Origin: Herpetosiphon aurantiacus DSM 785
Lineage (GTDB): Bacteria; Chloroflexota; Chloroflexia; Chloroflexales; Herpetosiphonaceae
NCBI GenBank assembly: GCA_000018565.1
Contig: CP000875.1
Span: 2,743,199-2,807,198, forward strand
Length of the DNA: 64,000 nucleotides
Direction of reading: 5' to 3'
A program made the translations under genes and the position numbers. Positions 1 to 64,000 of the stretch are shown here, piece by piece (the first letter of the stretch is position 1; each line of letters starts with the position of its first letter). The notes under the pieces were generated by a model. It worked only from the letters and a program-made list of their open reading frames with translations. It searched no databases and had not been told where the DNA came from.

Positions 1-3000
1 CGACCCGCCCATCATTAACCCGATTGATTTGCTCGACATTAAAGCTTGGTTGGTCAAAACTTAGGTTATAGCTGGTTGCCACCAGATCATCAAGCGCACC
101 CTTGAGCGGCAACGTGCCACCAACGCGGCGACCAAATCGCGCATTACTATCGGTCGTGATCAATGGCCAGTAGGTGCTGGTGCCGCTGCTGGTTGCGGTG
201 ATAGTTGAGCCATTGTGGGTTGTGGCAATTGCGAAATTGCTGGTTGAGCCAGCCGCTGCCGCCAAGCTCCAGCTGATTGTCACGGAGACCCAACTGCCAA
301 GCTTGCCGCTAAAACCACCAGCAGCAGTCGTCGAGAATGGGCCAAACGCCACGCTGCTCGAAGTACGGTTGATCAGGCCGAGCGTAACCAAGCCCGCTGA
401 GTCGATATAGGCGCGTAAACAGTAGCCTGCTCCGGCTGAGCTAGAACAAGCATTATCAAGCAAATAATAGTAGGAGCCGCTGGCTGGCAGGGCACTCAAT
501 TTCAGTTTGAAGCTAAATGAGCCACTTGTCCCAGCCGCGCTACTTGCTGTTGCGGGCAGTGGTAAATAATCGTCGCTGCCATCAAAAAGCAGGCCTTCGT
601 GGGTCGCACCTGCGGTCAAACTTGGGCAGGTTGCGGTTGAGGCACAGCTGACGATGCTGCCACCACTGGCGGTGTTGGCGAAACTGGTGCGCAGGCTGTT
701 GGTATTATGTTCGTCAAAGCCAAACGCAAATACGGTCTCAGCATTATTGTTGACGATGCTGATGTCGTTGAGATTGCCATGCAGCGGACTAGCGCCGTCG
801 ATGCTATTGCCCAACGTGCCAGCACCAACCACCAAACGCAAGCGCACATTGTTGTTCAAGCCACTATCAAGCGAGCCATTCTGATAAACCCGCAATTGCT
901 TATCATTCACATTAATTGTGATGGTGATCCAGGTGTTGGTGGCCATGGTGATAACGCCAGTCAAACTTGGGCTAACATCATTTAATGCCACAACCAACTT
1001 GCCGCTGCTATTGACCGAAACGTTCAAGCCATAGGCCTGAGTTGATTCGGTTGCGATCAAGCTCATGGTTTTGTCAGCACTAGGCAGGGCGTTCAATTTG
1101 ACTTTGAACGAGAAGGTTGAGGCTTGAAAGGCATTTTCATAGGCCAGCGTGCCAATCGCCAGCTGATCATCCACGCCATCGAAGGCCACTGAGCGATCAG
1201 TACTGCTCACCAAGTCGCTAGCGGGGCAACTTGCGCCAACACAGGTCGCAGCTTCGCTCTCACCCGAAGCTGGGCTAAAACCGCTCTTTCGATCACTTTC
1301 TTCAAAGCGTAAGGCAATCTTTGGTTGGGTGACGACTGGATCGCTAGCGCTGGTCGTGCCAAGCAAATTGCCATGGATACCTTGGGTGGCCAGGGTATTG
1401 GTGACGCTGGTTGAATAGCTCAAGGCCGCGCCTGGCTGCACAACCAGATCATTGGGATTGTAGCGGCCATCTTTGAGCGCTACAACTTCACTGGCCGAAA
1501 GTGCGCGTTCAAACAGGCTTACTTCGTCGATTGAACCTTGAAAATAGTTGTCGATGCGACCAACCCGCAAGGTATCAATTGGATAGGGCACTTTGCCAGC
1601 GGCAGCCGCCGAATTGGCTTGCTCAACCCCGTTGATATACAAACGCATGGTCGTGCCATCGAACGTTGTGGCGATGTGGCTCCAGGTGTTGCTGCTCAGC
1701 ACCACTCCGCTGGTTGATAAACTGTTCCAATTCGTGCCATCGCCGAAGCCAACTTGCACCCGTCCAGCCTGAAACATGTAGATGCTGGGTGCTCGTTGCG
1801 CCAAAATCCCGCCATCATAGCCCACAATTCCATGGAAATTGCTATCAGTGCTGGTTGGATAGACCCAAACTGCTTGGGTATAGGCTGTTGGCGCAAGGCT
1901 CAGGCTGGCTTGTAGATAATCGTTTAGGCCATCGAAGCTGGCCGCATTGCCATACCGCCCAGTTTGCGCCGCGATTGGGCAAGTTGTCGTGCTGGCGCAA
2001 CTAAAATTGTTGGAGCTAGCGCTATTGGCAAATACGCTTGCATCGGCACTTTCCTCAAAGCGTAGCAATACTGCGGCGGCATCGCGCTCGCTCACGTCCA
2101 TGTCGGCAAATTGCACCAAGTTATCAATCAACGAGGCATCAGTGGCGACCCACGGGTTGAATCCATAGACGAATTCTTGCAAATCGTTCAAGCCGTCGTC
2201 GTCAATGTCGCCAACATTGGGGTTTGACCAAACGCGGGTATAGCTGCGATTGCCCGCATCATCGTTGTAGCTAATCAACCAACCAGTTGTGCTTTCAGTG
2301 CCATCATCAAGCCCATCGCCATCGCTATCGTTGAGCAACGGATTGGTGCCAAGGCTCAATTCGCGGGCATCATCAAGCCCATCGCCATCAGTATCGATTG
2401 CTTCAGGATCAGTGCCCTGGGCCAATTCGTAGGTATCGAGCAACAAATCCGCATCAGCATCGCGGGTCAAATCATCGGGGTCAACTCCACCCGCATCAAC
2501 ACTGAACAGCCCATCGCCATCGTGATCACGCTGGCTGGGGAAACTCAACTGGCCGCGATCATTCCACTCCATTGCATAGAATTCGCTCAGCGTGGACGGG
2601 AGTATATCCAGCGTTTCGCTTGCACCAATATTCAATTCGCTGGAGCCGCCATAGGTTTCGGTGCTACAACTAAAGGCATCAAGCCAGCAACCAGTGTAGG
2701 GCAGTTGATAGGCTTCATTCAAATAGAGTAAGCCATCAAGCGAGCGATTAATCCCCGTGCCAACTCGATCCAAATCCAAGGCATCGACCGAAACGATCGT
2801 TCTGCTCAAGCGAATTTTGTGCCCGCCAATCGCATCCCAATCGCCGCGCATATCGCCTTTGCTAATTTGATCGTGATAATCAACTGGTTCATCGTCGAGG
2901 GTATACAGGAACGAGGCTTTATTGGCATCGGACGCTGAATATTGCGTGCCATACAACAACGTATTGGTCACGCGCATCGTGTAGGTGATGCTGTTGGAGA

Positions 3001-6000
3001 CCACAAAGCCATCTTCAGGCTCGGCCAAACTGCGATCTACAATATCGATCGCCAAGCGATCGGAGGAATCCATATTTTTAATTACAATATCAACATCGTA
3101 GAGCAGCTTGGCAAGCGCTTCAGTCATGCGATCTTGCACCGTGCGCACGCCAAAAATTGCTAAAATCCCATCGACAAAATAGAGCATCAGGAAGAGGAAC
3201 GAAAAGATTTGGCCGATACCAGGTACATATTCCAAGGCAAACATCACCACCGTGATGATCGTACTGGCCAAGGTGTAGGCTACATAGACGGTGAGCGCAA
3301 TGCTGCCGCCCTCACCAGTCGTAATCATCTTCCAAAGCACACTACCCGATGTCGAGAGGAAGATGATCCAAGGTACAACTGTACCAAGCACCAAGCCTAA
3401 TTTACCTACCGCCTTAAAATTAGCCATGGTGGTCGATTTAAGAATTGCCGTTACGCCCATGCCACTCTGGTAGAGCGTATAAAATTTATGCATCATATTG
3501 GCGATATACAAGCCAACCCCAACAATCGTGGCCGCATTCAGGATATAAATGCCCGCTTGGAAGGTTGTATCATCGCCAGTCAGGTAGCCAACTGCAAACA
3601 AGGTTGCGCCAACTGCCAAGCCAATTGTGGTTATGCCGATTAGGCCATGCAAGGCCATGCTCTTTTTGTTTTGCAGCAAGCGCTCAAAGGAAAAGGTATA
3701 TTGAGTAAAACTCTTTTTGTAGGCATGGTTGATCACGCTCCAGAAGCTATAGCCGCTGTAGCCCATGGCTTTGTATTTAGCAAATTTGCTCACCGATTCG
3801 ATGATTGTGTTGAGGTAGGCCGAACCAATAAAGGTAAAGCCTTTGGGAGTCGATGAGGGCCAAGCTGGGGTATAGGCGCTTTCAGGAACCTCAGTGCTTT
3901 GCGTCCAAAGCAGATCACCATCGCTTTCGATGCTCTCCGAGAGGCCTTGCAACAAAGCGGCATAATAACTTTGGCCCCAAATTTGCTTGCCGCTGATTTC
4001 ATCGAGGCTTGTGCTTGAGCCATCGCCTTGAAAAAATTCATCGCTGGTCAACAGGGTGTTCAGCAGCAGCAAATATTGCTCAGGATCGTAATTGCCCCAA
4101 ACGCCATCAGTATATTGATACGGTGCCCAGCTCATGCTAGCTGCGGTCACCAACGGCACTGTATCAGCGTCAAAATCAAGCGCAATTGCGGCGCTAGTGA
4201 TGGTGTTGTCATCAACATTGACCGAGCGGCTGCGATGTTCGCTGGCAAATAACAACGTTGGATTGGTTTGGTTGGCATAGGGTGTGAACACACTATCAAG
4301 CAATTCGGCAGTACGGGTGATCGTCAAATCTTCAACATAATCGTCGTTATGGTCATAACTAAAGCTTTGAACTGCTAAGCTATGATTGGCCGCGCCGCCT
4401 GCCCAGCCATCAATGCTACTCGCCAAATTGCTGATTGTCACATCGCGGCTGCCGTTGCTGCTGCATGTGCCACTGCCATTGATGCTTGAGCAATCGCGAC
4501 CGCGCAAAAAGCTGTTGCTCATGTTCCAGCTGGCAACCCACAAATCGCTATCCAGCGCGAGATTGGTATCCTCAGTCGGATTTTCATAGACAATCGCTGT
4601 ATCGGTGCCATGCTCCTCGGTCACGGTCAGGCCAGCCAATTTCCACTCATCGTAATAGGTTTGGATGATTGCGTAGCTGTCTTCGCAGGTGCTGAGGTCG
4701 GTGTCGTCTGTGCAGCTATCGGTCAACATTTCGACCAACCAAACCAGCCGAACTTCATGGGCTGCGCCCCACGTTGCCAGACCGTTGCTGCCTTGGCTCG
4801 GTTGATAGAACATCCGCGCCGCAAAGCCAACCACTCCACCATCGCTTTCATCGGAAACATAACTGACTGGGAGATAGGCCAAAAGGTCGCCATCGCCGCT
4901 GTTTGAATCGTAAACACTCAGATCATAACGATCAATGGCGCTACTATCGAGCCAGTTATCAACCGCCATCTCCAAACTACGATCAATCCCGCTGTAGCTG
5001 GCATTGATTGGCAAATTGGCGTAGTGGCCACTGGTGTAGGGCATGCGAATTTGCAGCATTGGCACAAGCCGAACATCGCCATTGGCAGCGTTAGTATCGC
5101 TGCTGCGCAAGGTCAGATTTTCGGTGTTAGCAAAGTTGGTTTCCAGGTGGCGCTGAATTTGGCCTGCACTGTCACCAGTTGGCCAATCGAGCACCGTGCC
5201 AAAATAATCAAGATGGTCAGCATTGGTTGGGGTAATTTGAAAATCAACATAGACCGGTTTGTTAGTTTCAAGTTGATTAATACTTAGTTCAAGTGGCGTA
5301 TCGCCATTGAAAGTTTGGGCAATCACACCATTGGGCGAATTATCAACCGCATCGTTGACCCCATCATTATCATTATCAAGGTCAAACACGTCGGGTGTGC
5401 CATCAGCATCAGTATCGGGGCAGGCTGCGCTTGGATCATAATCGCTGGAAATTTCAACCCATACTTGACACTCCATGCCATCGGTCAAGCCATCGCTGTT
5501 GCTATCAGTGGCGTAGGGATCGAGATACCATTGCGTGCCACCAAAGCTAAATCCCGCCACTTCCAATTGATCATCAAGCAAATCGCCATCGCTATCGGCT
5601 TCGTCGGGCAAAGTGCCAAGTTGATTAACTTCGATGCCATCGCTCAGCCCATCGCCATCACTATCAGTCGAGTCGGCGACCCCAATACAATCGTTGCTAC
5701 TTGAGCTAGCACTTGGACAAGCACCCCAAATTGCTTCATCGTAGTCGGTTAAGCCATCGCCATCAGTATCGGTCGTATCACTTGAAGCCAGCATGCTTGG
5801 CAACGCCAATTCTGGCCGTGCTTGCAATAACGCCGTTAAATCGGCATCGGGCAGCGCAACGTTGGGGGTCGTGCTACGCGGATTTTGATGGGGGTTCCAA
5901 TTGCTGGTTTGTTGGGCAGCGACGGCCTCGCTCAAAGCCTCATGCTGCGCACGTTGTTGGTCGTATTCAGCCTGCTCAGTTTGTTGCTCGGCAGCAAAGG

Positions 6001-7057
6001 CCGCCGTGAGATCAGCACGAAATAAAGGCATTGTCAGCAGTGAAATAATCACCAAGCCCACGGTGAAGGCATGAATTTTGCGGTTGTGCAAGCGCCGCAT
6101 CCACCAGCCAATCAGCGCCAGCACCAGCCCAATACTCACGATTTGCAACACCAACAAGCGCAAAGCTGGCAATTGTTCAGTTAATCGAAAGCTCAGCCAA
6201 TTGATTGGGTTGGCGCTAAAAGGCGTGGTCGCCAAGGCTAAACGGCTTTGATCGAACCCGCTGTAATCGCCAACAATCATGGCTGTCGAGCGACCTTGGC
6301 CTTGTTGCGCCGGAAATTCGAGGGTTAATGCGATGCGGCGGGGCAGGCCTGTTTGGTCGATCCAAATTTCGCCGTGGCCCTGCATATCGCGGTAGGCTCG
6401 CCCAGCATCGAGTACCACATGGGCTGGAATATTGCGGCTTGCGCGAATTTGGGCTTCGAGCATTGGCCCAAGTTTTTCAGCCAACGCTGTTCCATCAAGC
6501 TTAAAGCCATAATGCTCGTAGGTTAGGGTTAAATCGAGCGCTGCTCCAGCGGCTGTATCAAACGAGCGAGTTGCTTGGTCAAGCAATTGCACATCGTCAG
6601 CCCCGATCAAAAAGCTCAGCAAATTGCCGCTAGGCGCAATGCCGTTGAGATCTTGCAGATCGCCTGCTTGCCATGGCCCTAGCCCTTGGCGTTGCTCAAC
6701 CTTACCATCCAGTAGGCGCAACGAATGGGCTTTGGCTGGATTACGATCGGCACTATTCCAAAGCTGCATTTCAAGATAATTCGTGGTTGCATCAACTTGG
6801 CCTTCGAGCGCCAAGCGATCGATTTGTGGTTCGCGGCCAGCACTCGTGATCGCGGCAACTGGATAGGTTGTTTGCTCGATAGTCGCTTGGTAGCGATAGC
6901 TGCCACTGGCTCCGGCCAACTCCCATGCACGTTCGATCGCCGTTTGCGGCATTGCAGCCTGATCAAGCCAACCAAGCAAAAACGGACTGATCAGCAGTGC
7001 CAACAGAGCTAGCCAAGTTGCTCGGACAATCAACGAGCGCGATGATCGAATATGCAT
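1..7057 (-). CDS. Giant secreted/membrane protein with TSP3 and LamG repeats (3' end outside window)
   Basis: Open frame read from ATG 7057 past the left edge, so at least 2352 residues with no stop seen. A GGAGG sits 5 bases before the ATG. The N-terminus is a signal or anchor helix (MHIRSSRSLIV, then a Leu/Ala-rich stretch). A soluble domain follows, then two hydrophobic helices near 296-345. Asp-rich thrombospondin type-3 repeats (DSDGDGLSDG, DNDNDGVNDA) fill about 420-580. A globular part follows, then a cluster of about four or five hydrophobic helices near 1130-1300, and a second Asp-rich TSP3 block (DTDGDGLDDA, DSDGDGLDDG) near 1505-1630. Three LamG/concanavalin-like domains (AASFDGLNDY, VAFDGVDD, LLFDGSDDY) occupy the rest. 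TSP3 repeats normally bind calcium and LamG domains bind glycans or proteins, so a surface adhesin or scaffold is likely. The internal transmembrane cluster is unusual. Function is not known. Confidence 0.85.
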   Translation of the reverse strand, partial: MHIRSSRSLIVRATWLALLALLISPFLLGWLDQAAMPQTAIERAWELAGASGSYRYQATIEQTTYPVAAITSAGREPQIDRLALEGQVDATTNYLEMQLWNSADRNPAKAHSLRLLDGKVEQRQGLGPWQAGDLQDLNGIAPSGNLLSFLIGADDVQLLDQATRSFDTAAGAALDLTLTYEHYGFKLDGTALAEKLGPMLEAQIRASRNIPAHVVLDAGRAYRDMQGHGEIWIDQTGLPRRIALTLEFPAQQGQGRSTAMIVGDYSGFDQSRLALATTPFSANPINWLSFRLTEQLPALRLLVLQIVSIGLVLALIGWWMRRLHNRKIHAFTVGLVIISLLTMPLFRADLTAAFAAEQQTEQAEYDQQRAQHEALSEAVAAQQTSNWNPHQNPRSTTPNVALPDADLTALLQARPELALPSMLASSDTTDTDGDGLTDYDEAIWGACPSASSSSNDCIGVADSTDSDGDGLSDGIEVNQLGTLPDEADSDGDLLDDQLEVAGFSFGGTQWYLDPYATDSNSDGLTDGMECQVWVEISSDYDPSAACPDTDADGTPDVFDLDNDNDGVNDAVDNSPNGVIAQTFNGDTPLELSINQLETNKPVYVDFQITPTNADHLDYFGTVLDWPTGDSAGQIQRHLETNFANTENLTLRSSDTNAANGDVRLVPMLQIRMPYTSGHYANLPINASYSGIDRSLEMAVDNWLDSSAIDRYDLSVYDSNSGDGDLLAYLPVSYVSDESDGGVVGFAARMFYQPSQGSNGLATWGAAHEVRLVWLVEMLTDSCTDDTDLSTCEDSYAIIQTYYDEWKLAGLTVTEEHGTDTAIVYENPTEDTNLALDSDLWVASWNMSNSFLRGRDCSSINGSGTCSSNGSRDVTISNLASSIDGWAGGAANHSLAVQSFSYDHNDDYVEDLTITRTAELLDSVFTPYANQTNPTLLFASEHRSRSVNVDDNTITSAAIALDFDADTVPLVTAASMSWAPYQYTDGVWGNYDPEQYLLLLNTLLTSDEFFQGDGSSTSLDEISGKQIWGQSYYAALLQGLSESIESDGDLLWTQSTEVPESAYTPAWPSSTPKGFTFIGSAYLNTIIESVSKFAKYKAMGYSGYSFWSVINHAYKKSFTQYTFSFERLLQNKKSMALHGLIGITTIGLAVGATLFAVGYLTGDDTTFQAGIYILNAATIVGVGLYIANMMHKFYTLYQSGMGVTAILKSTTMANFKAVGKLGLVLGTVVPWIIFLSTSGSVLWKMITTGEGGSIALTVYVAYTLASTIITVVMFALEYVPGIGQIFSFLFLMLYFVDGILAIFGVRTVQDRMTEALAKLLYDVDIVIKNMDSSDRLAIDIVDRSLAEPEDGFVVSNSITYTMRVTNTLLYGTQYSASDANKASFLYTLDDEPVDYHDQISKGDMRGDWDAIGGHKIRLSRTIVSVDALDLDRVGTGINRSLDGLLYLNEAYQLPYTGCWLDAFSCSTETYGGSSELNIGASETLDILPSTLSEFYAMEWNDRGQLSFPSQRDHDGDGLFSVDAGGVDPDDLTRDADADLLLDTYELAQGTDPEAIDTDGDGLDDARELSLGTNPLLNDSDGDGLDDGTESTTGWLISYNDDAGNRSYTRVWSNPNVGDIDDDGLNDLQEFVYGFNPWVATDASLIDNLVQFADMDVSERDAAAVLLRFEESADASVFANSASSNNFSCASTTTCPIAAQTGRYGNAASFDGLNDYLQASLSLAPTAYTQAVWVYPTSTDSNFHGIVGYDGGILAQRAPSIYMFQAGRVQVGFGDGTNWNSLSTSGVVLSSNTWSHIATTFDGTTMRLYINGVEQANSAAAAGKVPYPIDTLRVGRIDNYFQGSIDEVSLFERALSASEVVALKDGRYNPNDLVVQPGAALSYSTSVTNTLATQGIHGNLLGTTSASDPVVTQPKIALRFEESDRKSGFSPASGESEAATCVGASCPASDLVSSTDRSVAFDGVDDQLAIGTLAYENAFQASTFSFKVKLNALPSADKTMSLIATESTQAYGLNVSVNSSGKLVVALNDVSPSLTGVITMATNTWITITINVNDKQLRVYQNGSLDSGLNNNVRLRLVVGAGTLGNSIDGASPLHGNLNDISIVNNNAETVFAFGFDEHNTNSLRTSFANTASGGSIVSCASTATCPSLTAGATHEGLLFDGSDDYLPLPATASSAAGTSGSFSFKLKLSALPASGSYYYLLDNACSSSAGAGYCLRAYIDSAGLVTLGLINRTSSSVAFGPFSTTAAGGFSGKLGSWVSVTISWSLAAAAGSTSNFAIATTHNGSTITATSSGTSTYWPLITTDSNARFGRRVGGTLPLKGALDDLVATSYNLSFDQPSFNVEQINRVNDGRV

Positions 7058-7207
7058 GGAACCTCCAGAGCCGTGATAGAGACGCAACACAACCAACCGC
7101 CACCATAGCTGAATATGGCAGAACTAGCCCAATTTGAGCAGCATGATCGTGTAAGAGTGATAATGTTTGGCGAGTATACAGCTTCACTGATTAATTTTTG
7201 AGTGCAA

Positions 7208-7290
7208 AATGTCATTATTTGGCGAAACTAGGGGGATGACATTTGTCATTGTTTGGGGCATGCGGATGGTGACATTTGGCACTGCTAGGG
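7208..7290. promoter_or_regulatory. Direct and inverted TGTCATT/TGACA repeats between divergent genes
   Basis: Three imperfect copies of a TGTCATT-TTTGG or TGACATTTGGCA-type motif lie about 30-35 bases apart. The middle one is a perfect palindrome, ATGACA-TT-TGTCAT, at 7236-7249. The position between the giant protein gene (-) and the two-component pair (+) fits binding sites for a regulator, possibly the NarL-type regulator encoded at 8927. That link is inference. Confidence 0.4.
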
Positions 7291-7302
7291 CACAAACGAC
7301 CA

Positions 7303-7311
7303 TGCTATAAT
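7303..7311 (+). promoter_or_regulatory. Extended -10 promoter upstream of histidine kinase gene
   Basis: TGCTATAAT is a perfect extended -10 element (TGnTATAAT). No good -35 is visible 17 bases upstream, as is usual for extended -10 promoters. It would drive the kinase/regulator pair through a leader of about 290 bases that contains the hairpin repeat at 7352-7530. Confidence 0.5.
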
Positions 7312-7351
7312 GCCCTGAGGGTTGTCAGATTTTTTGCAACGCTTGGTACGA

Positions 7352-7530
7352 CCGCACCCCCTAGCCCCCTCCTTTCAAAGGTAGGTTTTAATAATGGTTG
7401 GGTAGGATCTAGAGTCGATGTTCATGCCCTCACCCCCTAGCCCCTCTCCCGCCGAGCGAGGCGAGGAGGAACCATCCCAGCATGATACCCCTCTCTCGCC
7501 GCAGTGGGAGAGGGGTTGGGGGTGAGGGAA
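7352..7530. repeat. Dispersed hairpin repeat element, copy 1
   Basis: A C-rich arm (CCCTCACCCCCTAGCCCCTC, about 7428-7447) faces a G-rich arm (GGGAGAGGGGTTGGGGGTGA, about 7506-7525) across a GAGCGAGGCGAGG core. It is preceded by AAAGGTAGGTTTTAA. Related copies lie at 38410-38565 and, shortened, at 41778-41825. It has no coding capacity and looks like a REP/MITE-like intergenic element. Confidence 0.7.
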
Positions 7531-7606
7531 CGGTTGCCATACCAAATCACTTGAAATCAATTCGTGACGAGAAGTGGATAACCCACCAGCACTGCAAGGA
7601 ACGCCT

Positions 7607-8923
7607 ATGTTATTCCAAGATTCAGCTAAGCTTCGACAATCAGCAGAAACTCAAGCAATACCCATCCCTAACCACACCCATGAAGCTGAGCAATTCAGCG
7701 GTGGCCTATCGATCAAACGCATCCTACAAATCGTGGCCTTGCTCTGGATTAGCTATTTTTTAATTTTAACGGGCCTTGATTGGGTTTCGTTGATGTCGCG
7801 ACCTGATACCAGCCCCTTGCCATGGTTCTACTACGCGATTCATATCACCTTGGCGGGAGTTGTGTTTGGTTTAGCAACTTGGGATGCGGCTCAACAGCGT
7901 TTGGGGCGGGTATTTATGCCCTTGATCATTGGGCTGATTTCGGTTGTGCCCATTCTGCTGACCCCATTAATTACCAGCGGGCCAGGCCCAATTACCACTG
8001 AGCCAGGTTTAGTCGTGATGCGTTTGTGCCCGATGCTGTGTGTGGCAGTGGTGATTGTGGCGTGGCAATATACTTGGCGACAGGTGGTTTGGTTTTGTTT
8101 GGTAACTGGGGCATTAATTTTGCTGCCAATTTTGCTCCGTGCCCCACGTTTTAGTTCAGCGGTTGCGATCACAATTGTCCAAACCAGCACGTTTTTGGTG
8201 TTTGGCTATGCGCTATCAGCCTTAGTGCAACGTCTGCGGCTGCAAAATGCGGCCTTGATTCAAGCCCATGAGCAGTTGCGTGATTATGCTGGTACTCAAG
8301 AGCGGTTGGCAATTAGCCGTGAGCGCAACCGCGTAGCTCGCGAATTGCACGACACCCTGGCCCATGCCCTGAGCGGCTTGATCGTGCAACTTGAGGCTGC
8401 CAAACTCTACCGTGAAATTGAGCCGACCACCAGCCATAAGCTGCAAGATTCGGCGCTCGATGCCGCCCGCCATGGCTTGCAAGAAACCCGTTTAGCGCTC
8501 AAAGCCCTCCGTGCCCGCCCGTTGGATGATTTAGGCCTAGCCCTAGCATTACGTCAACTTGCTGAGCAACTGGCAAGTACCGCGCAGCTTACGCTTGATC
8601 TATCGATTTCGCCGAAACTGCCACCCCTAGCCCTAGAAGTTGAAACCTGTGTTTATCGGGTTGCCCAAGAAGCACTGCGCAACGCGATTCGCCATGCCAA
8701 TGCCAACCGTTTAGATGTCAGCTTAACCTGTATTGATACCGAATTATGTCTAGTTGTCCGTGATGATGGCTGTGGCTTTGAATTCCAATCATTCTCTACA
8801 GCAGACCATTTTGGCTTAGCAGGAATGCATGAGCGAGCTGCTGAGTTGGGCGGCCAGCTGAGCATCAACAGCCAGCTTGGGCTGGGCACTTGGGTCGAAT
8901 TACGCTTTACAACAAAGGGTTGA
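7607..8923 (+). CDS. NarL-family sensor histidine kinase (HisKA_3)
   Basis: Membrane sensor kinase that should phosphorylate the response regulator encoded 3 bases downstream. ATG 7607 is preferred over an in-frame GTG at 7574 because AAGGA lies 6 bases before it. The product is 438 residues. About six hydrophobic helices fill roughly residues 35-205 (for example SYFLILTGLDWVSL). A dimerisation/phosphoacceptor region follows with H-box ARELHDTLAH; the phosphorylated His is about residue 248. The C-terminal HATPase domain has an N-box (ALRNAIRHANA), a G1 box (VRDDGCGFEF) and HFGLAGMHERAAELGG. There is no obvious extracellular sensor domain, as in the DesK/LiaS type, so the signal may be membrane state or a small ligand. 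The ligand is unknown. Confidence 0.93.
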   Translation: MLFQDSAKLRQSAETQAIPIPNHTHEAEQFSGGLSIKRILQIVALLWISYFLILTGLDWVSLMSRPDTSPLPWFYYAIHITLAGVVFGLATWDAAQQRLGRVFMPLIIGLISVVPILLTPLITSGPGPITTEPGLVVMRLCPMLCVAVVIVAWQYTWRQVVWFCLVTGALILLPILLRAPRFSSAVAITIVQTSTFLVFGYALSALVQRLRLQNAALIQAHEQLRDYAGTQERLAISRERNRVARELHDTLAHALSGLIVQLEAAKLYREIEPTTSHKLQDSALDAARHGLQETRLALKALRARPLDDLGLALALRQLAEQLASTAQLTLDLSISPKLPPLALEVETCVYRVAQEALRNAIRHANANRLDVSLTCIDTELCLVVRDDGCGFEFQSFSTADHFGLAGMHERAAELGGQLSINSQLGLGTWVELRFTTKG

Positions 8924-8926
8924 GCA

Positions 8927-9583
8927 ATGATCAAACTATTAATTTGCGATGATCAGGCGGTTGTGCGCGATGGCTTGTCGATCATGTTGAATCTCGCGCC
9001 TGATCTTGAGGTGATTGCCGTCGCCAGCAATGGCCGCGAGGCGGTGCAGCTTAGCGCAACGTGGCAGCCAGATCTGATTTTGATGGATCTTAAAATGCCG
9101 ATTATGAATGGAATCGAGGCCACGCGCCAAATTAGCGCAGCCCAACCACTGGTTAAAATCTTAGTATTAACGACCTACGACGATGATGAATGGTTGTTTG
9201 AGGCAATTCGGGCGGGAGCAGCAGGCTATTTGCTCAAGGATATGGCGCATAGCGATTTGGTTAGTGCGATTCGCGGCACAGTTTCGGGCAAAGCCTATGT
9301 TGATCCCAATGTGACGGCCCGCCTGCTCAGTCAAGTTGCCACCTCGCGCAATCAACCACCAGCCAGCCAATTAACTGGCCGCTTGACCGAGCGTGAGCTG
9401 GCAGTGCTCAATTTAATTGCCACAGGCCACACCAACGCCAGTATCGCCGAACAACTCCGACTTTCTGAGGGCACGGTGCGTAACCACGTCAGCACCATTT
9501 TATCCAAGCTCGATGTCGCTGACCGAACGCAGGCCGCTCTGTTGGCAGTGGAACATGGCTTGCATCAGCGCGACCATTATTAA
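8927..9583 (+). CDS. NarL/LuxR-family response regulator
   Basis: Transcription factor, 218 residues, partner of the adjacent kinase (3-base gap, certainly one operon). The receiver domain spans about residues 1-120, with acidic pocket ICDD, phosphoacceptor Asp54 (ILMDLKMPIMNG), Thr in VLTTYDD and Lys in GYLLKD. The LuxR helix-turn-helix lies at about 150-212 (LTERELAVLNLIATGHTNAS, LRLSEGTVRNHVSTILSKL). The family binds DNA as a phosphorylated dimer. Its likely targets are nearby: the repeats at 7208-7290 and the peptide gene at 10057. Neither is proven. Confidence 0.95.
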   Translation: MIKLLICDDQAVVRDGLSIMLNLAPDLEVIAVASNGREAVQLSATWQPDLILMDLKMPIMNGIEATRQISAAQPLVKILVLTTYDDDEWLFEAIRAGAAGYLLKDMAHSDLVSAIRGTVSGKAYVDPNVTARLLSQVATSRNQPPASQLTGRLTERELAVLNLIATGHTNASIAEQLRLSEGTVRNHVSTILSKLDVADRTQAALLAVEHGLHQRDHY

Positions 9584-10056
9584 AAATCCCTACAATGCTC
9601 CTTATTCAACAGCCCGCCCCACGATCCATTATCCAAACGCTAACTCCAACTCATATTTGATATACAAATGTGGGTAAATCTGGGGCTAGCGTTTTGATTT
9701 AACGCCCCAATTCGTCGTCAATTTCTCACACCCTCCTCGCTATAGAAGTAGTCAAGCTCCAGCCATCAAATCATTACTACCCAGCAAAAAAGGGATAACA
9801 AAAATATCCCTTTTTTAGGATATTTCCACGCCTGAGCTTTTTGTATAGTCAATTCATCGAGATTGAACTGCAATCAAATGACAATACATCCCGGGGTATT
9901 TCACAGGCTTGCAAGCGCGATCTCGGTCAATTGAAACGGTATTCGGCAAATCGTTTACTTGGCTGATTGAAATAGTTTGATTGATTAAAAACAGAAAAAT
10001 CCTATCAAGAGAATACAATCATCAAGTAGCAGTCAACATCAAAGGAGTTTCAGGCT
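9584..10056. other. 473-base region upstream of the small peptide gene
   Basis: No convincing gene. It holds inverted AACGCTA/TAGCGTT segments at about 9636-9642 and 9688-9694 (possible weak terminator for the regulator gene), the strong A/T hairpin at 9786-9816, and then an AT-rich leader. A candidate -10, TACAAT, lies at 10014-10019 without a clear -35. An AAAGGAG ribosome site is at 10041-10047. Confidence 0.5.
9786..9816. terminator. Bidirectional-looking hairpin with A and T tracts
   Basis: A perfect 12-base stem, AAAAAAGGGATA / TATCCCTTTTTT, around a 7-base loop. Flanking A and T runs let it act as an intrinsic terminator on either strand. It lies 200 bases after the response regulator stop and 240 before the peptide gene, so it probably separates the two units. 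An operator role cannot be excluded. Confidence 0.6.
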
Positions 10057-10185
10057 ATGGTATTGCGTAAATGGATTTCGTTGCTGCTCATTGTGGTAGC
10101 CTTGACCGGTGGAGTAAGCTCAATTAACCTCAATCATCGCGAAACCCCAACCGATTGTGACCCAACCGGCTGTGGTGGTGGCTAA
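10057..10185 (+). CDS. 42-residue secreted peptide precursor
   Basis: A small gene read directly from the sequence: ATG 10057, TAA 10183-10185, with AAAGGAG 9 bases before the ATG. Translation is MVLRKWISLLLIVV, then ALTGGVSSINLNH, then RETPTDCDPTGCGGG. It starts with two positive residues and a roughly 15-residue hydrophobic core, a typical signal peptide. The remaining tail of about 15-20 residues is polar with two Cys five apart and a terminal Gly triplet. A strong hairpin terminator follows 8 bases after the stop, so it is its own transcription unit. No maturation enzyme or exporter gene is adjacent. It could be a signalling peptide, a bacteriocin-like peptide or a modified peptide precursor. 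The two-component pair upstream is a possible sensor (inference). I do not recognise a family. Confidence 0.72.
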   Translation: MVLRKWISLLLIVVALTGGVSSINLNHRETPTDCDPTGCGGG

Positions 10186-10193
10186 AATTCAAA

Positions 10194-10224
10194 CGCCCCT
10201 CGCCCAATCAAAGGGCGAGGGGCG
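10194..10224. terminator. GC-rich terminator hairpin between convergent genes
   Basis: Perfect 12-base stem, CGCCCCTCGCCC / GGGCGAGGGGCG, with a 7-base loop. It sits between the peptide gene (+) and the 10235 gene (-). There is no long T tract on either side, so efficiency is uncertain. Confidence 0.65.
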
Positions 10225-10234
10225 TAGATCGAAT

Positions 10235-10630
10235 CTAGGCCTCTGATCGATTAATCGCCTCTTCGACGAAACTGATAATTTGCTCAACTGGAATATTAAA
10301 AACCCCGGCTTTGCCTTGCACGAAGGCCTCACGCCATGATTCATAGCCCTCAAGGTAGCTTGGGTTATCCACATTGGTATCGACTAGCTCGGTTAAACTT
10401 TGCTCAAGGCTAGCCGCGACGACTGGAAAATGACCAAGCTGGGTGAGTGGCTCCTCACCATGCGGATTTTTGACCTGCACTCCAGCAATGCTGATGTGGA
10501 AGATCGCGCCCAAGCCGGAGTGATACTCGATTTTGTTGATCAAAATTGCCGATTCTGGCTCGTTGGGGCGGGTATGGTAGCGCCAAACTTGGCCTTCACT
10601 AAAATAGTAGGCGTTTGCGGCTTCGCTCAT
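10235..10630 (-). CDS. Conserved hypothetical protein (VWRYxTR motif)
   Basis: 131 residues from ATG 10630, chosen because GGAGAGGA lies just upstream; a longer frame would need a TTG that falls inside that ribosome site. The protein is soluble, has no signal peptide, and begins MSEAANAYYFSEGQVWRYHT. It contains VWRYHTRPNE, IFHISIAGVQVKNP and LEGYESWREAFVQGKAGVFN. I recall similar short bacterial proteins with the same order of motifs but no assigned function. It is last in a three-gene unit with the two DUF1877-like genes (27-base gap). A role in an immunity or accessory cluster is possible, not shown. Confidence 0.8.
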   Translation of the reverse strand: MSEAANAYYFSEGQVWRYHTRPNEPESAILINKIEYHSGLGAIFHISIAGVQVKNPHGEEPLTQLGHFPVVAASLEQSLTELVDTNVDNPSYLEGYESWREAFVQGKAGVFNIPVEQIISFVEEAINRSEA

Positions 10631-10657
10631 AATCAAGTTCCTCTCCAAAAAATAATT

Positions 10658-11224
10658 TCAGCTAATATACCAAATAATTGACTCGTTAGCAGCATGCGCT
10701 TGTTGCGCCATTATGCGAATACTATCAAGACAACTCAGCACTACATTGTAAACACCTTGTTTTTCCTCAACCGTCATATCGGTAAATTCAGCAAAATCAG
10801 CATCAAAGGCTTGTTTAAGCTGCTCATAGGGAACGTGTTGCAGCAAATCCAGCAGTGGCGCAAGCTCATGATGGAAAATAAGGTAGATATAACTGTAACA
10901 AGGCCATAAATCACCAATATGAACTGGATAGTCCTCGTGAATTGGCCACCAATCAACAACTTGATCGCGAATAAGCTGAACCATCAAGTCTTCCAGTAAC
11001 GACCAATAGCTTTTCTCGATTGTGAATTTGTAATAAGCCTGCTCAGGACTAAGTTTATCCAATGGCACCATTGTATATTGTTGCAAGTGGCTACGTCGAT
11101 CAAGCACCTGATACAGTTGAGGAGAAATCTCTGCGTATGATAAACTACTATGCTCGATGGCAATTTGCTCTAGCTCAGCAAGTTGTTCGGCGGTTATGCG
11201 AACGAACGATTGACGAACACCCAT
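10658..11224 (-). CDS. DUF1877-like (YfbM-type) hypothetical protein
   Basis: 188-residue soluble protein from ATG 11224, with AAGGT and GAGGA upstream. The start MGVRQSFVRITAEQLAELEQ matches the typical DUF1877 opening (MGxxxxxxRhTxxQLxxLxx). The C-terminal half, with VHIGDLWPCYSYIYLIF and PLLDLLQHVPYEQLKQAFDA, is all-helical and ends in an aromatic tail, as in that family. DUF1877 has no established biochemical role. The neighbouring upstream gene has the same beginning and the same layout (49-base gap), so the pair is a diverged tandem duplication. Family assignment is by motif memory only. Confidence 0.75.
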   Translation of the reverse strand: MGVRQSFVRITAEQLAELEQIAIEHSSLSYAEISPQLYQVLDRRSHLQQYTMVPLDKLSPEQAYYKFTIEKSYWSLLEDLMVQLIRDQVVDWWPIHEDYPVHIGDLWPCYSYIYLIFHHELAPLLDLLQHVPYEQLKQAFDADFAEFTDMTVEEKQGVYNVVLSCLDSIRIMAQQAHAANESIIWYIS

Positions 11225-11273
11225 ACCTTAGTTCCTCTAACTACAACGTTTCAGCCTAAATCATACGAACAAC

Positions 11274-12167
11274 CTACCAGGTATACCACACCAACCAATC
11301 TTGATCGCGAGCGGCTTGCTCAAACAATAAGATCAATTTCTCTACCATCCTCGATTCCCAACAAAAAAATGGCATAAGCAACGCATCATTCCGTTCGCGA
11401 TTCATAAGGCGTTGCATAAAAAAATAGCGTTTAAACAATCTGGGTGGTAGCTGCTTGAGGGCATGCAAATACAATGGAACTTCAACCGCCTGCAGACGAT
11501 ACACCGTACTGTAAACAAAATGTAAATCGCCAATGCAGGCAGTCTGATGATCATCTTCAGCAAAGATCTTAATCGGCCAATCGGGTAGTTTTTGTTCAGC
11601 AACCAAGGTTTCCATGCACGTTTCGACAGGTTCCCAAAGATGTATCGTTGCACTCAACGCATAATAAGCCTGTTGTGGGTCGATATCCGTGGTAGCAATA
11701 TAGCCTAAATCGGGGCCTTTACGTTGCTCCAGTACCGCAGAAACTTGTTTATATACTTCATTAATATCAGGGTACGTGGGATAATCGATTGGTTCAGCGG
11801 CTGCATAATAAGCTTCAAACGGCGCAGAGGTTGTTAATTGCGTGTGATCAGTGGGGTCATAATAGGCCTCAAACGGTAAAAAATACGATAAGAGCGGATT
11901 ATCAGTCAGTTCTCCACTTGACATCCCAAGCATCACACTCTGATCAGGTAAGCTCGCTGGCGCAAGGTAGTCATCAAGCCATGGATTTCCAGTCAATTCG
12001 GGGGTATCAGAAACGTGCTCAACGCGAAAATCATCAGCCTGTTCATAGATTTCAGCCGCGCAAATTGAGGCACTGGCCTGATTCTCCTCGTGCAAGCGTG
12101 CGGCACACGCTTCAAGCTCTAGCAGTTGTTGGTTGGTAATTCGCGTAATTGTTATATCAAAGCCCAT
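11274..12167 (-). CDS. DUF1877-like protein with an inserted central segment
   Basis: 297 residues from ATG 12167, with AAAGGTG six bases upstream; an in-frame GTG at 12176 overlaps that site and is less likely. It begins MGFDITITRITNQQLLELEA, like its neighbour. It then has an extra acidic, Pro/Tyr-rich stretch (about residues 45-125) in which PFEAYY occurs twice (LPFEAYYDP, APFEAYYAA). After that it matches the shorter paralogue: DPQQAYYALS against SPEQAYYKFT, IGDLHFVYSTVYRL against IGDLWPCYSYIYLI, WLVWYTW against SIIWYIS. First gene of the three-gene minus-strand unit. Function unknown. Confidence 0.75.
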   Translation of the reverse strand: MGFDITITRITNQQLLELEACAARLHEENQASASICAAEIYEQADDFRVEHVSDTPELTGNPWLDDYLAPASLPDQSVMLGMSSGELTDNPLLSYFLPFEAYYDPTDHTQLTTSAPFEAYYAAAEPIDYPTYPDINEVYKQVSAVLEQRKGPDLGYIATTDIDPQQAYYALSATIHLWEPVETCMETLVAEQKLPDWPIKIFAEDDHQTACIGDLHFVYSTVYRLQAVEVPLYLHALKQLPPRLFKRYFFMQRLMNRERNDALLMPFFCWESRMVEKLILLFEQAARDQDWLVWYTW

Positions 12168-12299
12168 TGCTATCACCTTTGGCTTTTAGAACAAATGTTC
12201 TATTTTGTGTACGCGAATTATAGCATAACCGCTATGAATGTGCACAGGTTTTGGTATGCGCAACCACCAGAAGACGATCTTAATACCGAGGATTAAAAA

Positions 12300-12335
12300 A
12301 ATCCGCCAGATCGAGCACTATCGATCTGGCGGATT
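12300..12335 (-). terminator. Terminator of GH19 chitinase gene
   Basis: Perfect 15-base stem (AATCCGCCAGATCGA and its complement) with a 6-base loop. On the minus strand it is followed by a run of six T, the classic intrinsic terminator form, 14 bases after the chitinase stop. Confidence 0.85.
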
Positions 12336-12349
12336 GGCATGCACTTAAT

Positions 12350-13645
12350 CTAGCAGTAAAGGTTGTTGCCTGGGCTTACGCCAAGAATGTTGGTAATTGT
12401 TTGATACGAACTGACACGGCTTTGAACTTGGCCCGGATTGCCACCGTTGCACTCCAACGAGCCGTTGATGCTGCGGATGGTTTCGCCGAAGCCATTGCCA
12501 TTGACCATGGCATCGTGCGGAGTCATCAAGCCTGGGCCGCGTTGGGTCATCCAATACCACAAGGCGGTTTTCCAAGCCACGGCGGGGTCACGCGAGACCA
12601 GATCAGGATCGTTCAGCAAATTCAGGCCCAATGCTTGGCCGGCCAATCCATAATTGTAGTTCCAGCTCAATTGAATTGGGCCACGGCCAAAGTAGCGTTT
12701 GCCAGGGGCACACGGCCATTGAGCGCTATTTTGGCAGTATTCACCTTGAGCAATTTCAGTCACATGGACAAAGTTGCCAGTTTCGTGGGCGAAGTTGGCC
12801 AAAGCAGCGGCAGCTTCGCGCTTGCGAGTTTCGGTCGAGCCAGTGCCGGCAAAAGCTGGGTAGAAGGCTGCGGCCTGTACCAGACCTTCATAGGTGTAGA
12901 AGGGATTGCGATTGGGGAACATTTGATCGAATTGGGCTTTACTAACGATCGAACTAAAGCCCGTCGTTGGTGGTGGGTTGGTTCCGCCACAGGTGGTTGG
13001 CTCCCAGAACCACGTGCTGATGGTTGGGTCGTAGCCTGGGTTATCGTGCTCGGCTACATAAAAACTGCCGTTGTAGCGCACAATATTGCCCGTGTAATAT
13101 TGACGGCCAGCCACCCAATCGCTGTAGTTACAGGTGCTTGGTGGTGGCGTTGGAGTTGGTGGTGGAGGATTGGTTCCGCCACAGGTGGTTGGCTCCCAGA
13201 ACCACGTGCTGATGGTTGGGTCGTAGCCTGGATTATCGTGCTCGGCCACATAAAAACTACCGTTGTAGCGCACAATGTTGCCCGTGTAATATTGACGGCC
13301 AGCCACCCAATCGGTATAGCTACAACTGCCGCCGCCACCTCCACCACCGCCGCAACTTGTCGGCTCCCAATACCATGTACTAACGGTTGGATCATAACCG
13401 GGATTATCGTGCTCAGCCACATAATAATTGCCATTGTAGCGCACGATATTGCCCGTGTAATACTGCTTACCTGCAACCCAATCGGTAAAATTGCAACTCT
13501 GAGCAAGGCTCGCCTGTGAATTAGCAAATGATTGACGCGCCATCCCAGCCTGTGGATTGACCATGCTGCCCCAAAATGCACTAATCAAGAGTGGTGCTAA
13601 CAACAACTTGCTTAGCCTTGATGGGTTCAGGTGTGGAAATTTCAT
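12350..13645 (-). CDS. Secreted GH19 chitinase with three chitin-binding modules
   Basis: Hydrolyses chitin outside the cell. 431 residues from ATG 13645 (GGAGAC upstream). Signal peptide about 1-37. Three near-identical carbohydrate-binding modules of the CBM5/12 type lie at about 51-98, 108-155 and 172-220, each WVAGxQYYTGNIVRYNG...YVAEHDNPGYDPT...WEP. They are separated by Gly-rich and Pro/Thr-rich linkers. The GH19 domain covers about 230-431, with AHETGNF (Glu288, general acid) and Glu297 (VTEIAQG, general base), then YFGRGPIQLSWNYNYG and INGSLECNGGNPGQVQSR, as in Streptomyces ChiC-type bacterial enzymes. Modules 2 and 3 are nearly identical in DNA (about 12985-13137 and 13177-13320), so the duplication is recent. 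A clear promoter and two palindromes lie upstream. Confidence 0.95.
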   Translation of the reverse strand: MKFPHLNPSRLSKLLLAPLLISAFWGSMVNPQAGMARQSFANSQASLAQSCNFTDWVAGKQYYTGNIVRYNGNYYVAEHDNPGYDPTVSTWYWEPTSCGGGGGGGGSCSYTDWVAGRQYYTGNIVRYNGSFYVAEHDNPGYDPTISTWFWEPTTCGGTNPPPPTPTPPPSTCNYSDWVAGRQYYTGNIVRYNGSFYVAEHDNPGYDPTISTWFWEPTTCGGTNPPPTTGFSSIVSKAQFDQMFPNRNPFYTYEGLVQAAAFYPAFAGTGSTETRKREAAAALANFAHETGNFVHVTEIAQGEYCQNSAQWPCAPGKRYFGRGPIQLSWNYNYGLAGQALGLNLLNDPDLVSRDPAVAWKTALWYWMTQRGPGLMTPHDAMVNGNGFGETIRSINGSLECNGGNPGQVQSRVSSYQTITNILGVSPGNNLYC

Positions 13646-13673
13646 GGGGTCTCCTTAATCTACGCTTCAATTG

Positions 13674-13691
13674 CCTAGCAACGTTGCTAGG
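13674..13691. promoter_or_regulatory. Perfect palindrome, LacI-type operator candidate
   Basis: CCTAGCAAC/GTTGCTAGG, an 18-base perfect palindrome centred on ACGT. It lies in the chitinase leader, about 45 bases downstream of the predicted transcription start. LacI-family operators typically have this CG-centred form. The regulator is not in this window. Confidence 0.55.
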
Positions 13692-13722
13692 ATTGAATTG
13701 ATTCGTATGTTCCACCTTTGTT

Positions 13723-13735
13723 ATTCCAGTGGAAT
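13723..13735. promoter_or_regulatory. Inverted repeat at the predicted chitinase transcription start
   Basis: ATTCCA-G-TGGAAT sits immediately downstream of the -10 of the chitinase promoter, a position where a bound repressor would block transcription. It is short and could be chance. Confidence 0.35.
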
Positions 13736-13742
13736 TATGAAG

Positions 13743-13771
13743 AACTTAACATGGCAAACAAGGCTTGTCAA
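13743..13771 (-). promoter_or_regulatory. Sigma-70-type promoter of GH19 chitinase gene
   Basis: On the minus strand: TTGACA (13771-13766), a 17-base spacer, TAAGTT (13748-13743). The -35 is perfect and spacing optimal. Predicted start is near 13736, giving a leader of about 90 bases. Confidence 0.75.
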
Positions 13772-13898
13772 GGGTTTTTCTTAACAAAAAGTTTAAATTA
13801 GTATAAATATGATTAAAAATAACTAGGAAGCTCTGCTTGATTAGGATTAAGCTATGGCAGACCTTAGGGCTTGATTGGAGGGGAATCGAGATGAAGGC

Positions 13899-13964
13899 TT
13901 TAACCACGAAGAACGCGAAGAAGCGCAAAGATCAATAGCTTCGTGTTCTTCGTGCTCTTCGTGG
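13899..13964. repeat. CACGAAGA-type inverted repeat, copy 1
   Basis: Arms TTTAACCACGAAGAACGCGA and CTTCGTGTTCTTCGTGCTCT form an imperfect hairpin. The same motif recurs at 14666-14770, flanking the other side of the lipoprotein gene at 14003. Short CACGAAGA/TCTTCGTG repeats of this kind are scattered in intergenic DNA of many genomes. Confidence 0.6.
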
Positions 13965-14002
13965 AGCATCAATCGCGATATCTTCGAGGAGTAGCTTGCG
14001 AC

Positions 14003-14515
14003 CTAATTGGATAAATCGATTGTTGTGCTATAGGTTTGCTGTTTGCTACAAGCGTCATCGAGAAAATAGGTTATATCAAGCTTGACCGTTTGGGTTGGGG
14101 AGACCATGCGATAGGCTGGTAGCATTTTGATTTCCCCTGTGCGATCAAGCAAATGTTTGCGCTCGCCAATATGCTGGTAGAGCGGTAAACCAATCGCCAA
14201 TGGATGTTCGTGATTAATTTTATTGCAGCCAACTTCATCGCACATTCCAGCAACAAAATTGAATTTATCATCAAGATAATGCGGCTGCATAATAAAATCT
14301 TCAAGCGGCAGCCAGCCATCAGCAGTCTGAATCGACAAGACTGGATCAGTTAAGCATGTTAGCTCATAGCCAGGCACAACAATCGCAATGTAATTAGGAA
14401 ATACTGTTACATGCTCGCCTGTCTCAGTGATAATTGGCTGCGGCTGGCTATTTTTTGAGTTTACACTACATCCGACTGTTAGTATCAGTAGAAGCATCCA
14501 TCCAAATCGGCGCAT
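14003..14515 (-). CDS. Hypothetical lipoprotein
   Basis: 170 residues. MRRFGWMLLLILTVGC is a lipoprotein signal with lipobox LTVGC, so the mature protein should be lipidated at about Cys16 and held on the outer face of the membrane. The remainder is a beta-rich domain with four or more Cys (LTCLTD, GMCDEVGCNK, DDACSK), possibly disulphide-bonded. No family recognised. It lies between two copies of the same dispersed repeat and between two chitinase genes, but no promoter sharing is evident. Confidence 0.8.
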   Translation of the reverse strand: MRRFGWMLLLILTVGCSVNSKNSQPQPIITETGEHVTVFPNYIAIVVPGYELTCLTDPVLSIQTADGWLPLEDFIMQPHYLDDKFNFVAGMCDEVGCNKINHEHPLAIGLPLYQHIGERKHLLDRTGEIKMLPAYRMVSPTQTVKLDITYFLDDACSKQQTYSTTIDLSN

Positions 14516-14665
14516 AGCTCGCTCCTCAACTGCTGATTAGCTTTTGGTGCTAACGCGGAGGTGCATGGGTTTGTTCCAATAAGTTTTTGGTTGATCCAAA
14601 CCAGTAAACCAGCGAATTGAGTTTTAACGCAGATGTGGAGAGCCATGAAACGACGAGGAATGCAA

Positions 14666-14770
14666 TTTAACCACGAAGAGCACGAAGATCGCTCAGGATC
14701 AATACCTTCGTGCTCTTCGTGGTTAAATTAATCACGATAGCTTCGTGACCTTCGCGCTCTTCGTGGTTAA
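14666..14770. repeat. CACGAAGA-type inverted repeat, copy 2 (perfect 22-base stem)
   Basis: Arms at 14666-14687 and 14706-14727 are exact reverse complements over 22 bases (core CCACGAAGAGCACGAAG), with an 18-base loop. A third, imperfect arm (CTTCGTGACCTTCGCGCTCT) follows at about 14741. It lies in the 304-base gap between the lipoprotein and GH18 genes; no gene is seen there. Confidence 0.75.
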
Positions 14771-14819
14771 TAAAATATCAACCCTGACCTCTGGCTCCTG
14801 ACTGCTGACCCCTCGGAGT

Positions 14820-16556
14820 TTAGCGCACGGTTAATTCGTGGATCGACCACCAACTGCCGCCGCCAGTGCTGGTGAGCCATACCCGCAGATAACGGCTATT
14901 TTGAGCAGCGAAGTTGACGGTTACTGCTTGGGTTGTACCAGTGGCAGTAGCTACGGTTGCCCAGCTATTGCCATCGTTGGAAACTTGCACTTGGAAGTTG
15001 CGTGGATAATCGCCGTAGGATGGGCCTGCATCAAGCGTGATTTGGCTGAAACTTTGGTTATTGCCAAAATCGACCCGATACCACTGGCCTGCTGCTTGGG
15101 GCAAGCCTGCGCTCCAACGAGTAGTGCCGTTAGTATCAATCGCGTTGGTCGTGCTGCCGCCTGCTTCGGTCGATGAAGCGCTGGTTGCCAACGCATTGCC
15201 ATAAACCTCGACTTCCCAGAGCGAGTAGCCCCACTCGGTGGCGCGAGTTGTGGCGTAGACGCGCAGATAGCGCCCAATGCCGGAAACTGCTAAATCATCG
15301 GTTGCGCCATCGCTATTGGTTGTACTATAGATCGAGCGCCAGGTATTGCCATCGTTGGAAACTTGCACTTGATAGGCGCGGCCAAAGGCGGCTTCCCATT
15401 TTAAAACCACTTGTTTGATCGCATACACCGCGCCTAAATCAACCTGTAGCCATTGTGGATCGCTCCATGTGCTCGACCAACGGGTGGAGCTGTTGCCATC
15501 GAACGCGAGATTTGCGCCATAGCTGCTATTTTCGGTTGATGAAGCAGTAGCGGCTTTGTTCAGGGCTAAATTGCCAGTTGGCGTGCTGGGTGTGCCAAGC
15601 TGATCGGCAATGGTTTTGAGCAAGGAATCGCTGCTGGTAACAGCCGTATCTTGGCTCAATTCCCAAATCATAATCCCACCGCCGCCCTTGCTTTTCATCA
15701 AATCGATTTTGGCGCGCATGGTTGGGCGGCCCGTGTAGTATTGGGTTGCGCCGCCATACCAGCAGCTATCGCTATCGGCTGAGCAACCACCAGCGCGTAA
15801 GGTGTTGTAGCCATACCAGCCTGGGCGAGCATAAAACGGCACGCCCAAGATTAATTTAGCCTTATTGCTAGTTTTGGTGCCCCAATAATCGAGCGATTGC
15901 TGAGCTAAACTATAGGGCGAATGACCAGCGCCGCCATCACCATCGTAGGCCATGAGCGTGATGTAATCCATAATTTCGATGGCATTGCTAGTTACGCCTG
16001 AGCCGCCAGCATTGGTTGCAGCGACTGCCGCAGTTAATAATTTGCCCGAGCCGATGCGATTGCGGATCGCCGACATCGTTTCAAAGTAAAAATCGCCAGC
16101 CTCAGGATATTCCCAATCAATATCAACCCCATCGAGATTATATTGGTTGACGAAATTATTGAGGTTATTGGCAAAATTCGTGCGATAGCTGGCGTTGGCG
16201 GCGATACTTTCGAAGGCACTATCATCGCCGTCGTTCCAGCCACCAACTGAAATTAGCACTTTTTTGTTTTTGCTATGAGCGACCGATACCAACTCTTGCA
16301 ATTTGCTGGAGTTTTCGATTGGCTTGAGGCTGCCATCGTTGTTGGGCAACAGAAAAGCATAGTTAATGTGGGTCAGTTTATCAATTTGAGTGCCGTTGAC
16401 ACTGCCTTGCCACGATGGCAAATAGCCCACAATTTTATAGGCGATTTGGGCTTGGGCTGATTTGGGTTGATCAAATCCAGCACCAAAACTCCCAGCCAGC
16501 ATGATCAGAGCCAACAGCAAATAAACCTTCATGCTCAAGGCGCGTTGACGATTCAT
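14820..16556 (-). CDS. Secreted GH18 chitinase with two F5/8C (CBM32-like) modules
   Basis: Endo-acting chitin hydrolase, 578 residues. ATG 16556 has AAAGGAG nine bases upstream. Signal peptide about 1-36. The GH18 barrel covers about 38-325, with KKVLISVGGW, the catalytic DGVDIDWEY motif (acid Glu149) and IMDYITLMAYD, then MIWELSQDT near its end. Two discoidin-like domains follow at about 330-455 (NLALNKAATASS...RWSS...QWLQVDLG) and 455-578 (ALATSASSTEAGG...RWSAGLPQAAGQWYRVDFG), expected to bind glycans. The second is closely similar to the module inserted in the upstream GH5 protein (SWWSIHE in both). It lies 78 bases after the GH5 gene, with a hairpin between; partial read-through is possible. 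Confidence 0.95.
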   Translation of the reverse strand: MNRQRALSMKVYLLLALIMLAGSFGAGFDQPKSAQAQIAYKIVGYLPSWQGSVNGTQIDKLTHINYAFLLPNNDGSLKPIENSSKLQELVSVAHSKNKKVLISVGGWNDGDDSAFESIAANASYRTNFANNLNNFVNQYNLDGVDIDWEYPEAGDFYFETMSAIRNRIGSGKLLTAAVAATNAGGSGVTSNAIEIMDYITLMAYDGDGGAGHSPYSLAQQSLDYWGTKTSNKAKLILGVPFYARPGWYGYNTLRAGGCSADSDSCWYGGATQYYTGRPTMRAKIDLMKSKGGGGIMIWELSQDTAVTSSDSLLKTIADQLGTPSTPTGNLALNKAATASSTENSSYGANLAFDGNSSTRWSSTWSDPQWLQVDLGAVYAIKQVVLKWEAAFGRAYQVQVSNDGNTWRSIYSTTNSDGATDDLAVSGIGRYLRVYATTRATEWGYSLWEVEVYGNALATSASSTEAGGSTTNAIDTNGTTRWSAGLPQAAGQWYRVDFGNNQSFSQITLDAGPSYGDYPRNFQVQVSNDGNSWATVATATGTTQAVTVNFAAQNSRYLRVWLTSTGGGSWWSIHELTVR

Positions 16557-16587
16557 TATCAGCTACTCCTTTAATTAATAGGTGGGG

Positions 16588-16619
16588 AAGCGCCACCAAT
16601 CGGCTCATTGGTGGCGCTT
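16588..16619 (-). terminator. Hairpin between GH5 and GH18 genes
   Basis: Perfect 13-base stem AAGCGCCACCAAT / ATTGGTGGCGCTT, 6-base loop, 15 bases after the GH5 stop. There is no T tract on the minus strand, so it may be a weak terminator or an mRNA-stabilising stem. Confidence 0.6.
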
Positions 16620-16634
16620 GCGAGGAGGCTACTG

Positions 16635-18656
16635 CTATGGAGCAGTCGCAACGAAGGTGAAGGCTTCCCATGCGCCGCCGATCGCATCGCGATTGGCAAT
16701 CAACATAGGCGAGCCACTATTCAGATCAGTGGTGACATATTTATTGTTAGCGATTGCTTGGAGGCCAAAGGTTCCGTTGCCAAGATCAACGCGGCGGAAT
16801 TTTTCCCAGCCCAATACCCCGCGTGATTGGGCGATCAAGCGCCCACCGTTGTTCAAATCGGCGGCCACATATTTGTTGTTGGCCAGCGACATAAACGAAA
16901 CCGTCCCATCGGGATTCGTGATCATGCGGAATTTTTCCCAGCCTTGGATGCTTGGGCGATTGGCAACCAAGGGATTGTTGCCATAGTTATCGGCGCTAAC
17001 ATAGCTATTATTGGCTCCAGCTTGTAGCGCAACCCACGAACCTTCCGGCGCATAAGCTCGCACCGTATTTTGAAACTGGGTGTTTGGTTGGAAATAATTG
17101 GTGCTGAAGCGTGACCATTTATCGGCGATCGTGGCAGCACTATCATTTAATAGATCTGGTACGGCTTGGGTATTGTTTTGATAGAAGCCCCAGTTGCCGC
17201 CGCCATTGACCTTGTATGTCCAGTTGGTCCATGAAACATTCAAGGCATTCAAGCCAGACATAAATTTTTCATACAGATCGTAGTGAGTTGAGAACCAATA
17301 TTCGCCAGCAAAGCCAGGCACATTCCAATCCTTGGTGAAGGTGGCGTATTTATCCAAGGCACTTTGAATGAAATTATTGGTTACATTCCAATCAGTGACC
17401 GTATCAAAGTTGTAGTGGTGTAATTGATACATCACATTCGTCCAGCCATAGGTTGCAGGCGATAACGCTTGGTACCAATCATAGAAAGCTGCCATCACAA
17501 TCATATGATCGGGGTCTTTGGCGCGAACAGCATCATACAAACGATCAAAGAAATCAAATTTTTGGCGCACCTGTTGCTCGTTTTCGGCTGCGCCGTTGCT
17601 CAGCAATGGCTCGTTGAGCAAATCGTAGGCGGCCACAGTTGGGTTACCACGATAGCGTGTCGCCAAGCGTTCCCAAATTTGCACCGTCCAATTTTGGTAG
17701 GTTGGGTTAGTCCAGAGTTGGTTGGTGCCAGTTTGACCACATGAATGCCATGGACAAGCAGCACCAGGAGCGCCATGCAAATCGAGCATCACATATAAAT
17801 TGCGCTTGCTACTTTCACTAATCAGCCAATCGAGCTTGCGGAACGATTCAGTATCCGATTTCATCGTGCCATTAGTGTTCATCAGCACCAGCCAATGAAT
17901 CGGCACGCGCACCATGTTTAAGCCCATAGCTTTAATCGTATCGAGGTCGCTGGCTTGAATCCAAGTATCTTGGTAGCCGTTGATCAAGCTATCGGTAGTG
18001 CTTGTGCCAAAGCGGTTGGTCAAGGCTTGGCGCAAATTAAATTCATCAGCAATTTGAGCATTGAATTCGTGAATTGACCACCAACTGCCGCTTGAGCCAG
18101 TTTGCAATACGCGAATCAGGCGGGTTACTTGAGTGTTATTGAATTGGACGGTTACCACTTGGCTTGTACCGCTGCCACTGCCAACTGTGAGCCAAGCATT
18201 ATTAACAAAAGCCTGAACTTGATATTGGCGCGGATAATCGCCCGTTGAGGAGCCAGCGTCGATCGTCACCCGTTCGACGGCTTGGTTGCCGCCAAGATCG
18301 ACTTGGAACCATTGACCATTAGCTTGGGGAGCGTTGCTCGTCCAGCGCGTGGCCGGATTGCCATCGATTGCGGCAGCAGCTCCACCAGCTGATCCGCTGG
18401 CAGTCCAGCTGGTGCGCGGTAAAGCGGGATATCCCAAGGGCGACATCCAGCCTTCTTGCAACAACCAACCGCCGAGGTTGGTGCCTTTGAGCGTGACGAT
18501 TGCCCCATTACCAGAATTATTGCGCACTGTCGCGCCGTTGGCCTTGAGAAAATCGCTAGCCCCAAACGCAGCTTGGGCTTTGGGCGTTGCTGAATGTTGG
18601 GCAAAAATACTACAAATAAGACCAAGAACAATAATCAGCCTACTCAACTTTTTCAT
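16635..18656 (-). CDS. Secreted GH5-type beta-glucanase with inserted F5/8C and C-terminal beta-trefoil module
   Basis: 673 residues from ATG 18656 with a perfect AAGGAGGA site. Signal peptide about 1-29. The GH5 fold starts at about 45 (LKGTNLGGWLLQEGWMSPLG, typical of exo-beta-1,3-glucanase-like enzymes). It is interrupted at about 80-208 by a discoidin/F5/8C module, then resumes (DEFNLRQALTNRFG). The acid is in LLNEPLL (about Glu349); the nucleophile is in FAGEYWF (about Glu452). Residues about 535-673 form a fascin-like beta-trefoil with three repeats (VALQAGANNSYVSAD, MSLANNKYVAAD, LQAIANNKYVTTD), probably sugar-binding. Likely substrate is beta-glucan such as fungal wall glucan; exact linkage is not certain. 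It is preceded by a strong promoter and operator. Confidence 0.93.
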   Translation of the reverse strand: MKKLSRLIIVLGLICSIFAQHSATPKAQAAFGASDFLKANGATVRNNSGNGAIVTLKGTNLGGWLLQEGWMSPLGYPALPRTSWTASGSAGGAAAAIDGNPATRWTSNAPQANGQWFQVDLGGNQAVERVTIDAGSSTGDYPRQYQVQAFVNNAWLTVGSGSGTSQVVTVQFNNTQVTRLIRVLQTGSSGSWWSIHEFNAQIADEFNLRQALTNRFGTSTTDSLINGYQDTWIQASDLDTIKAMGLNMVRVPIHWLVLMNTNGTMKSDTESFRKLDWLISESSKRNLYVMLDLHGAPGAACPWHSCGQTGTNQLWTNPTYQNWTVQIWERLATRYRGNPTVAAYDLLNEPLLSNGAAENEQQVRQKFDFFDRLYDAVRAKDPDHMIVMAAFYDWYQALSPATYGWTNVMYQLHHYNFDTVTDWNVTNNFIQSALDKYATFTKDWNVPGFAGEYWFSTHYDLYEKFMSGLNALNVSWTNWTYKVNGGGNWGFYQNNTQAVPDLLNDSAATIADKWSRFSTNYFQPNTQFQNTVRAYAPEGSWVALQAGANNSYVSADNYGNNPLVANRPSIQGWEKFRMITNPDGTVSFMSLANNKYVAADLNNGGRLIAQSRGVLGWEKFRRVDLGNGTFGLQAIANNKYVTTDLNSGSPMLIANRDAIGGAWEAFTFVATAP

Positions 18657-18735
18657 GCTGTTCCTCCTTGAACGATGATCTGCCTGTCGTACAACACTGC
18701 TTGGACAAGTCGGGCGCTCAATTGTTGGAATAACT

Positions 18736-18761
18736 CGGTATCGTTTCCGGAAACGATACCG
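18736..18761. promoter_or_regulatory. 26-base perfect palindrome, LacI-family operator candidate
   Basis: CGGTATCGTTTCC / GGAAACGATACCG, perfect over 13+13 bases. It begins right after the -10 of the glucanase promoter, so a bound repressor would block initiation. The size and CGTTTCC half-site suit a LacI-family sugar regulator, which would induce the gene when glucan breakdown products appear. No such regulator is encoded in the window. Confidence 0.7.
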
Positions 18762-18770
18762 ATAGCATGA

Positions 18771-18798
18771 ATCTTAACACAATTTAATACTTTGTCAA
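18771..18798 (-). promoter_or_regulatory. Promoter of GH5 glucanase gene
   Basis: On the minus strand: TTGACA (18798-18793), a 16-base spacer, TAAGAT (18776-18771). Predicted start is near 18764, abutting the operator palindrome, with a leader of about 105 bases. Confidence 0.75.
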
Positions 18799-19026
18799 GT
18801 TAATCCAATAAGCTAATGCTCTAGCAAAGCGTATGACTAACTGGCGCAACTAACCATGGCTATGGGTCGTGTATCAGAAACACTCAACCGTGGGAGTAGG
18901 GCAGAAGTCCTAAACCATAAGTTTATCGATCAAGGGGTGGTGTGGGAGTAAACACCTATATAGCCAGAGGTTATATCTCGCTATACTCTTTGCTATCCAA
19001 ACTCATCACAGCTATACGGGGTTGCT

Positions 19027-19827
19027 ATGGATCGCAAACAATTTCTCAAACTTCTTGGCACCAGTGTCGCAACAGGCTTTTTAGTTCGCTCTTTCGAACC
19101 CAAACAAGCCGCTGCGATGGGACTCACGGCGCTACAGTTTAGTGGTACAACGCTCGCTGATTGGAAAACAGTGCTTGGTGATGGTTTATGGACAGCACCA
19201 AATCAAGTACCGGTCAATAATGCTGATATTCAAACCGATCAAACATCCACCAAAAGCATTCTGCGAGCAAATATCAGCCAACGTGGAGTCATGGCGCATA
19301 ACATTACCTATAAATCACTGATTGATCAGGATCTGTTTGAGTATATTCATACAACCAGCTATGAATTTCGCTTACCATATATTCCTCAGACAAATTCAGG
19401 AATCCAAAATGCTCAAACCTTTGAAGGTGGTTTTTTTATCTGGGATGGCAGCCAAACCCAACTAGATTATGGATGTGCCTTTCAATGGGTGCTCAACCCA
19501 TGGATGAGTACATTCGGGACAGTCTATAGCTGGTCAAGCGATGGCGCTACACAAGGCTGGATACCGTGTGGATTCCTCCAACCTGATACGAATTGGCATC
19601 AATACCAAATGATGGTTGATTATCATAACCAAACCTGCCGGCTCACGATTGATCAAACCAGCATCCCCATTTGTTTTACGGCAACACCCAAAGTCGGCTG
19701 GGGGACGGAAACTGCTGCACGATTTCAAACTGAAATTATTAGTATCTGGCCTGGTAATACTAGTATTGCACCATCACATGCTGTTGAAATTCGTAATTGG
19801 AATTGGAATTTACAACCATACACCTAA
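19027..19827 (+). CDS. Secreted hypothetical protein, concanavalin-like fold suspected
   Basis: 266 residues from ATG 19027 (GGGG six bases upstream). The N-terminus MDRKQFLKLLGTSVATGFLV resembles a Tat-type signal (RKQFLK rather than the usual RR), with a cleavage-like AAAMG at about 30-34. The rest is a beta-rich domain with evenly spaced aromatic residues (TSYEFRLPYIP, FEGGFFIWDGSQTQLDYGCAFQWV, DTNWHQYQMMVDYHNQTCRL, AVEIRNWNWNL). That pattern recalls a concanavalin-like jelly roll of lectin or polysaccharide-lyase proteins. No catalytic motif is recognised. It is divergent from the GH5 glucanase and followed 16 bases later by a small gene. Confidence 0.8.
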   Translation: MDRKQFLKLLGTSVATGFLVRSFEPKQAAAMGLTALQFSGTTLADWKTVLGDGLWTAPNQVPVNNADIQTDQTSTKSILRANISQRGVMAHNITYKSLIDQDLFEYIHTTSYEFRLPYIPQTNSGIQNAQTFEGGFFIWDGSQTQLDYGCAFQWVLNPWMSTFGTVYSWSSDGATQGWIPCGFLQPDTNWHQYQMMVDYHNQTCRLTIDQTSIPICFTATPKVGWGTETAARFQTEIISIWPGNTSIAPSHAVEIRNWNWNLQPYT

Positions 19828-19843
19828 GCAATAGGGGATGATC

Positions 19844-20179
19844 ATGCGAAATATTCGTCTTGAAACAAGCAGTATCGATAATCAAGCGACATTAAGTAGT
19901 GCCTTGGATCGATTAATGGCCTATCCTGGCTGGTATCAGCGCGAATGTGAGCCATGGCTAGATTTGGTGAGTTATTTTGATAGCCAACATAGCCTACAGC
20001 CACATAAAACACGCAAAGCTGGGTTCGAGCAATTTATTATCGAGATTGTTGGCGCTGAATCCTTTTGGACAAAATACCCAAAATTAGCAAATCTTTTAAT
20101 TAAATGGATTGCCGATGTAAACAAACGGGCAATGCAGCGCTCAGGGCAGGCGATTATCCGATTAACGCTTTTGCCTTAA
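19844..20179 (+). CDS. Small hypothetical protein
   Basis: 111 residues from ATG 19844, chosen because AGGGG lies 6 bases upstream; the ATG at 19838 is too close to that site. Cytosolic, with no signal or membrane helix and helical character (TLSSALDRLMAYPGW, YPKLANLLIKWIADVNKRAM). It follows the 19027 gene by 16 bases and is probably cotranscribed. Its stop overlaps the stop of the convergent gene at 20176 by 4 bases. No family recognised. Confidence 0.7.
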   Translation: MRNIRLETSSIDNQATLSSALDRLMAYPGWYQRECEPWLDLVSYFDSQHSLQPHKTRKAGFEQFIIEIVGAESFWTKYPKLANLLIKWIADVNKRAMQRSGQAIIRLTLLP

Positions 20180-21882
20180 ATCTTTGGGTGTTTTTTGCGT
20201 TTCCAGCGGCGATAACCCTGCCATCCTCCGATTAATCCAAGCATGCTTAGCACGATAAGCGTTATTCGAAACGGCTTGAGCCACGCCTCCCACCAGCGAA
20301 TAAACGGGCTAGGCTCAAGCCCCAACAACACTTTGCTGATTAATTTTGGTTCATAGGTCTCGTTATAGAGTCCTAATTGGGTTTGCGGGCCACGTTGCCA
20401 TGGCCAAAACCCAGCAACAGCCTTTGGAACCTCAGGAATATCGAAGAGTGTCCAGATCAAAAAACCATTATAGGCTTCGGCTTGTTGCATTAATCCCGTT
20501 AAGTAGTTTGCTTGCTCACGCTGGTTGTGGCCATGAGGAAAAAATGGGCTATTCCAGGTTGGCATCCCAATCTCAGTTAACAGGAGCGGTTTCTCGCCAA
20601 CTACCTGTCTGAGGCGTTGATAGTGGGTTGCCAATAGTTCAGTTGATCCATAGTAATGAAACGAGACCAAATCGACATCTTGATATAACCGTTCAGCAGC
20701 TTCAGGTGTAGACCAGCCAATCGTAATCAGATGATGGGGATCAAGCCGACGAAGCTGGCGGATGCTATGCTGGAGCCATGCCTCAACCACTACCTGACTA
20801 GCAGTTGCATAATCACGATCTGGCTCGTTTTTAACATCCCATGCCATAATCGCCGGATGTTCTCGTAATGCAGTTACCACGGTTGTTAAATAGCTGTCGG
20901 TTGCTTGCCAGCGTGCCAGCTGATAATCGCCTAAAAAATCGAATAAGGTGACAATGACCTTGATGTTCGCTTGATCAGCCTGATCCAGAAAATCGGTCAC
21001 AGAACGTAGATAGAGACTTGTGCTATAGGGTTCGGTAAATTGCTCAAACGGAATGAAAATCCGCACACTATTCAAATTTAGTTGTTGAACTAACGCGAGA
21101 TCTTTTGTCGTTTGTTGGGGTTGATAGGCAGGCCAAAATTGTAGCCATGGAGTTTTAGAAGGATAATAATTAACGCCTCGGGCGATAAAAGGCTGATCGG
21201 CAAGTTGTAACTGTTGCTGATTAACCTGCAACAGTTGAGGCCTTGGTTGATACGAGGGTTCTATCGGGGTTGGCAGTTCGTGGCGAACCCAATGCCGAAT
21301 TCGCCATGTGCCATCTTGCAACAGCATCACAATCTCATAGCGTGCATACAACCATTGAGCCGATACTATTTCCCCGTCAGCATCATAGATCATCTGATAG
21401 ATCTCGGCTTGGGTATCGGTCAGAGCTACAATTGAGCCATCTGCTGCATAGAAATGCAGTTGTAATTGGTGGGCTGTATCAATTTGATCGATCTTTATAT
21501 TCTCAGTCGTGCTGATACTAGTCGTGAGATAATGCAAGGCTGGCCCACTAAAACTGGTGTGTAAATTGTAGGGACGGCCAATCTTCAAGGAAAGATTCCA
21601 TTGGAGCCACGCTCGACCATAATCGCTGGTCAGTTGTTGGCGAGTAAAATCTTCCATCACACGACCAGTGTCGGGGTCGTCAGGCAGCCACTGTGTTGCG
21701 ATTGCGGCTTCGGGCGGCAACATGGGTGGCAATTTTAGGGCACTAGCAGGGTCGGCACCTTGCTGGAAGCTAGCGACAAGCCAGGCAACCCGACCAACTC
21801 CCCACCAGCCACATTGACCAAGGATGAGCAAAAAGAGGAGCCATATAATAATTTTGAAGCGCCGCTGACTCATGAACCACAT
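20176..21882 (-). CDS. Membrane-anchored GH5-like glycoside hydrolase
   Basis: 568 residues. An N-terminal anchor helix lies at about 10-35 (FKIIIWLLFLLILGQCGWWG) and a second helix near 540-555 before a basic tail (RRWKRKKHPKI), so the catalytic part is outside, tethered at both ends. Residues about 60-210 form a beta-rich domain of unknown type. The GH5/mannanase-like barrel is at about 220-500, with FIARGVNYYPSKTPW, LNSVRIFIPF, the acid in DVKNEPDRDY (about Glu353), DLVSFHYYG and the nucleophile in LLTEIGMPTW (about Glu437). ATG 21882 begins 10 bases after the upstream lipoprotein stop; ATG 21873 is an alternative. Probably trims or processes a polysaccharide made by the neighbouring locus; the substrate is unknown. 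Confidence 0.88.
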   Translation of the reverse strand: MWFMSQRRFKIIIWLLFLLILGQCGWWGVGRVAWLVASFQQGADPASALKLPPMLPPEAAIATQWLPDDPDTGRVMEDFTRQQLTSDYGRAWLQWNLSLKIGRPYNLHTSFSGPALHYLTTSISTTENIKIDQIDTAHQLQLHFYAADGSIVALTDTQAEIYQMIYDADGEIVSAQWLYARYEIVMLLQDGTWRIRHWVRHELPTPIEPSYQPRPQLLQVNQQQLQLADQPFIARGVNYYPSKTPWLQFWPAYQPQQTTKDLALVQQLNLNSVRIFIPFEQFTEPYSTSLYLRSVTDFLDQADQANIKVIVTLFDFLGDYQLARWQATDSYLTTVVTALREHPAIMAWDVKNEPDRDYATASQVVVEAWLQHSIRQLRRLDPHHLITIGWSTPEAAERLYQDVDLVSFHYYGSTELLATHYQRLRQVVGEKPLLLTEIGMPTWNSPFFPHGHNQREQANYLTGLMQQAEAYNGFLIWTLFDIPEVPKAVAGFWPWQRGPQTQLGLYNETYEPKLISKVLLGLEPSPFIRWWEAWLKPFRITLIVLSMLGLIGGWQGYRRWKRKKHPKI

Positions 21883-21892
21883 CTCATTTGTA

Positions 21893-23113
21893 TCAAGGAA
21901 CTACCAGCAATAATTTGGCTTGTTTATCGCCAACCCGGCAGATCAGGGTATAACGACCTGCTGGCAACAACGATCGCCGGATCGTTGTTTGGATATAACC
22001 CGCCACAACATCGCTCGTTTGTTCAAACCTTGCAGGTCCAGTGACTTGTAATACTGCAATCGTCCCATCGGGAACATATTGCTGTAAACTCCCACTAATT
22101 GGCCCTGCGGTAATGCTAATTACATCGGTTGCAACCACTGCCTGCAACGCAAAATCAAACCCACCATTCGGCGGAACATCGACTATAAGTGGCTCACTGG
22201 CTACCCGAAAAATGCGTGCTTGGATCGTCAAGGTGGTTGCTTGATTGGGTGATAGAATCTGGGCTTCGGCAACGCCCCGAATCGTCACACTATTAATCAG
22301 CCGTTTCAGACCAGTCCCATCATTAACCTCAAATACTACGCTTGTACCATCGGGCATCACATTGCCAAACGCGTCGCGAATAAGGTTTGTTTGAACCGGA
22401 ATAAAACTATGTCCATCAGCGCTAATCCGAGTCGGTAACTGACCAAGCTGAATACTAATATCGACTGGCCAACCAGCAACTTCAAGCAACTCGGCTTGAG
22501 GCCCAAGCCGGTCTTGGCTTGTAGCACTAATCAATGTTTTTCCAGCAACGGTTTGACTGTAGAGTCGTTGCCATGCTAGTAGATGGGCGGTTTTGACCGT
22601 AATTCGCGTTAGCTGTTGATTTGGGCGTTGAGCCGTAATATCTACCGCCGAGGCATCAGCAATCGGGTTGCCAAATTGATCATGGGGAATCACGACAACC
22701 ATACTCCAAGTTGCACCATTGGCAATAATCGAACGTGCCCCAACTAAAGGGCGAAGAGGTTCAACCACCATTCCTGGCTGAAAACTGGTTGTCGCGCGAG
22801 CCTGTACCTGGCCTACCTGGGCCACAATTGTTACATCACCGCGTTGCTCATTCCATGGGGAGATCAAGGAGGTTGTTCCTTGCCCATTCACAATCGTTAC
22901 TGCTTGACTATGCACAGCATAACTTGTTTGCATCGTGAGGTTCACAAGGCCATTCCAGTTTGGCTCAACCTCAAGCAAAATTGGGAGATCAGCCCCAACT
23001 ACACTGGTTGGAGCCACGCCAATCGTGATCCGAGTTGGAGCCGATGGAAGCGATTGTTGCGATTGACAGGCGATTAACCAGCAAGCGCTAAGCAGGAGTA
23101 GCATCCAACGCAT
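21893..23113 (-). CDS. Lipoprotein with tandem Ig-like domains
   Basis: 406 residues from ATG 23113 with GGAGA seven bases upstream; the in-frame TTG at 23119 overlaps the preceding stop and is less likely. The lipoprotein signal MRWMLLLLSACWLIAC puts the lipidated Cys at about 16. The rest is a string of about four beta-sandwich domains like bacterial Ig/invasin (Big_1) folds: VVIPHDQFGNPIADAS, TNLIRDAFGNVMPDGTSVVF and AGRYTLICRVGD are typical motifs. It sits 2 bases after the polytopic membrane protein gene and 10 before the anchored hydrolase, so the three are one operon. A structural or substrate-presenting role at the membrane surface is likely. Confidence 0.85.
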   Translation of the reverse strand: MRWMLLLLSACWLIACQSQQSLPSAPTRITIGVAPTSVVGADLPILLEVEPNWNGLVNLTMQTSYAVHSQAVTIVNGQGTTSLISPWNEQRGDVTIVAQVGQVQARATTSFQPGMVVEPLRPLVGARSIIANGATWSMVVVIPHDQFGNPIADASAVDITAQRPNQQLTRITVKTAHLLAWQRLYSQTVAGKTLISATSQDRLGPQAELLEVAGWPVDISIQLGQLPTRISADGHSFIPVQTNLIRDAFGNVMPDGTSVVFEVNDGTGLKRLINSVTIRGVAEAQILSPNQATTLTIQARIFRVASEPLIVDVPPNGGFDFALQAVVATDVISITAGPISGSLQQYVPDGTIAVLQVTGPARFEQTSDVVAGYIQTTIRRSLLPAGRYTLICRVGDKQAKLLLVVP

Positions 23114-23115
23114 GA

Positions 23116-26100
23116 TCAATTCTCCGCAAAATAGCCATGAATACTGATGCGAACCGCAGAATAGCCCGTCGTTGCGGGAAGAGTCAGGAAATAGCTCGGC
23201 TCAGCATCAGGAATCCCTGCCTCGACCAAGGCGTTGACCACCGTATCGCCATCAGTTTTAATGATCTGAATTGCTGATGCAGGAATAATGGGAATACTTA
23301 CCACTGTTGAGCGTTGTGGACGAATCGAGCTTGCCACAAAAGCGTGATCAACCCAAGCCACGTCACCATTTGCATCGTAATAGGTTAGCAAAATATGCGG
23401 AATAGTAGCTTCTTCCGTACCATTATTGATCGCAGTCAACTCAATCTGCTGCGGTTCTGCATGCGCATGTACAACAACATCTTGCACTGCCAACCCCCGA
23501 TTAAGATCGCGATTGGTCACAACTGCTTTGGCATAGACGATAAAATGGTCAATTGGTGAGGGGAAGGATACTGGTGAGAATGCATTGGGGTTGAATTCGC
23601 CAGCGGTTAATGTATCGCTCAGCACCGCCCCAGCTACTCCTTCAAAGTCAATTCGAAAGGGAGTTACTTCTTTCGGTAAAATCTTATGATTGATCACCGA
23701 TTGGGCATTATAGCGGGTCAGTTCTCGATCATTCTCATCAAAGAGGATTCCAGTCACGGTAAGATCAGCGGGATCAACATCGAGATTCAACACTTCGCCA
23801 ACAATACTAGTACGCCCTCGATAGGAGACCAATCGCGATGAAAGGACAGAAAGTTTAGGCCGATCTTGGACATCAGCAAATGAGGTTATCGTCGTGGTGA
23901 CTCGTCGTCGTCCAGCCGCAAACCAATCAATCGCAGCTTGTCGAATAAATGTATCAGGCGGAACCCGTACATCTACCTTGGCAGTCGGGATATACCATTG
24001 ACTATCACGTTTAACCAAGATCAGCCGTTCTCGGGTTGGGTATTCGTTAAGCGCTGTAACCCAACGTGTCTCCACATCGACGATCCGCGTTGTTTGATCA
24101 CCCCCCAAATCGTTAACAATGACCGAATCTAATTTGCCATACGAAGCCACTAAGCCCCCTTGAACTGAAAGTTCAAGTAGATATTGATCATATGTCGGGC
24201 GTGTTTGCGGATCAAGGCGGGCATAGGCTGCTGAAAACCGTCGGAAATCGAGATCATCGTAATATGCCAAGACCACAGCTTCGGGGCTTTGTTGCACTTG
24301 GGCATAATGTCGCCAGCCGGTAAAAATACTTGCAAGCAGAATCAAGCCTAATAATCCATTTCGGACTGCATGCGCCGATGGCGGAGCAGGCTTAAGCTTT
24401 GGCAGCTTTTGCCAGAGCGTGCGCCAAATTTGCCAACGCGTTCGGCGTTGATCATTAGTAGCTGGCACAACTGACCAACGTTTAAGCAATTGATCAAACG
24501 TATACCACCAACGTTCATAGGGAATGATCGGAATACGATGCGGCAACAATGGCCGAAGCATTCGTCGCAGGCGTGGCCCCCATAGCCCCGCACTCAAGGC
24601 CAAAATTCCCAAGCCTAGGGCTGTAGGTGGCACTACCCCCCAGATAATCCGTTGAAACCAGGGAATTTCCCGCCGAGGCAAGATCTCAGGTAGTGGCGGA
24701 ATATCCTCACGTTCCCAAACCACCAACCCGTTTTCTAGGCGTTGAATCCGATGCCAACCTGAAAAATAGAGTAGCGGATCGTAAAATTGATCATTGGAAA
24801 ATACATATTTGAGGTTGTATTTATCGGGAACTGCCAAAAATTGCTGTAACGAACCAATCCCGGGAATCCCACGGAATTTAGCTCCCTCAAGCCGCTCAAC
24901 TGGGGTTGTAGTTAATTCTGGTAAGCGACGAGCTGAATGATAATTGCCATCAACTGTGGTAGCCGTCGTTTGAGCCGAAACCCACGCCATCTGATCGCCA
25001 AAGCCAAGCATCAAATAGCGCCAGCGCCAGTGTTCATCTTTTTCGATAAAGGCAACCAATGGCACCGGATCAATCGCATCAGGCTGAAAGCGGCGAAATT
25101 GGGTAAAGTTTGAGGTAAATACGGCAACCCCAACATAGATCAGCACACAACAGACTTGGGTTATGCGCCACATCTTGTTGCCAAATTGGTCGCGCAGATA
25201 GCGGGCAAGATTACCATGACGCATGCTCACCACAAATTCACCAAGCAAGGGCGTAAATAAAATTGTGGCCCAAAAGGTAAACCGATCAAGGGTTAAAATA
25301 TCAAATGCGCCGCCTAAAAGAGCCTTAGGAATAGGCGTAGTACCGCCAGTTCCTAGTAAAAACAAGGCACTGATCGAGAGCGCCATGGGCCATGCCCGAC
25401 TAAAAAAACCTTTATAAAAAAGATAAGGCAAGACCAACAAGGTCGAGCCATAAGGCAATAACCAAAAAACAATCCCCGCATTTGGGTTCTCAATAAACGA
25501 ATCACGTGATGCGTGAGGAATTGGCACTTGGCTGATCGGGTCACTGCTACTCCAAAGCCAATATGGTAAGACAACCAAGACCAAGGCAGCAATTAAACCT
25601 GGTCCATAGATCGCGGTGCGAATCAATGGTGGTGCAATTCGGCGTAAGCGTCGAACGATTAATGGGCGAATATTTGAACGTGTAATGCGAGCAGGATGCA
25701 GCGTATCCTCATCAGCTTTTGCTTGTCGAAATGCTTCAACCAAGGCTAAAAGAATCACTGGCCCGGCAAAAAAGACCGCTCCAAATAAGGTTGTTACATG
25801 ATGTCCAGCGGTGGTTGCTGCATGTAATAACCATGCTCTGATCAGATCACGCCAATCACCTTCACTCAGCCAGCGTTTGACAAATGGCAGGGTATTCAAC
25901 AAAAACCCTAAAGAAAAAGTTGTTGGGAGCTGCCCAAATACATGCACGGTTTCGCAGATGCTCGAACTGAACACAATGAGCAGAGCGGCATAACCTGCCG
26001 CTTCCTCAGAAACCCAAAGCTTGGCAAATCGATACATTCCAAGGGTTAAATTAAGCAGCGCAGCCAATTGGACTACCACAAACGCTGGCAATAAACCAAT

Positions 26101-26361
26101 CACCATCCCCAGCAACCCTATCGATTGTTGGGAGCCTGGTGGATAACTAATCAGCGGAAAGCCCGTATACCAGCGATAATCCCAATGATCAAACCATGTT
26201 CGTCGATAATGATCGGCAAAGAAAATATGCACATAGGCATCGTAAGTGCGTTTGAAATTGCCCGATACCAGCAAGATTCCATGAAATGCAATCACCAGAA
26301 TCAAGGCAGTCAGCAAATGTGGATTGATCGGAACGCGACGTTGCATAAAGTGATACCTCAT
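23116..26361 (-). CDS. Large polytopic membrane protein, PTPS-related glycosyltransferase-like
   Basis: 1081 residues with about 11-13 hydrophobic helices in the first 640. A final helix near 690-710 precedes a large extracytoplasmic domain (about 715-1081) with an NTF2-like part (VVLAYYDDLDFRRFSAAYAR) and Ig-like segments. After the first helix comes YDAYVHIFFADHYRR then YRWYTGFPLISYPPGSQ. This resembles the membrane proteins annotated as 6-pyruvoyl-tetrahydropterin-synthase-related and GT-C glycosyltransferases, where acidic residues in the first outer loop are catalytic. First gene of the three-gene minus operon, divergent from the GT2 gene. ATG 26361 is used; ATG 26346 has a comparable ribosome site. 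Likely transfers or polymerises lipid-linked sugars (inference). Confidence 0.8.
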   Translation of the reverse strand: MRYHFMQRRVPINPHLLTALILVIAFHGILLVSGNFKRTYDAYVHIFFADHYRRTWFDHWDYRWYTGFPLISYPPGSQQSIGLLGMVIGLLPAFVVVQLAALLNLTLGMYRFAKLWVSEEAAGYAALLIVFSSSICETVHVFGQLPTTFSLGFLLNTLPFVKRWLSEGDWRDLIRAWLLHAATTAGHHVTTLFGAVFFAGPVILLALVEAFRQAKADEDTLHPARITRSNIRPLIVRRLRRIAPPLIRTAIYGPGLIAALVLVVLPYWLWSSSDPISQVPIPHASRDSFIENPNAGIVFWLLPYGSTLLVLPYLFYKGFFSRAWPMALSISALFLLGTGGTTPIPKALLGGAFDILTLDRFTFWATILFTPLLGEFVVSMRHGNLARYLRDQFGNKMWRITQVCCVLIYVGVAVFTSNFTQFRRFQPDAIDPVPLVAFIEKDEHWRWRYLMLGFGDQMAWVSAQTTATTVDGNYHSARRLPELTTTPVERLEGAKFRGIPGIGSLQQFLAVPDKYNLKYVFSNDQFYDPLLYFSGWHRIQRLENGLVVWEREDIPPLPEILPRREIPWFQRIIWGVVPPTALGLGILALSAGLWGPRLRRMLRPLLPHRIPIIPYERWWYTFDQLLKRWSVVPATNDQRRTRWQIWRTLWQKLPKLKPAPPSAHAVRNGLLGLILLASIFTGWRHYAQVQQSPEAVVLAYYDDLDFRRFSAAYARLDPQTRPTYDQYLLELSVQGGLVASYGKLDSVIVNDLGGDQTTRIVDVETRWVTALNEYPTRERLILVKRDSQWYIPTAKVDVRVPPDTFIRQAAIDWFAAGRRRVTTTITSFADVQDRPKLSVLSSRLVSYRGRTSIVGEVLNLDVDPADLTVTGILFDENDRELTRYNAQSVINHKILPKEVTPFRIDFEGVAGAVLSDTLTAGEFNPNAFSPVSFPSPIDHFIVYAKAVVTNRDLNRGLAVQDVVVHAHAEPQQIELTAINNGTEEATIPHILLTYYDANGDVAWVDHAFVASSIRPQRSTVVSIPIIPASAIQIIKTDGDTVVNALVEAGIPDAEPSYFLTLPATTGYSAVRISIHGYFAEN

Positions 26362-26440
26362 CGATTCCTACAAGCATACTGATGTCAAGGTTTAAAAACA
26401 GCAATTAATCCTGACACAATGATGACATCCTACGAAGCAT

Positions 26441-26465
26441 CATAGCACTCGTCAAAAGTGCTATG
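26441..26465. promoter_or_regulatory. Inverted repeat in the divergent polysaccharide-locus promoter region
   Basis: CATAGCACT / AGTGCTATG, a 9-base perfect stem with a 7-base loop, lies between the divergent starts at 26361 and 26555. It could be a shared operator. A -10-like TATGCT follows at about 26511-26516 on the plus strand, without a good -35. Confidence 0.4.
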
Positions 26466-26554
26466 GCTAGGGTGTACCGTTAGACCATACGCAAGTACCT
26501 CTTCCCCGATTATGCTACAGCTATCTACTATTTTCATATCAAGGAATAGTCCCA

Positions 26555-27376
26555 ATGGGAGACATTCGCTACCACCAATGGAAACATGAGCCTTTAACCG
26601 AAATGCCACATATTTCGGTAGTGGTTCCCTGTTTCAACGAACAGGAACGTATTCTACCAACCATTGGCGCAATTATGGCATGTTTTTGTACGCTCGGACG
26701 GCCATGGGAATTAATCATTAGCGATGATGGATCAACCGATCAAACCGTTGCCATAATCGAAGAACTTGGGTTTGCCAATATTAACTTGTTGAAAGCGCCT
26801 TGTAACCAAGGCAAAGGCAGTGCCGTTCGGGCAGGGATAATAGCTGCACGTGGTGATTTTATTCTCTTTGCAGATGCTGATAATTCAACCCCAATTGAGC
26901 AAATTCATCAGTTGTTACCATTGCTTGAAACAGGTGCCTATGATCTCGCGATTGGCTCTCGCGCAACTATTGCAGCTCACACCCAACATCGCAGTCTCGT
27001 TCGCCGCACGATGAGCGCAACCTTACGTGCAATTGTTCACTATGGGTTACAGTTGGACATCTACGATAGTCAATGTGGCTTCAAAGTCTTTCATCAGAGT
27101 GTTGCAAAACACTTAGTTCAGCTTCAAACCATGCCAGGCTTTGCTTTTGATCTTGAATTGTTGTTTCTCGCCAAAAAATATCACTACCAAATCATTGAAA
27201 TTTCTGTCGAATGGATCGATGCGCCCGGCTCAAAAGTCCATCCTATTCGCGATACATACCGCTTTATTCGTGACATTCTGAAAATTCAAATTAATAACCT
27301 GCGAGGTCGCTATGCCAAACCGTGGCTTAAGGCTCGTCATCGTGACAACCTTCCCTCCAAGCACTGGTACGCTTAA
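26555..27376 (+). CDS. Family 2 glycosyltransferase (dolichyl-phosphate glucosyltransferase-like)
   Basis: Transfers a sugar from a nucleotide sugar to a carrier lipid or glycan at the inner membrane face. 273 residues. The GT-A fold begins ISVVVPCFNEQERILPTIGA, with DDGSTDQT, the metal-binding FADADNSTP and IDIYDSQCGFKVF-type segments (seen as LDIYDSQCGFKVF) near 170-185. This pattern is typical of the ALG5/DPM1-like branch that loads polyprenyl phosphate. AAGGAA lies upstream of ATG 26555. The last 65 bases overlap the next gene, so translation is coupled. It heads the seven-gene operon that ends with the flippase at 32440. Confidence 0.92.
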   Translation: MGDIRYHQWKHEPLTEMPHISVVVPCFNEQERILPTIGAIMACFCTLGRPWELIISDDGSTDQTVAIIEELGFANINLLKAPCNQGKGSAVRAGIIAARGDFILFADADNSTPIEQIHQLLPLLETGAYDLAIGSRATIAAHTQHRSLVRRTMSATLRAIVHYGLQLDIYDSQCGFKVFHQSVAKHLVQLQTMPGFAFDLELLFLAKKYHYQIIEISVEWIDAPGSKVHPIRDTYRFIRDILKIQINNLRGRYAKPWLKARHRDNLPSKHWYA

Positions 27377-28538
27377 TGAGTATGCCTGGCATTTCGTGCG
27401 GGCTTTTCAACAAAAGCGCGAAATTCGTGAGATTATTGTCTTAGCCGATGAGCTTGCCAGGCCAGAACCAGAGCTACCAAATCAAATTAATGGTATTTCG
27501 CTCCAAATACAGCGTTGTTGGCAGTTTAATCGTTGGGATACTGCCCAGCGGCTTATGCGTGAGATTGAACAAATTAACCCTGACGCCGTGTTATTCAATT
27601 TGCAATTTGCAACCTTTGGCAATCGCCGTATTCCAGCAGCCTTAGCACTATTAACGCCAGCCTTGGTTCGCCAAAAAGGCATTCCAAGTATTGTTTTATT
27701 GCATAACATCATGGATACAGTGGATCTTAAGCAGGCTGGGTTTGCTGGCAATCAATTAATCAATTGGCTTACAAAATTCGCTGGGCGCATTATTACCCGT
27801 CAATTATTACGCGCTGATTTAGTTGCGGTAACAATTCCACGCTATGTCGAAATCTTAGAACAAACCTATGCAGCAACGAATGTGCTTTTAGCTCCCCATG
27901 GAGCCTTTGAAACGCCGCCACCTCCAACGGCTCCAAGCACCGATTGCTGGCGCTTTTTAGCTTTTGGAAAATTTGGTACTTATAAAAAAGTTGAAACCCT
28001 GATTGAAGCATTTGCTCAAGTCCAAACCAAGCATCAACAACCCATGGAATTAGTGATTGCAGGCTCTGACAGCCCAAACGCAGCTGGTTATTTAAACACT
28101 GTTCAACAGCAATATGCCCATGTTCCTAATGTACTCTTTACTGGCTATGTTCCAGAAGAAGCCGTTGCAGGCTTGTTTCAATCGGCAACAGCCGTTGTTT
28201 TTCCCTATACCAGTACCACTGGAAGCTCGGGAGTGCTCCATCAGGCAGGATCATATGGTCGCGCCGCGATCTTGCCAAACCTCGGCGATCTTGCCGATAT
28301 TATCAGCGAAGAGGGTTTTGATGGCGTGTTTTTTGAACCTGAAAACGTTACCAGCCTCGCTTTAGCCCTTGAGCAATTGCTGCTTGACCCTGCAAGATGC
28401 CATGCGTTAGGGATGCAGAACTACGCTGCTGCTTGTGGCTTACCAATTAGTGATGTTGCTGATTGGTATCTTTTGCATCTGCAAACCTTGCTGCGTCAGC
28501 CAGCAATTGCACCAAGATTTCAACAGGAGGTTTTATGA
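27312..28538 (+). CDS. Family 4 (GT-B) glycosyltransferase
   Basis: 408 residues from ATG 27312, with GAGG 5 bases upstream, inside the end of the GT2 gene. N-terminal Rossmann half: LRLVIVTTFPPSTGTLNEYA, then ADLVAVTIPRYVEILEQTY. C-terminal half: FLAFGKFGTYKKVETLIEAF, VLFTGYVPEEAVAGLFQSA and VVFPYTSTTGSSGVLHQAGS, which hold the GT4 nucleotide-sugar site (the usual EX7E region is altered). It probably adds a sugar to the lipid-linked chain started by its neighbour. The stop overlaps the start of the STAS gene by 4 bases (ATGA). Confidence 0.9.
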   Translation: MPNRGLRLVIVTTFPPSTGTLNEYAWHFVRAFQQKREIREIIVLADELARPEPELPNQINGISLQIQRCWQFNRWDTAQRLMREIEQINPDAVLFNLQFATFGNRRIPAALALLTPALVRQKGIPSIVLLHNIMDTVDLKQAGFAGNQLINWLTKFAGRIITRQLLRADLVAVTIPRYVEILEQTYAATNVLLAPHGAFETPPPPTAPSTDCWRFLAFGKFGTYKKVETLIEAFAQVQTKHQQPMELVIAGSDSPNAAGYLNTVQQQYAHVPNVLFTGYVPEEAVAGLFQSATAVVFPYTSTTGSSGVLHQAGSYGRAAILPNLGDLADIISEEGFDGVFFEPENVTSLALALEQLLLDPARCHALGMQNYAAACGLPISDVADWYLLHLQTLLRQPAIAPRFQQEVL

Positions 28539-28867
28539 ATCGGCGACTTGACCCAGCCTATAAAACCGAAATTTTGTATCTCGAAGGCCGTTTTGATGTG
28601 CATAGCCTGATTCAATTACGTACATGGCAGCCGAATGCCACCATGCCGCATATTATTTTAGAGTTAAGCCAAGTTAATTTTGTTGACTCGGCAGCCTTAG
28701 CTTGGATGGTACGCTTAAACAAGAATGTTAGCAATATCCAGGGAAGCTTAACCATTTGTGGATTGCAACAACCAGTTCAAATTATTCTAGAGCTAACTCG
28801 ACTTGATCGCGTGTTATCGCTCACCGAAACACTTGATCAGGCTCTTGCAAAAGTTGGCGAATACTAG
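28535..28867 (+). CDS. STAS-domain anti-sigma factor antagonist
   Basis: 110 residues from ATG 28535 with AGGAGG upstream and a 4-base overlap with the GT4 gene. Single STAS domain: ILYLEGRFDVHSL, then IILELSQVNFVDSAALAWMV, where the Ser of VDSAAL is the expected phosphorylation site. It ends ALAKVGEY. In partner switching, the unphosphorylated form binds an HATPase kinase and frees its target; the kinase encoded at 30377 phosphorylates it and the PP2C at 28875 removes the phosphate. All three are in this operon, with a second STAS gene at 30792. Confidence 0.92.
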   Translation: MNRRLDPAYKTEILYLEGRFDVHSLIQLRTWQPNATMPHIILELSQVNFVDSAALAWMVRLNKNVSNIQGSLTICGLQQPVQIILELTRLDRVLSLTETLDQALAKVGEY

Positions 28868-28874
28868 TTGGCGA

Positions 28875-30368
28875 ATGCACATGAACATGCTTTTACAAAA
28901 CATCCCAGCGTTTGAAACCATTGCCACGGCTTGGCTCAAAACGGGCATTCAAGCATTTGGCTTATGGGTTGATAGCCGCTATCAACAAGTTTGGCCGCCG
29001 AGTAATACGATCACAACGGTTGCATTTCGTGCGCCGCTAGTTGTAAATGGTCAAGCAATTGGCGAATTACATATTGCCAGCGACCGCCAGAATTGTAGCC
29101 AAGAACGACTAGATGCTGATGCTGGCTTATTAGCGGCACTTTTGCAATATGAACATAATGTCCATTTATTAACTGATGAATTAATTGATTGTCAAGATCA
29201 ACTTGTTACGTTATATGATATTTGGACTTCTATGGGTCAACATGGTGACTTAACTGCCCTTATGCAATCGCTGATGCGCGAGGTCGTTCGATTAACCAAA
29301 ACCTCGAATGCTTGGATTAGTTTTGCTTCAGGTTTAGGCGTACAACATATTATAACCCATGGTTTTGTGCCAATATCAGAGCAAATGTTGCGCTCAATCC
29401 AGACAAATCAGTTTGCACTATTTACCAAACACGATCCAATTTGTCAACATTTAGATATTGTAAATCTCTTGTGGATGCCTATTACGATTCGTTCAGTAAT
29501 TATTGCCGGTGGGCTAGGAATTTGCAATAAAACAGGTGAGTTTAGTGCAACCGATATTAAATTTGTTCAAGCAATTTGTGAGCATATTAGCCTTCAACTT
29601 GAACAGCAGATGCTTTATCAAGAAAGTTTAGCCAAGGCTCAAATGGAATCCGAGTTAGCCTTGGCGCAACGAGTACAACAACGTTTGTTGAGCACTCCTC
29701 TGCCAAGTGTGGCCGATATACAATTAACTGCCCATGCCAAACCAGCCCGGATTATTGGGGGCGATTTCTATGATGTGCTTCAACGGCCAGATGGAAGCGT
29801 TGCCATTATGGTTGGTGATGTGGTTGGCAAAGGTGTTGCTGCCGCATTATTGATGATGCTAAGCCGAACGGCTCTTAGAAATGCTGCGCTGGCAACCCAT
29901 GATCCAGCAGCAATTCTTGAACGTACCAATATGGATCTTTACGACGACTTAACCACGGTTGGGGTATTTATTACGGTCTTTGTGGCAATTTATCATCCCA
30001 AAACCCATATGCTGTGGTATGCAAATGCTGGCCATGCCCCTGTATTGATCTTTCGCAATCAGCAAACCCAGTTGCTCGAAGCTGATTGTCCGCCAATAGG
30101 AGTGCTGCCACAACTTTGTGCTGGTAGCCATGCCCAAATTATGAATCCAGGCGATATCCTGATTGGTGCAACTGATGGCTTTAATGAAACTCATAACCAA
30201 TATCAAGAGATGTTTGGGTATCAGCGACTCTGCCAACTCCTGACCCAGCATCATGAATTATCAGCAACAGCCTTATGTAACCTTTTCTTTCAGCAAGTTG
30301 AGGCCTTTGGCAATAGTTGTGTTCAAGAAGACGATCGCACAATGATTATATTAAAGACCAACCCATGA
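28875..30368 (+). CDS. GAF-PP2C (SpoIIE/RsbU-type) serine phosphatase
   Basis: 497 residues from ATG 28875, seven bases after the STAS stop; a further ATG lies at 28881 and the ribosome site is weak. Residues about 20-90 are a small alpha/beta region and about 100-260 look like a GAF sensor (LVTLYDIWTSMGQHGDLTAL, FSATDIKFVQAICEHISLQL). A linker helix (ESELALAQRVQQRLL) leads into the PP2C/SpoIIE domain with metal ligands in IIGGDFYDVL, VGDVVGKGVAAALLM, YANAGHAPVL, ILIGATDGFNE and QEDDRTMIIL. It should dephosphorylate the STAS proteins and respond to a cytosolic signal sensed by the GAF part. No membrane helix is present. Confidence 0.92.
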   Translation: MHMNMLLQNIPAFETIATAWLKTGIQAFGLWVDSRYQQVWPPSNTITTVAFRAPLVVNGQAIGELHIASDRQNCSQERLDADAGLLAALLQYEHNVHLLTDELIDCQDQLVTLYDIWTSMGQHGDLTALMQSLMREVVRLTKTSNAWISFASGLGVQHIITHGFVPISEQMLRSIQTNQFALFTKHDPICQHLDIVNLLWMPITIRSVIIAGGLGICNKTGEFSATDIKFVQAICEHISLQLEQQMLYQESLAKAQMESELALAQRVQQRLLSTPLPSVADIQLTAHAKPARIIGGDFYDVLQRPDGSVAIMVGDVVGKGVAAALLMMLSRTALRNAALATHDPAAILERTNMDLYDDLTTVGVFITVFVAIYHPKTHMLWYANAGHAPVLIFRNQQTQLLEADCPPIGVLPQLCAGSHAQIMNPGDILIGATDGFNETHNQYQEMFGYQRLCQLLTQHHELSATALCNLFFQQVEAFGNSCVQEDDRTMIILKTNP

Positions 30369-30376
30369 GGTCGTGT

Positions 30377-30805
30377 ATGGTTGATATTGTTATCCCAGCT
30401 AGAATTGATTTGCTTGTCGAGATTGCTAGTACGGTTCGGCGATTCCTCCAAACGTTGCCCATCATTGAACAGCATCCGCAGCTTATCTACAATATTGAAC
30501 TCGCTGTGCATGAAATTTGTACCAATATTATCACCCATGCCTATGAATTCAATAATGCTGGCTCGATTGCCATTAATGTCCGATTTTATTCACTAACCAA
30601 TCAGCTTGAAATTAATATTTATGATTGGGGCAAGCCGTTTTATGCCGATCAACGCAGATTACCCGATCTTGAGCATGGGCAAGAGGGTGGGTATGGATTA
30701 TTTATCGTTGAACAAGTGCTGGATTCGCTATGTTATCGACGCACTGCAACAGGCAATCATTGGCAGTTAATCAAACAATTAGGAGCAACATATGAGCATT
30801 GCTAG
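30377..30805 (+). CDS. RsbW-like HATPase serine kinase/anti-sigma factor
   Basis: 142 residues from ATG 30377, with GAGG six bases upstream; ATG 30365, which overlaps the phosphatase stop as ATGA, is a possible alternative. HATPase_c_2 fold: N-box NIELAVHEICTNIITHAY, G1 box INIYDWGKPF and G2 region GGYGLFIVEQVLD. The family binds ATP, phosphorylates STAS antagonists and sequesters either a sigma factor or another effector. No sigma factor gene is adjacent, so the effector may be one of the glycosyltransferases, the flippase, or a remote sigma factor. It overlaps the next STAS gene by 14 bases. Confidence 0.9.
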   Translation: MVDIVIPARIDLLVEIASTVRRFLQTLPIIEQHPQLIYNIELAVHEICTNIITHAYEFNNAGSIAINVRFYSLTNQLEINIYDWGKPFYADQRRLPDLEHGQEGGYGLFIVEQVLDSLCYRRTATGNHWQLIKQLGATYEHC

Positions 30806-31127
30806 CCAAACGAAAGTAATTAATATTGGTATTTTAACCCTCAGCGATCGCTTTGATATCGCCGCATTATCAACCTTTCGCCAAGCAGCCGATCACATTC
30901 TGGCCCAAACTAACTACCTTGTGATTGATATGGCTGCGGTGAGTTTTTTTGATAGCGCTGGGATGGCGGCATTAGTAAATGTGCTTAAACGTGTTCGCGA
31001 ACAAGCAGGTGATATTCGCGTTGTTTGGCCAATAGCCGAAGCTGCCCGCCGAATTGTCAGTCTCACAAAGTTTGATCGCGTCTTCACTAGTAGCCCATCG
31101 GTTGAATCAGCCTTGAGTATCTGGTAG
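30792..31127 (+). CDS. Second STAS-domain anti-sigma factor antagonist
   Basis: 111 residues from ATG 30792 with AGGAG upstream. Single STAS domain: NIGILTLSDRFDIAALSTFR, VIDMAAVSFFDSAGMAALVN (Ser of FDSAGM is the predicted phosphosite) and ARRIVSLTKFDRVF. It is closer to SpoIIAA-type antagonists than the first STAS protein. Two different STAS proteins with one kinase and one phosphatase suggest either two outputs or a sensor/antagonist pair. The flippase gene starts 44 bases downstream. Confidence 0.92.
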   Translation: MSIASQTKVINIGILTLSDRFDIAALSTFRQAADHILAQTNYLVIDMAAVSFFDSAGMAALVNVLKRVREQAGDIRVVWPIAEAARRIVSLTKFDRVFTSSPSVESALSIW

Positions 31128-31171
31128 ACCATAGCGCAAATAGCTATCTAAGCTCTATTGAAGGATGCCCT

Positions 31172-32440
31172 ATGCGTATAGTATCCCTACCAGCTCGTCA
31201 ATCGATTCAGCGTTTGCTCGGCGAGCATTTAAAAAAACGTCCAGGCCTGTGGCTCTTTATAAGCATGATGTTGGTTAATGCAGGGAATTATGGGTTTAAT
31301 GTTTTGGTCGGGCGCTGGCTTGGGCCATCGGCTTACGCCGAAATTAATTTAATGATTACCTTGTTTTTGATTGCAACCTTTATTACAAGTGGCTTGCAGA
31401 TGAGTGCTGCTCGAGCAATTGTTGGCTCAAATAACCAGGCTATCTTAACCATGTTGCGACGGGTTGCTTGGGTTTGTGGTGGCTTAAGCTTGCTCGGTTT
31501 GGGGCTTTTTGCAGCATTTTGGCAAACCCTGTTTCACACAGCTAGTGCCAGCCCATTTATTATCTTAGGGGTTGGGCTAGCCTGTTATTATGCCTTGGGC
31601 GTTGAGCGCGGTATTGCCCAAGGATGTGCGCATTTTGGGCGCTTGGCTTGGAATTTTCAGATCGAGATGGCTGTTCGACTGATGGGAGCATGCGTCTTTG
31701 TTGGATTAGGTATGGGTGTCGCTGGTGCAACGATCGCTTTAAGTAGTTCGATTGTCATTGCATGGTTGGATAGTAGGAGATCTTATGCTACGGTTGAGCA
31801 ACATAGAACGAACAATTCTATCCAGCTGCAAATGATGCTTCCGATTATCATCCATCTTTTGGGTCAAGTTTTAATTAATAATAGCGATGTGTTGTTGGTC
31901 AAAGCATGGTTTCCGGCAATGATTGCTGGCCAATATGCAGCCTTAGCGCTCATAGGACGGGTTGTGTTTTTTGCAACAGCCACCTTAGGTACCATTCTCT
32001 TTCCCCGAGTGTTACGTTCTACCCAACATAGCGAACAACAACGACTTTTCTGGCAAAGTATTATGATAACCGTGGCGATTGCGGGACTGATTACTTTGTT
32101 ATGTAAAATTATACCGCAACTAATCCTTGGATGGCTTTTTGGTGAGGCCTATCTTCCCATCGCAGATTTCTTATGGCTATATGCGGTGGCAACGAGTTGT
32201 TATGCCATTGCTAATATTAGCATCACGTATCAGCTTGCTCAGGATCGTTCATTTGGTGCATGGATTGCTCTGCTTGCAGGTAGCATTCAAATCGGGGTAA
32301 TGAGCTGGTTCAATCAGAGTATTCACCAGATTTTATATAGCCAAGTTGGAGTGATGCTTGGTTTACTATTGGTGCTTATGCTCTACGAATTCTATAGGGC
32401 TCGTGCACGGCAGAAATTCTCAAAATCCAGGGTAATTTGA
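31172..32440 (+). CDS. Polysaccharide flippase (MOP/Wzx-like)
   Basis: 422 residues with 12 or so predicted membrane helices. The start MRIVSLPARQSIQRLLGEHL is cytosolic, then MLVNAGNYGFNVLVGRWLGP is the typical first helix region of Wzx/MOP exporters. Further helices include FITSGLQMSAARAIVG and IIHLLGQVLINNSDVLLVKA, the conserved asn-asp segment of helix 7. The family flips undecaprenyl-linked oligosaccharides across the membrane. Last gene of the operon, followed by a bidirectional hairpin. It explains why glycosyltransferases and a partner switch are grouped: the locus probably makes and exports a surface polysaccharide. Confidence 0.9.
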   Translation: MRIVSLPARQSIQRLLGEHLKKRPGLWLFISMMLVNAGNYGFNVLVGRWLGPSAYAEINLMITLFLIATFITSGLQMSAARAIVGSNNQAILTMLRRVAWVCGGLSLLGLGLFAAFWQTLFHTASASPFIILGVGLACYYALGVERGIAQGCAHFGRLAWNFQIEMAVRLMGACVFVGLGMGVAGATIALSSSIVIAWLDSRRSYATVEQHRTNNSIQLQMMLPIIIHLLGQVLINNSDVLLVKAWFPAMIAGQYAALALIGRVVFFATATLGTILFPRVLRSTQHSEQQRLFWQSIMITVAIAGLITLLCKIIPQLILGWLFGEAYLPIADFLWLYAVATSCYAIANISITYQLAQDRSFGAWIALLAGSIQIGVMSWFNQSIHQILYSQVGVMLGLLLVLMLYEFYRARARQKFSKSRVI

Positions 32441-32453
32441 TTGCGATGTTGAG

Positions 32454-32476
32454 GGGCATGGCTTCACGCCATGCCC
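32454..32476. terminator. Hairpin between convergent flippase and TNTP-protein genes
   Basis: GGGCATGGC / GCCATGCCC, perfect 9-base stem, 5-base loop, 14 bases after the flippase stop and 14 before the end of the minus-strand gene. No strong T tract on either side. Confidence 0.6.
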
Positions 32477-32490
32477 TATTAATTTAGTGC

Positions 32491-33252
32491 TTACTTTGCG
32501 GCCAAGAAACCGCGCTGCAAAATCGATTGAATAATCGAGCGCTGTGGATTGTTTGAGCGCAGCGAGCTTTCTCCCCGCATCGTTTGCGGAAGATAAATGG
32601 TATAGCTAGGAATTGGATTCGTCGCCGTCGCGGTTGGTGTGCTGGTTTCCGTTGGCGTATTGGTCGCGGTTACTGTCGCGGTCGGCGTGTTCGTTGGCGT
32701 ATTGGTCGCCGTCGCCGTTGCCGTTGGTGTGCTGGTTTCCGTCGGTGTATTCGTCGCGGTTGCCGTTGGTGTGCTGGTTTCCGTCGGTGTGTTCGTTGGT
32801 GTGCTAGTTTCCGTCGCGGTTGCCGTTGGTGTGTTGGTCGGCGTGTTGGTTGGTGTGTTGGTCGGCGTGTTGGTTGGTGTGTTGGTCGGCGTGTTGGTCG
32901 GCGTGTTGGTCGGCGTGTTGGTTGGTGTATTGGTTGGCGTGTTGGTTGGTGTATTGGTTGGTGTGTTGGTTGGTGTGTTGGTTGGTGTGTTGGTCGGCGT
33001 TGGGGTTAATGTTGATACACCATACCAAAACCCGCCTTCGACGCTAAAATTGCCACCAGTATGGGCGACACTAGCATCGGCCTGACCAATCGAGCCATGC
33101 AGATCAAAATTGCCGCCAGTGCTATTGCCACCGCCGCTATCAATCGTTGACCAATCGAGGCTAAAAACCCCGCCAGTTTGAGCTTGGGCTAGCTGAACTG
33201 CTAGCATAAGCGCGATCAATGGGATCGCCCACCAGAGCAAACGACGTTTCAT
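32491..33252 (-). CDS. Secreted protein with long TNTP repeat linker
   Basis: 253 residues from ATG 33252, which overlaps the preceding stop by 4 bases (ATGA); AAGGGG lies upstream. Signal peptide about 1-25 ([20 protein letters not shown]). A short domain follows with [20 protein letters not shown] and [13 protein letters not shown], a motif common in secreted proteins of this group. About 130 residues of (TNTP)n/TATP/TSTP repeats come next, then a C-terminal tail ([14 protein letters not shown]). There is no membrane anchor. The repeat probably forms a stiff extended stalk. It is translationally coupled to the S74 protein gene and likely works with it at the surface. Confidence 0.85.
32640..33003. 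repeat. 12-base tandem repeat encoding TNTP units
   Basis: Repeats of GTGTTGGT(C/T)GG(C/T) with a 12-base period, most regular at about 32826-33000, encode Thr-Asn-Thr-Pro on the minus strand. Such DNA is prone to slippage, so repeat number may vary between strains. Confidence 0.9.
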
Positions 33253-35561
33253 GCGCGTTGCCCCTTGCTGCGACGACCAAGCATCCACCCCAAGCCCAAT
33301 CCAACTGCGGCAATCGCGATCAACCACAACCATGGGAGACTGGTTTGAGGATTTTGGCTATGTTCCAAGGCTGCGAGTCGTGCATCAAGTGCCGCCATGT
33401 GCTCGGCTTGTTGATCGAGTAATTGAGCTTGTTCGGTGGCTAAATTGTATAAACCTTGGACTCCAGCGAGGGCCACGCCATCAGCATCGACCGTGGCAAT
33501 GTGGCGATCATCAGTGCCTAAACCAAAGGCGGCATAAAAATCTTGGGCGGTTGGGCCAATATGGCGAACTGCTGCACCTTCGCTGTTGTAGCTCCAAGCT
33601 TGTACGGGAATACTGGCAAGCTGATCGAGCACAGCTTGGGGATCGATCGTGGCGAAATTTGATTTGAGATTTTTATCTGATGAATTGGCCCATGTACCGC
33701 CTTTGCTCAGGAAAGCGCCACTTTCAGTTGCCAAAATCGCGCCATCAGGCATATCGACCTTGGTGCTGCTGCCAAACCACGCCCCACCTGGAGCACGCAC
33801 GATAAACTGACCTGGCCCAGTCGTCGAAATACTATCATCTTTGTTGGCTTGTTGACCAGCCCAAACAAAACTCCCAGCGTGAGCAGCGACGGCATTTTCG
33901 CCAGCGGCAACGGTATAATCGGCCAAGGTTGTATTGCCGCTACCACCCAGAATTGCCGATAAGGTGCTGTTGGCATTATTGTTTTGCCCACCGCCGACAA
34001 ATGTACCCGCACCTGCCGCTTGATTGTTGATACCACCAACTACGGAAGCGTAGGTATTAGTGGCATCATTATTGACACCACCAGCCACGACCGAATATTG
34101 GCCAGTCGCTGTATTGGTCTGGCCGCCCCCGACATATGCGCCAGTGTTGGTCGCTTGATTCGATTGGCCACCACCAACTCCGGCGATATTGGAAGAAGCA
34201 GTATTGCCGCGTCCACCAGCAACTACTGAATAGCCACCGCTGGCTGCATTCAGTTGGCCACCACCGATGCTGCTGGTATCGCCACTGGCAGCATTAGTAG
34301 TGCCACCAGCAACTGTGGTGTAGTTGGCGCTAGCGCTATTGCCACTGCCGCCAGCAACCGTCGCACCATCTTCGCTGGCGGTATTGCCATTGCCACCACC
34401 AACCGTGGCATATTGCTGACCAGTTGTATCGCCAGTTACGCCCGCTACGTTATTTGTACCACCGCCGATTGTGCCATAATCGTCGTAAACACGATTGGCT
34501 TGGGCACTGTTGGAATTGCCACCGCCGCTGATTGTGGCATATTGAGCAGCAGCACTGTTGTTGTAGCCACCAGCAACTGTTGAGTAATCATCGCTGGCAG
34601 TGTTGCTGCGGCCACCACTGACGATCGCATAGTTATCGCTGGCAACATTGGCCCGACCACCGCCAACAGTGGCATACATTTGGCTGACGGCCTCGCCAGT
34701 TAAACCTGCGATATTTTCGCTACCCCCAGCAATTGTGCCATAATCATCGTAAATTGTGTTGCCAGTTGTGCCACCACCACCAGCAATTACACTATAGCGA
34801 CTATTATTAATCACATTGTTGATGCCACCACCGATCGTTGACCAAGCGCCGCTGACGTTGTTGGTTTGACCACCGCCAATCACAATGTATTCTTGGCTGG
34901 CGGTATTGTTGATGCCCCCACCGATGGTTGAATAGACATCGTTGCTTGGGCTACCATCGTTGCTGCCGACGCTATTGCCAGCCCCACCACCAATTGAACT
35001 ATAGTTATCGTAGGCGCTATTCAGGCCACCTGAGTTGCCACCACCATTAATTGTGATCCCAATCGCCAACGATGAGGCAGTATTGCCTTCGTAGCCGCCA
35101 ATTAAGTTGGGGCTAAAGCTGTTTTGGCGTGTCCAGAAGCCTGGCAAGGCTAAAGCCAAGGGCGCGGCTGTCACTTGTTGGCGGGGCGTGAGCGTGGTAT
35201 AGCTGCCGCTAGCATCGGCCTTAACTGCTAGCTCGATCCAGCGACTTTCACCATTGAACAAGCCTTCGCTAAAGGTGAGTTCGCTAGTAAATAAACCATT
35301 GCTCACAGTCACATCATTGCGGGTGACTACGCCTAAAGCTGTGCCACCGACTGCGTCAACGTACAAACCAAATTGAAAATCGAACACACCATTTGCCAAG
35401 CTGCCACTTTCGCGTAACATGCCTTGGTAGGTAATTGTTTCGCCTGAAGGTGCTAAAACTGCCGATGGTTGCTGCTTGGTTTGATCTTGGGCAGCAACCG
35501 GTAGCAGCCATGTGCTGGCTAAAACGAGGGCGATTAGCATAAGATAGCGTTTACGAATCAT
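33249..35561 (-). CDS. YadA-head-like repeat protein with C-terminal S74 chaperone domain and membrane anchor
   Basis: 770 residues from ATG 35561 (AAAGGAG upstream); an upstream in-frame start lies inside the ribosome-site region. Signal peptide about 1-25. A domain at about 40-140 ([20 protein letters not shown]) resembles those preceding many S74 proteins. Roughly 25 left-handed-roll repeats follow, of the type TVGGGxxNTASxxYxxVAGG. Then come [11 protein letters not shown] and the S74-like region SDKNLKSNF...[20 protein letters not shown]...GLGTDD, where Lys and Ser/Asp dyads of the intramolecular chaperone lie. A short coiled coil follows, then a C-terminal membrane helix ([20 protein letters not shown]) and a basic tail. 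It probably forms a trimeric surface fibre. No outer-membrane barrel is present, fitting a monoderm cell. Confidence 0.88.
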
Positions 35562-35679
35562 GATTGTGGCTCCTTTGAATAAAATGCTGCCATGGTTCTG
35601 CACTCTTATCCCTCGTTCACGACGACGCGAGGCTTGAGACCCGAACTATCTAGATGGTGCGGCCTAGGGAATGAGTTTA

Positions 35680-35688
35680 TTTATAGCA
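35680..35688 (-). promoter_or_regulatory. Possible extended -10 for the S74 fibre operon
   Basis: On the minus strand TGCTATAAA resembles an extended -10, 120 bases upstream of ATG 35561. No good -35 is seen. Confidence 0.35.
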
Positions 35689-35734
35689 CCATTAGCGGCT
35701 GAGATCTAGCTGCAAAGAGCCTGAGCCTAAAAAG

Positions 35735-35769
35735 AAATGACAGATAGATCCAAGATCCATCTGTCATTT
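35735..35769. promoter_or_regulatory. Inverted repeat in divergent intergenic region
   Basis: AAATGACAGAT / ATCTGTCATTT, an 11-base perfect stem with GATC pairing in the 13-base loop. It lies between two divergent genes, where no transcript is expected to end, so an operator is more likely than a terminator. Confidence 0.45.
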
Positions 35770-35952
35770 GAGTTAAATGAGGTTTAATTATTTAATTGCG
35801 ATTGGCAGCTAGATTGAGCTAAATCAGACATTTGGGCCTCTAGGATAGGAACTTTGGTCCTGATTGCAAGATTTAGGAGTTAGTTCTTTTGGGCTATTTT
35901 TTGATTCTTGAACTTCTTAACATTTATTTAAACTTTTTATTAATACGTGTAC

Positions 35953-35982
35953 TTGACAAATGAACAGGCGATGCTTTATACA
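35953..35982 (+). promoter_or_regulatory. Promoter of the beta-helix protein gene
   Basis: TTGACA (35953-35958), an 18-base spacer, TATACA (35977-35982). Predicted leader is about 40 bases, with TTAGGAG just before ATG 36029. Confidence 0.6.
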
Positions 35983-36028
35983 TTCACTAAAATAAGTTAA
36001 TAATCTTAACCTATTGTTAGGAGTCGTT

Positions 36029-38401
36029 ATGCAACGTTTTTTTTCATTGATGTTGGTATTTAGTTTATTTGCGAGTCTCTTATTCAACCAAGCTACTCAC
36101 GCCGCACCAAACCCATGGGCAGCCAATACGGCCTATGCGGTTGGCAGCCAAGTTAGTTACAATGGCACGATCTATGAGTGTTTACAAGCCCACACGGCCT
36201 TAGTTGGTTGGGAGCCAGCCACCACACCCGCGCTCTGGAAGCAGGTTAGTACTGCTCCAAGCGCTACGACAATTCCCGCAACAAGCATTCCGCCAACCGC
36301 TCCCCCTGCCACAAATATTCCGCCAACTGCAACCGCAACGCCGACGGCTGGCTGTTTAAATCCAGCGGCGGGCGTTGGTTGGCAAAGCCGCAGTTTAAGC
36401 AACCAAACTGGGAATTTTAGTTTGAGCTTTGAGGCAACGCTGAGCGCTAGCCCCACCAATGCTGTGATTGGCTTGGCCAATGCTGTGCCAACCGATTACA
36501 CTGGTTTAGCAATTGCTGTGCGCTTTAATCCAACTGGCTCAATCGATGCCCGCAACGGCGGAACTTATGCTGCTGCTACCAATGTGGCCTACAGTGCTAA
36601 TACACGCTATCGTTTTCGGATTGTTATCAATCTTGTGGCTCATACCTACAGTGTTTATGTTACGCCGCAGACTACTAGCGAAGTTTTGATTGCCAGTAAT
36701 TTTGCTTTTCGCAGCGAACAAGCCAATGTGAGCAATTTAAACACCTTGGCGACGGTGGTTGGTGGCACAGGAGCCGTTGGCTCACTCAATCTTTGCAATA
36801 TCAGCCTGAATCTGCCTGCAACTCCAACGCCGCTGCCAACCGCAACGCCAACCCCACGACCAACCGCAACCCCAGTGCCAACCGCAACTCCAGCGCCAAC
36901 CGGTTATACCCCAGCTTTTTGTGCCAACTATCCACCAGCAATCGTCGCAGGCAGTTGGCAATCATCGGTGGTCAGCTATCACAATGGGCGTTTGCAATAT
37001 ACCAACGATAGTGCCCAAAACCGAATTCCTGATTTTAGCTATGCTGGCTATTATTCAGGCCAACGGCCACTGCCAAATCTGGCGGTTGTCCAAACACTCA
37101 GCCCAATCAGTGGCGATAATACCGCCCGCATTCAACAGGCACTCGATGCAATTGGCAATCGCACGCCCGATGCCAATGGTTTGCGTGGAGCATTATTGCT
37201 TGCACCTGGCCGCTACAACATCAACGGAACCTTACGCATCAACAAAAGTGGCGTGGTGCTGCGCGGCAGTGGCGATGGCAGCGATGCTAGCACTTCCACG
37301 ATTTTGCTAGGAGTTGGCAACACGCCGCATCAACGCACATTAATTGTGGTGGGCAACGGCGATTCAACCCCGTGGACGGCTGGCTCCGCCACCAACGTGA
37401 CCGACCAATTTGTACAAGTTGGCAGCAAAAGCTTGAATGTAGCCGATCCCAGTCGTTTTACGGTTGGCCAAGAAGTGATTGTGCGCCACCCATCATCACA
37501 AGCATGGATCAACGCGGTCAATGGTGGCGGGGTAGTCAATGACGCTTGGTGGGCGGTCGGTGCTTTAGATATGACTTGGACGCGCCGAGTAACTAAGATT
37601 GCTGGTACAACCCTGACGCTTGATGCTCCAATTTTCAATCATTTGGATCGGGCGTTGAGCCAAGCGACGGTTGCTCCGGTTGCCAGCCGCACTATCATCG
37701 CCAATGCTGGGGTAGAAAATCTGCGGGTTGATATTCAGACCGCTGGCGGCGAGGATGAGAACCACGTTTGGGATGCAATTGGGATTGTCGGGGCAGAAAA
37801 TAGCTGGGTCAAAAATGCGACAGTCTTGCACTTTGGCCATGCTGGGGTGTTTACTCAAGGCGCAATTCGCATCACGGTTGAAGATGTGCAGGCACTTGAT
37901 CCAGTTGGCATTCGGACTGGTGGCCGTTTTTACAACTTCGATGCCGAATCGAATAGCCAACTCGTGTTGTTTACGCGGGTTCATGCCACTGGCGGTCGCC
38001 ACAACTTTATTTCCAATGGAACTCAAACCACCTCGGGGATTGTTTGGCATCGTTCGACTGAAGGCGGCGGCTCGGATAGCGAAGGCCATCGTCAATGGAG
38101 CCAAGGTCTATTGTTCGACACCATTAATGCTAGTGCCGCCAGCAATATCAAGCTGATCAACCGTGGCGATTATGGCACATCGCATGGCTGGGGCAATGTG
38201 CATTCAGTCATCTGGAACTACAATCGCACGATGATGGTGCAAAAGCCGCCAACTGGCCAAAACTATGTCATCTCACAGGCTGGCACGCGTAGCACCTCGT
38301 ATCCCTTCCCGGGCGCTGGTGGTTTTGCCGATATTCGCAGCGGCAGTTTAGTACCCAATTCGCTCTACGAAGCTCAACTTTGTGATCGGCTAGAACAGTG
38401 A
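36029..38401 (+). CDS. Secreted chitin-binding protein with pectate-lyase-like beta-helix
   Basis: 790 residues from ATG 36029, preferred over an upstream in-frame start because TTAGGAG lies 8 bases before it. Signal peptide about 1-25. CBM5/12-like chitin-binding module at about 28-70 (WAANTAYAVGSQVSYNGTIY...WEPATTPALWKQV). Pro/Thr linker, then a concanavalin-like domain (about 112-265: NFSLSFEATLSASPTNAVIG), a second TPTPRPTATP linker, and a large right-handed beta-helix (about 335-785) with IQQALDAIGNRTPDANGLRG, ALLLAPGRYNINGTLRINKS, VVLRGSGDG and VEDVQALDPVGIRTGGRFYN. The beta-helix family includes pectate lyases, glycosidases and phage-type depolymerases. Catalytic residues cannot be assigned, so substrate is unknown. 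Confidence 0.85.
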   Translation: MQRFFSLMLVFSLFASLLFNQATHAAPNPWAANTAYAVGSQVSYNGTIYECLQAHTALVGWEPATTPALWKQVSTAPSATTIPATSIPPTAPPATNIPPTATATPTAGCLNPAAGVGWQSRSLSNQTGNFSLSFEATLSASPTNAVIGLANAVPTDYTGLAIAVRFNPTGSIDARNGGTYAAATNVAYSANTRYRFRIVINLVAHTYSVYVTPQTTSEVLIASNFAFRSEQANVSNLNTLATVVGGTGAVGSLNLCNISLNLPATPTPLPTATPTPRPTATPVPTATPAPTGYTPAFCANYPPAIVAGSWQSSVVSYHNGRLQYTNDSAQNRIPDFSYAGYYSGQRPLPNLAVVQTLSPISGDNTARIQQALDAIGNRTPDANGLRGALLLAPGRYNINGTLRINKSGVVLRGSGDGSDASTSTILLGVGNTPHQRTLIVVGNGDSTPWTAGSATNVTDQFVQVGSKSLNVADPSRFTVGQEVIVRHPSSQAWINAVNGGGVVNDAWWAVGALDMTWTRRVTKIAGTTLTLDAPIFNHLDRALSQATVAPVASRTIIANAGVENLRVDIQTAGGEDENHVWDAIGIVGAENSWVKNATVLHFGHAGVFTQGAIRITVEDVQALDPVGIRTGGRFYNFDAESNSQLVLFTRVHATGGRHNFISNGTQTTSGIVWHRSTEGGGSDSEGHRQWSQGLLFDTINASAASNIKLINRGDYGTSHGWGNVHSVIWNYNRTMMVQKPPTGQNYVISQAGTRSTSYPFPGAGGFADIRSGSLVPNSLYEAQLCDRLEQ

Positions 38402-38409
38402 AGTTACCT

Positions 38410-38565
38410 CACTACCTCACCCGATCCTTACAAGGGTAGGTTTTAAGATCCCTCACCCCCTCTCCCACTACCATGAGCGAGGGGAGTTCCATTGTTCATG
38501 CTGGGGTGATTCCCCCTCGCCTCGCGGGCGGGCTAGGGGGTTAGGGGGTGAGGGTATGCACATCG
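38410..38565. repeat. Dispersed hairpin repeat element, copy 2
   Basis: It contains AAGGGTAGGTTTTAAGATCC, C-rich arm CCCTCACCCCCTCTCCCAC and G-rich arm CTAGGGGGTTAGGGGGTGAG, with TTCCCCCTCGCCTCGCGGGC between. The core (CATGCTGGG...TTCC...CCTCGCCTCGC) matches copy 1 (7352-7530) read on the opposite strand. It lies between the beta-helix and restriction-modification genes; no gene is seen in it. Confidence 0.7.
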
Positions 38566-38610
38566 CCCGCCCGTCCAACCAGCGGAGGTGAGGGAATGAA
38601 CGTCGCCCTA

Positions 38611-38619
38611 TGCTATAAT
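38611..38619 (+). promoter_or_regulatory. Extended -10 promoter of restriction-modification gene
   Basis: TGCTATAAT is identical to the extended -10 at 7303. It lies 34 bases before ATG 38653, giving a very short leader that contains the ribosome site AGGGAG. Confidence 0.65.
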
Positions 38620-38652
38620 TGTACAAGTGTGCGTGGTGAATAGGGAGTTGTT

Positions 38653-41600
38653 ATGCCAACGATTGCCCCCAAGGTGCTGAACACCTACCGTGTTGAGCTA
38701 GCGAGGGTGATGAAAGTCGGCGGTCTCAATGAAGGTGCGATTCGTAATGCCTTTCAAAATTTGTTGAGCGAGGCTGGCCGCGCTTGGGGCATGACCCTCG
38801 TCGCCGAGCAAACACTCACGCTAGGTTCGCGCAAGGCGCTGCGCTTCGATGGCGAGTTGCGCGATAGCCTCAAATTGCGCCATGGAATTTGGGAAGCCAA
38901 AGATCCTGCCGATGATTTGGAACGCGAAATTAGCAATAAGCTCCGCGCAGGCTACCCCACCAAAAATACGCTGTTTGAAAATAGCCGCCAAGCAGTGTTA
39001 TACCAACATAATCAGCGGGTGTTGAGCATCGATATGCACGATGATCACCAGTTGGTACGCTTGCTTGAAACATTTTTTAGCTATGCCGAGCCACAGGTCG
39101 ATGATTTTCACTTAGCTGTCGCTCGCTTTCGTCGCGAAATTCCCGATTTGGCCACCAGCGTCGCTGAAATTATTGCCAATGAGTTAAAACATAGCCGCGA
39201 TTTTAAATTGGCCTTCGATAGTTTTGTGGCGTTATGCCGCAGTTCGCTCAACCCCCAAACCAGCGAGCAGCAAGTCGAGGAGATGTTGATTCAGCATTTG
39301 TTGACTGAACGAATTTTTCGCTCGGTCTTCGATAACCCCGATTTTGTGCGTCGTAATGCAATTGCTGCCGAATTGGAAAAAGTGATTGCGGCGTTGCCCA
39401 AACGGGCATTTAGCCGCGATAAGTTCTTGGCCAGCCTCGATTATTTTTATAAAGCGATAGAGAATTCGGCGCGGACGATCAGCGATTACAGCGAGAAATC
39501 AACCTTTTTAAATACGGTCTATGAGCAGTTTTTTCAGGGCTATTCAACCGATATCGCCGATACGCACGGAATTGTTTATACGCCTGCGCCAATTGTGCGT
39601 TGGATGGTCACGTCGGTTGAGCAACTATTGCGTGATCAATTCGACTCTAGTTTGAGCGATAAAGGTGTGCATGTGCTCGATCCCTGTGTCGGCACGGGCA
39701 CGTTTATGCTCGAAATTTTGAATCAATTACAAAATAGTACACTTGAGCATAAATATCGCCATGAGTTGCATTGTAATGAGTTGTTGTTGTTGCCCTATTA
39801 CATCGCAGCCCAAAATATCGAACATGAATTTTATGATCGCACCCAGAATTATGCGCCATTTGAGGGCCTTTGTTTTGCCGACAATTTAGAGATGGAAGCC
39901 AATAAGCGCCAAGCTTCGATGTTTGTGCCGGAAAATGCGCAACGGGTGCAGCAACAGCAAGATGCACCAATTTTTGTGATTATTGGCAATCCACCCTATA
40001 ACGTCGGACAGCAAAATGAAAATGATAATAATAAAAATCGTAAATATCCGCATATCGATGCGCGGATTCGTCAAACCTATGCGAAATCGTCGAAAGCATC
40101 GTTGCAAACCAAACTTTACGATATGTATTCGCGCTTTTTTCGCTGGGCCACCGACCGCCTCGGCGATAACGATGGGGTGATTGCCTATGTTAGTAATGGC
40201 TCGTTTGTTGAGCAAATTGCCTTCGATGGCATGCGCAAGGAGTTGCTGAAGGATTTTACCAGCATCTATGTGCTTGATTTGGGCGGCAATGTGCGCAAAA
40301 ATCCTAAGCTTTCGGGCACAACCCACAATGTGTTTGGCATTCAGGTAAGTGTGGCGATTACCTTGTTGATTCGTAATCGTGCCCAATATCCCCAGCGCCA
40401 GCAGGCCGAGCTACACTACGCCCGCTTGGATGAATGGTGGTGGCGTGGCGAGAAATATAGTTATCTCAACCAGCACGCCGATTATCGGGCGATTGCGTGG
40501 CAACAGTTGCAGCCCACCAGCAACGGCACATGGATCACCGAGGGCATAAGCGACGATTTCGCCACCTTTGTACCAATTGGCAGCAAAGAGTCGCGTTCGG
40601 GCAGTGCTGGCGCAGAACCAACGATTTTCAATACCTATAGTTTGGGCGTTTCAACCAATCGGGATACTTGGGTGTATGATTTCAACCGCGAAGCGCTGGC
40701 CAAACGCATGCAAACCTTCATCACTACCTACAATACCGAGGTTGATCGTTGGCACAATCGCCAAACTGAGGTAGCACTCGATGATTTTGTGTTGCAAGAT
40801 GACACGAAAATTAAGTGGAGCCGAAATATTAAACGTGATTTGAAGCGTTCAAAAAAAGTTTCATTTTACGAAAATAATGTATTATTATCATTGTATAGAC
40901 CATTTACTCATCGATATATTTATTTTAGCGATGTAATAATTGATGAAATGAGCAAGATGGGTCTATTCTTCAAAGGAGCAAACACATCGATATGTGTTAC
41001 TGGTGTTGGTTCAGAAAAACCATTTTCATTTTTCATAAGTAATTATATATCTGATCTTAATTTTTATGGTGGAGGTTCTGCCACACAATGGTTTCCATTC
41101 TACATTTACGATGAGGATGGCAGCAACCGGCGTGAGAATATCAGCGATTGGGCTTTGCAGCATGTTCAAGCGCATACTGGCAACAATAATTTCGATAAAT
41201 GGGATATTTTCTACTACATCTATGGTTTATTGCATGTGCCAAGCTATCGTGAACGCTACGCCGCCAACCTCAAACTTGAGCTACCGCGCATCCCCTTACT
41301 CGCGCCGAGCGTGATCGAACAATTGAGTGCGGCAGGTCGCCAATTGGCCGAATTGCACCTGAACTACGAGCAACAGCGCGAATATAAGCTCAAGCATAAC
41401 GAGAATTGCAATGTCCCATGGACGTGGCGGGTCGAGAAAATGCGATTAAGCCGCGACAAAAGTGCGATCATCTACAACCAAGCCTTGACGCTTGAAGGCA
41501 TCCCAGTCGAGGTCTACGAGTATCGGTTGGGCAACCGCTCGGCGCTCGAATGGGTGATTGATCAATATCAGGTCAGCACCGACAGGCGCAGCGGCATCAC

Positions 41601-41718
41601 CAGCGATCCCAACGACCTTGATGATCGCGAGGCGATTGTGCGCTTGCTCAAACAAGTGATCACGGTCAGTCTCAAAACCATAGCGATCATCCAGCAACTG
41701 CGGGCAATTAGCCTCTAG
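38653..41718 (+). CDS. Single-chain restriction-modification enzyme (nuclease + N6-adenine methyltransferase + specificity domain)
   Basis: 1021 residues from ATG 38653 (AGGGAG upstream). The N-terminal region holds a PD-(D/E)xK-like nuclease signature: Asp66 (LRFDGELR), Glu81 and Lys83 (IWEAKD). The middle is an N6-adenine methyltransferase: SAM motif DPCVGTGTFMLE at about 343 and catalytic NPPY at about 445-448. The C-terminal part (about 600-1021) should recognise DNA and resembles the end of Type ISP enzymes such as LlaGI, but the helicase of those roughly 1570-residue enzymes is absent. It is therefore better seen as a Type IIG/L-like or helicase-less ISP enzyme. It probably defends against foreign DNA. 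No separate methylase gene is needed. Part of the specificity region (about 40850-41090) is clearly AT-richer than the rest. Confidence 0.88.
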   Translation: MPTIAPKVLNTYRVELARVMKVGGLNEGAIRNAFQNLLSEAGRAWGMTLVAEQTLTLGSRKALRFDGELRDSLKLRHGIWEAKDPADDLEREISNKLRAGYPTKNTLFENSRQAVLYQHNQRVLSIDMHDDHQLVRLLETFFSYAEPQVDDFHLAVARFRREIPDLATSVAEIIANELKHSRDFKLAFDSFVALCRSSLNPQTSEQQVEEMLIQHLLTERIFRSVFDNPDFVRRNAIAAELEKVIAALPKRAFSRDKFLASLDYFYKAIENSARTISDYSEKSTFLNTVYEQFFQGYSTDIADTHGIVYTPAPIVRWMVTSVEQLLRDQFDSSLSDKGVHVLDPCVGTGTFMLEILNQLQNSTLEHKYRHELHCNELLLLPYYIAAQNIEHEFYDRTQNYAPFEGLCFADNLEMEANKRQASMFVPENAQRVQQQQDAPIFVIIGNPPYNVGQQNENDNNKNRKYPHIDARIRQTYAKSSKASLQTKLYDMYSRFFRWATDRLGDNDGVIAYVSNGSFVEQIAFDGMRKELLKDFTSIYVLDLGGNVRKNPKLSGTTHNVFGIQVSVAITLLIRNRAQYPQRQQAELHYARLDEWWWRGEKYSYLNQHADYRAIAWQQLQPTSNGTWITEGISDDFATFVPIGSKESRSGSAGAEPTIFNTYSLGVSTNRDTWVYDFNREALAKRMQTFITTYNTEVDRWHNRQTEVALDDFVLQDDTKIKWSRNIKRDLKRSKKVSFYENNVLLSLYRPFTHRYIYFSDVIIDEMSKMGLFFKGANTSICVTGVGSEKPFSFFISNYISDLNFYGGGSATQWFPFYIYDEDGSNRRENISDWALQHVQAHTGNNNFDKWDIFYYIYGLLHVPSYRERYAANLKLELPRIPLLAPSVIEQLSAAGRQLAELHLNYEQQREYKLKHNENCNVPWTWRVEKMRLSRDKSAIIYNQALTLEGIPVEVYEYRLGNRSALEWVIDQYQVSTDRRSGITSDPNDLDDREAIVRLLKQVITVSLKTIAIIQQLRAISL

Positions 41719-41737
41719 CCGAGTTCCCTCACTCCAA

Positions 41738-41775
41738 CCCCTCGCCCGTTACAGCGGGTGAGGGGCTTTTCGTTT
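41738..41775 (+). terminator. Terminator of restriction-modification gene
   Basis: CCCCTCGCCCG / CGGGTGAGGGG (one G-T pair) with 6-base loop, followed by CTTTTCGTTT, 20 bases after the stop codon. Confidence 0.75.
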
Positions 41776-41777
41776 CG

Positions 41778-41825
41778 TGGTTCCCCCTCGCCTCGCGTGC
41801 GGGAGCGGGGGTCAGGGGTACGGGA
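41778..41825. repeat. Dispersed repeat element, partial copy 3
   Basis: TGGTTCCCCCTCGCCTCGCG followed by GGGAGCGGGGGTCAGGGG matches the core and G-rich arm of the elements at 7352 and 38410, on the same strand as copy 2. The C-rich arm is probably replaced by the terminator just upstream. Confidence 0.55.
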
Positions 41826-41828
41826 TGT

Positions 41829-43859
41829 TTAGGGTGTCCACACCAAATATAACGGGGTCGTGCTATACACGAGGCCAGAAATATCGGTAAAATCGACGGT
41901 AATTGTTTGGCCTGCCCATGGCAACAGATCACCGACCGGGACTACCACCAAGGCGGCTTGAAGTTCGCCCGTCATCCCATAGTGATGACGCAGGATTTCA
42001 GTTGACCCCACTCGCAGAATCACCGCATCATCAACCAAACCTGGCACTAGTGCCGTCGGGCTTGCGGATAGCCAATAGTGACCACTACTTGATAATGGGG
42101 TTGGCAACGTGATTGTTTTGGTTAAGAAAATCATGCCAGGCGTACCAACTGGAGTTGTTGGCACGGCGACAGGAGTGAGTGGCGCAATCACCAATGGCTG
42201 ACTGGTTGTGACGAAAGGCAGATACAAGGTTGGCAGATTGGTAAACCCATAGACCGCTCCGGCATCGCTTGCTAACTCATCAACCGTGGGCAGCGTGCTA
42301 TGATCAACACCCGCCGTACTGCTATCCTCGTAGGGTACACCAACAACGAGCGTATCTGCTGCCACCGCCACACTAAAGCCAAAGATGTCGGACACTGAAG
42401 TTTGGGCAGCCTTGAGGTAGGTTTGTTGAACCCAAGTTGTGCCATTGCGCACGACGACATACGCGGCCCCTGCATCACTCATGGCTTCATCGACCGTTGG
42501 TGTCGCGCTGCTGGAAACACCTGACGTACTACTATCTTCATGGGGCGCACCGACTACGATAGTATCGCCCGCCACCGCCACACTAAAGCCAAAGATATCG
42601 CCTGCCGAAACTTGCGACGCTTTCAGATAGGCTTGCTGAACCCAACTTGTGCCATCGCGCACGAACACATACACTGCTCCAGCGTTGGTCATATCTTCAT
42701 CGACCGTTGGTGTGGCACTGTTGGAAACACCCGCCGTACTACTATCTTCATAGGGCGCACCGACGACCAGCGTCTCCCCTGCCACCGCCACACTAAAGCC
42801 AAAGATATCGCCTGCCGACACCTGCGACGCTTTCAGATAGGCCTGCTGACTCCAACTTGTGCCATCGCGCACGAACACATACACTGCTCCCGCATCACTC
42901 GCCGCCTCATCGACCGTTGGCGCGGCGCTATGGAAAACCCCGGCGGTGCTACTATCCTCTTGGTGTGCCCCAACAACAACTGTTGTATCTGCCACCGCCA
43001 CGCTGGCACCAAAAATATCGCCTGCCGAAACCTGCGAAGCTTTCAGGTAGGCCTGCTGGCTCCAGCTTCTCCCATCACGCACGAACACATACGCTGCTCC
43101 GGCATCACTCGTTGCCTCATCAACCGTCGGTGTGGCCCCGTTCTGTACACCCGTCGTACTACCATCCTCTTGGTGTGCCCCAACGACAACTGTTGTATCT
43201 GCCACCGCCACGCTGGCACCAAAATCATCGCCTGCCGATACCTGCGACGCTTTCAGGTAGGCCTGCTGACTCCAGCTCGTGCCAGTCCGCACAAACACAT
43301 AGGCGGCTCCCGCATCACTCGCCGCCTCATCGATTGTCGGTGTCGCCCCATTCTGCACGCCCACCGTACCGCTATCCTCGTGAGGCGCACCAACCACAAT
43401 GATATCGCCGGACACCGCCACACTGGTGCCAAAGCCATCGCCTGCCGCTACCTGCGACGCTTTCAGGTAGGCCTGCTGACTCCAGCTCGTGCCAGTCCGC
43501 ACAAACACATAGGCGGCTCCCGCATCACTCGCCACCTCATCGACCGTCGGTGTCGTCCCATTCTGAACTCCTGCCGTGCTACTGTCCTCGTGAGGCGCAC
43601 CGACCACAATTGTATCGCCGGACACCGCAATACTCCAACCCATTGCATCGTCCGCAGAGACCTGCGAAGGCTTGAAATAGGCTTGTTGCCGCAATGGCAA
43701 TAGGGCGCGGATAGCCCGCCAGTCAGTAGCAGTAAACAAGGCAGCAGCCGTTGATGGAGCAGGCTTGCTTCCAAAACCAACGCCCATCGACAACAAGCCA
43801 AACAGTAAAATCCAAATGCTGCGCCGCGACCAATGCATTAACCACGATGATGAAAGCAT
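41829..43859 (-). CDS. Secreted FG-GAP (integrin-type propeller) repeat protein
   Basis: 676 residues from ATG 43859 with GGAGG four bases upstream. Signal or anchor about 10-38 (SIWILLFGLLSMGVGFG). Seven near-identical 70-residue units follow, each ASQVSAGDxFGxSVAVAxDTxVVGAPHEDSSTAGV...PTVDEAxSDAGAAYVFVRxGTSWSQQAYLK. The FG-GAP blades probably fold as one seven-bladed propeller, the usual number for integrin alpha chains. After residue about 545 comes a separate beta-rich domain (LYLPFVTTSQPLVIAPLTPV onward) ending STTPLYLVWTP. No C-terminal anchor. The unit sequence is so uniform in DNA that recent amplification or gene conversion is likely. A binding or adhesion role is suspected; ligand unknown. 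Confidence 0.9.
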   Translation of the reverse strand: MLSSSWLMHWSRRSIWILLFGLLSMGVGFGSKPAPSTAAALFTATDWRAIRALLPLRQQAYFKPSQVSADDAMGWSIAVSGDTIVVGAPHEDSSTAGVQNGTTPTVDEVASDAGAAYVFVRTGTSWSQQAYLKASQVAAGDGFGTSVAVSGDIIVVGAPHEDSGTVGVQNGATPTIDEAASDAGAAYVFVRTGTSWSQQAYLKASQVSAGDDFGASVAVADTTVVVGAHQEDGSTTGVQNGATPTVDEATSDAGAAYVFVRDGRSWSQQAYLKASQVSAGDIFGASVAVADTTVVVGAHQEDSSTAGVFHSAAPTVDEAASDAGAVYVFVRDGTSWSQQAYLKASQVSAGDIFGFSVAVAGETLVVGAPYEDSSTAGVSNSATPTVDEDMTNAGAVYVFVRDGTSWVQQAYLKASQVSAGDIFGFSVAVAGDTIVVGAPHEDSSTSGVSSSATPTVDEAMSDAGAAYVVVRNGTTWVQQTYLKAAQTSVSDIFGFSVAVAADTLVVGVPYEDSSTAGVDHSTLPTVDELASDAGAVYGFTNLPTLYLPFVTTSQPLVIAPLTPVAVPTTPVGTPGMIFLTKTITLPTPLSSSGHYWLSASPTALVPGLVDDAVILRVGSTEILRHHYGMTGELQAALVVVPVGDLLPWAGQTITVDFTDISGLVYSTTPLYLVWTP
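42300..43690. repeat. 210-base tandem repeat inside the FG-GAP gene
   Basis: The marker CGCCTGCCGA (or close variants) recurs at 42601, 42811, 43021, 43231 and 43441, exactly 210 bases apart, with diverged copies in phase at about 42391 and 43651. Each period encodes one 70-residue propeller blade. Confidence 0.9.
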
Positions 43860-44394
43860 ACAACCTCCACGTACACATAAAAACGATCACTTCTAGTCTG
43901 CTGACCCAAATGGCAGAGAGGATGCAGGATGGCACAAGTGAGAGAGCGACCATATGCAATGCAACTATGTTCCAGCTTTAATCCTACTGTGGAGAGCATA
44001 GCGTGGCGGCGTAAACATACCGTAGTCATGAAGCATCATCATCAATAACATAGCTGCATACGATGATGAAGAAAGCTAATTATGCTAAGAACGTTGCTCA
44101 CAAATTCTTAGCATTCAGGCAATGCGTGAGAATCTGCTAGCAGGAAATACAGAATGTTGCTCAAACATGCCCAAAGCAGGCGAAATCATGTCATTTCAAG
44201 GGATTAACAAGCATAATATTGCCCGAATGGCACGATGTTTTTTGATGGATATGGGCCGATATACGCGCTATGCTGTTGCCTAGGAAGTAGCGAGTAGTTT
44301 GTTATCGTAGTCACTATGTTCACATTTGTGCTGACAAATAAACCCAATTTCCAAATTACCGCTCGTTTTGCTGATAGAAAAGGATTTAAAGAGC
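43860..44394. other. 535-base intergenic region with one hairpin
   Basis: No convincing gene. It holds an inverted repeat, ATGCTAAGAA (44082-44091) / TTCTTAGCAT (44105-44114), with a 13-base loop and no T tract. Otherwise nothing recognisable beyond the presumed divergent promoters of the 43859 (-) and 44395 (+) genes. Confidence 0.5.
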
Positions 44395-44937
44395 ATGGAT
44401 GTACTCTATCAATCACTAACTCCCGTGATCTGGGATATTCCCCTGAGCCTTGATCTGCTCTTGTTGGTTGAAGCTCCCAAGCCTATGACAACGCCTATCA
44501 CCTGCTGGTGGGTTGCCAATCAGTTACTAGCGCTCTCGGCAAACATCGTGTGGGAGGTAGCCGATTTTAGTTGGTTTTTTGCGCTTACCGATATTCTTGT
44601 TGATAGTCACATGTTGTCCCAAGCAGAAACCATGACCCAAGATTCGCGAATCGCGATCTATCTCGACCCCGGATTGCGCACAATCACCCTCGTCTCACCA
44701 CCAGACTATCATCCTGAGAGAACGACGATTGATCGGGCAGCTGTGATAACCCTAGGAACAATGCTTACAACAACCGACCTTGATCAGACAATCCAAGGCC
44801 TTAAGCATGCCATCGAAACTCCCGATTGTGCTATAACCAACGATTTCATAGCCCAAGAAGCGGATAATCCACCGGTGGCTGATGGATTGCTTGAGTGGTG
44901 TCAGGCGTGGTTTCAAGCGCAATCGCAAACCAACTAA
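44395..44937 (+). CDS. Hypothetical protein
   Basis: 180 residues from ATG 44395; the longer frame starts at a TTG inside the ribosome-site region (AAAGGA upstream). There is no clear signal peptide: MDVLYQSLTPVIWDIPLSLD is followed by a moderately hydrophobic LLLLVE. The composition is acidic, with aromatic segments (CWWVANQLLAL, ADFSWFFALTDILVDSHML) and an ending of mostly helical DGLLEWCQAWFQAQSQTN. It is alone between two minus-strand genes with its own terminator, so it is monocistronic. No family recognised. Confidence 0.7.
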   Translation: MDVLYQSLTPVIWDIPLSLDLLLLVEAPKPMTTPITCWWVANQLLALSANIVWEVADFSWFFALTDILVDSHMLSQAETMTQDSRIAIYLDPGLRTITLVSPPDYHPERTTIDRAAVITLGTMLTTTDLDQTIQGLKHAIETPDCAITNDFIAQEADNPPVADGLLEWCQAWFQAQSQTN

Positions 44938-44968
44938 AATGATCACTTGCCCTTCTATTCGCGCAAGC

Positions 44969-44997
44969 AAACCCTACATCGTCCAAGCGTAGGGTTT
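44969..44997 (+). terminator. Hairpin after the 44395 gene
   Basis: AAACCCTAC / GTAGGGTTT, perfect 9-base stem with 11-base loop, 31 bases after the stop codon. Confidence 0.55.
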
Positions 44998-45028
44998 GAG
45001 CTTTGAACTAATAATTGTAAAAACCTAC

Positions 45029-45067
45029 AAAGTACCCCTCGCCTGCTCGGCAGGCGAGGGGTACTTT
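45029..45067. terminator. Strong bidirectional terminator hairpin
   Basis: An 18-base perfect stem, AAAGTACCCCTCGCCTGC with its complement, and a 3-base loop. On the minus strand it is followed by a T-rich run (GGTTTTTAC), 50 bases after the stop of the 45119 gene. It also backs up the plus-strand terminator. Confidence 0.75.
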
Positions 45068-45118
45068 CAAGAGATGGCTGAATGATATTTGGAAAGATGC
45101 GTGGCCTAAGGCACCACC

Positions 45119-47704
45119 TTAGAAACTATGATTCCAAATCGGCCAAGTTTGGGTTGGAGCACTCCAATTCCAAAGCGTCCACTCGTTACGTGGTTTCCAG
45201 CTTCCATTCAATTTGCGCAATTGATACCACAAAAAGATGCGAACGGCCATCGGCTGAAGTGAGACATTCAGATTAATACTACCGTGAAAACCATTGATAA
45301 TATGATAGGATGCACTGGCCTTCGCTTCGATGCCGGTCTTCAAGAAATCAGCGGTAATTCCAACCCCACCACGAGCGACAAAGATCGTAACGGCAGCCGT
45401 TGCGCTGGCTGAAGCCCAGACCGTTGGCGTAATCGAGATATTGGCATTGGCCGAAATCGGCACATCACAGGCACTTGCCACGATTTTCCAAGGAATTGAG
45501 ATCGTTCCACTGGCGGTCAAGCCAAGTTGAACAGGCACTGGCCCGACCATAAAGGTTTTCGTAAGCGAGAAGAAATTGATCGTCGTTTGATATAAGTTGC
45601 CTGTGCGCTCAACCCCACATTGCAGGCGTTCTTTGATTGGGGTAAAGACATTGTTACCCAAGACCTTGACATACGCTTCAAAGTAGCGATATTTAATTGA
45701 ATGCTCGGTCTGAACATAGGTTGAGGCTTGGGCTTCGGCCAGTGTATAGCTCCACGACCAAGCATGAGCTTTCGCTTCGCCTCGGGCCAAGGCTGTAATA
45801 TCGGGGCCATCGCTCACATATACTCGTGATTTCAATTCGCCCTTGAGATCACCGCCGCCAATAAATTGTTGCCAATTCCAATCGAAAGCATTCAAACTTG
45901 GGCTATCACCGTTGGCATACAGCAATTCACGCGCCGTATGACGGACAATCTCGCTTGTATCGCTACGATACGCGGTGTTGAGAAGCGCGTTGGTATCGGC
46001 TGCTGGAAATTTGCGCAGGGCATCAATTGCAGAGGTACGAACAATCTGGTTGGCATCCGCCAGGTATGGACGAATAACTGCAAGATCAGTCGCGGTTCCG
46101 GCATTGCCCAAAGCGCGTAAGGCCAAATCACGCTCAGTATCGCTCTTGGCATGGGTCAATGTTGCTTCAATGATCGTCGCTAGATCGCGAGCTTGGGCTG
46201 GCTGTTCGTGTTGAATCGTACCTGCTATAGCACCAAGCACCAGCAATGCTTGCATTCCCTCAGGAGTATTTTGATCAGCCAAGGTTGTAACAAAGCGAAT
46301 CGTTTCTAGGCTAGGCTTTTTGAAGATCGTCAAGGCAGTCAAGGCTTGGGTACGAATTGACGCTGCAACGCTAGGCGATTGAATAAAGTGTTTAATCACC
46401 AACGCTTGGGCTTGGGGATCAATCACTCCAGTCAGAGCGCCAATTAAAGGTTCATAGAGGTTGGTGGCGATTGTCCCTTTGCTCAAGCGTTGATCAAGCT
46501 GCTGCATACTTCGATCAAGCGTATTAAGCGTCGCCCGCAGCACGATCACATTGTTAGGATCGTGAGGATTTTGGGCTACAAGAGCCAAAGCACTGGTTAA
46601 GTCATTCGCCGCCAAACCGCGATCAGCAACAGCAGCCTGCTCAACAATGGTCGCTACTAATGGTGTAGCAACATAATCGCGCCCCTCGGTGCGCCGCATG
46701 AGGGCAGCCAATTCACTGGTCTGTTCATCGCCCGATAAACTGATTACCGAATCCAATGCGCCTGTGGTAACACCATCAAGGCTTATGCTCTCATTGGCAT
46801 TAATTCCCGATTCGATGCCATAGCCAGAGCCAGCATACTGAGCTTGCTCGGCACTCCCCAAGCGATTGCGAATGGTTTGTTGATTGCTATTGCGCACCAA
46901 TACGCCGGCCCGTAGATCATACATCGCCGTATGTTTACTGGAGAGCAGGGTATCACGAGCATCAACAATCGTGCGATCAGCAAAGGCCGTATATGAATCT
47001 TGATCTCGCGTTTTCGTAATTTCCACATACTGGCTATCTACAATCCGCGCAGCATAGGCGGCTGTGTAGGTTCCCGTTACATCAGTTTCTAGCCGTTTGT
47101 AAGGCTGAGCACACGTAATCGTGCGATCATCACAGCTTGGTGTGGGGCTGTATTCAAGCTGCATCGCCAACTGCGACACCGCCGCCCGTTTCATATTTCG
47201 TACTTCTTCGCTATCTGTCCGATCAAAATACATGCCGACAACTTCACCAGTCGTATGTTGTTGAAAATAGAAAGGAACTTCAACTTGTTTGTCGAAGTCT
47301 GGGCCAACTACCTCACGATCAGTAACCAACTGCCAGCCTGTTTCGGTGATGGTATACATCTTAGGATTAACCAGTTTAGCTCGCAACAGATTGGTGCTGC
47401 GGCCACTGGCGTAGCGCTCAATTTCGACAACCCCAGTCATACCCAAGCGATTGACATCTTGGCGTGGTCGAGTAGCCGCCGTTTGAGTCGTTGATTGCGT
47501 ATCCACCGTTGATGACCAGGCATAGCGATAGATGCCCATATCTGGATAGCGATAGTAGCCTTTACTCTCAGTTGCAACCACCACGGGTTCGCGTCCAGAC
47601 GAGCGGGTTTGAGCCGTAGCATGGTGCGGAATTAGCACCAATTGAGCGAGCAAGACCGTCCCGATTAACATCGATAACCAGCGTTTCACACGTGGGTAGA
47701 TCAT
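45119..47704 (-). CDS. Secreted HEAT-repeat protein resembling vitellogenin/lipoprotein N-terminal domain
   Basis: 861 residues from ATG 47704, chosen for GGAGG nine bases upstream; the longer frame would use a TTG before that site. Signal peptide about 1-32 (WLSMLIGTVLLAQLVLIPHH). A beta-barrel-like part (about 50-290: GMTGVVEIERYASGRS, QVEVPFYFQQHTTGEVVGMY) comes first. An alpha-solenoid of HEAT-like repeats follows at about 330-600 (TSELAALMRRTEGRDYVATP, RTQALTALTIFKKPSLETIR, RTSAIDALRKFPAADTNALL, VRHTARELLYANGDSP). A beta-sheet region covers 630-861. This order of barrel, solenoid and sheet is that of large lipid transfer proteins such as vitellogenin. The resemblance is by layout and motifs only; the lipid cargo and role are unknown. 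Monocistronic. Confidence 0.8.
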   Translation of the reverse strand: MIYPRVKRWLSMLIGTVLLAQLVLIPHHATAQTRSSGREPVVVATESKGYYRYPDMGIYRYAWSSTVDTQSTTQTAATRPRQDVNRLGMTGVVEIERYASGRSTNLLRAKLVNPKMYTITETGWQLVTDREVVGPDFDKQVEVPFYFQQHTTGEVVGMYFDRTDSEEVRNMKRAAVSQLAMQLEYSPTPSCDDRTITCAQPYKRLETDVTGTYTAAYAARIVDSQYVEITKTRDQDSYTAFADRTIVDARDTLLSSKHTAMYDLRAGVLVRNSNQQTIRNRLGSAEQAQYAGSGYGIESGINANESISLDGVTTGALDSVISLSGDEQTSELAALMRRTEGRDYVATPLVATIVEQAAVADRGLAANDLTSALALVAQNPHDPNNVIVLRATLNTLDRSMQQLDQRLSKGTIATNLYEPLIGALTGVIDPQAQALVIKHFIQSPSVAASIRTQALTALTIFKKPSLETIRFVTTLADQNTPEGMQALLVLGAIAGTIQHEQPAQARDLATIIEATLTHAKSDTERDLALRALGNAGTATDLAVIRPYLADANQIVRTSAIDALRKFPAADTNALLNTAYRSDTSEIVRHTARELLYANGDSPSLNAFDWNWQQFIGGGDLKGELKSRVYVSDGPDITALARGEAKAHAWSWSYTLAEAQASTYVQTEHSIKYRYFEAYVKVLGNNVFTPIKERLQCGVERTGNLYQTTINFFSLTKTFMVGPVPVQLGLTASGTISIPWKIVASACDVPISANANISITPTVWASASATAAVTIFVARGGVGITADFLKTGIEAKASASYHIINGFHGSINLNVSLQPMAVRIFLWYQLRKLNGSWKPRNEWTLWNWSAPTQTWPIWNHSF

Positions 47705-48308
47705 TACTAGATTCCTCCAGACCAATTAAGCACGACACACTGCACGAAGCCGAATCTTGGATGCGCTCATCCATAAACCATACAACCATCCTCAAGCTAC
47801 ACCGAGCAATCACACAACCTTACTCGGTGGAATCAAGCGCACATCTATGCACTACAATAGCTAGTATTACCGAAGCAAACATCGATGACCATCAAAAAAG
47901 CTCGTGGAATTTGCGCCATTTTTGCCCCCCAAATAGCCCATCATGACTCGATTCAAGCCGTGCGCTTTGACCATGGTGAATTGGATAATACTGATAATTG
48001 GTAGGTGGGAAAGAGGAAGAACAACAACCATATCTATTGACTAAATCCCATGAGGATCAGCGACTATACCACCGAGGGTCGTTGTTTAAATTCAATTCCT
48101 ACAAGAACCTCAATTCATGAACGCCAAATCTCCAGCGTTAATTAGCTAGAAGCAGCTGCAACCGACAAATCAAGGATCGCATCAATTGAATAAGCCTCAA
48201 TGCTAAATACATCAACCTTATTTAGCGCAAATGAGGCAGAACGTTATTAGTCGATCACGTGAGTGAATCGATGCAAATTCTTATAGCCATTTTTACGAGG
48301 AGTGTGTG
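47705..48308. other. 604-base divergent intergenic region
   Basis: No convincing gene. The DNA becomes AT-rich toward the 48309 gene, with an inverted TGCTAAATAC/TTATTTAGCG pair around 48200-48230 and a good ribosome site (GAGGAG) at 48297-48302. No clear sigma-70 promoter found on either strand. Confidence 0.45.
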
Positions 48309-49943
48309 ATGAAAAATACTGATGTTTTCAATAGTTTCGATTTAATTGTACCGATCACCCAGAAAACAATTAACGATCAGCTTACTCATTTAGTTCGTCT
48401 AGGTGTCATTAATCCCGAACTAATTATCACTCAAGTGTGGGATGATCCAAACAAGCAAGATGTTTATACAATTTTAAAATCATCAGCAGATTTACCTAAA
48501 AATTCTGATGGTAGTATTGATTCAAGTAAGCTCGATGGCTACCTTGATGGAATACTCTTACCACAAATCTCAATCCATGAAAGTGGTACAGTTGTTTTAT
48601 TATTGCTCAATTTTCTCTCTGGTACATTTGGTTATTGGGGTGGTTCGCCGCATAATCCAACCTGGATGACCGTTGATATGAGCAATTGGAAATTTGGCAT
48701 TAGTGTCAATATGGATCTTGCGACCCTCGCCAAAAATGACCTTGATCAAAAGATCAAAGTTCCCGATAATGTCCAGCAGCAACTCAGTGGATTTATTGAT
48801 AATATGTTTACGGTAAACCACCTCTTTATGGATTTCGAGTCAACCGATTTAATTAATTTCGACCCAACCGTAACCAGTGTTGGCAATGCAGGTGATGATG
48901 TTAAAAAGCAATTTGTGTTTTTTATGCAAGAATATCTTAAATCCCAAAAAGATGCTGGAAACCCGTATGTACTTGGCTATACAATGAGTGCCACCGACCA
49001 ATCGAATTATGCTAGCTACGGTGATGTGCCCGACTCATTACGTCCAGTTGGCACAACCTACAATTTCTATAATGATCCAACAAATCCTGATATTAGCACC
49101 TTGAACTTTGCCCTTGTAACCAAAGGTGGCCATCAATCAATCTCAACCACGCCAGGCAATTTCGATAGCAACTGGATCAGCCCAAATGAACAATGTGATG
49201 CAAAAATGATTTATTCGCATCAAGTATTGCTCGAAGAATATTTCCTAAAACCAATTTTTCAGCAGCTCCACGATGGTATTTATGCACAAATCAAAGATCA
49301 TCTTTCGGTCGATAGCGGTGCCAATTATGATCAAGCGAAGTCTGCCACCGCCAATGGCTTTAGCTACTCGATTATTAACGATAAAGATGGCGACGATCAA
49401 TATGTCAATAATTATTCAGTGCAAATTGTGAATCAAGCCCAAAGTGCTCAAGTTGATCTTAATTTTTCAGGCCATCTCTATTTTTATAAAGAACAAAGCA
49501 AAGATATGTTTTTCTGCACTGCTAAAGGTTGGGCCTGGACAGGCCTCGATTGGAGTGGCACGGTTTCATTAATTACCACAAAAGATACTAATGGCAGACC
49601 AAATTTATCGATTACAAAACAATTTAGCATCAGTAATGTTGATAAAGGCCAAGATAAAAATAGCTGTGCTGAGGCTTGGACAATCATTGGTGATATTTTG
49701 GGATCAATCCTTGATGCATTTTCATTTGGTTTAGATGGAAATTTCTTTGCCAATCTCTTTGCTAATGCCTTTGGTATTCATATCGATAGCATTGGTAATA
49801 TTGGGGTTGTGCTTGGCGATATCGGCACAACCATCAATACCGCGCTCATCCTACCTGCTGGAAATGTATTTTTTATCAGCAATCCAACTGCCGATCCATT
49901 AGCAAATTTTTATCTCGAATTACATTATAAGTCAGAACACTAA
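48309..49943 (+). CDS. Hypothetical protein, possible TULIP (P47-like) lipid-binding fold
   Basis: 544 residues from ATG 48309 (GAGGAG upstream; in-frame GTG 48306 less likely). No signal peptide. It starts MKNTDVFNSFDLIVPITQKT then INDQLTHLVRLG, an amphipathic start reminiscent of P47/OrfX-type TULIP proteins of botulinum clusters, which bind lipids. Later parts alternate beta-strands and hydrophobic helices (ESGTVVLLLLNFLSGTF, MIYSHQVLLEEYFLKPIFQQ). The C-terminal third carries two hydrophobic amphipathic stretches (TIIGDILGSILDAFSFGLDG, NIGVVLGDIGTTINTALILP). The resemblance is from memory of fold pattern and is weak. It is 38 bases upstream of the 1176-residue protein gene and shares its Asn/Gln-rich, AT-biased composition, so the two are one unit. 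Confidence 0.7.
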   Translation: MKNTDVFNSFDLIVPITQKTINDQLTHLVRLGVINPELIITQVWDDPNKQDVYTILKSSADLPKNSDGSIDSSKLDGYLDGILLPQISIHESGTVVLLLLNFLSGTFGYWGGSPHNPTWMTVDMSNWKFGISVNMDLATLAKNDLDQKIKVPDNVQQQLSGFIDNMFTVNHLFMDFESTDLINFDPTVTSVGNAGDDVKKQFVFFMQEYLKSQKDAGNPYVLGYTMSATDQSNYASYGDVPDSLRPVGTTYNFYNDPTNPDISTLNFALVTKGGHQSISTTPGNFDSNWISPNEQCDAKMIYSHQVLLEEYFLKPIFQQLHDGIYAQIKDHLSVDSGANYDQAKSATANGFSYSIINDKDGDDQYVNNYSVQIVNQAQSAQVDLNFSGHLYFYKEQSKDMFFCTAKGWAWTGLDWSGTVSLITTKDTNGRPNLSITKQFSISNVDKGQDKNSCAEAWTIIGDILGSILDAFSFGLDGNFFANLFANAFGIHIDSIGNIGVVLGDIGTTINTALILPAGNVFFISNPTADPLANFYLELHYKSEH

Positions 49944-49981
49944 ACTAAAATCAATCAATTTAAAATAAAGGAGTTAGTTTT

Positions 49982-52900
49982 ATGTCAAATTCACCTGTTG
50001 ATTTAATAACCTTGCCAACGACCAATTTCTCAACTGATCAAATATCGTTTCAAGTTTCAGCTGAACTAATGCAAAATAGTCAACAATCATCGCCAATTTC
50101 GCCAACCAGTAATTTGGCTGTGGTGCAAGATAGTGCTGGCAAGCCAATGCTCTTTTCAATTGGCACGGATCAAATACTTCATTTGATTAAATACGATGAA
50201 GCAACACCGAATGGCTGGCAAGTGATTGATCTGAGCACCCAATGGAGCAAATACAGTCATGCTGTTGCTTTTGATCTTAGCCAAGATGTTAATGGGTTAA
50301 TTTCGATTACGCTGGCCTTAGCAACAGCAGATCAAACAAAAACTGCGGTATTTACTGCAAGTATGCTTTCTAACGATTACACAAAAACTGATTGGACGAA
50401 ATTAAGCCAACAATCCAAGGAAATTGCTGGGCTTGATCCAACACTTCAAGCCGAATCAATTCGGCTGGGCACATCAGATGATGGTCATTCACCAATCATT
50501 ATCATTGTTGGTTCAATTAATAATGCAAAATTCTACTATCAGGTGATTGATGGTCAAACATCACAAACGCTCCAATTCCCAGAAAATGTGCTTAGTAATC
50601 CTGGTAGTTTATTAGAAGTAACTGCTGGACATGCGATTGGCCAACGAGCTTTTTTCTTTTTGTATCAAATTGGTGCAACCCAAACCTTAGAAGCAACAAC
50701 CTTAGCAGATCAATTTCAGGGTTCGCTCCAGTATGATTTCAGCCCAGGTAATGCAGGGATTCCGGCTGAATATGCTCATTTGACCTATACCTGTATGACA
50801 ACCGCCTTAGGTACACAAACCAGTCCACTCAATATTTCTTCAGATGTTTATGTTGGAACAACCGATGGTGTGTATGTCTTTGCCAATTCGCGCTTGGATG
50901 GAATGCAAAAAATCACCGATGCAATTAAAGATGTGCATCAAATTATTGTAACAACTGCTGGCGACAACATTGGCCTATGGGTTATGGCCAGCCCAAGCAA
51001 GTTGTATTATATTGCAGGAAAACATGGCTCACCTTATACCTTTAATGAACCAATTTTATTTAGCGATACAGTTGTGCATATCGCCCCAACGCGCAGTCTA
51101 TTGAGCAAAGCCAATGAATTATTTGTGGTTGATCAACAGCAGCAGGTTGTGCACTATTGGCAAGATCCAAATACAACGCTTTGGAGTCAACGAACTATAA
51201 GCATCGCTGATCAAAGCTATTTGCTCAATTTCAATTCTTATACCACGCATATCCAACTCCAAGATCAAAATGGCATGGCATTGGCAAATATTCCATTAGC
51301 AATTAATTGTTCGACTTGGAGTTATGCAACCATCAATGGTCGAATTTACAGCCTCGATCAAGATGTGTTGGCGCAAGTACCAACCGATGCCTTGGGAAAT
51401 TTAACCATTATTCTCCCAGCCAGCGATTTGACTGCACCAATTATTCATGTTCAGGCAGATTTTATCGATCAAACCCTGAATATTTATCCGCATGGCAAAA
51501 TTAGTAAAGGGTTTCAGACAATTAAATCGGGGGATGATTTAAAAAACGCCAAAACTGCTGATGGATCACCTGTTATCAGTGGTAATTTCGATAGCACAGC
51601 ATTGAATAGTGTAGCCCAGAATATTGGTCAATTACATCAACTTAGCAGCCAAATTGTTGGGCCAATGGGCAATAATACCTACGTTGTACTCACCGCCAAG
51701 AATACCAAACAAACTGGAAAACTCAATTCTTCCCAACCTGTTGCCAAACAATTAACCATGCAGGTCAGTCGCAATCGTAGCGTGGCAACGCTAAGTTTAA
51801 ATTCGGTTGACGATATTTTTGATGACATCGGCGATGCCTTTGGCGATGTCTGGCATGAAATTGAACATTTTTTCGTTGCAGGCATTGACAAAATCGAGCA
51901 AGGCATTACTTATCTAAGCAATGGAGTTTCGTTCCTGATTAAAGAGGCTGAGCAGGGTTTAAATTTTATTCTTAAGGTCGCTGATAAAGTCTATAACATC
52001 GTGCTTGATTCAATTGCCAGTATCTATAAAGTATTGAGCTGGATTTTCCAATTAATCAAAGTTGGCATCGAAACGCTGATTAAGTGGCTAGGATTTTTGT
52101 TTGGTTGGGATGATATTTGGCATACTCACAAAGTTTTGGCTCAAATTATCAGTCAAGGAGTTAATTATGGGGTCAATCGGCTTGAAAATGAGGTCAATGG
52201 TTGGGTTGAGAGCATCAATACAACCTTTGATCAACTCAATCAGCAAATTCATAATACATTGGTGCCAAGTTCATTGCAATCAACAACTCCACACGCAATA
52301 ACCAATAATCAAGGCAGCGATCAACAACAGCAAGCATTTCAATCGCCAGGCTGCAATTGGTCGGCCTATCATCTCCAACATAGCGGCATGTTAAATGGAT
52401 TAGGAGCGAATCTAGATCATAATCCATTTATCCAATTCTTAAATGATGTAGTAATCCCTACCAGTCAACAATTATATGCAGCGCTGGAGAACGATATTGA
52501 TGATCTCAAACAGATTATTACTGGTGGCGTAACGATCAGCGCTACGCTTAAATTATTTGCTGATCTTGCCACAACCATCATCGAACCAATTAAAACGATG
52601 CTGATTGGCTTACTCAATTTTGTGGTCGATCTAGCCAAAGATATTCAACACGCCCTTGTTGATGATTTGGATATACCATTGCTGTCGGATCTGTATAAGT
52701 GGGTGACTGGACTATTTGGCGAGGGCGAAGATTTCAGCGTGGTCAACGGCGTTTGTTTGCTGCTGGCAATTCCGATAACGATTATTTATAAAGCGAGTGT
52801 AGGTTCGGCTCCCTTTACCGATCAATCACGGGTGCTTGATGATCCTAACTTGTTCACGACGATTATGGGTCAGCCCAAACAACAACTGATGCTGGACACA

Positions 52901-53512
52901 GCCAAAGCGCTTAATGATTCAACAATCAAATCGGTTGGCGTTGTCTATTCACAAGTTGGTGGCTTGTTGGCAGCAATCGTTGGACCAATGATCACAATCG
53001 CCAATGGATTTAAGCTTACTGCCACCGAGCAACAAGTTACGGTTAAATCCCGTGCGGCAAAGGTTAGTATTGTGTTGGCCGCAACGAAAGCCTTACTAAC
53101 CTTCCCAGTCCGTAAAACAGGCCAATCGGCGGCTGGCTATGGGCTAAAAATAACCACATGGCTCTTAAGTATTCTCAATACTGTCCAAAATGCGATTATC
53201 CGCAACCTAAGCATTAGTGGTGGAATAATGGCTGGAATCGATCTCGTCATCATAATTATGGCACTAATCGCTGATGGGCTTGACCATGCTGATGGCTGGA
53301 CATGGACAACTGATATTTTGTCGAATGTTAGTGGCATCGTAGCTGGGATTGGACAAATTGTGAAAGATAGCGAAGAAGGACTTACTATTGCGATTATTGG
53401 GTGGGGTGGTTCATTGTTCAGTAGCCTGATAGGGGGCTTGGCGGCGGTGGTAAAATTAAACGATGGCAGCGATAACGAAGCATTACAATTAATCAATCTC
53501 GGCGGATTATAG
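49982..53512 (+). CDS. Large hypothetical protein: beta-propeller N-part and amphipathic helical C-part
   Basis: 1176 residues from ATG 49982 with AAGGAG upstream; no signal peptide. Residues about 40-410 look like a beta-propeller (NLAVVQDSAGKPMLFSIGTD, DVYVGTTDGVYVFANSRLDG, ANELFVVDQQQQVVHYWQDP). An Ig-like domain follows (about 420-510: TTHIQLQDQNGMALANIPLA). From about 605 onward long amphipathic or hydrophobic helices dominate: DDIGDAFGDVWHEIEHFFVA, LSWIFQLIKVGIETLIKWLG, then FLFGWDDIWHTHKVL near 703, and later ICL-like hydrophobic segments (GIMAGIDLVIIIMALIADGL, WGGSLFSSLIGGLAAVVKL). Such a mix suits a protein that stays soluble and later inserts into membranes. A contact-delivered toxin or structural protein is possible. 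No family is confirmed. Confidence 0.75.
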   Translation: MSNSPVDLITLPTTNFSTDQISFQVSAELMQNSQQSSPISPTSNLAVVQDSAGKPMLFSIGTDQILHLIKYDEATPNGWQVIDLSTQWSKYSHAVAFDLSQDVNGLISITLALATADQTKTAVFTASMLSNDYTKTDWTKLSQQSKEIAGLDPTLQAESIRLGTSDDGHSPIIIIVGSINNAKFYYQVIDGQTSQTLQFPENVLSNPGSLLEVTAGHAIGQRAFFFLYQIGATQTLEATTLADQFQGSLQYDFSPGNAGIPAEYAHLTYTCMTTALGTQTSPLNISSDVYVGTTDGVYVFANSRLDGMQKITDAIKDVHQIIVTTAGDNIGLWVMASPSKLYYIAGKHGSPYTFNEPILFSDTVVHIAPTRSLLSKANELFVVDQQQQVVHYWQDPNTTLWSQRTISIADQSYLLNFNSYTTHIQLQDQNGMALANIPLAINCSTWSYATINGRIYSLDQDVLAQVPTDALGNLTIILPASDLTAPIIHVQADFIDQTLNIYPHGKISKGFQTIKSGDDLKNAKTADGSPVISGNFDSTALNSVAQNIGQLHQLSSQIVGPMGNNTYVVLTAKNTKQTGKLNSSQPVAKQLTMQVSRNRSVATLSLNSVDDIFDDIGDAFGDVWHEIEHFFVAGIDKIEQGITYLSNGVSFLIKEAEQGLNFILKVADKVYNIVLDSIASIYKVLSWIFQLIKVGIETLIKWLGFLFGWDDIWHTHKVLAQIISQGVNYGVNRLENEVNGWVESINTTFDQLNQQIHNTLVPSSLQSTTPHAITNNQGSDQQQQAFQSPGCNWSAYHLQHSGMLNGLGANLDHNPFIQFLNDVVIPTSQQLYAALENDIDDLKQIITGGVTISATLKLFADLATTIIEPIKTMLIGLLNFVVDLAKDIQHALVDDLDIPLLSDLYKWVTGLFGEGEDFSVVNGVCLLLAIPITIIYKASVGSAPFTDQSRVLDDPNLFTTIMGQPKQQLMLDTAKALNDSTIKSVGVVYSQVGGLLAAIVGPMITIANGFKLTATEQQVTVKSRAAKVSIVLAATKALLTFPVRKTGQSAAGYGLKITTWLLSILNTVQNAIIRNLSISGGIMAGIDLVIIIMALIADGLDHADGWTWTTDILSNVSGIVAGIGQIVKDSEEGLTIAIIGWGGSLFSSLIGGLAAVVKLNDGSDNEALQLINLGGL

Positions 53513-53536
53513 CTTAAGAGGCTGATAACGCAGATT

Positions 53537-53569
53537 CCCCTTGGCAGGCCTGCCAAGGGGTTTTCGTTT
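53537..53569 (+). terminator. Terminator of the 48309-53512 unit
   Basis: CCCCTTGGCA / TGCCAAGGGG with GGCC loop, followed by TTTTCGTTT, 25 bases after the stop. Confidence 0.85.
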
Positions 53570-53648
53570 GGGCTAATTTCATGGTGTAACAAGTTTGTAA
53601 CATAGCGATGTTAAGCTTAATCCATCAATTAGCTGTGAGATACGCCCG

Positions 53649-54191
53649 ATGCAAACATTTTTTCAACAATTACGCCAGCCCAAACAAAGCTTGGCCCAAC
53701 AGCTTGATCAACCATTCCAACAATGGCCTTATCGTGCATGGTTATTGCATAGCAGTTTAGCAGTTGGCGGTTCGTTGATCTTTGGCGGCTCGCTCAATCG
53801 AGCGCTCCCACGATGGTCGCAACGTGGCGCGGCTTGGTGGCTGACCTTATCGTCTGGTGCTGGTTGGCTCGTGCTTGGCCCAGCCTTATTGCTCGCTAGC
53901 CGAGGCAACATTAATAGCTGTATTCAGGCATGTTTGGTAAGCATGAGCTATGGCGAGACGATTTTGTTAATCGCGGCGCTGCTCAACTATGTGCTCAAAA
54001 GCCAAGCCTACGCCCAGCAACGCAATCTGTTATTGGTGTTGATTGCCAACTTGAGCATGGCCACAGCTCTCGCCGAACAACTCAGTATGATCAAGCTCGC
54101 CCGTTGGCAAACGTGGCTACTGTGGATGTTGCTGCTCAATGGCACAGGTGCAGTTTGTTTTTATCGCTTGCGCCATCTTTTAGCGAAATGA
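53649..54191 (+). CDS. Small polytopic membrane protein
   Basis: 180 residues with four likely membrane helices (WLLHSSLAVGGSLIFGGSL, GAGWLVLGPALLLASRG, YGETILLIAALLNYVLK, WQTWLLWMLLLNGTGAVCFY). The ribosome site before ATG 53649 is weak. The layout resembles small membrane partners such as DoxX-like or DUF2269 proteins, but no firm match. First gene of a three-gene operon with DUF2071 and SDR proteins; the DUF2071 gene starts 8 bases after its stop. Confidence 0.75.
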   Translation: MQTFFQQLRQPKQSLAQQLDQPFQQWPYRAWLLHSSLAVGGSLIFGGSLNRALPRWSQRGAAWWLTLSSGAGWLVLGPALLLASRGNINSCIQACLVSMSYGETILLIAALLNYVLKSQAYAQQRNLLLVLIANLSMATALAEQLSMIKLARWQTWLLWMLLLNGTGAVCFYRLRHLLAK

Positions 54192-54199
54192 GGTTGCTC

Positions 54200-54934
54200 A
54201 TGCCGATTTTACACAACCCAATCACCATGCAAGGCCAGATCGATCGCTGCTGGCTTTTGACCTACCGCATGCCGATTGATCAATTTCAAACGTTGCTGCC
54301 TGCCGAATTAACCGCCACCGAATATCAAGGATTCGGTTTTTGGAATATTGTGATATGCCATGTTTCGCATATGCGTCCGTGGTTTGCACCTCACTCCTTA
54401 GGGTTTAATTATTGGCATGTGGCCTATCGCATTTATGTCAATCTAAAAACTCCATATGGTATAGATCAAGGCTTGTATTTTGTGCGCAGCGATTGCGATC
54501 AGCCACTATTAGCATGGGCTGGTAATTTAGTAACTAACTTCAATTTTCATCATACACCAGTGATCGTTAAAAGCTCTGTTGAACAGACCAGTATTTCGAT
54601 TAATAGTTCAGTAGCAGCCGCCAGTGTTCAGATCAACAATCAGCAACCAGCCCAACTCGCCAGCGATTCAATCTTTGATAACCTTGAACAAGCCGCCGCG
54701 TATCTCAAATATCCGCCGCGTGGGATCGCGCTTAGTAAACCAGGCGAAGCCAATATCGTGCGGATTGAGCGCGACGAAGCAGCTTGGCAACATCAACTCC
54801 GTCATGTCGAGCAGGCTGATGTTCAATGGCTCAAAACATATCCAGTGCAACCCGAAATTTGCTATGAAATTCAGCCAATTGCCTATCGCTGGTTACGCGG
54901 GTATCGACGCAAGGTCTTATTGAACCAGCACTGA
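54200..54934 (+). CDS. DUF2071 family protein
   Basis: 244 residues from ATG 54200, with GAGG six bases upstream; ATG 54188 overlapping the previous stop is an alternative. Soluble. Family-typical start: MPILHNPITMQGQIDRCWLL then YRMPIDQFQTLLPAELTATE, then GFGFWNIVICHVSHMRPWFA, then YRIYVNLKTPYGIDQGLYFV. The later FNFHHTPVI and EICYEIQPIAYRWL segments match the expected acetoacetate-decarboxylase-like beta-barrel. Function in this family is not defined. It lies directly between a membrane protein gene and an SDR gene (8-base gap each side). Confidence 0.85.
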   Translation: MPILHNPITMQGQIDRCWLLTYRMPIDQFQTLLPAELTATEYQGFGFWNIVICHVSHMRPWFAPHSLGFNYWHVAYRIYVNLKTPYGIDQGLYFVRSDCDQPLLAWAGNLVTNFNFHHTPVIVKSSVEQTSISINSSVAAASVQINNQQPAQLASDSIFDNLEQAAAYLKYPPRGIALSKPGEANIVRIERDEAAWQHQLRHVEQADVQWLKTYPVQPEICYEIQPIAYRWLRGYRRKVLLNQH

Positions 54935-54942
54935 GGTGAGCA

Positions 54943-55803
54943 ATGCGCATTTTTCTGACTGGAGCGAGTGGTTTTATTGGGCGGCATGTAGCAGAGGAAT
55001 TGCACCAAGCAGGCCATCAATTAACCTGCTTGGTGCGCCAAAAACCAACCACGCCAATCAACTCAGCCACGCAATATGTGGCAGCCGAATGGCTTAAACC
55101 GACAACGTGGCTCGATCAACTTGCTGAGCATGACATGGTGATTAATTGCGTTGGAATGTTGCGCGAAAGCCGCCAAGCCAGTTTCCAAGCAGTGCATACC
55201 AGCGTGCCAATTGCGCTATTCAAGGCGGCAGCACAATACGGGCTGCAAAAAATTATCCAGATTAGTGCCTTGGGAGCCGATGTTGCCGCACCACAAGCGT
55301 TTGTGCGCAGCAAAGCGCTGGCTGATCAAGCCCTGAGCCAACAATCTGTTCCTTGGGTAGTGTTGCGTCCGAGCTTTGTCTATGGGGCAGGCTGCTATTC
55401 GATGGAGCTATTTCGACGCTTAGCCCGCTTGCCAATCACCCCAATTTTGGGCGATGGCAGTTATCAAGTTCAGCCGATTCAGATCGGCGATCTCGTTCGC
55501 GCAATCAGGCAAGCTGTCGAAGATCCAACAATCACCAATTGCCTAATTGAGGCTGGTGGTAGTGAGCAACTGAGTTTTCGGCAATTACTTGAGCGCTTGG
55601 CTGCTAGCCAAAATCGCCAATTACGCCCGTGGTTTGTGCCAAACTGGTTAACCCAGATCATTGCACAAATTGGCACAACCACAGGATTAGGGCCAATTAA
55701 TCGGGCTGAGTTAAGCCTCTTGCTGCAAGGCAACACCTGCGATTTAAGTGATTTTCGGCAGCATTTTGGCTTTGAACCACGCCGATTTGAGCCAAACGCC
55801 TAA
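54943..55803 (+). CDS. NAD(P)-binding SDR protein (atypical, NDUFA9/epimerase-like)
   Basis: 286 residues from ATG 54943 with GAGGTGA upstream. N-terminal Rossmann signature MRIFLTGASGFIGRHVAEEL (TGASGFIG), then DMVINCVGMLRES, IQISALGADVAAPQAFVRSK (in place of the usual YxxxK) and VVLRPSFVYGAGC. Such atypical SDRs bind NAD(P) and act on nucleotide sugars, quinone-related substrates, or are structural subunits like NDUFA9. The end (FRQHFGFEPRRFEPNA) resembles DUF2867-type extended SDRs. It is last in the operon. Substrate unknown. Confidence 0.9.
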   Translation: MRIFLTGASGFIGRHVAEELHQAGHQLTCLVRQKPTTPINSATQYVAAEWLKPTTWLDQLAEHDMVINCVGMLRESRQASFQAVHTSVPIALFKAAAQYGLQKIIQISALGADVAAPQAFVRSKALADQALSQQSVPWVVLRPSFVYGAGCYSMELFRRLARLPITPILGDGSYQVQPIQIGDLVRAIRQAVEDPTITNCLIEAGGSEQLSFRQLLERLAASQNRQLRPWFVPNWLTQIIAQIGTTTGLGPINRAELSLLLQGNTCDLSDFRQHFGFEPRRFEPNA

Positions 55804-55804
55804 A

Positions 55805-55845
55805 ATCAAAAGCCCATGGTCTAGCTAGTCCCATGGGCTTTTGAT
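55805..55845. terminator. Bidirectional terminator between SDR and protease genes
   Basis: ATCAAAAGCCCATGG / CCATGGGCTTTTGAT, a 15-base perfect stem with 11-base loop, with A/T-rich lower stem serving both strands. It starts 2 bases after the SDR stop. Confidence 0.8.
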
Positions 55846-55938
55846 CTGATAGGTTGCTTAGGTTTTTACAGGATCAATTGAACACTTCCACACACCAAGC
55901 GGTCAGCTGACCACTTATTCCGTCAGATGAGAGTCGAA

Positions 55939-57162
55939 CTATTGAACAGCTTTGTAGATGTTGATCCGACCGCAAGTCCAGCGCGTGCCAGTCCCGCTAA
56001 TTTGGTCGGAGCTTGAGCAGATTTTGCTCTTGATTTGGCTGTTGGTCAAGCCTTGTGATGACAACAAGCCAGCCAAACCGGCAACGTGTGGGGTAGCCAT
56101 TGAGGTACCATTGATCGTGTTGTAGCCACTGTTAATCCAGGTTGAGTAGATGCTCGAACCAGGGGCAGCCACTTCGACCCATGTACCATAGTTTGAGAAT
56201 GATGAGCGGGCATCGGTTGAAGTCGTTGATGCAACCGCAAAACAGTTGGTATACGCAGCTGGGTAAGCGCTGGTGGTGCTTGAGGTGTTGCTGTTACCAG
56301 CGGCACAAGCCAAGAATACTCCACGGCCCCAAGCGTAGTTGACGGCATTTTGCAAGGCCGTTGAACCACCGCCACCAAGGCTTAAGTTGATGACCTTTGC
56401 GCCATTGTTAGCAGCGTAGGTGATGCCATTGGCCACACCAGCCAAGGTACCGCTACCGCTGTTATTCAAGACGCGAACGCCCATCAAGCGACAGTTGGGG
56501 CAGGTTCCTGCGCCACCAGTGCTATTGTTGGTTTCAGCAGCAACCGTCCCAGCGACGTGCGTACCGTGGCCATTTCCATCATTTGGCGTTGAGTCATTAT
56601 CGATGTAGTCGTAGCCAGCGACAATTTTGGCATCCAAATCAGGGTGAGTGCTTTGAATCCCAGTGTCAACAACCGCAACGACAACGCTGCTGCTACCGCG
56701 CGTGATATCCCAACCAGTGTATGCTTGGGTTACACCCCATGCCCATTGTGAGCTACGACCTGGGTCGTTGGGAGTGTAGGTTGAAGTATAGATAAAGTTG
56801 GGTTCGGCATATTCGATGTTGCCATCTTTGAGCAAGCTTTCAACCATGGCTTGGCGCATTGCCAAACTATCGTTGCTCTTCAAGCTAGCGAATTCGACGA
56901 CTTCAGCGTCAAGCGCTTCGATCCGATCGATTTGCACTGCGCCCAAGGCACTCAAGCTATTGGCGCGGCTAGCTTTTGAGGTTGAATTCTTGAATTTGAT
57001 GACAAACTGACCAGGAACAGCAGGGGCATTGAGGTCGAGACCAACGGCATCGCCAATATCGACGGGTTTTTCTACATCGCGTGACTGGGCGAATGATGAA
57101 TTTGAGCCAGCAAACGCACTAACCGCCAAGATCAACATGCTCGAAACAAACAGACGCTTCAA
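55939..57162 (-). CDS. Secreted subtilisin-like serine protease (S8)
   Basis: 407 residues from TTG 57162; AGGAGG lies five bases upstream and no ATG occurs before the end of the signal peptide, so the TTG start is convincing. Signal peptide about 1-25 (MKRLFVSSMLILAVSAFAGS). Inhibitor-I9-type propeptide at about 45-125 (QFVIKFKNST, LKDGNIEYAEPNFIY). Catalytic domain with Asp166 (VAVVDTGIQ), His199 (DGNGHGTHVAGT), oxyanion Asn290 (CAAGNSNTS) and Ser354 (NGTSMATPHVAG), as in thermitase and fervidolysin. Two Cys pairs (TCPNC; ICSSS...WTCGR) may be disulphides. No C-terminal binding modules. Exported protein-degrading enzyme; strong promoter upstream. Confidence 0.95.
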   Translation of the reverse strand: MKRLFVSSMLILAVSAFAGSNSSFAQSRDVEKPVDIGDAVGLDLNAPAVPGQFVIKFKNSTSKASRANSLSALGAVQIDRIEALDAEVVEFASLKSNDSLAMRQAMVESLLKDGNIEYAEPNFIYTSTYTPNDPGRSSQWAWGVTQAYTGWDITRGSSSVVVAVVDTGIQSTHPDLDAKIVAGYDYIDNDSTPNDGNGHGTHVAGTVAAETNNSTGGAGTCPNCRLMGVRVLNNSGSGTLAGVANGITYAANNGAKVINLSLGGGGSTALQNAVNYAWGRGVFLACAAGNSNTSSTTSAYPAAYTNCFAVASTTSTDARSSFSNYGTWVEVAAPGSSIYSTWINSGYNTINGTSMATPHVAGLAGLLSSQGLTNSQIKSKICSSSDQISGTGTRWTCGRINIYKAVQ

Positions 57163-57362
57163 AGTTGCCTCCTCAACATGTGGGTTGATTTTTTAACCAA
57201 AATCGTGCAGTACCAAACCAACAGCGGCTGTACCTACACCTTTACACATCGTTGTCATGAAGGATCGGTGAGGCCGATGATCCTGATGTTGCGTCCTCCT
57301 TTTACGCAGTCAGCAAACGAACCTAACAACACTATCAAGCTCCGTATCAGTGGATTAGTTAT

Positions 57363-57391
57363 ATCTTAAAGGATCTTAACCGATTTGTCAA
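57363..57391 (-). promoter_or_regulatory. Promoter of subtilisin-like protease gene
   Basis: On the minus strand: TTGACA (57391-57386), a 17-base spacer, TAAGAT (57368-57363). Predicted start near 57356 gives a leader of about 195 bases, long enough for regulation. It contains an orphan AAAGGAGG without a nearby ATG. Confidence 0.75.
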
Positions 57392-57429
57392 AAAAATTTA
57401 ATAACCTTTATGCAGATATGTTAAAAAGC

Positions 57430-57447
57430 GCTTAAACGGGTTTAAGC
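57430..57447. promoter_or_regulatory. Inverted repeat, operator candidate
   Basis: GCTTAAAC-GG-GTTTAAGC, 8-base arms, 2-base spacer. It lies about 40 bases upstream of the protease -35 and 165 bases upstream of the sugar-binding-protein gene (57613), so either could be its target. Confidence 0.45.
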
Positions 57448-57612
57448 ATACTCCTAGAGCAGGATGGGACTATTGAGGCTAGACACAAATGGTAAAATTG
57501 CGATAGTTAACTTGCTCGTAAATTTTGACGAATTTAATCAAGATTAATGTGAGAACACAGTAATTTCGTCTCAGGCCTGAATCGTGTTCCCCATGTGCAA
57601 AAGGATCATCCA

Positions 57613-58620
57613 ATGGAAAAGCCAACCAACAAGCCGCAAGTTCTGGTAAACTCCGTCGGATATTCCCGCCGTGATTTTCTGCGTTTCGGGGCGTTTACCA
57701 CTGTCGGGCTACTCGCTGGCTGTGGAACCACCAGCGCCACGCCGGTAAGCACCGCCACCCCAACTAAGCCCAAAATTGGCTTGGTCATGAAATCGCTGAG
57801 CAACGAGTTTTTCCAACAAATGCAGGCTGGCGCTGAAGAATATGCCCGCCAAAATGCAACCCGCTTTGATTTCACCGCCACCGGCATTAACGATGAGCGC
57901 GATTTCGCCACCCAAATTGCTTCATTCGAGCGCTTAGTTAATGAGCAATATGATGTGATTGTGTTGGCTCCCGCCGATTCGATTGCCTTGGTTGCCCCGG
58001 TTGCCAAAGCGGTCAAAGCTGGCATCGTCGTGATCAATATCGACGTTGCGCTTGATGAAGCAACCAAAAAAGCTGCTGGCATCGATCTGGCCTTTTTTGG
58101 CCCCGATAATCGTGCCGGAGCCAAAATGTCGGGCGAGGTGCTGGCCAAAGCCTTAGGCGCAGGCGGCAAAGTCGCAGTGCTCGAAGGCAATCCAGAGGCC
58201 GATAATGCCGTCCAACGCCGCTTAGGCTTCGACGATGCCATCGCCGATGGCAGCTTAAATTTAGTTGTTGCTGAAAGTGGCCACTGGGAAACCAGCGAAG
58301 GCCAAAGCATTACCGCCGCATGGCTCAAAAAATATCCCGACTTACAAGGCATCATGTGCGCCAACGATTCAATGGCTTTTGGGGCAGTCCAAGCACTCGA
58401 AGCCGCCAATCTGCTCGATAAAATCAAAGTCGTGGGCTTTGATAACATTCCTGCTGTGCAACCCTTGATCAAAGATGGTAAAATGCTGGCGACCGTTGAA
58501 CAATACGGTGCGCAAATGGCAGCAATCGGTATGGATTATGGCTATCGCACGCTCAAAGGCGAGAAATTTAGCGGCTGGATTCGCACCGAGCTAAAATTAA
58601 TCACTAAAGATAATCTCTAG
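57613..58620 (+). CDS. Sugar-binding lipoprotein of an ABC importer (RbsB-like), orphan
   Basis: 335 residues from ATG 57613 (AAGGA 8 bases upstream; in-frame GTG 57595 lies before the ribosome site). The Tat-type lipoprotein signal SRRDFLRFGAFTTVGLLAGC gives both RR and lipobox LAGC, so the mature protein is exported folded and lipidated. Periplasmic-binding type 1 fold: KIGLVMKSLSNEFFQQMQAG, VIVLAPADSIALVAPVAKAV, VVINIDVALD, GKVAVLEGNPEADNAVQRRL and IMCANDSMAFGAVQAL match ribose/galactose-type binders. No permease or ATPase gene is near, so it works with a remote importer or a sensor. Confidence 0.93.
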   Translation: MEKPTNKPQVLVNSVGYSRRDFLRFGAFTTVGLLAGCGTTSATPVSTATPTKPKIGLVMKSLSNEFFQQMQAGAEEYARQNATRFDFTATGINDERDFATQIASFERLVNEQYDVIVLAPADSIALVAPVAKAVKAGIVVINIDVALDEATKKAAGIDLAFFGPDNRAGAKMSGEVLAKALGAGGKVAVLEGNPEADNAVQRRLGFDDAIADGSLNLVVAESGHWETSEGQSITAAWLKKYPDLQGIMCANDSMAFGAVQALEAANLLDKIKVVGFDNIPAVQPLIKDGKMLATVEQYGAQMAAIGMDYGYRTLKGEKFSGWIRTELKLITKDNL

Positions 58621-58644
58621 ATAATTAGCCAGTTTTTTACTTAC

Positions 58645-58679
58645 AACGAAACTCCAAGTTTAGCACTTGGAGTTTCGTT
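58645..58679 (+). terminator. Terminator of sugar-binding-protein gene
   Basis: AACGAAACTCCAAG / CTTGGAGTTTCGTT, 14-base perfect stem with 7-base loop, 24 bases after the stop. Confidence 0.75.
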
Positions 58680-58715
58680 ATGGCTGCAATTAAATGCATT
58701 ATGAGGAGAAGACAA

Positions 58716-60050
58716 ATGGTCAAGCGTTGGTTTTTAATCATGGCGTTATTCTTAGCAGGCTGTAGTCAAACTACAACCCCTAATCCAACTCAAACCGAAG
58801 CTGTCAGCACACTCGAAGGCTACACAGTTGCAATTCCTGAATCGTATAAAGCACCCCGCTATGGCGAACCATACATTATCGGGACTAATGCTGACATAGA
58901 TCAAATTTTAATTTCATTGGTTGCAAAGCAGCAATATAGCGATATTATAGGCCGCAGTGTCTTTACCAGCAGACATCCATATGATGCGATTCATTCTCGA
59001 ATTAATGCACGAATTAAGCAGGATAAATGGGATTATATTACGCGCAATGATGACCCGGAATTCGTTCATCTCGTTTATAGCAAAGTATTTGATCAAACTA
59101 GCGTTGCTTTAGATACAATTATTATGTCTACTATCACAACCAATGACCCAGAATTAGTCTTAATTGTCCAAACCTTAACCACTGATATTCCTGAAAAGCC
59201 CACCCCAACTGTCAAGCCAACTCAAGCCGCAACGACATCAACTCGAACAATCGAAGGCTACGAAGTTGCAATTCCCGAGTCATATGAAATTCCAACCTGG
59301 GGTGATGCCTATGGATTTGGCTCCGATGAAAAAATTGATCAATTATTAATAAATTGGCATGCAGCAGAACCCTATACAAATATTTTGGGTCGCAATGTAT
59401 TCATTAGCACCGATCGCCTTAGCTTGGTATATGCAACTATTAGCTCAAAACTTAATAATCGTGACTGGGAGCGGATTAGCGGCCAAGGTGATGATCGTTA
59501 TTCGCATATTGTTTATAGTAAAACCATTGATCAAACACCAGTCGCTATCGCTGTCCTCATGATGTTGTTTGATCCAGAAACTCACCCCGATCAGGTTTTG
59601 GTAATCCAAACATTAACGACTGATATTCCTGAAAAACCAACCCCTACGATTGCCGATCGCCCAGTAACAGCAACTCCAGTACCAATATTACCAAGCATCA
59701 TTTGGCCTGATCCGGTGACGTTTTATGCACTTGACGACCCTGAGATTGCCGACGGAAGTTTTCAACTGCAAATTGCCTCAGTTTTAGATCACGTTGGCTA
59801 TGCGACAACGATTAGTCAGACCCTCTTTACATCAAGCAAAAGTATCGTCGAACTTGAGCAATTTTATGATCAAGCTTACGCAAATAAAGTAAAAACCCGC
59901 AGTATAATGGAAACCATCGCGGCTCCCAATCTCTACCTTGGGTATACCGATTCCCACTATCAACGCGGCTATCTAATTAAATATGTCATCATTGATTTAG
60001 CAGATCAAGGCAAACCATATCGTTTAATTTTGGCAACGATTGCTGAATAA
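58716..60050 (+). CDS. Lipoprotein with duplicated domain
   Basis: 444 residues from ATG 58716 with GAGGAGA upstream; earlier in-frame ATGs at 58680 and 58701 lie at the end of the terminator or without a ribosome site. Lipobox FLAGC gives a lipidated Cys at about 16. Two similar domains of about 150 residues follow. Both start with EGY(T/E)VAIPESY, run through DQILISLVAKQQYSDIIGRS or DQLLINWHAAEPYTNILGRN, and end identically with VQTLTTDIPEKPTPT (VIQTLTTDIPEKPTPT in the second). A third, shorter related domain (WPDPVTFYALDDPEIADGSF) closes the protein. Surface-exposed; function unknown, no family recognised. Confidence 0.82.
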   Translation: MVKRWFLIMALFLAGCSQTTTPNPTQTEAVSTLEGYTVAIPESYKAPRYGEPYIIGTNADIDQILISLVAKQQYSDIIGRSVFTSRHPYDAIHSRINARIKQDKWDYITRNDDPEFVHLVYSKVFDQTSVALDTIIMSTITTNDPELVLIVQTLTTDIPEKPTPTVKPTQAATTSTRTIEGYEVAIPESYEIPTWGDAYGFGSDEKIDQLLINWHAAEPYTNILGRNVFISTDRLSLVYATISSKLNNRDWERISGQGDDRYSHIVYSKTIDQTPVAIAVLMMLFDPETHPDQVLVIQTLTTDIPEKPTPTIADRPVTATPVPILPSIIWPDPVTFYALDDPEIADGSFQLQIASVLDHVGYATTISQTLFTSSKSIVELEQFYDQAYANKVKTRSIMETIAAPNLYLGYTDSHYQRGYLIKYVIIDLADQGKPYRLILATIAE

Positions 60051-60089
60051 TGATCACCAAAGGCCATTTTAGCTGGATATCATAGCACT

Positions 60090-61193
60090 ATGCGTTTTAA
60101 GGCTTTACTCGCAGGGCTTTTTCGAATCAACCACGCCGACGCAAATATTCGGCGGCGTGGTAAGGCCATCGTTGGGATTACCTTCTTTTTGGTTTGCTGT
60201 ATCACATTAATTGGTATTTTCAGCATTTTTGCAACTGGCTGGCGCGAAACTGCCTTACTCACCAGCCCATTTGGGTTGCTTGGGCTAGCAGCAATTTGGC
60301 TGGCTCGCCGTGGAATGGCCAATCGCGCCGCCGGATTATTGATTACCGCCGCACTCATGGCCCTGATCGCAGCGCCAGTATTGGCCAATCGGGTAGCTTT
60401 TACGCCATTTTTCTTTCTCTTACCAATTCTGATGGCCTTTATCACGCTTTCGCCGCGCGGTTTACTGTTCGCCAGTGGCACGAGTTTGGCTGCGTTAGGT
60501 TTGCTCGCGCTATTAACTCAAAATATTCCGCAAACATTGCCGCAAAATAGCGAAGTATTCGGCTTGGCCAGCACCCTCTTGTTGATGATTATTGGTTTGG
60601 GCTATGTTGGCTCACGCACTACCCATCAAGCCATCCACGCAATGAATCTAGCTCAGCAGCGGAGCCGCGAATTAACTAAAACACTGCAAGATGAGCGTGA
60701 TCAACTCAGCCAACGAGTTGACGAAAGCACGGCAGAATTACGCCAAAGTTTGGCAAATTCGGAACAGCTGATCGCTGAACAAGCCCGTTTGTTGAACGAG
60801 AATGATCAACAACGTTCAACCATTCGTTCCTTGAGTTTGCCAATCTTGCCATTGCATCAACACATGTTACTTGCCCCACTGATTGGCACGTTTGATCAGC
60901 AACGTTTACACGATGTTCAAGCGCAGCTTTTACAGGCGGTTGAGACCTATCAAGCCAAAATTCTGCTCTTAGATTTAACTGGAGTTGCGGTGCTTGATCA
61001 GGCTGGGGCAGCCATGCTTCAGCAGATTGTCCATGCCAGCAGCTTGCTTGGGGCAGCCGTTGCATTCATCGGCGTGCGGCCTGAAGCAGCCCAAGCCATT
61101 GTAAGTATGGGCCACGAGCTTGGCAATGTACGGGTTTTTCGCGATCTGCAAGCGGCAATTCAGCAGCATAGTCGGCTGTTATTCGATAGCTAG
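60090..61193 (+). CDS. Membrane STAS-domain regulator (RsbR-like)
   Basis: 367 residues. About five to six membrane helices in 25-185 (GITFFLVCCITLIGIFSIFA, LLITAALMALIAAPVLANRV, LASTLLLMIIGLGYVGS) are followed by a coiled coil (about 190-245: LQDERDQLSQRVDESTAELR). The cytosolic C-terminal STAS domain follows at about 250-355 (LPILPLHQHMLLAPLIGTFD, ILLLDLTGVAVLDQAGAAML). This layout is that of RsbR-type stressosome or membrane-sensing antagonists, where the STAS domain passes the signal to a kinase. The residue at the usual phospho-Ser position is Gln/Ala (LDQAGA), so phosphorylation there may be lost. Not in the same operon as the 28535-31127 switch, but could feed it. Confidence 0.88.
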   Translation: MRFKALLAGLFRINHADANIRRRGKAIVGITFFLVCCITLIGIFSIFATGWRETALLTSPFGLLGLAAIWLARRGMANRAAGLLITAALMALIAAPVLANRVAFTPFFFLLPILMAFITLSPRGLLFASGTSLAALGLLALLTQNIPQTLPQNSEVFGLASTLLLMIIGLGYVGSRTTHQAIHAMNLAQQRSRELTKTLQDERDQLSQRVDESTAELRQSLANSEQLIAEQARLLNENDQQRSTIRSLSLPILPLHQHMLLAPLIGTFDQQRLHDVQAQLLQAVETYQAKILLLDLTGVAVLDQAGAAMLQQIVHASSLLGAAVAFIGVRPEAAQAIVSMGHELGNVRVFRDLQAAIQQHSRLLFDS

Positions 61194-61260
61194 CCAGCCT
61201 TCGGGTATACTAGCAATTGTTTTGCAGGCTGCGTTAGCGCAACCGATAGAGACTTGCACG

Positions 61261-63966
61261 ATGGATGATCGGCCAATCTTCCCTGAATGGATCAAACAGG
61301 CTCGTAAGCAATTGGGCCTTGGCAGAGCCGAGTTAGCCCACCAAGTTGGCTGTTCGTTGGCTATGTTACGTCAGCTTGAGTATGGTACGCGCCGCCCTTC
61401 GCGCCAATTGGCCGAACGGCTCGCCAGCTTTTTGCAGATTCCAGCCGAACAGCAATCACTCTTTGTCCAAACTGCGCGGGTGCATCAACCACCAAGCCCA
61501 ATCAACCCCGTTCCACTCGTGAAACGCCTGCCTGAGCCAACCCAACCCTTAATTGGTCGCGAGGAATTATTGGCCCATGCCAGTCAGCTATTGCTCCAGT
61601 CAAGCACCCGTTTGCTGAGCATTGTCGGCCCAGGTGGTGTTGGTAAAACCCATTTTGCAAGCCAGCTTGCCCAGCAGATTCAAGCACATTTCAGTGATGG
61701 GAGCTTTTTTATTGGCTTAGCTTCGTTGCACGATGCCGAACAGCTACCAACTCTGATCGCCCAAACACTTGAAATTCCCCAACCAACTCATCAATCAACC
61801 TTAGAGCAATTGATCGGCGCAATTGACCAACGATCGATCTTGCTGATGCTCGATAATCTTGAGCATGTGATGATGGTTGTGCCAATTATCAGTCAATTGA
61901 TCACCCAATGTAACAAGCTCAAAATGCTGATAACCAGTCGTTTTGCCTTGAAATTACACGATGAACACCTGATTGATTTGCCACCGCTCGATGTACCACA
62001 ACACCCACCTGAGCACCAAGCTAGCGCCGAAACCAACTATTCCGCCGTGGAATTATTTGAGCTTCGCGCCAAAATGGTGCAACCTCAATTTAGCCTAACA
62101 GCCCAAAATCGCGCGATCGTTGGCGAAATTTGCCGGCGATTAGATGGCTTACCCTTAGCAATCGAGCTTGCTGCGGCGCGAATTCGTGGCCTACCACCCC
62201 AAGCAATGCTCGCGAGGCTCGATCGCCGGCTCGAATTGTTCGATCAAGGCAATAGCGATTTGCCTGAGCGGCATCAAACCTTGCGCAATTTAATTGCCTG
62301 GAGCTACACGCTGCTCACGCCCAACGAGCAAACTATTTTTCGCACGCTCAGCCTGTTTGCCAACCATTGGACATTAGGTGCCGCCGAATATCTGTGTCAA
62401 GCTCAAATTGCCAAACCCCAAGTTCTCACAATCTTGCTCAATTTGCTTGATAAAAGTTTGGTGCGCGAAGAAAGCTCAAATGATGGCATCGCCACCTTTG
62501 CCATGCTCGAAATTATTCGCGAATATGGGCTAGAGCAGCTTGAACAAACCAGCGAGGCTCACGCATTGCGCTGGCGACATGCCCATTATTACATCCAACT
62601 GGCCCAACACGCCGAGCAACAACTCGGCCAACAAGAAGCATTATGGCTTGAGCGCTTGACGTGGGAGCGTAGCAACCTTTGGGATGCGCTCAATTGGCTT
62701 GTGGCGCAGCAAGCAGCCGAAGCATTATTGCAGCTGATTGGTTCGCTCTGGAAATTTTGGCAAATTCGGCATCTCTGGCGTGAAGGTTTGCACTGGATTG
62801 AGTTGGCTTTGGCCTTACCGCTGGTCAATAGCGAAGCTTATCAACAAGCCCGTGCCAAAGTGCTTTGGGGTGCTGGTTGGTTGGCAGTCGATTTACATCA
62901 GCATGATTTGGCACAAGCCATGTTCGAGCAAAGCCTGCACCTCGCCACCAGCCTCGACGATCAACAGGGAATTGCCCGAGCGTTGCATGGGGTTGGCTTA
63001 TTGGCCGAGTGGGCGGGGCAGCGCGATTTTGCCATGCGAGCCTATCAAGAAAGTTTAAGTCTCTTCCGCCAACTCGACGATCAAGAGGAGATTGCTTGGT
63101 CGTTGTTCCATCTGGGAGCAGCCTTACAATCACAGGGTCAAGCCAAACAAGCGCGGCATTTTTTAGAAGCAGCCTTAGCGACCTCACGCCGCTTGGCCCA
63201 TTCGTGGAGCATCGTGCATCAAACCAAAGCACTCGGCCAAATGGCGATTGATCAAGGGCGGTATGCTGATGCCGAGTTATTGCTCAACGAAGGTCTCAAG
63301 CTCGCTCAAAACCATCAATATCAACAAATTTATCTTGAGATTTTGCGGCATCTTGGGCGTTCGGCATTAGAGCAAGGCCACTATCAACAGGCCCGTGAAC
63401 GGTTTCAAGCCAGCCTTGAGCAAGCCCAACTACTTAAAGAACCCTCGGCGATTCGTTGGGCCAGCATTCACCTCAATTGGCTGGGTATTCTCGAAGGCGA
63501 TTTGACCCAAGCCTATGCGTTTGAGCAACAATTGGCAATCTTCGAACGCGACGAGCCTGCTTGGGCAATTGCCTGGCTCAAGGCGCGTTTGGGCACAATT
63601 GCTTTACTCAAATGCCAGCCTGAAGTAGCCCAAAGCTGGTTTCTGGCTAGTATTCAAATGTACCAAGCCAACGATTTGCCATGGGGCTTGGTCGAATGTC
63701 TTGAAGGCTTGGCACATAGCCTATGGTTGAGCAAGCAAGCCCATCAAGCCGCAGCCTGCTTGCAATTGCTGAGCGCTGCCGAACAACAACGCCAAAGCTT
63801 ACCACGCCTGCGCTCCGTACCGGAACAAGCAGCATGGCAAACCAGCCTTGCATGGTGTCAACAACAACTTAGCCCTGAGCAATTTGCCCACATTTGGCAA
63901 ACTGGGGCGACCCAAACGCTTGAACAATTGCTCAAGCCTTTTAATCACGAAACTCAATCAGCTTGA
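61261..63966 (+). CDS. STAND-type regulator: XRE HTH, NB-ARC ATPase and TPR repeats
   Basis: 901 residues from ATG 61261; the longer frame runs back into the preceding gene and has no ribosome site. XRE-type helix-turn-helix at about 8-65 (WIKQARKQLGLGRAELAHQV, CSLAMLRQLEYGTRRPSRQL). NB-ARC ATPase with P-loop VGPGGVGKT (about 122-130), Walker B ILLMLDNLEHV, GxP motif RRLDGLPLAIELAAARI and winged-helix-like part. TPR repeats fill about 430-880 (QGIARALHGVGLLAEWAGQR, LEILRHLGRSALEQGHYQQA). STAND proteins oligomerise on sensing a ligand and act as transcription regulators of the AfsR/MalT kind or as defence sensors. With an HTH at the front, a transcriptional role is most likely. The target is unknown. 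Confidence 0.92.
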   Translation: MDDRPIFPEWIKQARKQLGLGRAELAHQVGCSLAMLRQLEYGTRRPSRQLAERLASFLQIPAEQQSLFVQTARVHQPPSPINPVPLVKRLPEPTQPLIGREELLAHASQLLLQSSTRLLSIVGPGGVGKTHFASQLAQQIQAHFSDGSFFIGLASLHDAEQLPTLIAQTLEIPQPTHQSTLEQLIGAIDQRSILLMLDNLEHVMMVVPIISQLITQCNKLKMLITSRFALKLHDEHLIDLPPLDVPQHPPEHQASAETNYSAVELFELRAKMVQPQFSLTAQNRAIVGEICRRLDGLPLAIELAAARIRGLPPQAMLARLDRRLELFDQGNSDLPERHQTLRNLIAWSYTLLTPNEQTIFRTLSLFANHWTLGAAEYLCQAQIAKPQVLTILLNLLDKSLVREESSNDGIATFAMLEIIREYGLEQLEQTSEAHALRWRHAHYYIQLAQHAEQQLGQQEALWLERLTWERSNLWDALNWLVAQQAAEALLQLIGSLWKFWQIRHLWREGLHWIELALALPLVNSEAYQQARAKVLWGAGWLAVDLHQHDLAQAMFEQSLHLATSLDDQQGIARALHGVGLLAEWAGQRDFAMRAYQESLSLFRQLDDQEEIAWSLFHLGAALQSQGQAKQARHFLEAALATSRRLAHSWSIVHQTKALGQMAIDQGRYADAELLLNEGLKLAQNHQYQQIYLEILRHLGRSALEQGHYQQARERFQASLEQAQLLKEPSAIRWASIHLNWLGILEGDLTQAYAFEQQLAIFERDEPAWAIAWLKARLGTIALLKCQPEVAQSWFLASIQMYQANDLPWGLVECLEGLAHSLWLSKQAHQAAACLQLLSAAEQQRQSLPRLRSVPEQAAWQTSLAWCQQQLSPEQFAHIWQTGATQTLEQLLKPFNHETQSA

Positions 63967-64000
63967 ACTATAATCCCCAATCGTTCCAACAATGCTTGAT

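Follow-up and report, generated by a model that had tools for sequence, protein, structure and literature searches.

The peptide gene and its surroundings

The window (the whole stretch analysed, 64 kb of a genome of 6,785,430 bases in three contigs) carries on its plus strand a gene for a HisKA_3/HATPase sensor kinase (7607..8923, its start being read as the ATG at 7607), followed by one for a NarL/LuxR-type response regulator (8927..9583), an intergenic region (9584..10040) and a small gene for a putative exported peptide (10057..10185). The last comprises 42 codons, starts with ATG and encodes MVLRKWISLLLIVVALTGGVSSINLNHRETPTDCDPTGCGGG; a ribosome binding site on the same strand, AAAGGAG (10041..10047), lies 9 nt before the ATG, exactly the arrangement of small ORF and ribosome site that the preliminary description had put forward. 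Residues 1–22 (10057..10122, plus strand) form a basic and hydrophobic N-terminus that reads like a Sec signal, and the signal peptide claimed earlier can thus be upheld as a judgement made by reading. The two Cys residues and the Gly triplet claimed for the tail are present; they belong to a C-terminal core, CDPTGCGGG (10156..10182, plus strand), located by pattern search and alignment. Beyond the stop codon there is a strong 13-bp hairpin (10193..10225; z −6.82), but its T-run is on the minus strand only and it would therefore be terminator-like for a convergent gene, so that a hairpin, though not a terminator of the peptide gene, survives from the original claim.

Upstream, the intergenic region offers no sigma-70-like site (a search of 9550–10300 found 0 such promoters, against 1.9 expected), and the GATACGTTT-type element considered below is absent within 160 nt of the start. 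Because 158 ORFs of at least 40 aa overlap positions 1–20000 of the window, the existence of the ORF at 10057–10185 is in itself no proof of a gene; judged on its sequence, it looks real. No family in Pfam or NCBIfam is significant for its product. Elsewhere in the same genome, a short minus-strand ORF (L278, G000:C1:6170636-6170743) has a hydrophobic stretch and ends in QTQVVCSFCGQ, with no Gly tail.

The kinase and the regulator are positional neighbours of the peptide gene only. Both members of the two-component pair described earlier exist, the LuxR-type regulator at 8927–9583 and the kinase, the latter lying outside the interval 8927–10185 in which the pair had been placed. Orthologs of the kinase are found in four of the five other genomes of the genus (89% identity in G001, 88% in G003, 76% in G004 and 76% in G002), the fifth, G005, having a distant paralog only. 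A whole-genome search with the family model found a family peptide 3′ of the regulator in none of the four genomes having the pair: the sequence there is unlike that of the window in G001, G002 and G004, and in G003 the bases matching window positions 9586 and 38600 are 14 bp apart. The left edge of the stretch absent at this place from G003 is thus at 9586..9587, the stretch running to about 38599, and this jump in homology indicates that the peptide gene was gained or lost together with some 29 kb of DNA. The suggested check, for the same peptide gene beside such pairs in relatives, accordingly had a negative outcome in all four; the neighbour that recurs in relatives is a gene for a TPR-CHAT protease.

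By reading, the 29-kb stretch (9587–38599) contains chitinase-like, glycosidase-like and glycosyltransferase-like genes, and no mobile-element gene was recognized by eye. Two minus-strand genes (10658–11224 and 11274–12176) have no Pfam match and are mutually related (E 7e-7 to 4e-6). Further along, a STAS protein, a SpoIIE-like phosphatase and an anti-sigma-type ATPase, read in a row on the plus strand (28463–30805), make up a partner-switch set, and a long minus-strand protein (33249–35603) has repeated GGG-N motifs that, again by reading, resemble trimeric adhesin head repeats. With respect to RiPP/bacteriocin-type helper genes, three genes downstream of the peptide gene gave no Pfam match (window locus only).

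A family of Pro/Gly-tailed peptides

A protein search of 41 genomes returned one clear relative of the window peptide (E 1.1e-5, 46%), in Herpetosiphon llansteffanensis CA052B (G005), and reading of its weak matches added another, in Herpetosiphonaceae bacterium OHK22 (G007). The degenerate pattern CDPTxCGGG is matched in 3 of 158 genomes of the class, the window included (reversed control, 0), each match lying in a short ORF that begins with a hydrophobic segment, at its C-terminus or no more than 3 residues away. A scan for the core in 84,980 genomes, a collection that may omit the window's own, gave ten matches, and only those in G005 and G007 end a short ORF with a hydrophobic start. Additional tails were found behind other TPR-CHAT genes, namely LDPGGSGGG (in the window's own genome, at 2.44 Mb), ADPGGANGGNGGG, ADPGGNGGG and CGNPLICGGGGG, and one member, in G005, has a tandem double core. 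Across a 10-row peptide alignment the core Pro is invariant, and there is little conservation outside the tail. The window peptide would therefore belong to an unannotated family of short, apparently secreted peptides with a Pro/Gly tail, DPxGxGGG; the family model scores it with E 3.2e-11, the peptide being itself a row of that model. The absence of the ORF from relatives had been named as grounds for rejecting it; family members were found, and the ORF stands. The earlier view of an unannotated and probably exported peptide, plausibly a signal or an effector, is in this respect supported.

A model built from ten peptides and run against the 158 genomes, CHAT genes being ignored, yielded at least seven new short Gly-tailed ORFs (in G062, G020, G051, G041:C687, G061, G049 and G007:C67); at most 42 candidates per genome were scored, and the member counts are thus a lower bound. 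All seven come from genomes that have a clade TPR-CHAT gene at E 1e-40, of which there are 27. The G041:C687 peptide gene is convergent to a clade TPR-CHAT gene, and that of G051:C117 to a 129-codon CHAT frame only. Those of G061 and G007:C67 share a contig with a clade gene that has no adjacent peptide, and the contigs of the G062, G020 and G049 members have no listed clade TPR-CHAT gene. Such members, away from clade genes, indicate that detached copies recur, the window copy being one of the kind.

A number of candidates were rejected. Ten places picked from the many matches to a one-mismatch motif in nine genomes were read and gave no family member, and none of 14 weak model matches that lie in short frames, 11 coming from the genus, combined a hydrophobic start with a Pro/Gly tail as in the family. 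A 39-codon frame in G001 with the Gly run YGPGGGGGGGG and a weaker start was left out of the counts, and a 91-codon model match in G024 has no Gly tail.

Within the tandem core of G005:C126, LDLACGNPIVCGGGGG, the two 16-residue repeats differ at 8 of 48 nt, all of them silent, and we have counted this in favour of the family as a probable sign of selection. The peptide copies of G001 and G003 are separated by 6 silent and 2 replacing codon differences. The cores of the window and G005 are identical in their residues with 6 silent differences, an agreement that follows partly from the construction of the search.

Association with TPR-CHAT proteases and a sigma factor module

The clade of TPR-CHAT proteases comprises 32 genes at E 1e-50 or better, 26 of which entered the adjacency count. 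An ORF with a Gly tail and a hydrophobic start, convergent to the protease gene and with its stop from 60 bp before to 300 bp after the protease stop, accompanies 10 of these 26, as against 0 of 166 control ORF ends (Fisher, 3.6e-10); the criteria were fixed after the first examples were known, and the ten positives are not all independent, as the G001 and G003 copies are near-identical. G005 and G007 are among the genomes in which the peptide gene is convergent to a TPR-CHAT gene, and 7 of the 10 positive TPR-CHAT genes are in Herpetosiphonaceae. The other 16 clade genes have no convergent peptide under the set criteria; G014 provides a weaker candidate, with a GTG start. Among the six clade genes outside the count, one (G041:C687) has the ORF and two have fewer than 200 bases behind the stop. 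Strong peptide hits and clade TPR-CHATs numbered 2/2, 1/1, 1/1, 1/1, 0/0 and 2/2 in six genomes of the genus, and this agreement was unchanged once weaker short-frame matches had been read. Of 400 genomes sampled from the phylum, 16 have a clade TPR-CHAT (E 1e-40), and each of these belongs to the same order as the window. No TPR-CHAT gene adjoins the window peptide.

The proteases appear to belong to a larger module. An ECF-sigma-like ORF is present at 11 of 27 clade loci and an inhibitor-like ORF at 14, several of the stretches being short; in Herpetosiphonaceae, 9 of 10 loci (all except G005:C79) have the two together. The sigma factor of the 2.44-Mb module passes the TIGR02937 cut-off. Two HxxxCxxC motifs are found in 12 of 13 inhibitor-like proteins (a fourteenth, a partial frame, is outside the count), and these motifs make it likely that the protein is an anti-sigma factor or sigma inhibitor: there is a weak match to RsrA (E 0.0057), besides which we take the protein to resemble zinc-binding anti-sigma factors. 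The module protease has both CHAT and TPR Pfam matches, and the catalytic His and Cys are present in all 27 aligned CHATs, one of which is an outgroup. PADLOC gave no match for four module proteins. A phmmer search with the L113 protease against PDB sequences, for homology to known RRNPP TPR receptors, gave 0 matches at E 0.01 even among CHAT proteins; it is thus an insensitive probe of such homology and has no bearing on peptide binding. The predicted structure of one protease, based on a two-row alignment (pLDDT 47.7), was set aside.

Two of these loci have further features. The TPR-CHAT gene of G005:C79 is a frame of 689 codons, shorter than its relatives, with no sigma or inhibitor genes nearby and a methylase and XhoI-type endonuclease pair directly upstream (L033:856-3360). 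At G007:C67, a small lipoprotein-like ORF (L117:10320-10454, minus strand) with no Gly tail is convergent to the inhibitor-like gene.

An upstream element is common to some of the peptide genes. It consists of GATA..TTT plus a CTCCT-like block, and is found 74–84 nt before 5 of 12 peptide genes (the weaker G014 candidate being one of the 12), the pattern having been derived from the tested sequences themselves, after the first examples. There are 6 matches in 716,354 strand-bases; five are at peptide genes, and the sixth is behind the G045 protease, in sequence that shows no intact peptide ORF. Taken alone, the 9-mer GATACGTTT has 7 occurrences in 226,173 bases from these loci, two of them at other places. 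The element is absent from the window peptide gene and six others of the 12, including G005:C79 and G007:C240. Of the seven peptides found later, that of G061 has GATACGTTT at −77, that of G049 has the full element at −81, and five have neither. In the window's own genome a version of the element is matched exactly only once, at the 2.44-Mb module's peptide; 33 matches deviate from it at one or two positions, compared with 22 in the reversed control.

A partner for the window copy can be suggested from the protease tree. Among 27 proteases (one outgroup), that encoded at 3.02 Mb in the window's own genome groups with G007:C67 (99/97), and both group with G005:C79 (84/85); the 3.02-Mb and G005:C79 CHATs are 37% identical. 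In this group the G005 peptide, whose gene adjoins that of the protease, has the core CDPTGCGGG, and the G007:C67 peptide, detached at a distance of 14.8 kb, has CTDPRGCGGG. As the window core is identical to that of G005:C79, the window peptide fits the 3.02-Mb protease group, and the surroundings of the 3.02-Mb module showed no peptide. It is likely, therefore, that the window peptide is a detached copy and has as its partner the peptide-less module at G000:C1:3024072 (about 3.02 Mb), 270 kb away. The tree gives moderate support to this pairing; a word comparison between the region upstream of the window peptide and that upstream of the sigma gene at 3.02 Mb gave a negative result.

Possible roles of the peptide

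The module has points in common with known systems. In Craspase, cleavage of the anti-sigma protein Csx30 by Csx29 relieves the inhibition of an ECF factor (excerpts of PMC10028731). Craspase/CASP (Csx29, Csx30 and CASP-sigma; type III-E CRISPR) shares with the module a TPR-CHAT protein with a His/Cys dyad and, at those loci that have them, genes for an ECF-type sigma factor and a possible inhibitor of it. Unlike Craspase, no Cas protein is present among 10 proteins scanned at two loci (G005 and G007; module proteins included), the inhibitor candidate has its two HxxxCxxC motifs, a gene for a predicted exported peptide is attached, and the NCBIfam Csx29 model scores 25.7 bits against a cut-off of 300. 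The likeness to RRNPP systems (Rap, NprR, PlcR, PrgX and Rgg) would lie in the combination of a TPR protein with the gene for a small secreted propeptide (beside 10 of 26 clade TPR-CHAT genes, not at the window itself), whose conserved part is at the C-terminus and once tandem-duplicated; the differences are that the module is in Chloroflexota, not Firmicutes, the TPR is fused to a protease, the genes are convergent and the core is Gly-rich. ECF54 sigma factors are associated with CHAT, subtilase and carboxypeptidase genes and proteolytic control has been proposed for them, and excerpts of the same source have ECF54 working without an anti-sigma factor and mention no secreted peptide, whereas the module has candidates for both (PMC8999054). 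A sigma–CHAT link is thus already published; in the parts of the literature searched (preprints and most subscription journals being outside its scope), we found neither a peptide attached to such a link, nor one of this type beside a TPR-CHAT gene, nor an account of what activates TPR-CHAT proteases outside CRISPR.

What is observed is the peptide family with its conserved core, its co-location and co-occurrence with TPR-CHAT proteases, the conservation of the catalytic residues in these and, for some members, an upstream element. The reading that we tentatively prefer, at a little short of an even chance, is that the orphan peptide is a signal feeding a TPR-CHAT/anti-sigma/ECF switch, a model borrowed from Craspase, in which Csx29 relieves ECF inhibition, and from the RRNPP systems. 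Every step of it, from export and renewed uptake through binding and cleavage to control by the sigma factor, is inferred, as is the pairing of the window copy: the short Sec-type peptide would be exported and its C-terminal piece would be the signal; this piece would be re-imported and would bind to the TPR portion of the protease; the peptide-bound TPR-CHAT would then cleave the HxxxCxxC anti-sigma protein, freeing the ECF sigma factor; and the latter would in turn drive some of the peptide genes.

Instead of an input signal, the peptide might be a secreted output of the sigma/TPR-CHAT module, with an antimicrobial, surface or predatory role. The GATACGTTT element ahead of several peptide genes would fit a sigma-driven target, and Herpetosiphon is described as a wolf-pack predator that kills by secreted substances (excerpts of PMC6210107), but the conserved core is very short and Gly-tailed. 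Moreover, the core type tracks the protease clade (it is CGNPxxCGGGG in that of G001, G003 and G005:C126), which is more in keeping with a ligand or a substrate than with a free effector, and we consider an output on balance unlikely. The convergent pairing with a caspase-like protease, and the hydrophobic N-terminal segment, would equally accommodate a small membrane-anchored protein that is cut or sensed by the TPR-CHAT, by a logic like that of the bacterial gasdermins, which are cut by caspase-like proteases. Gasdermins, however, are much larger than this peptide, the N-termini resemble, by reading, cleavable signals and not pores, and conservation is slight beyond the tail; such a target is improbable.

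The window copy in particular might be decayed and unexpressed, left behind when the module was lost from this place, given that it is detached, without the upstream element and inside a stretch absent from a sister genome. Its start, ribosome site, signal-like N-terminus, stop and core are nonetheless all intact, and the purely silent differences from the G005 core, subject to the caveat given above, also speak against decay, which we regard as very unlikely. The signalling loop with the adjacent kinase and regulator, as advanced in the preliminary description, has in its favour the common strand, the regulator–peptide gap of 473 bp and another regulator-like gene divergent from the G005 peptide gene. 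That gene, however, encodes another regulator, with Pfam matches that fall short of the cut-offs, and the locus has a TPR-CHAT gene as well; as the pair is retained without the peptide in four genomes, and its adjacency is linked to the 29-kb difference, genome comparison argues against the loop, and we give it hardly any credence. The divergent regulator-like gene in G005 precedes one whose membrane-protein product has a weak PDZ match, close to the end of the contig (L033:6080-7704), a locus that could be a second reader of the G005 peptide.

Returning to the switch, its fullest form would be an RRNPP-like circuit outside Firmicutes, in which a Pro/Gly peptide would gate a caspase-like TPR-CHAT receptor, such that the anti-sigma factor is destroyed, the ECF sigma factor freed and the peptide genes driven. 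We consider this form speculative and rather doubtful; if it is true, the Craspase of CRISPR would represent a single variant of a more general scheme, triggered by RNA where the module is triggered by a peptide. A peptide gene tied to a TPR-CHAT gene provides, in any event, a candidate trigger or product that is synthesizable and directly testable. The hosts are multicellular gliding predators, in which peptide signals between cells seem little known in the literature searched, and our analysis suggests that the module peptide may be a new kind of cell-to-cell signal in gliding bacteria.
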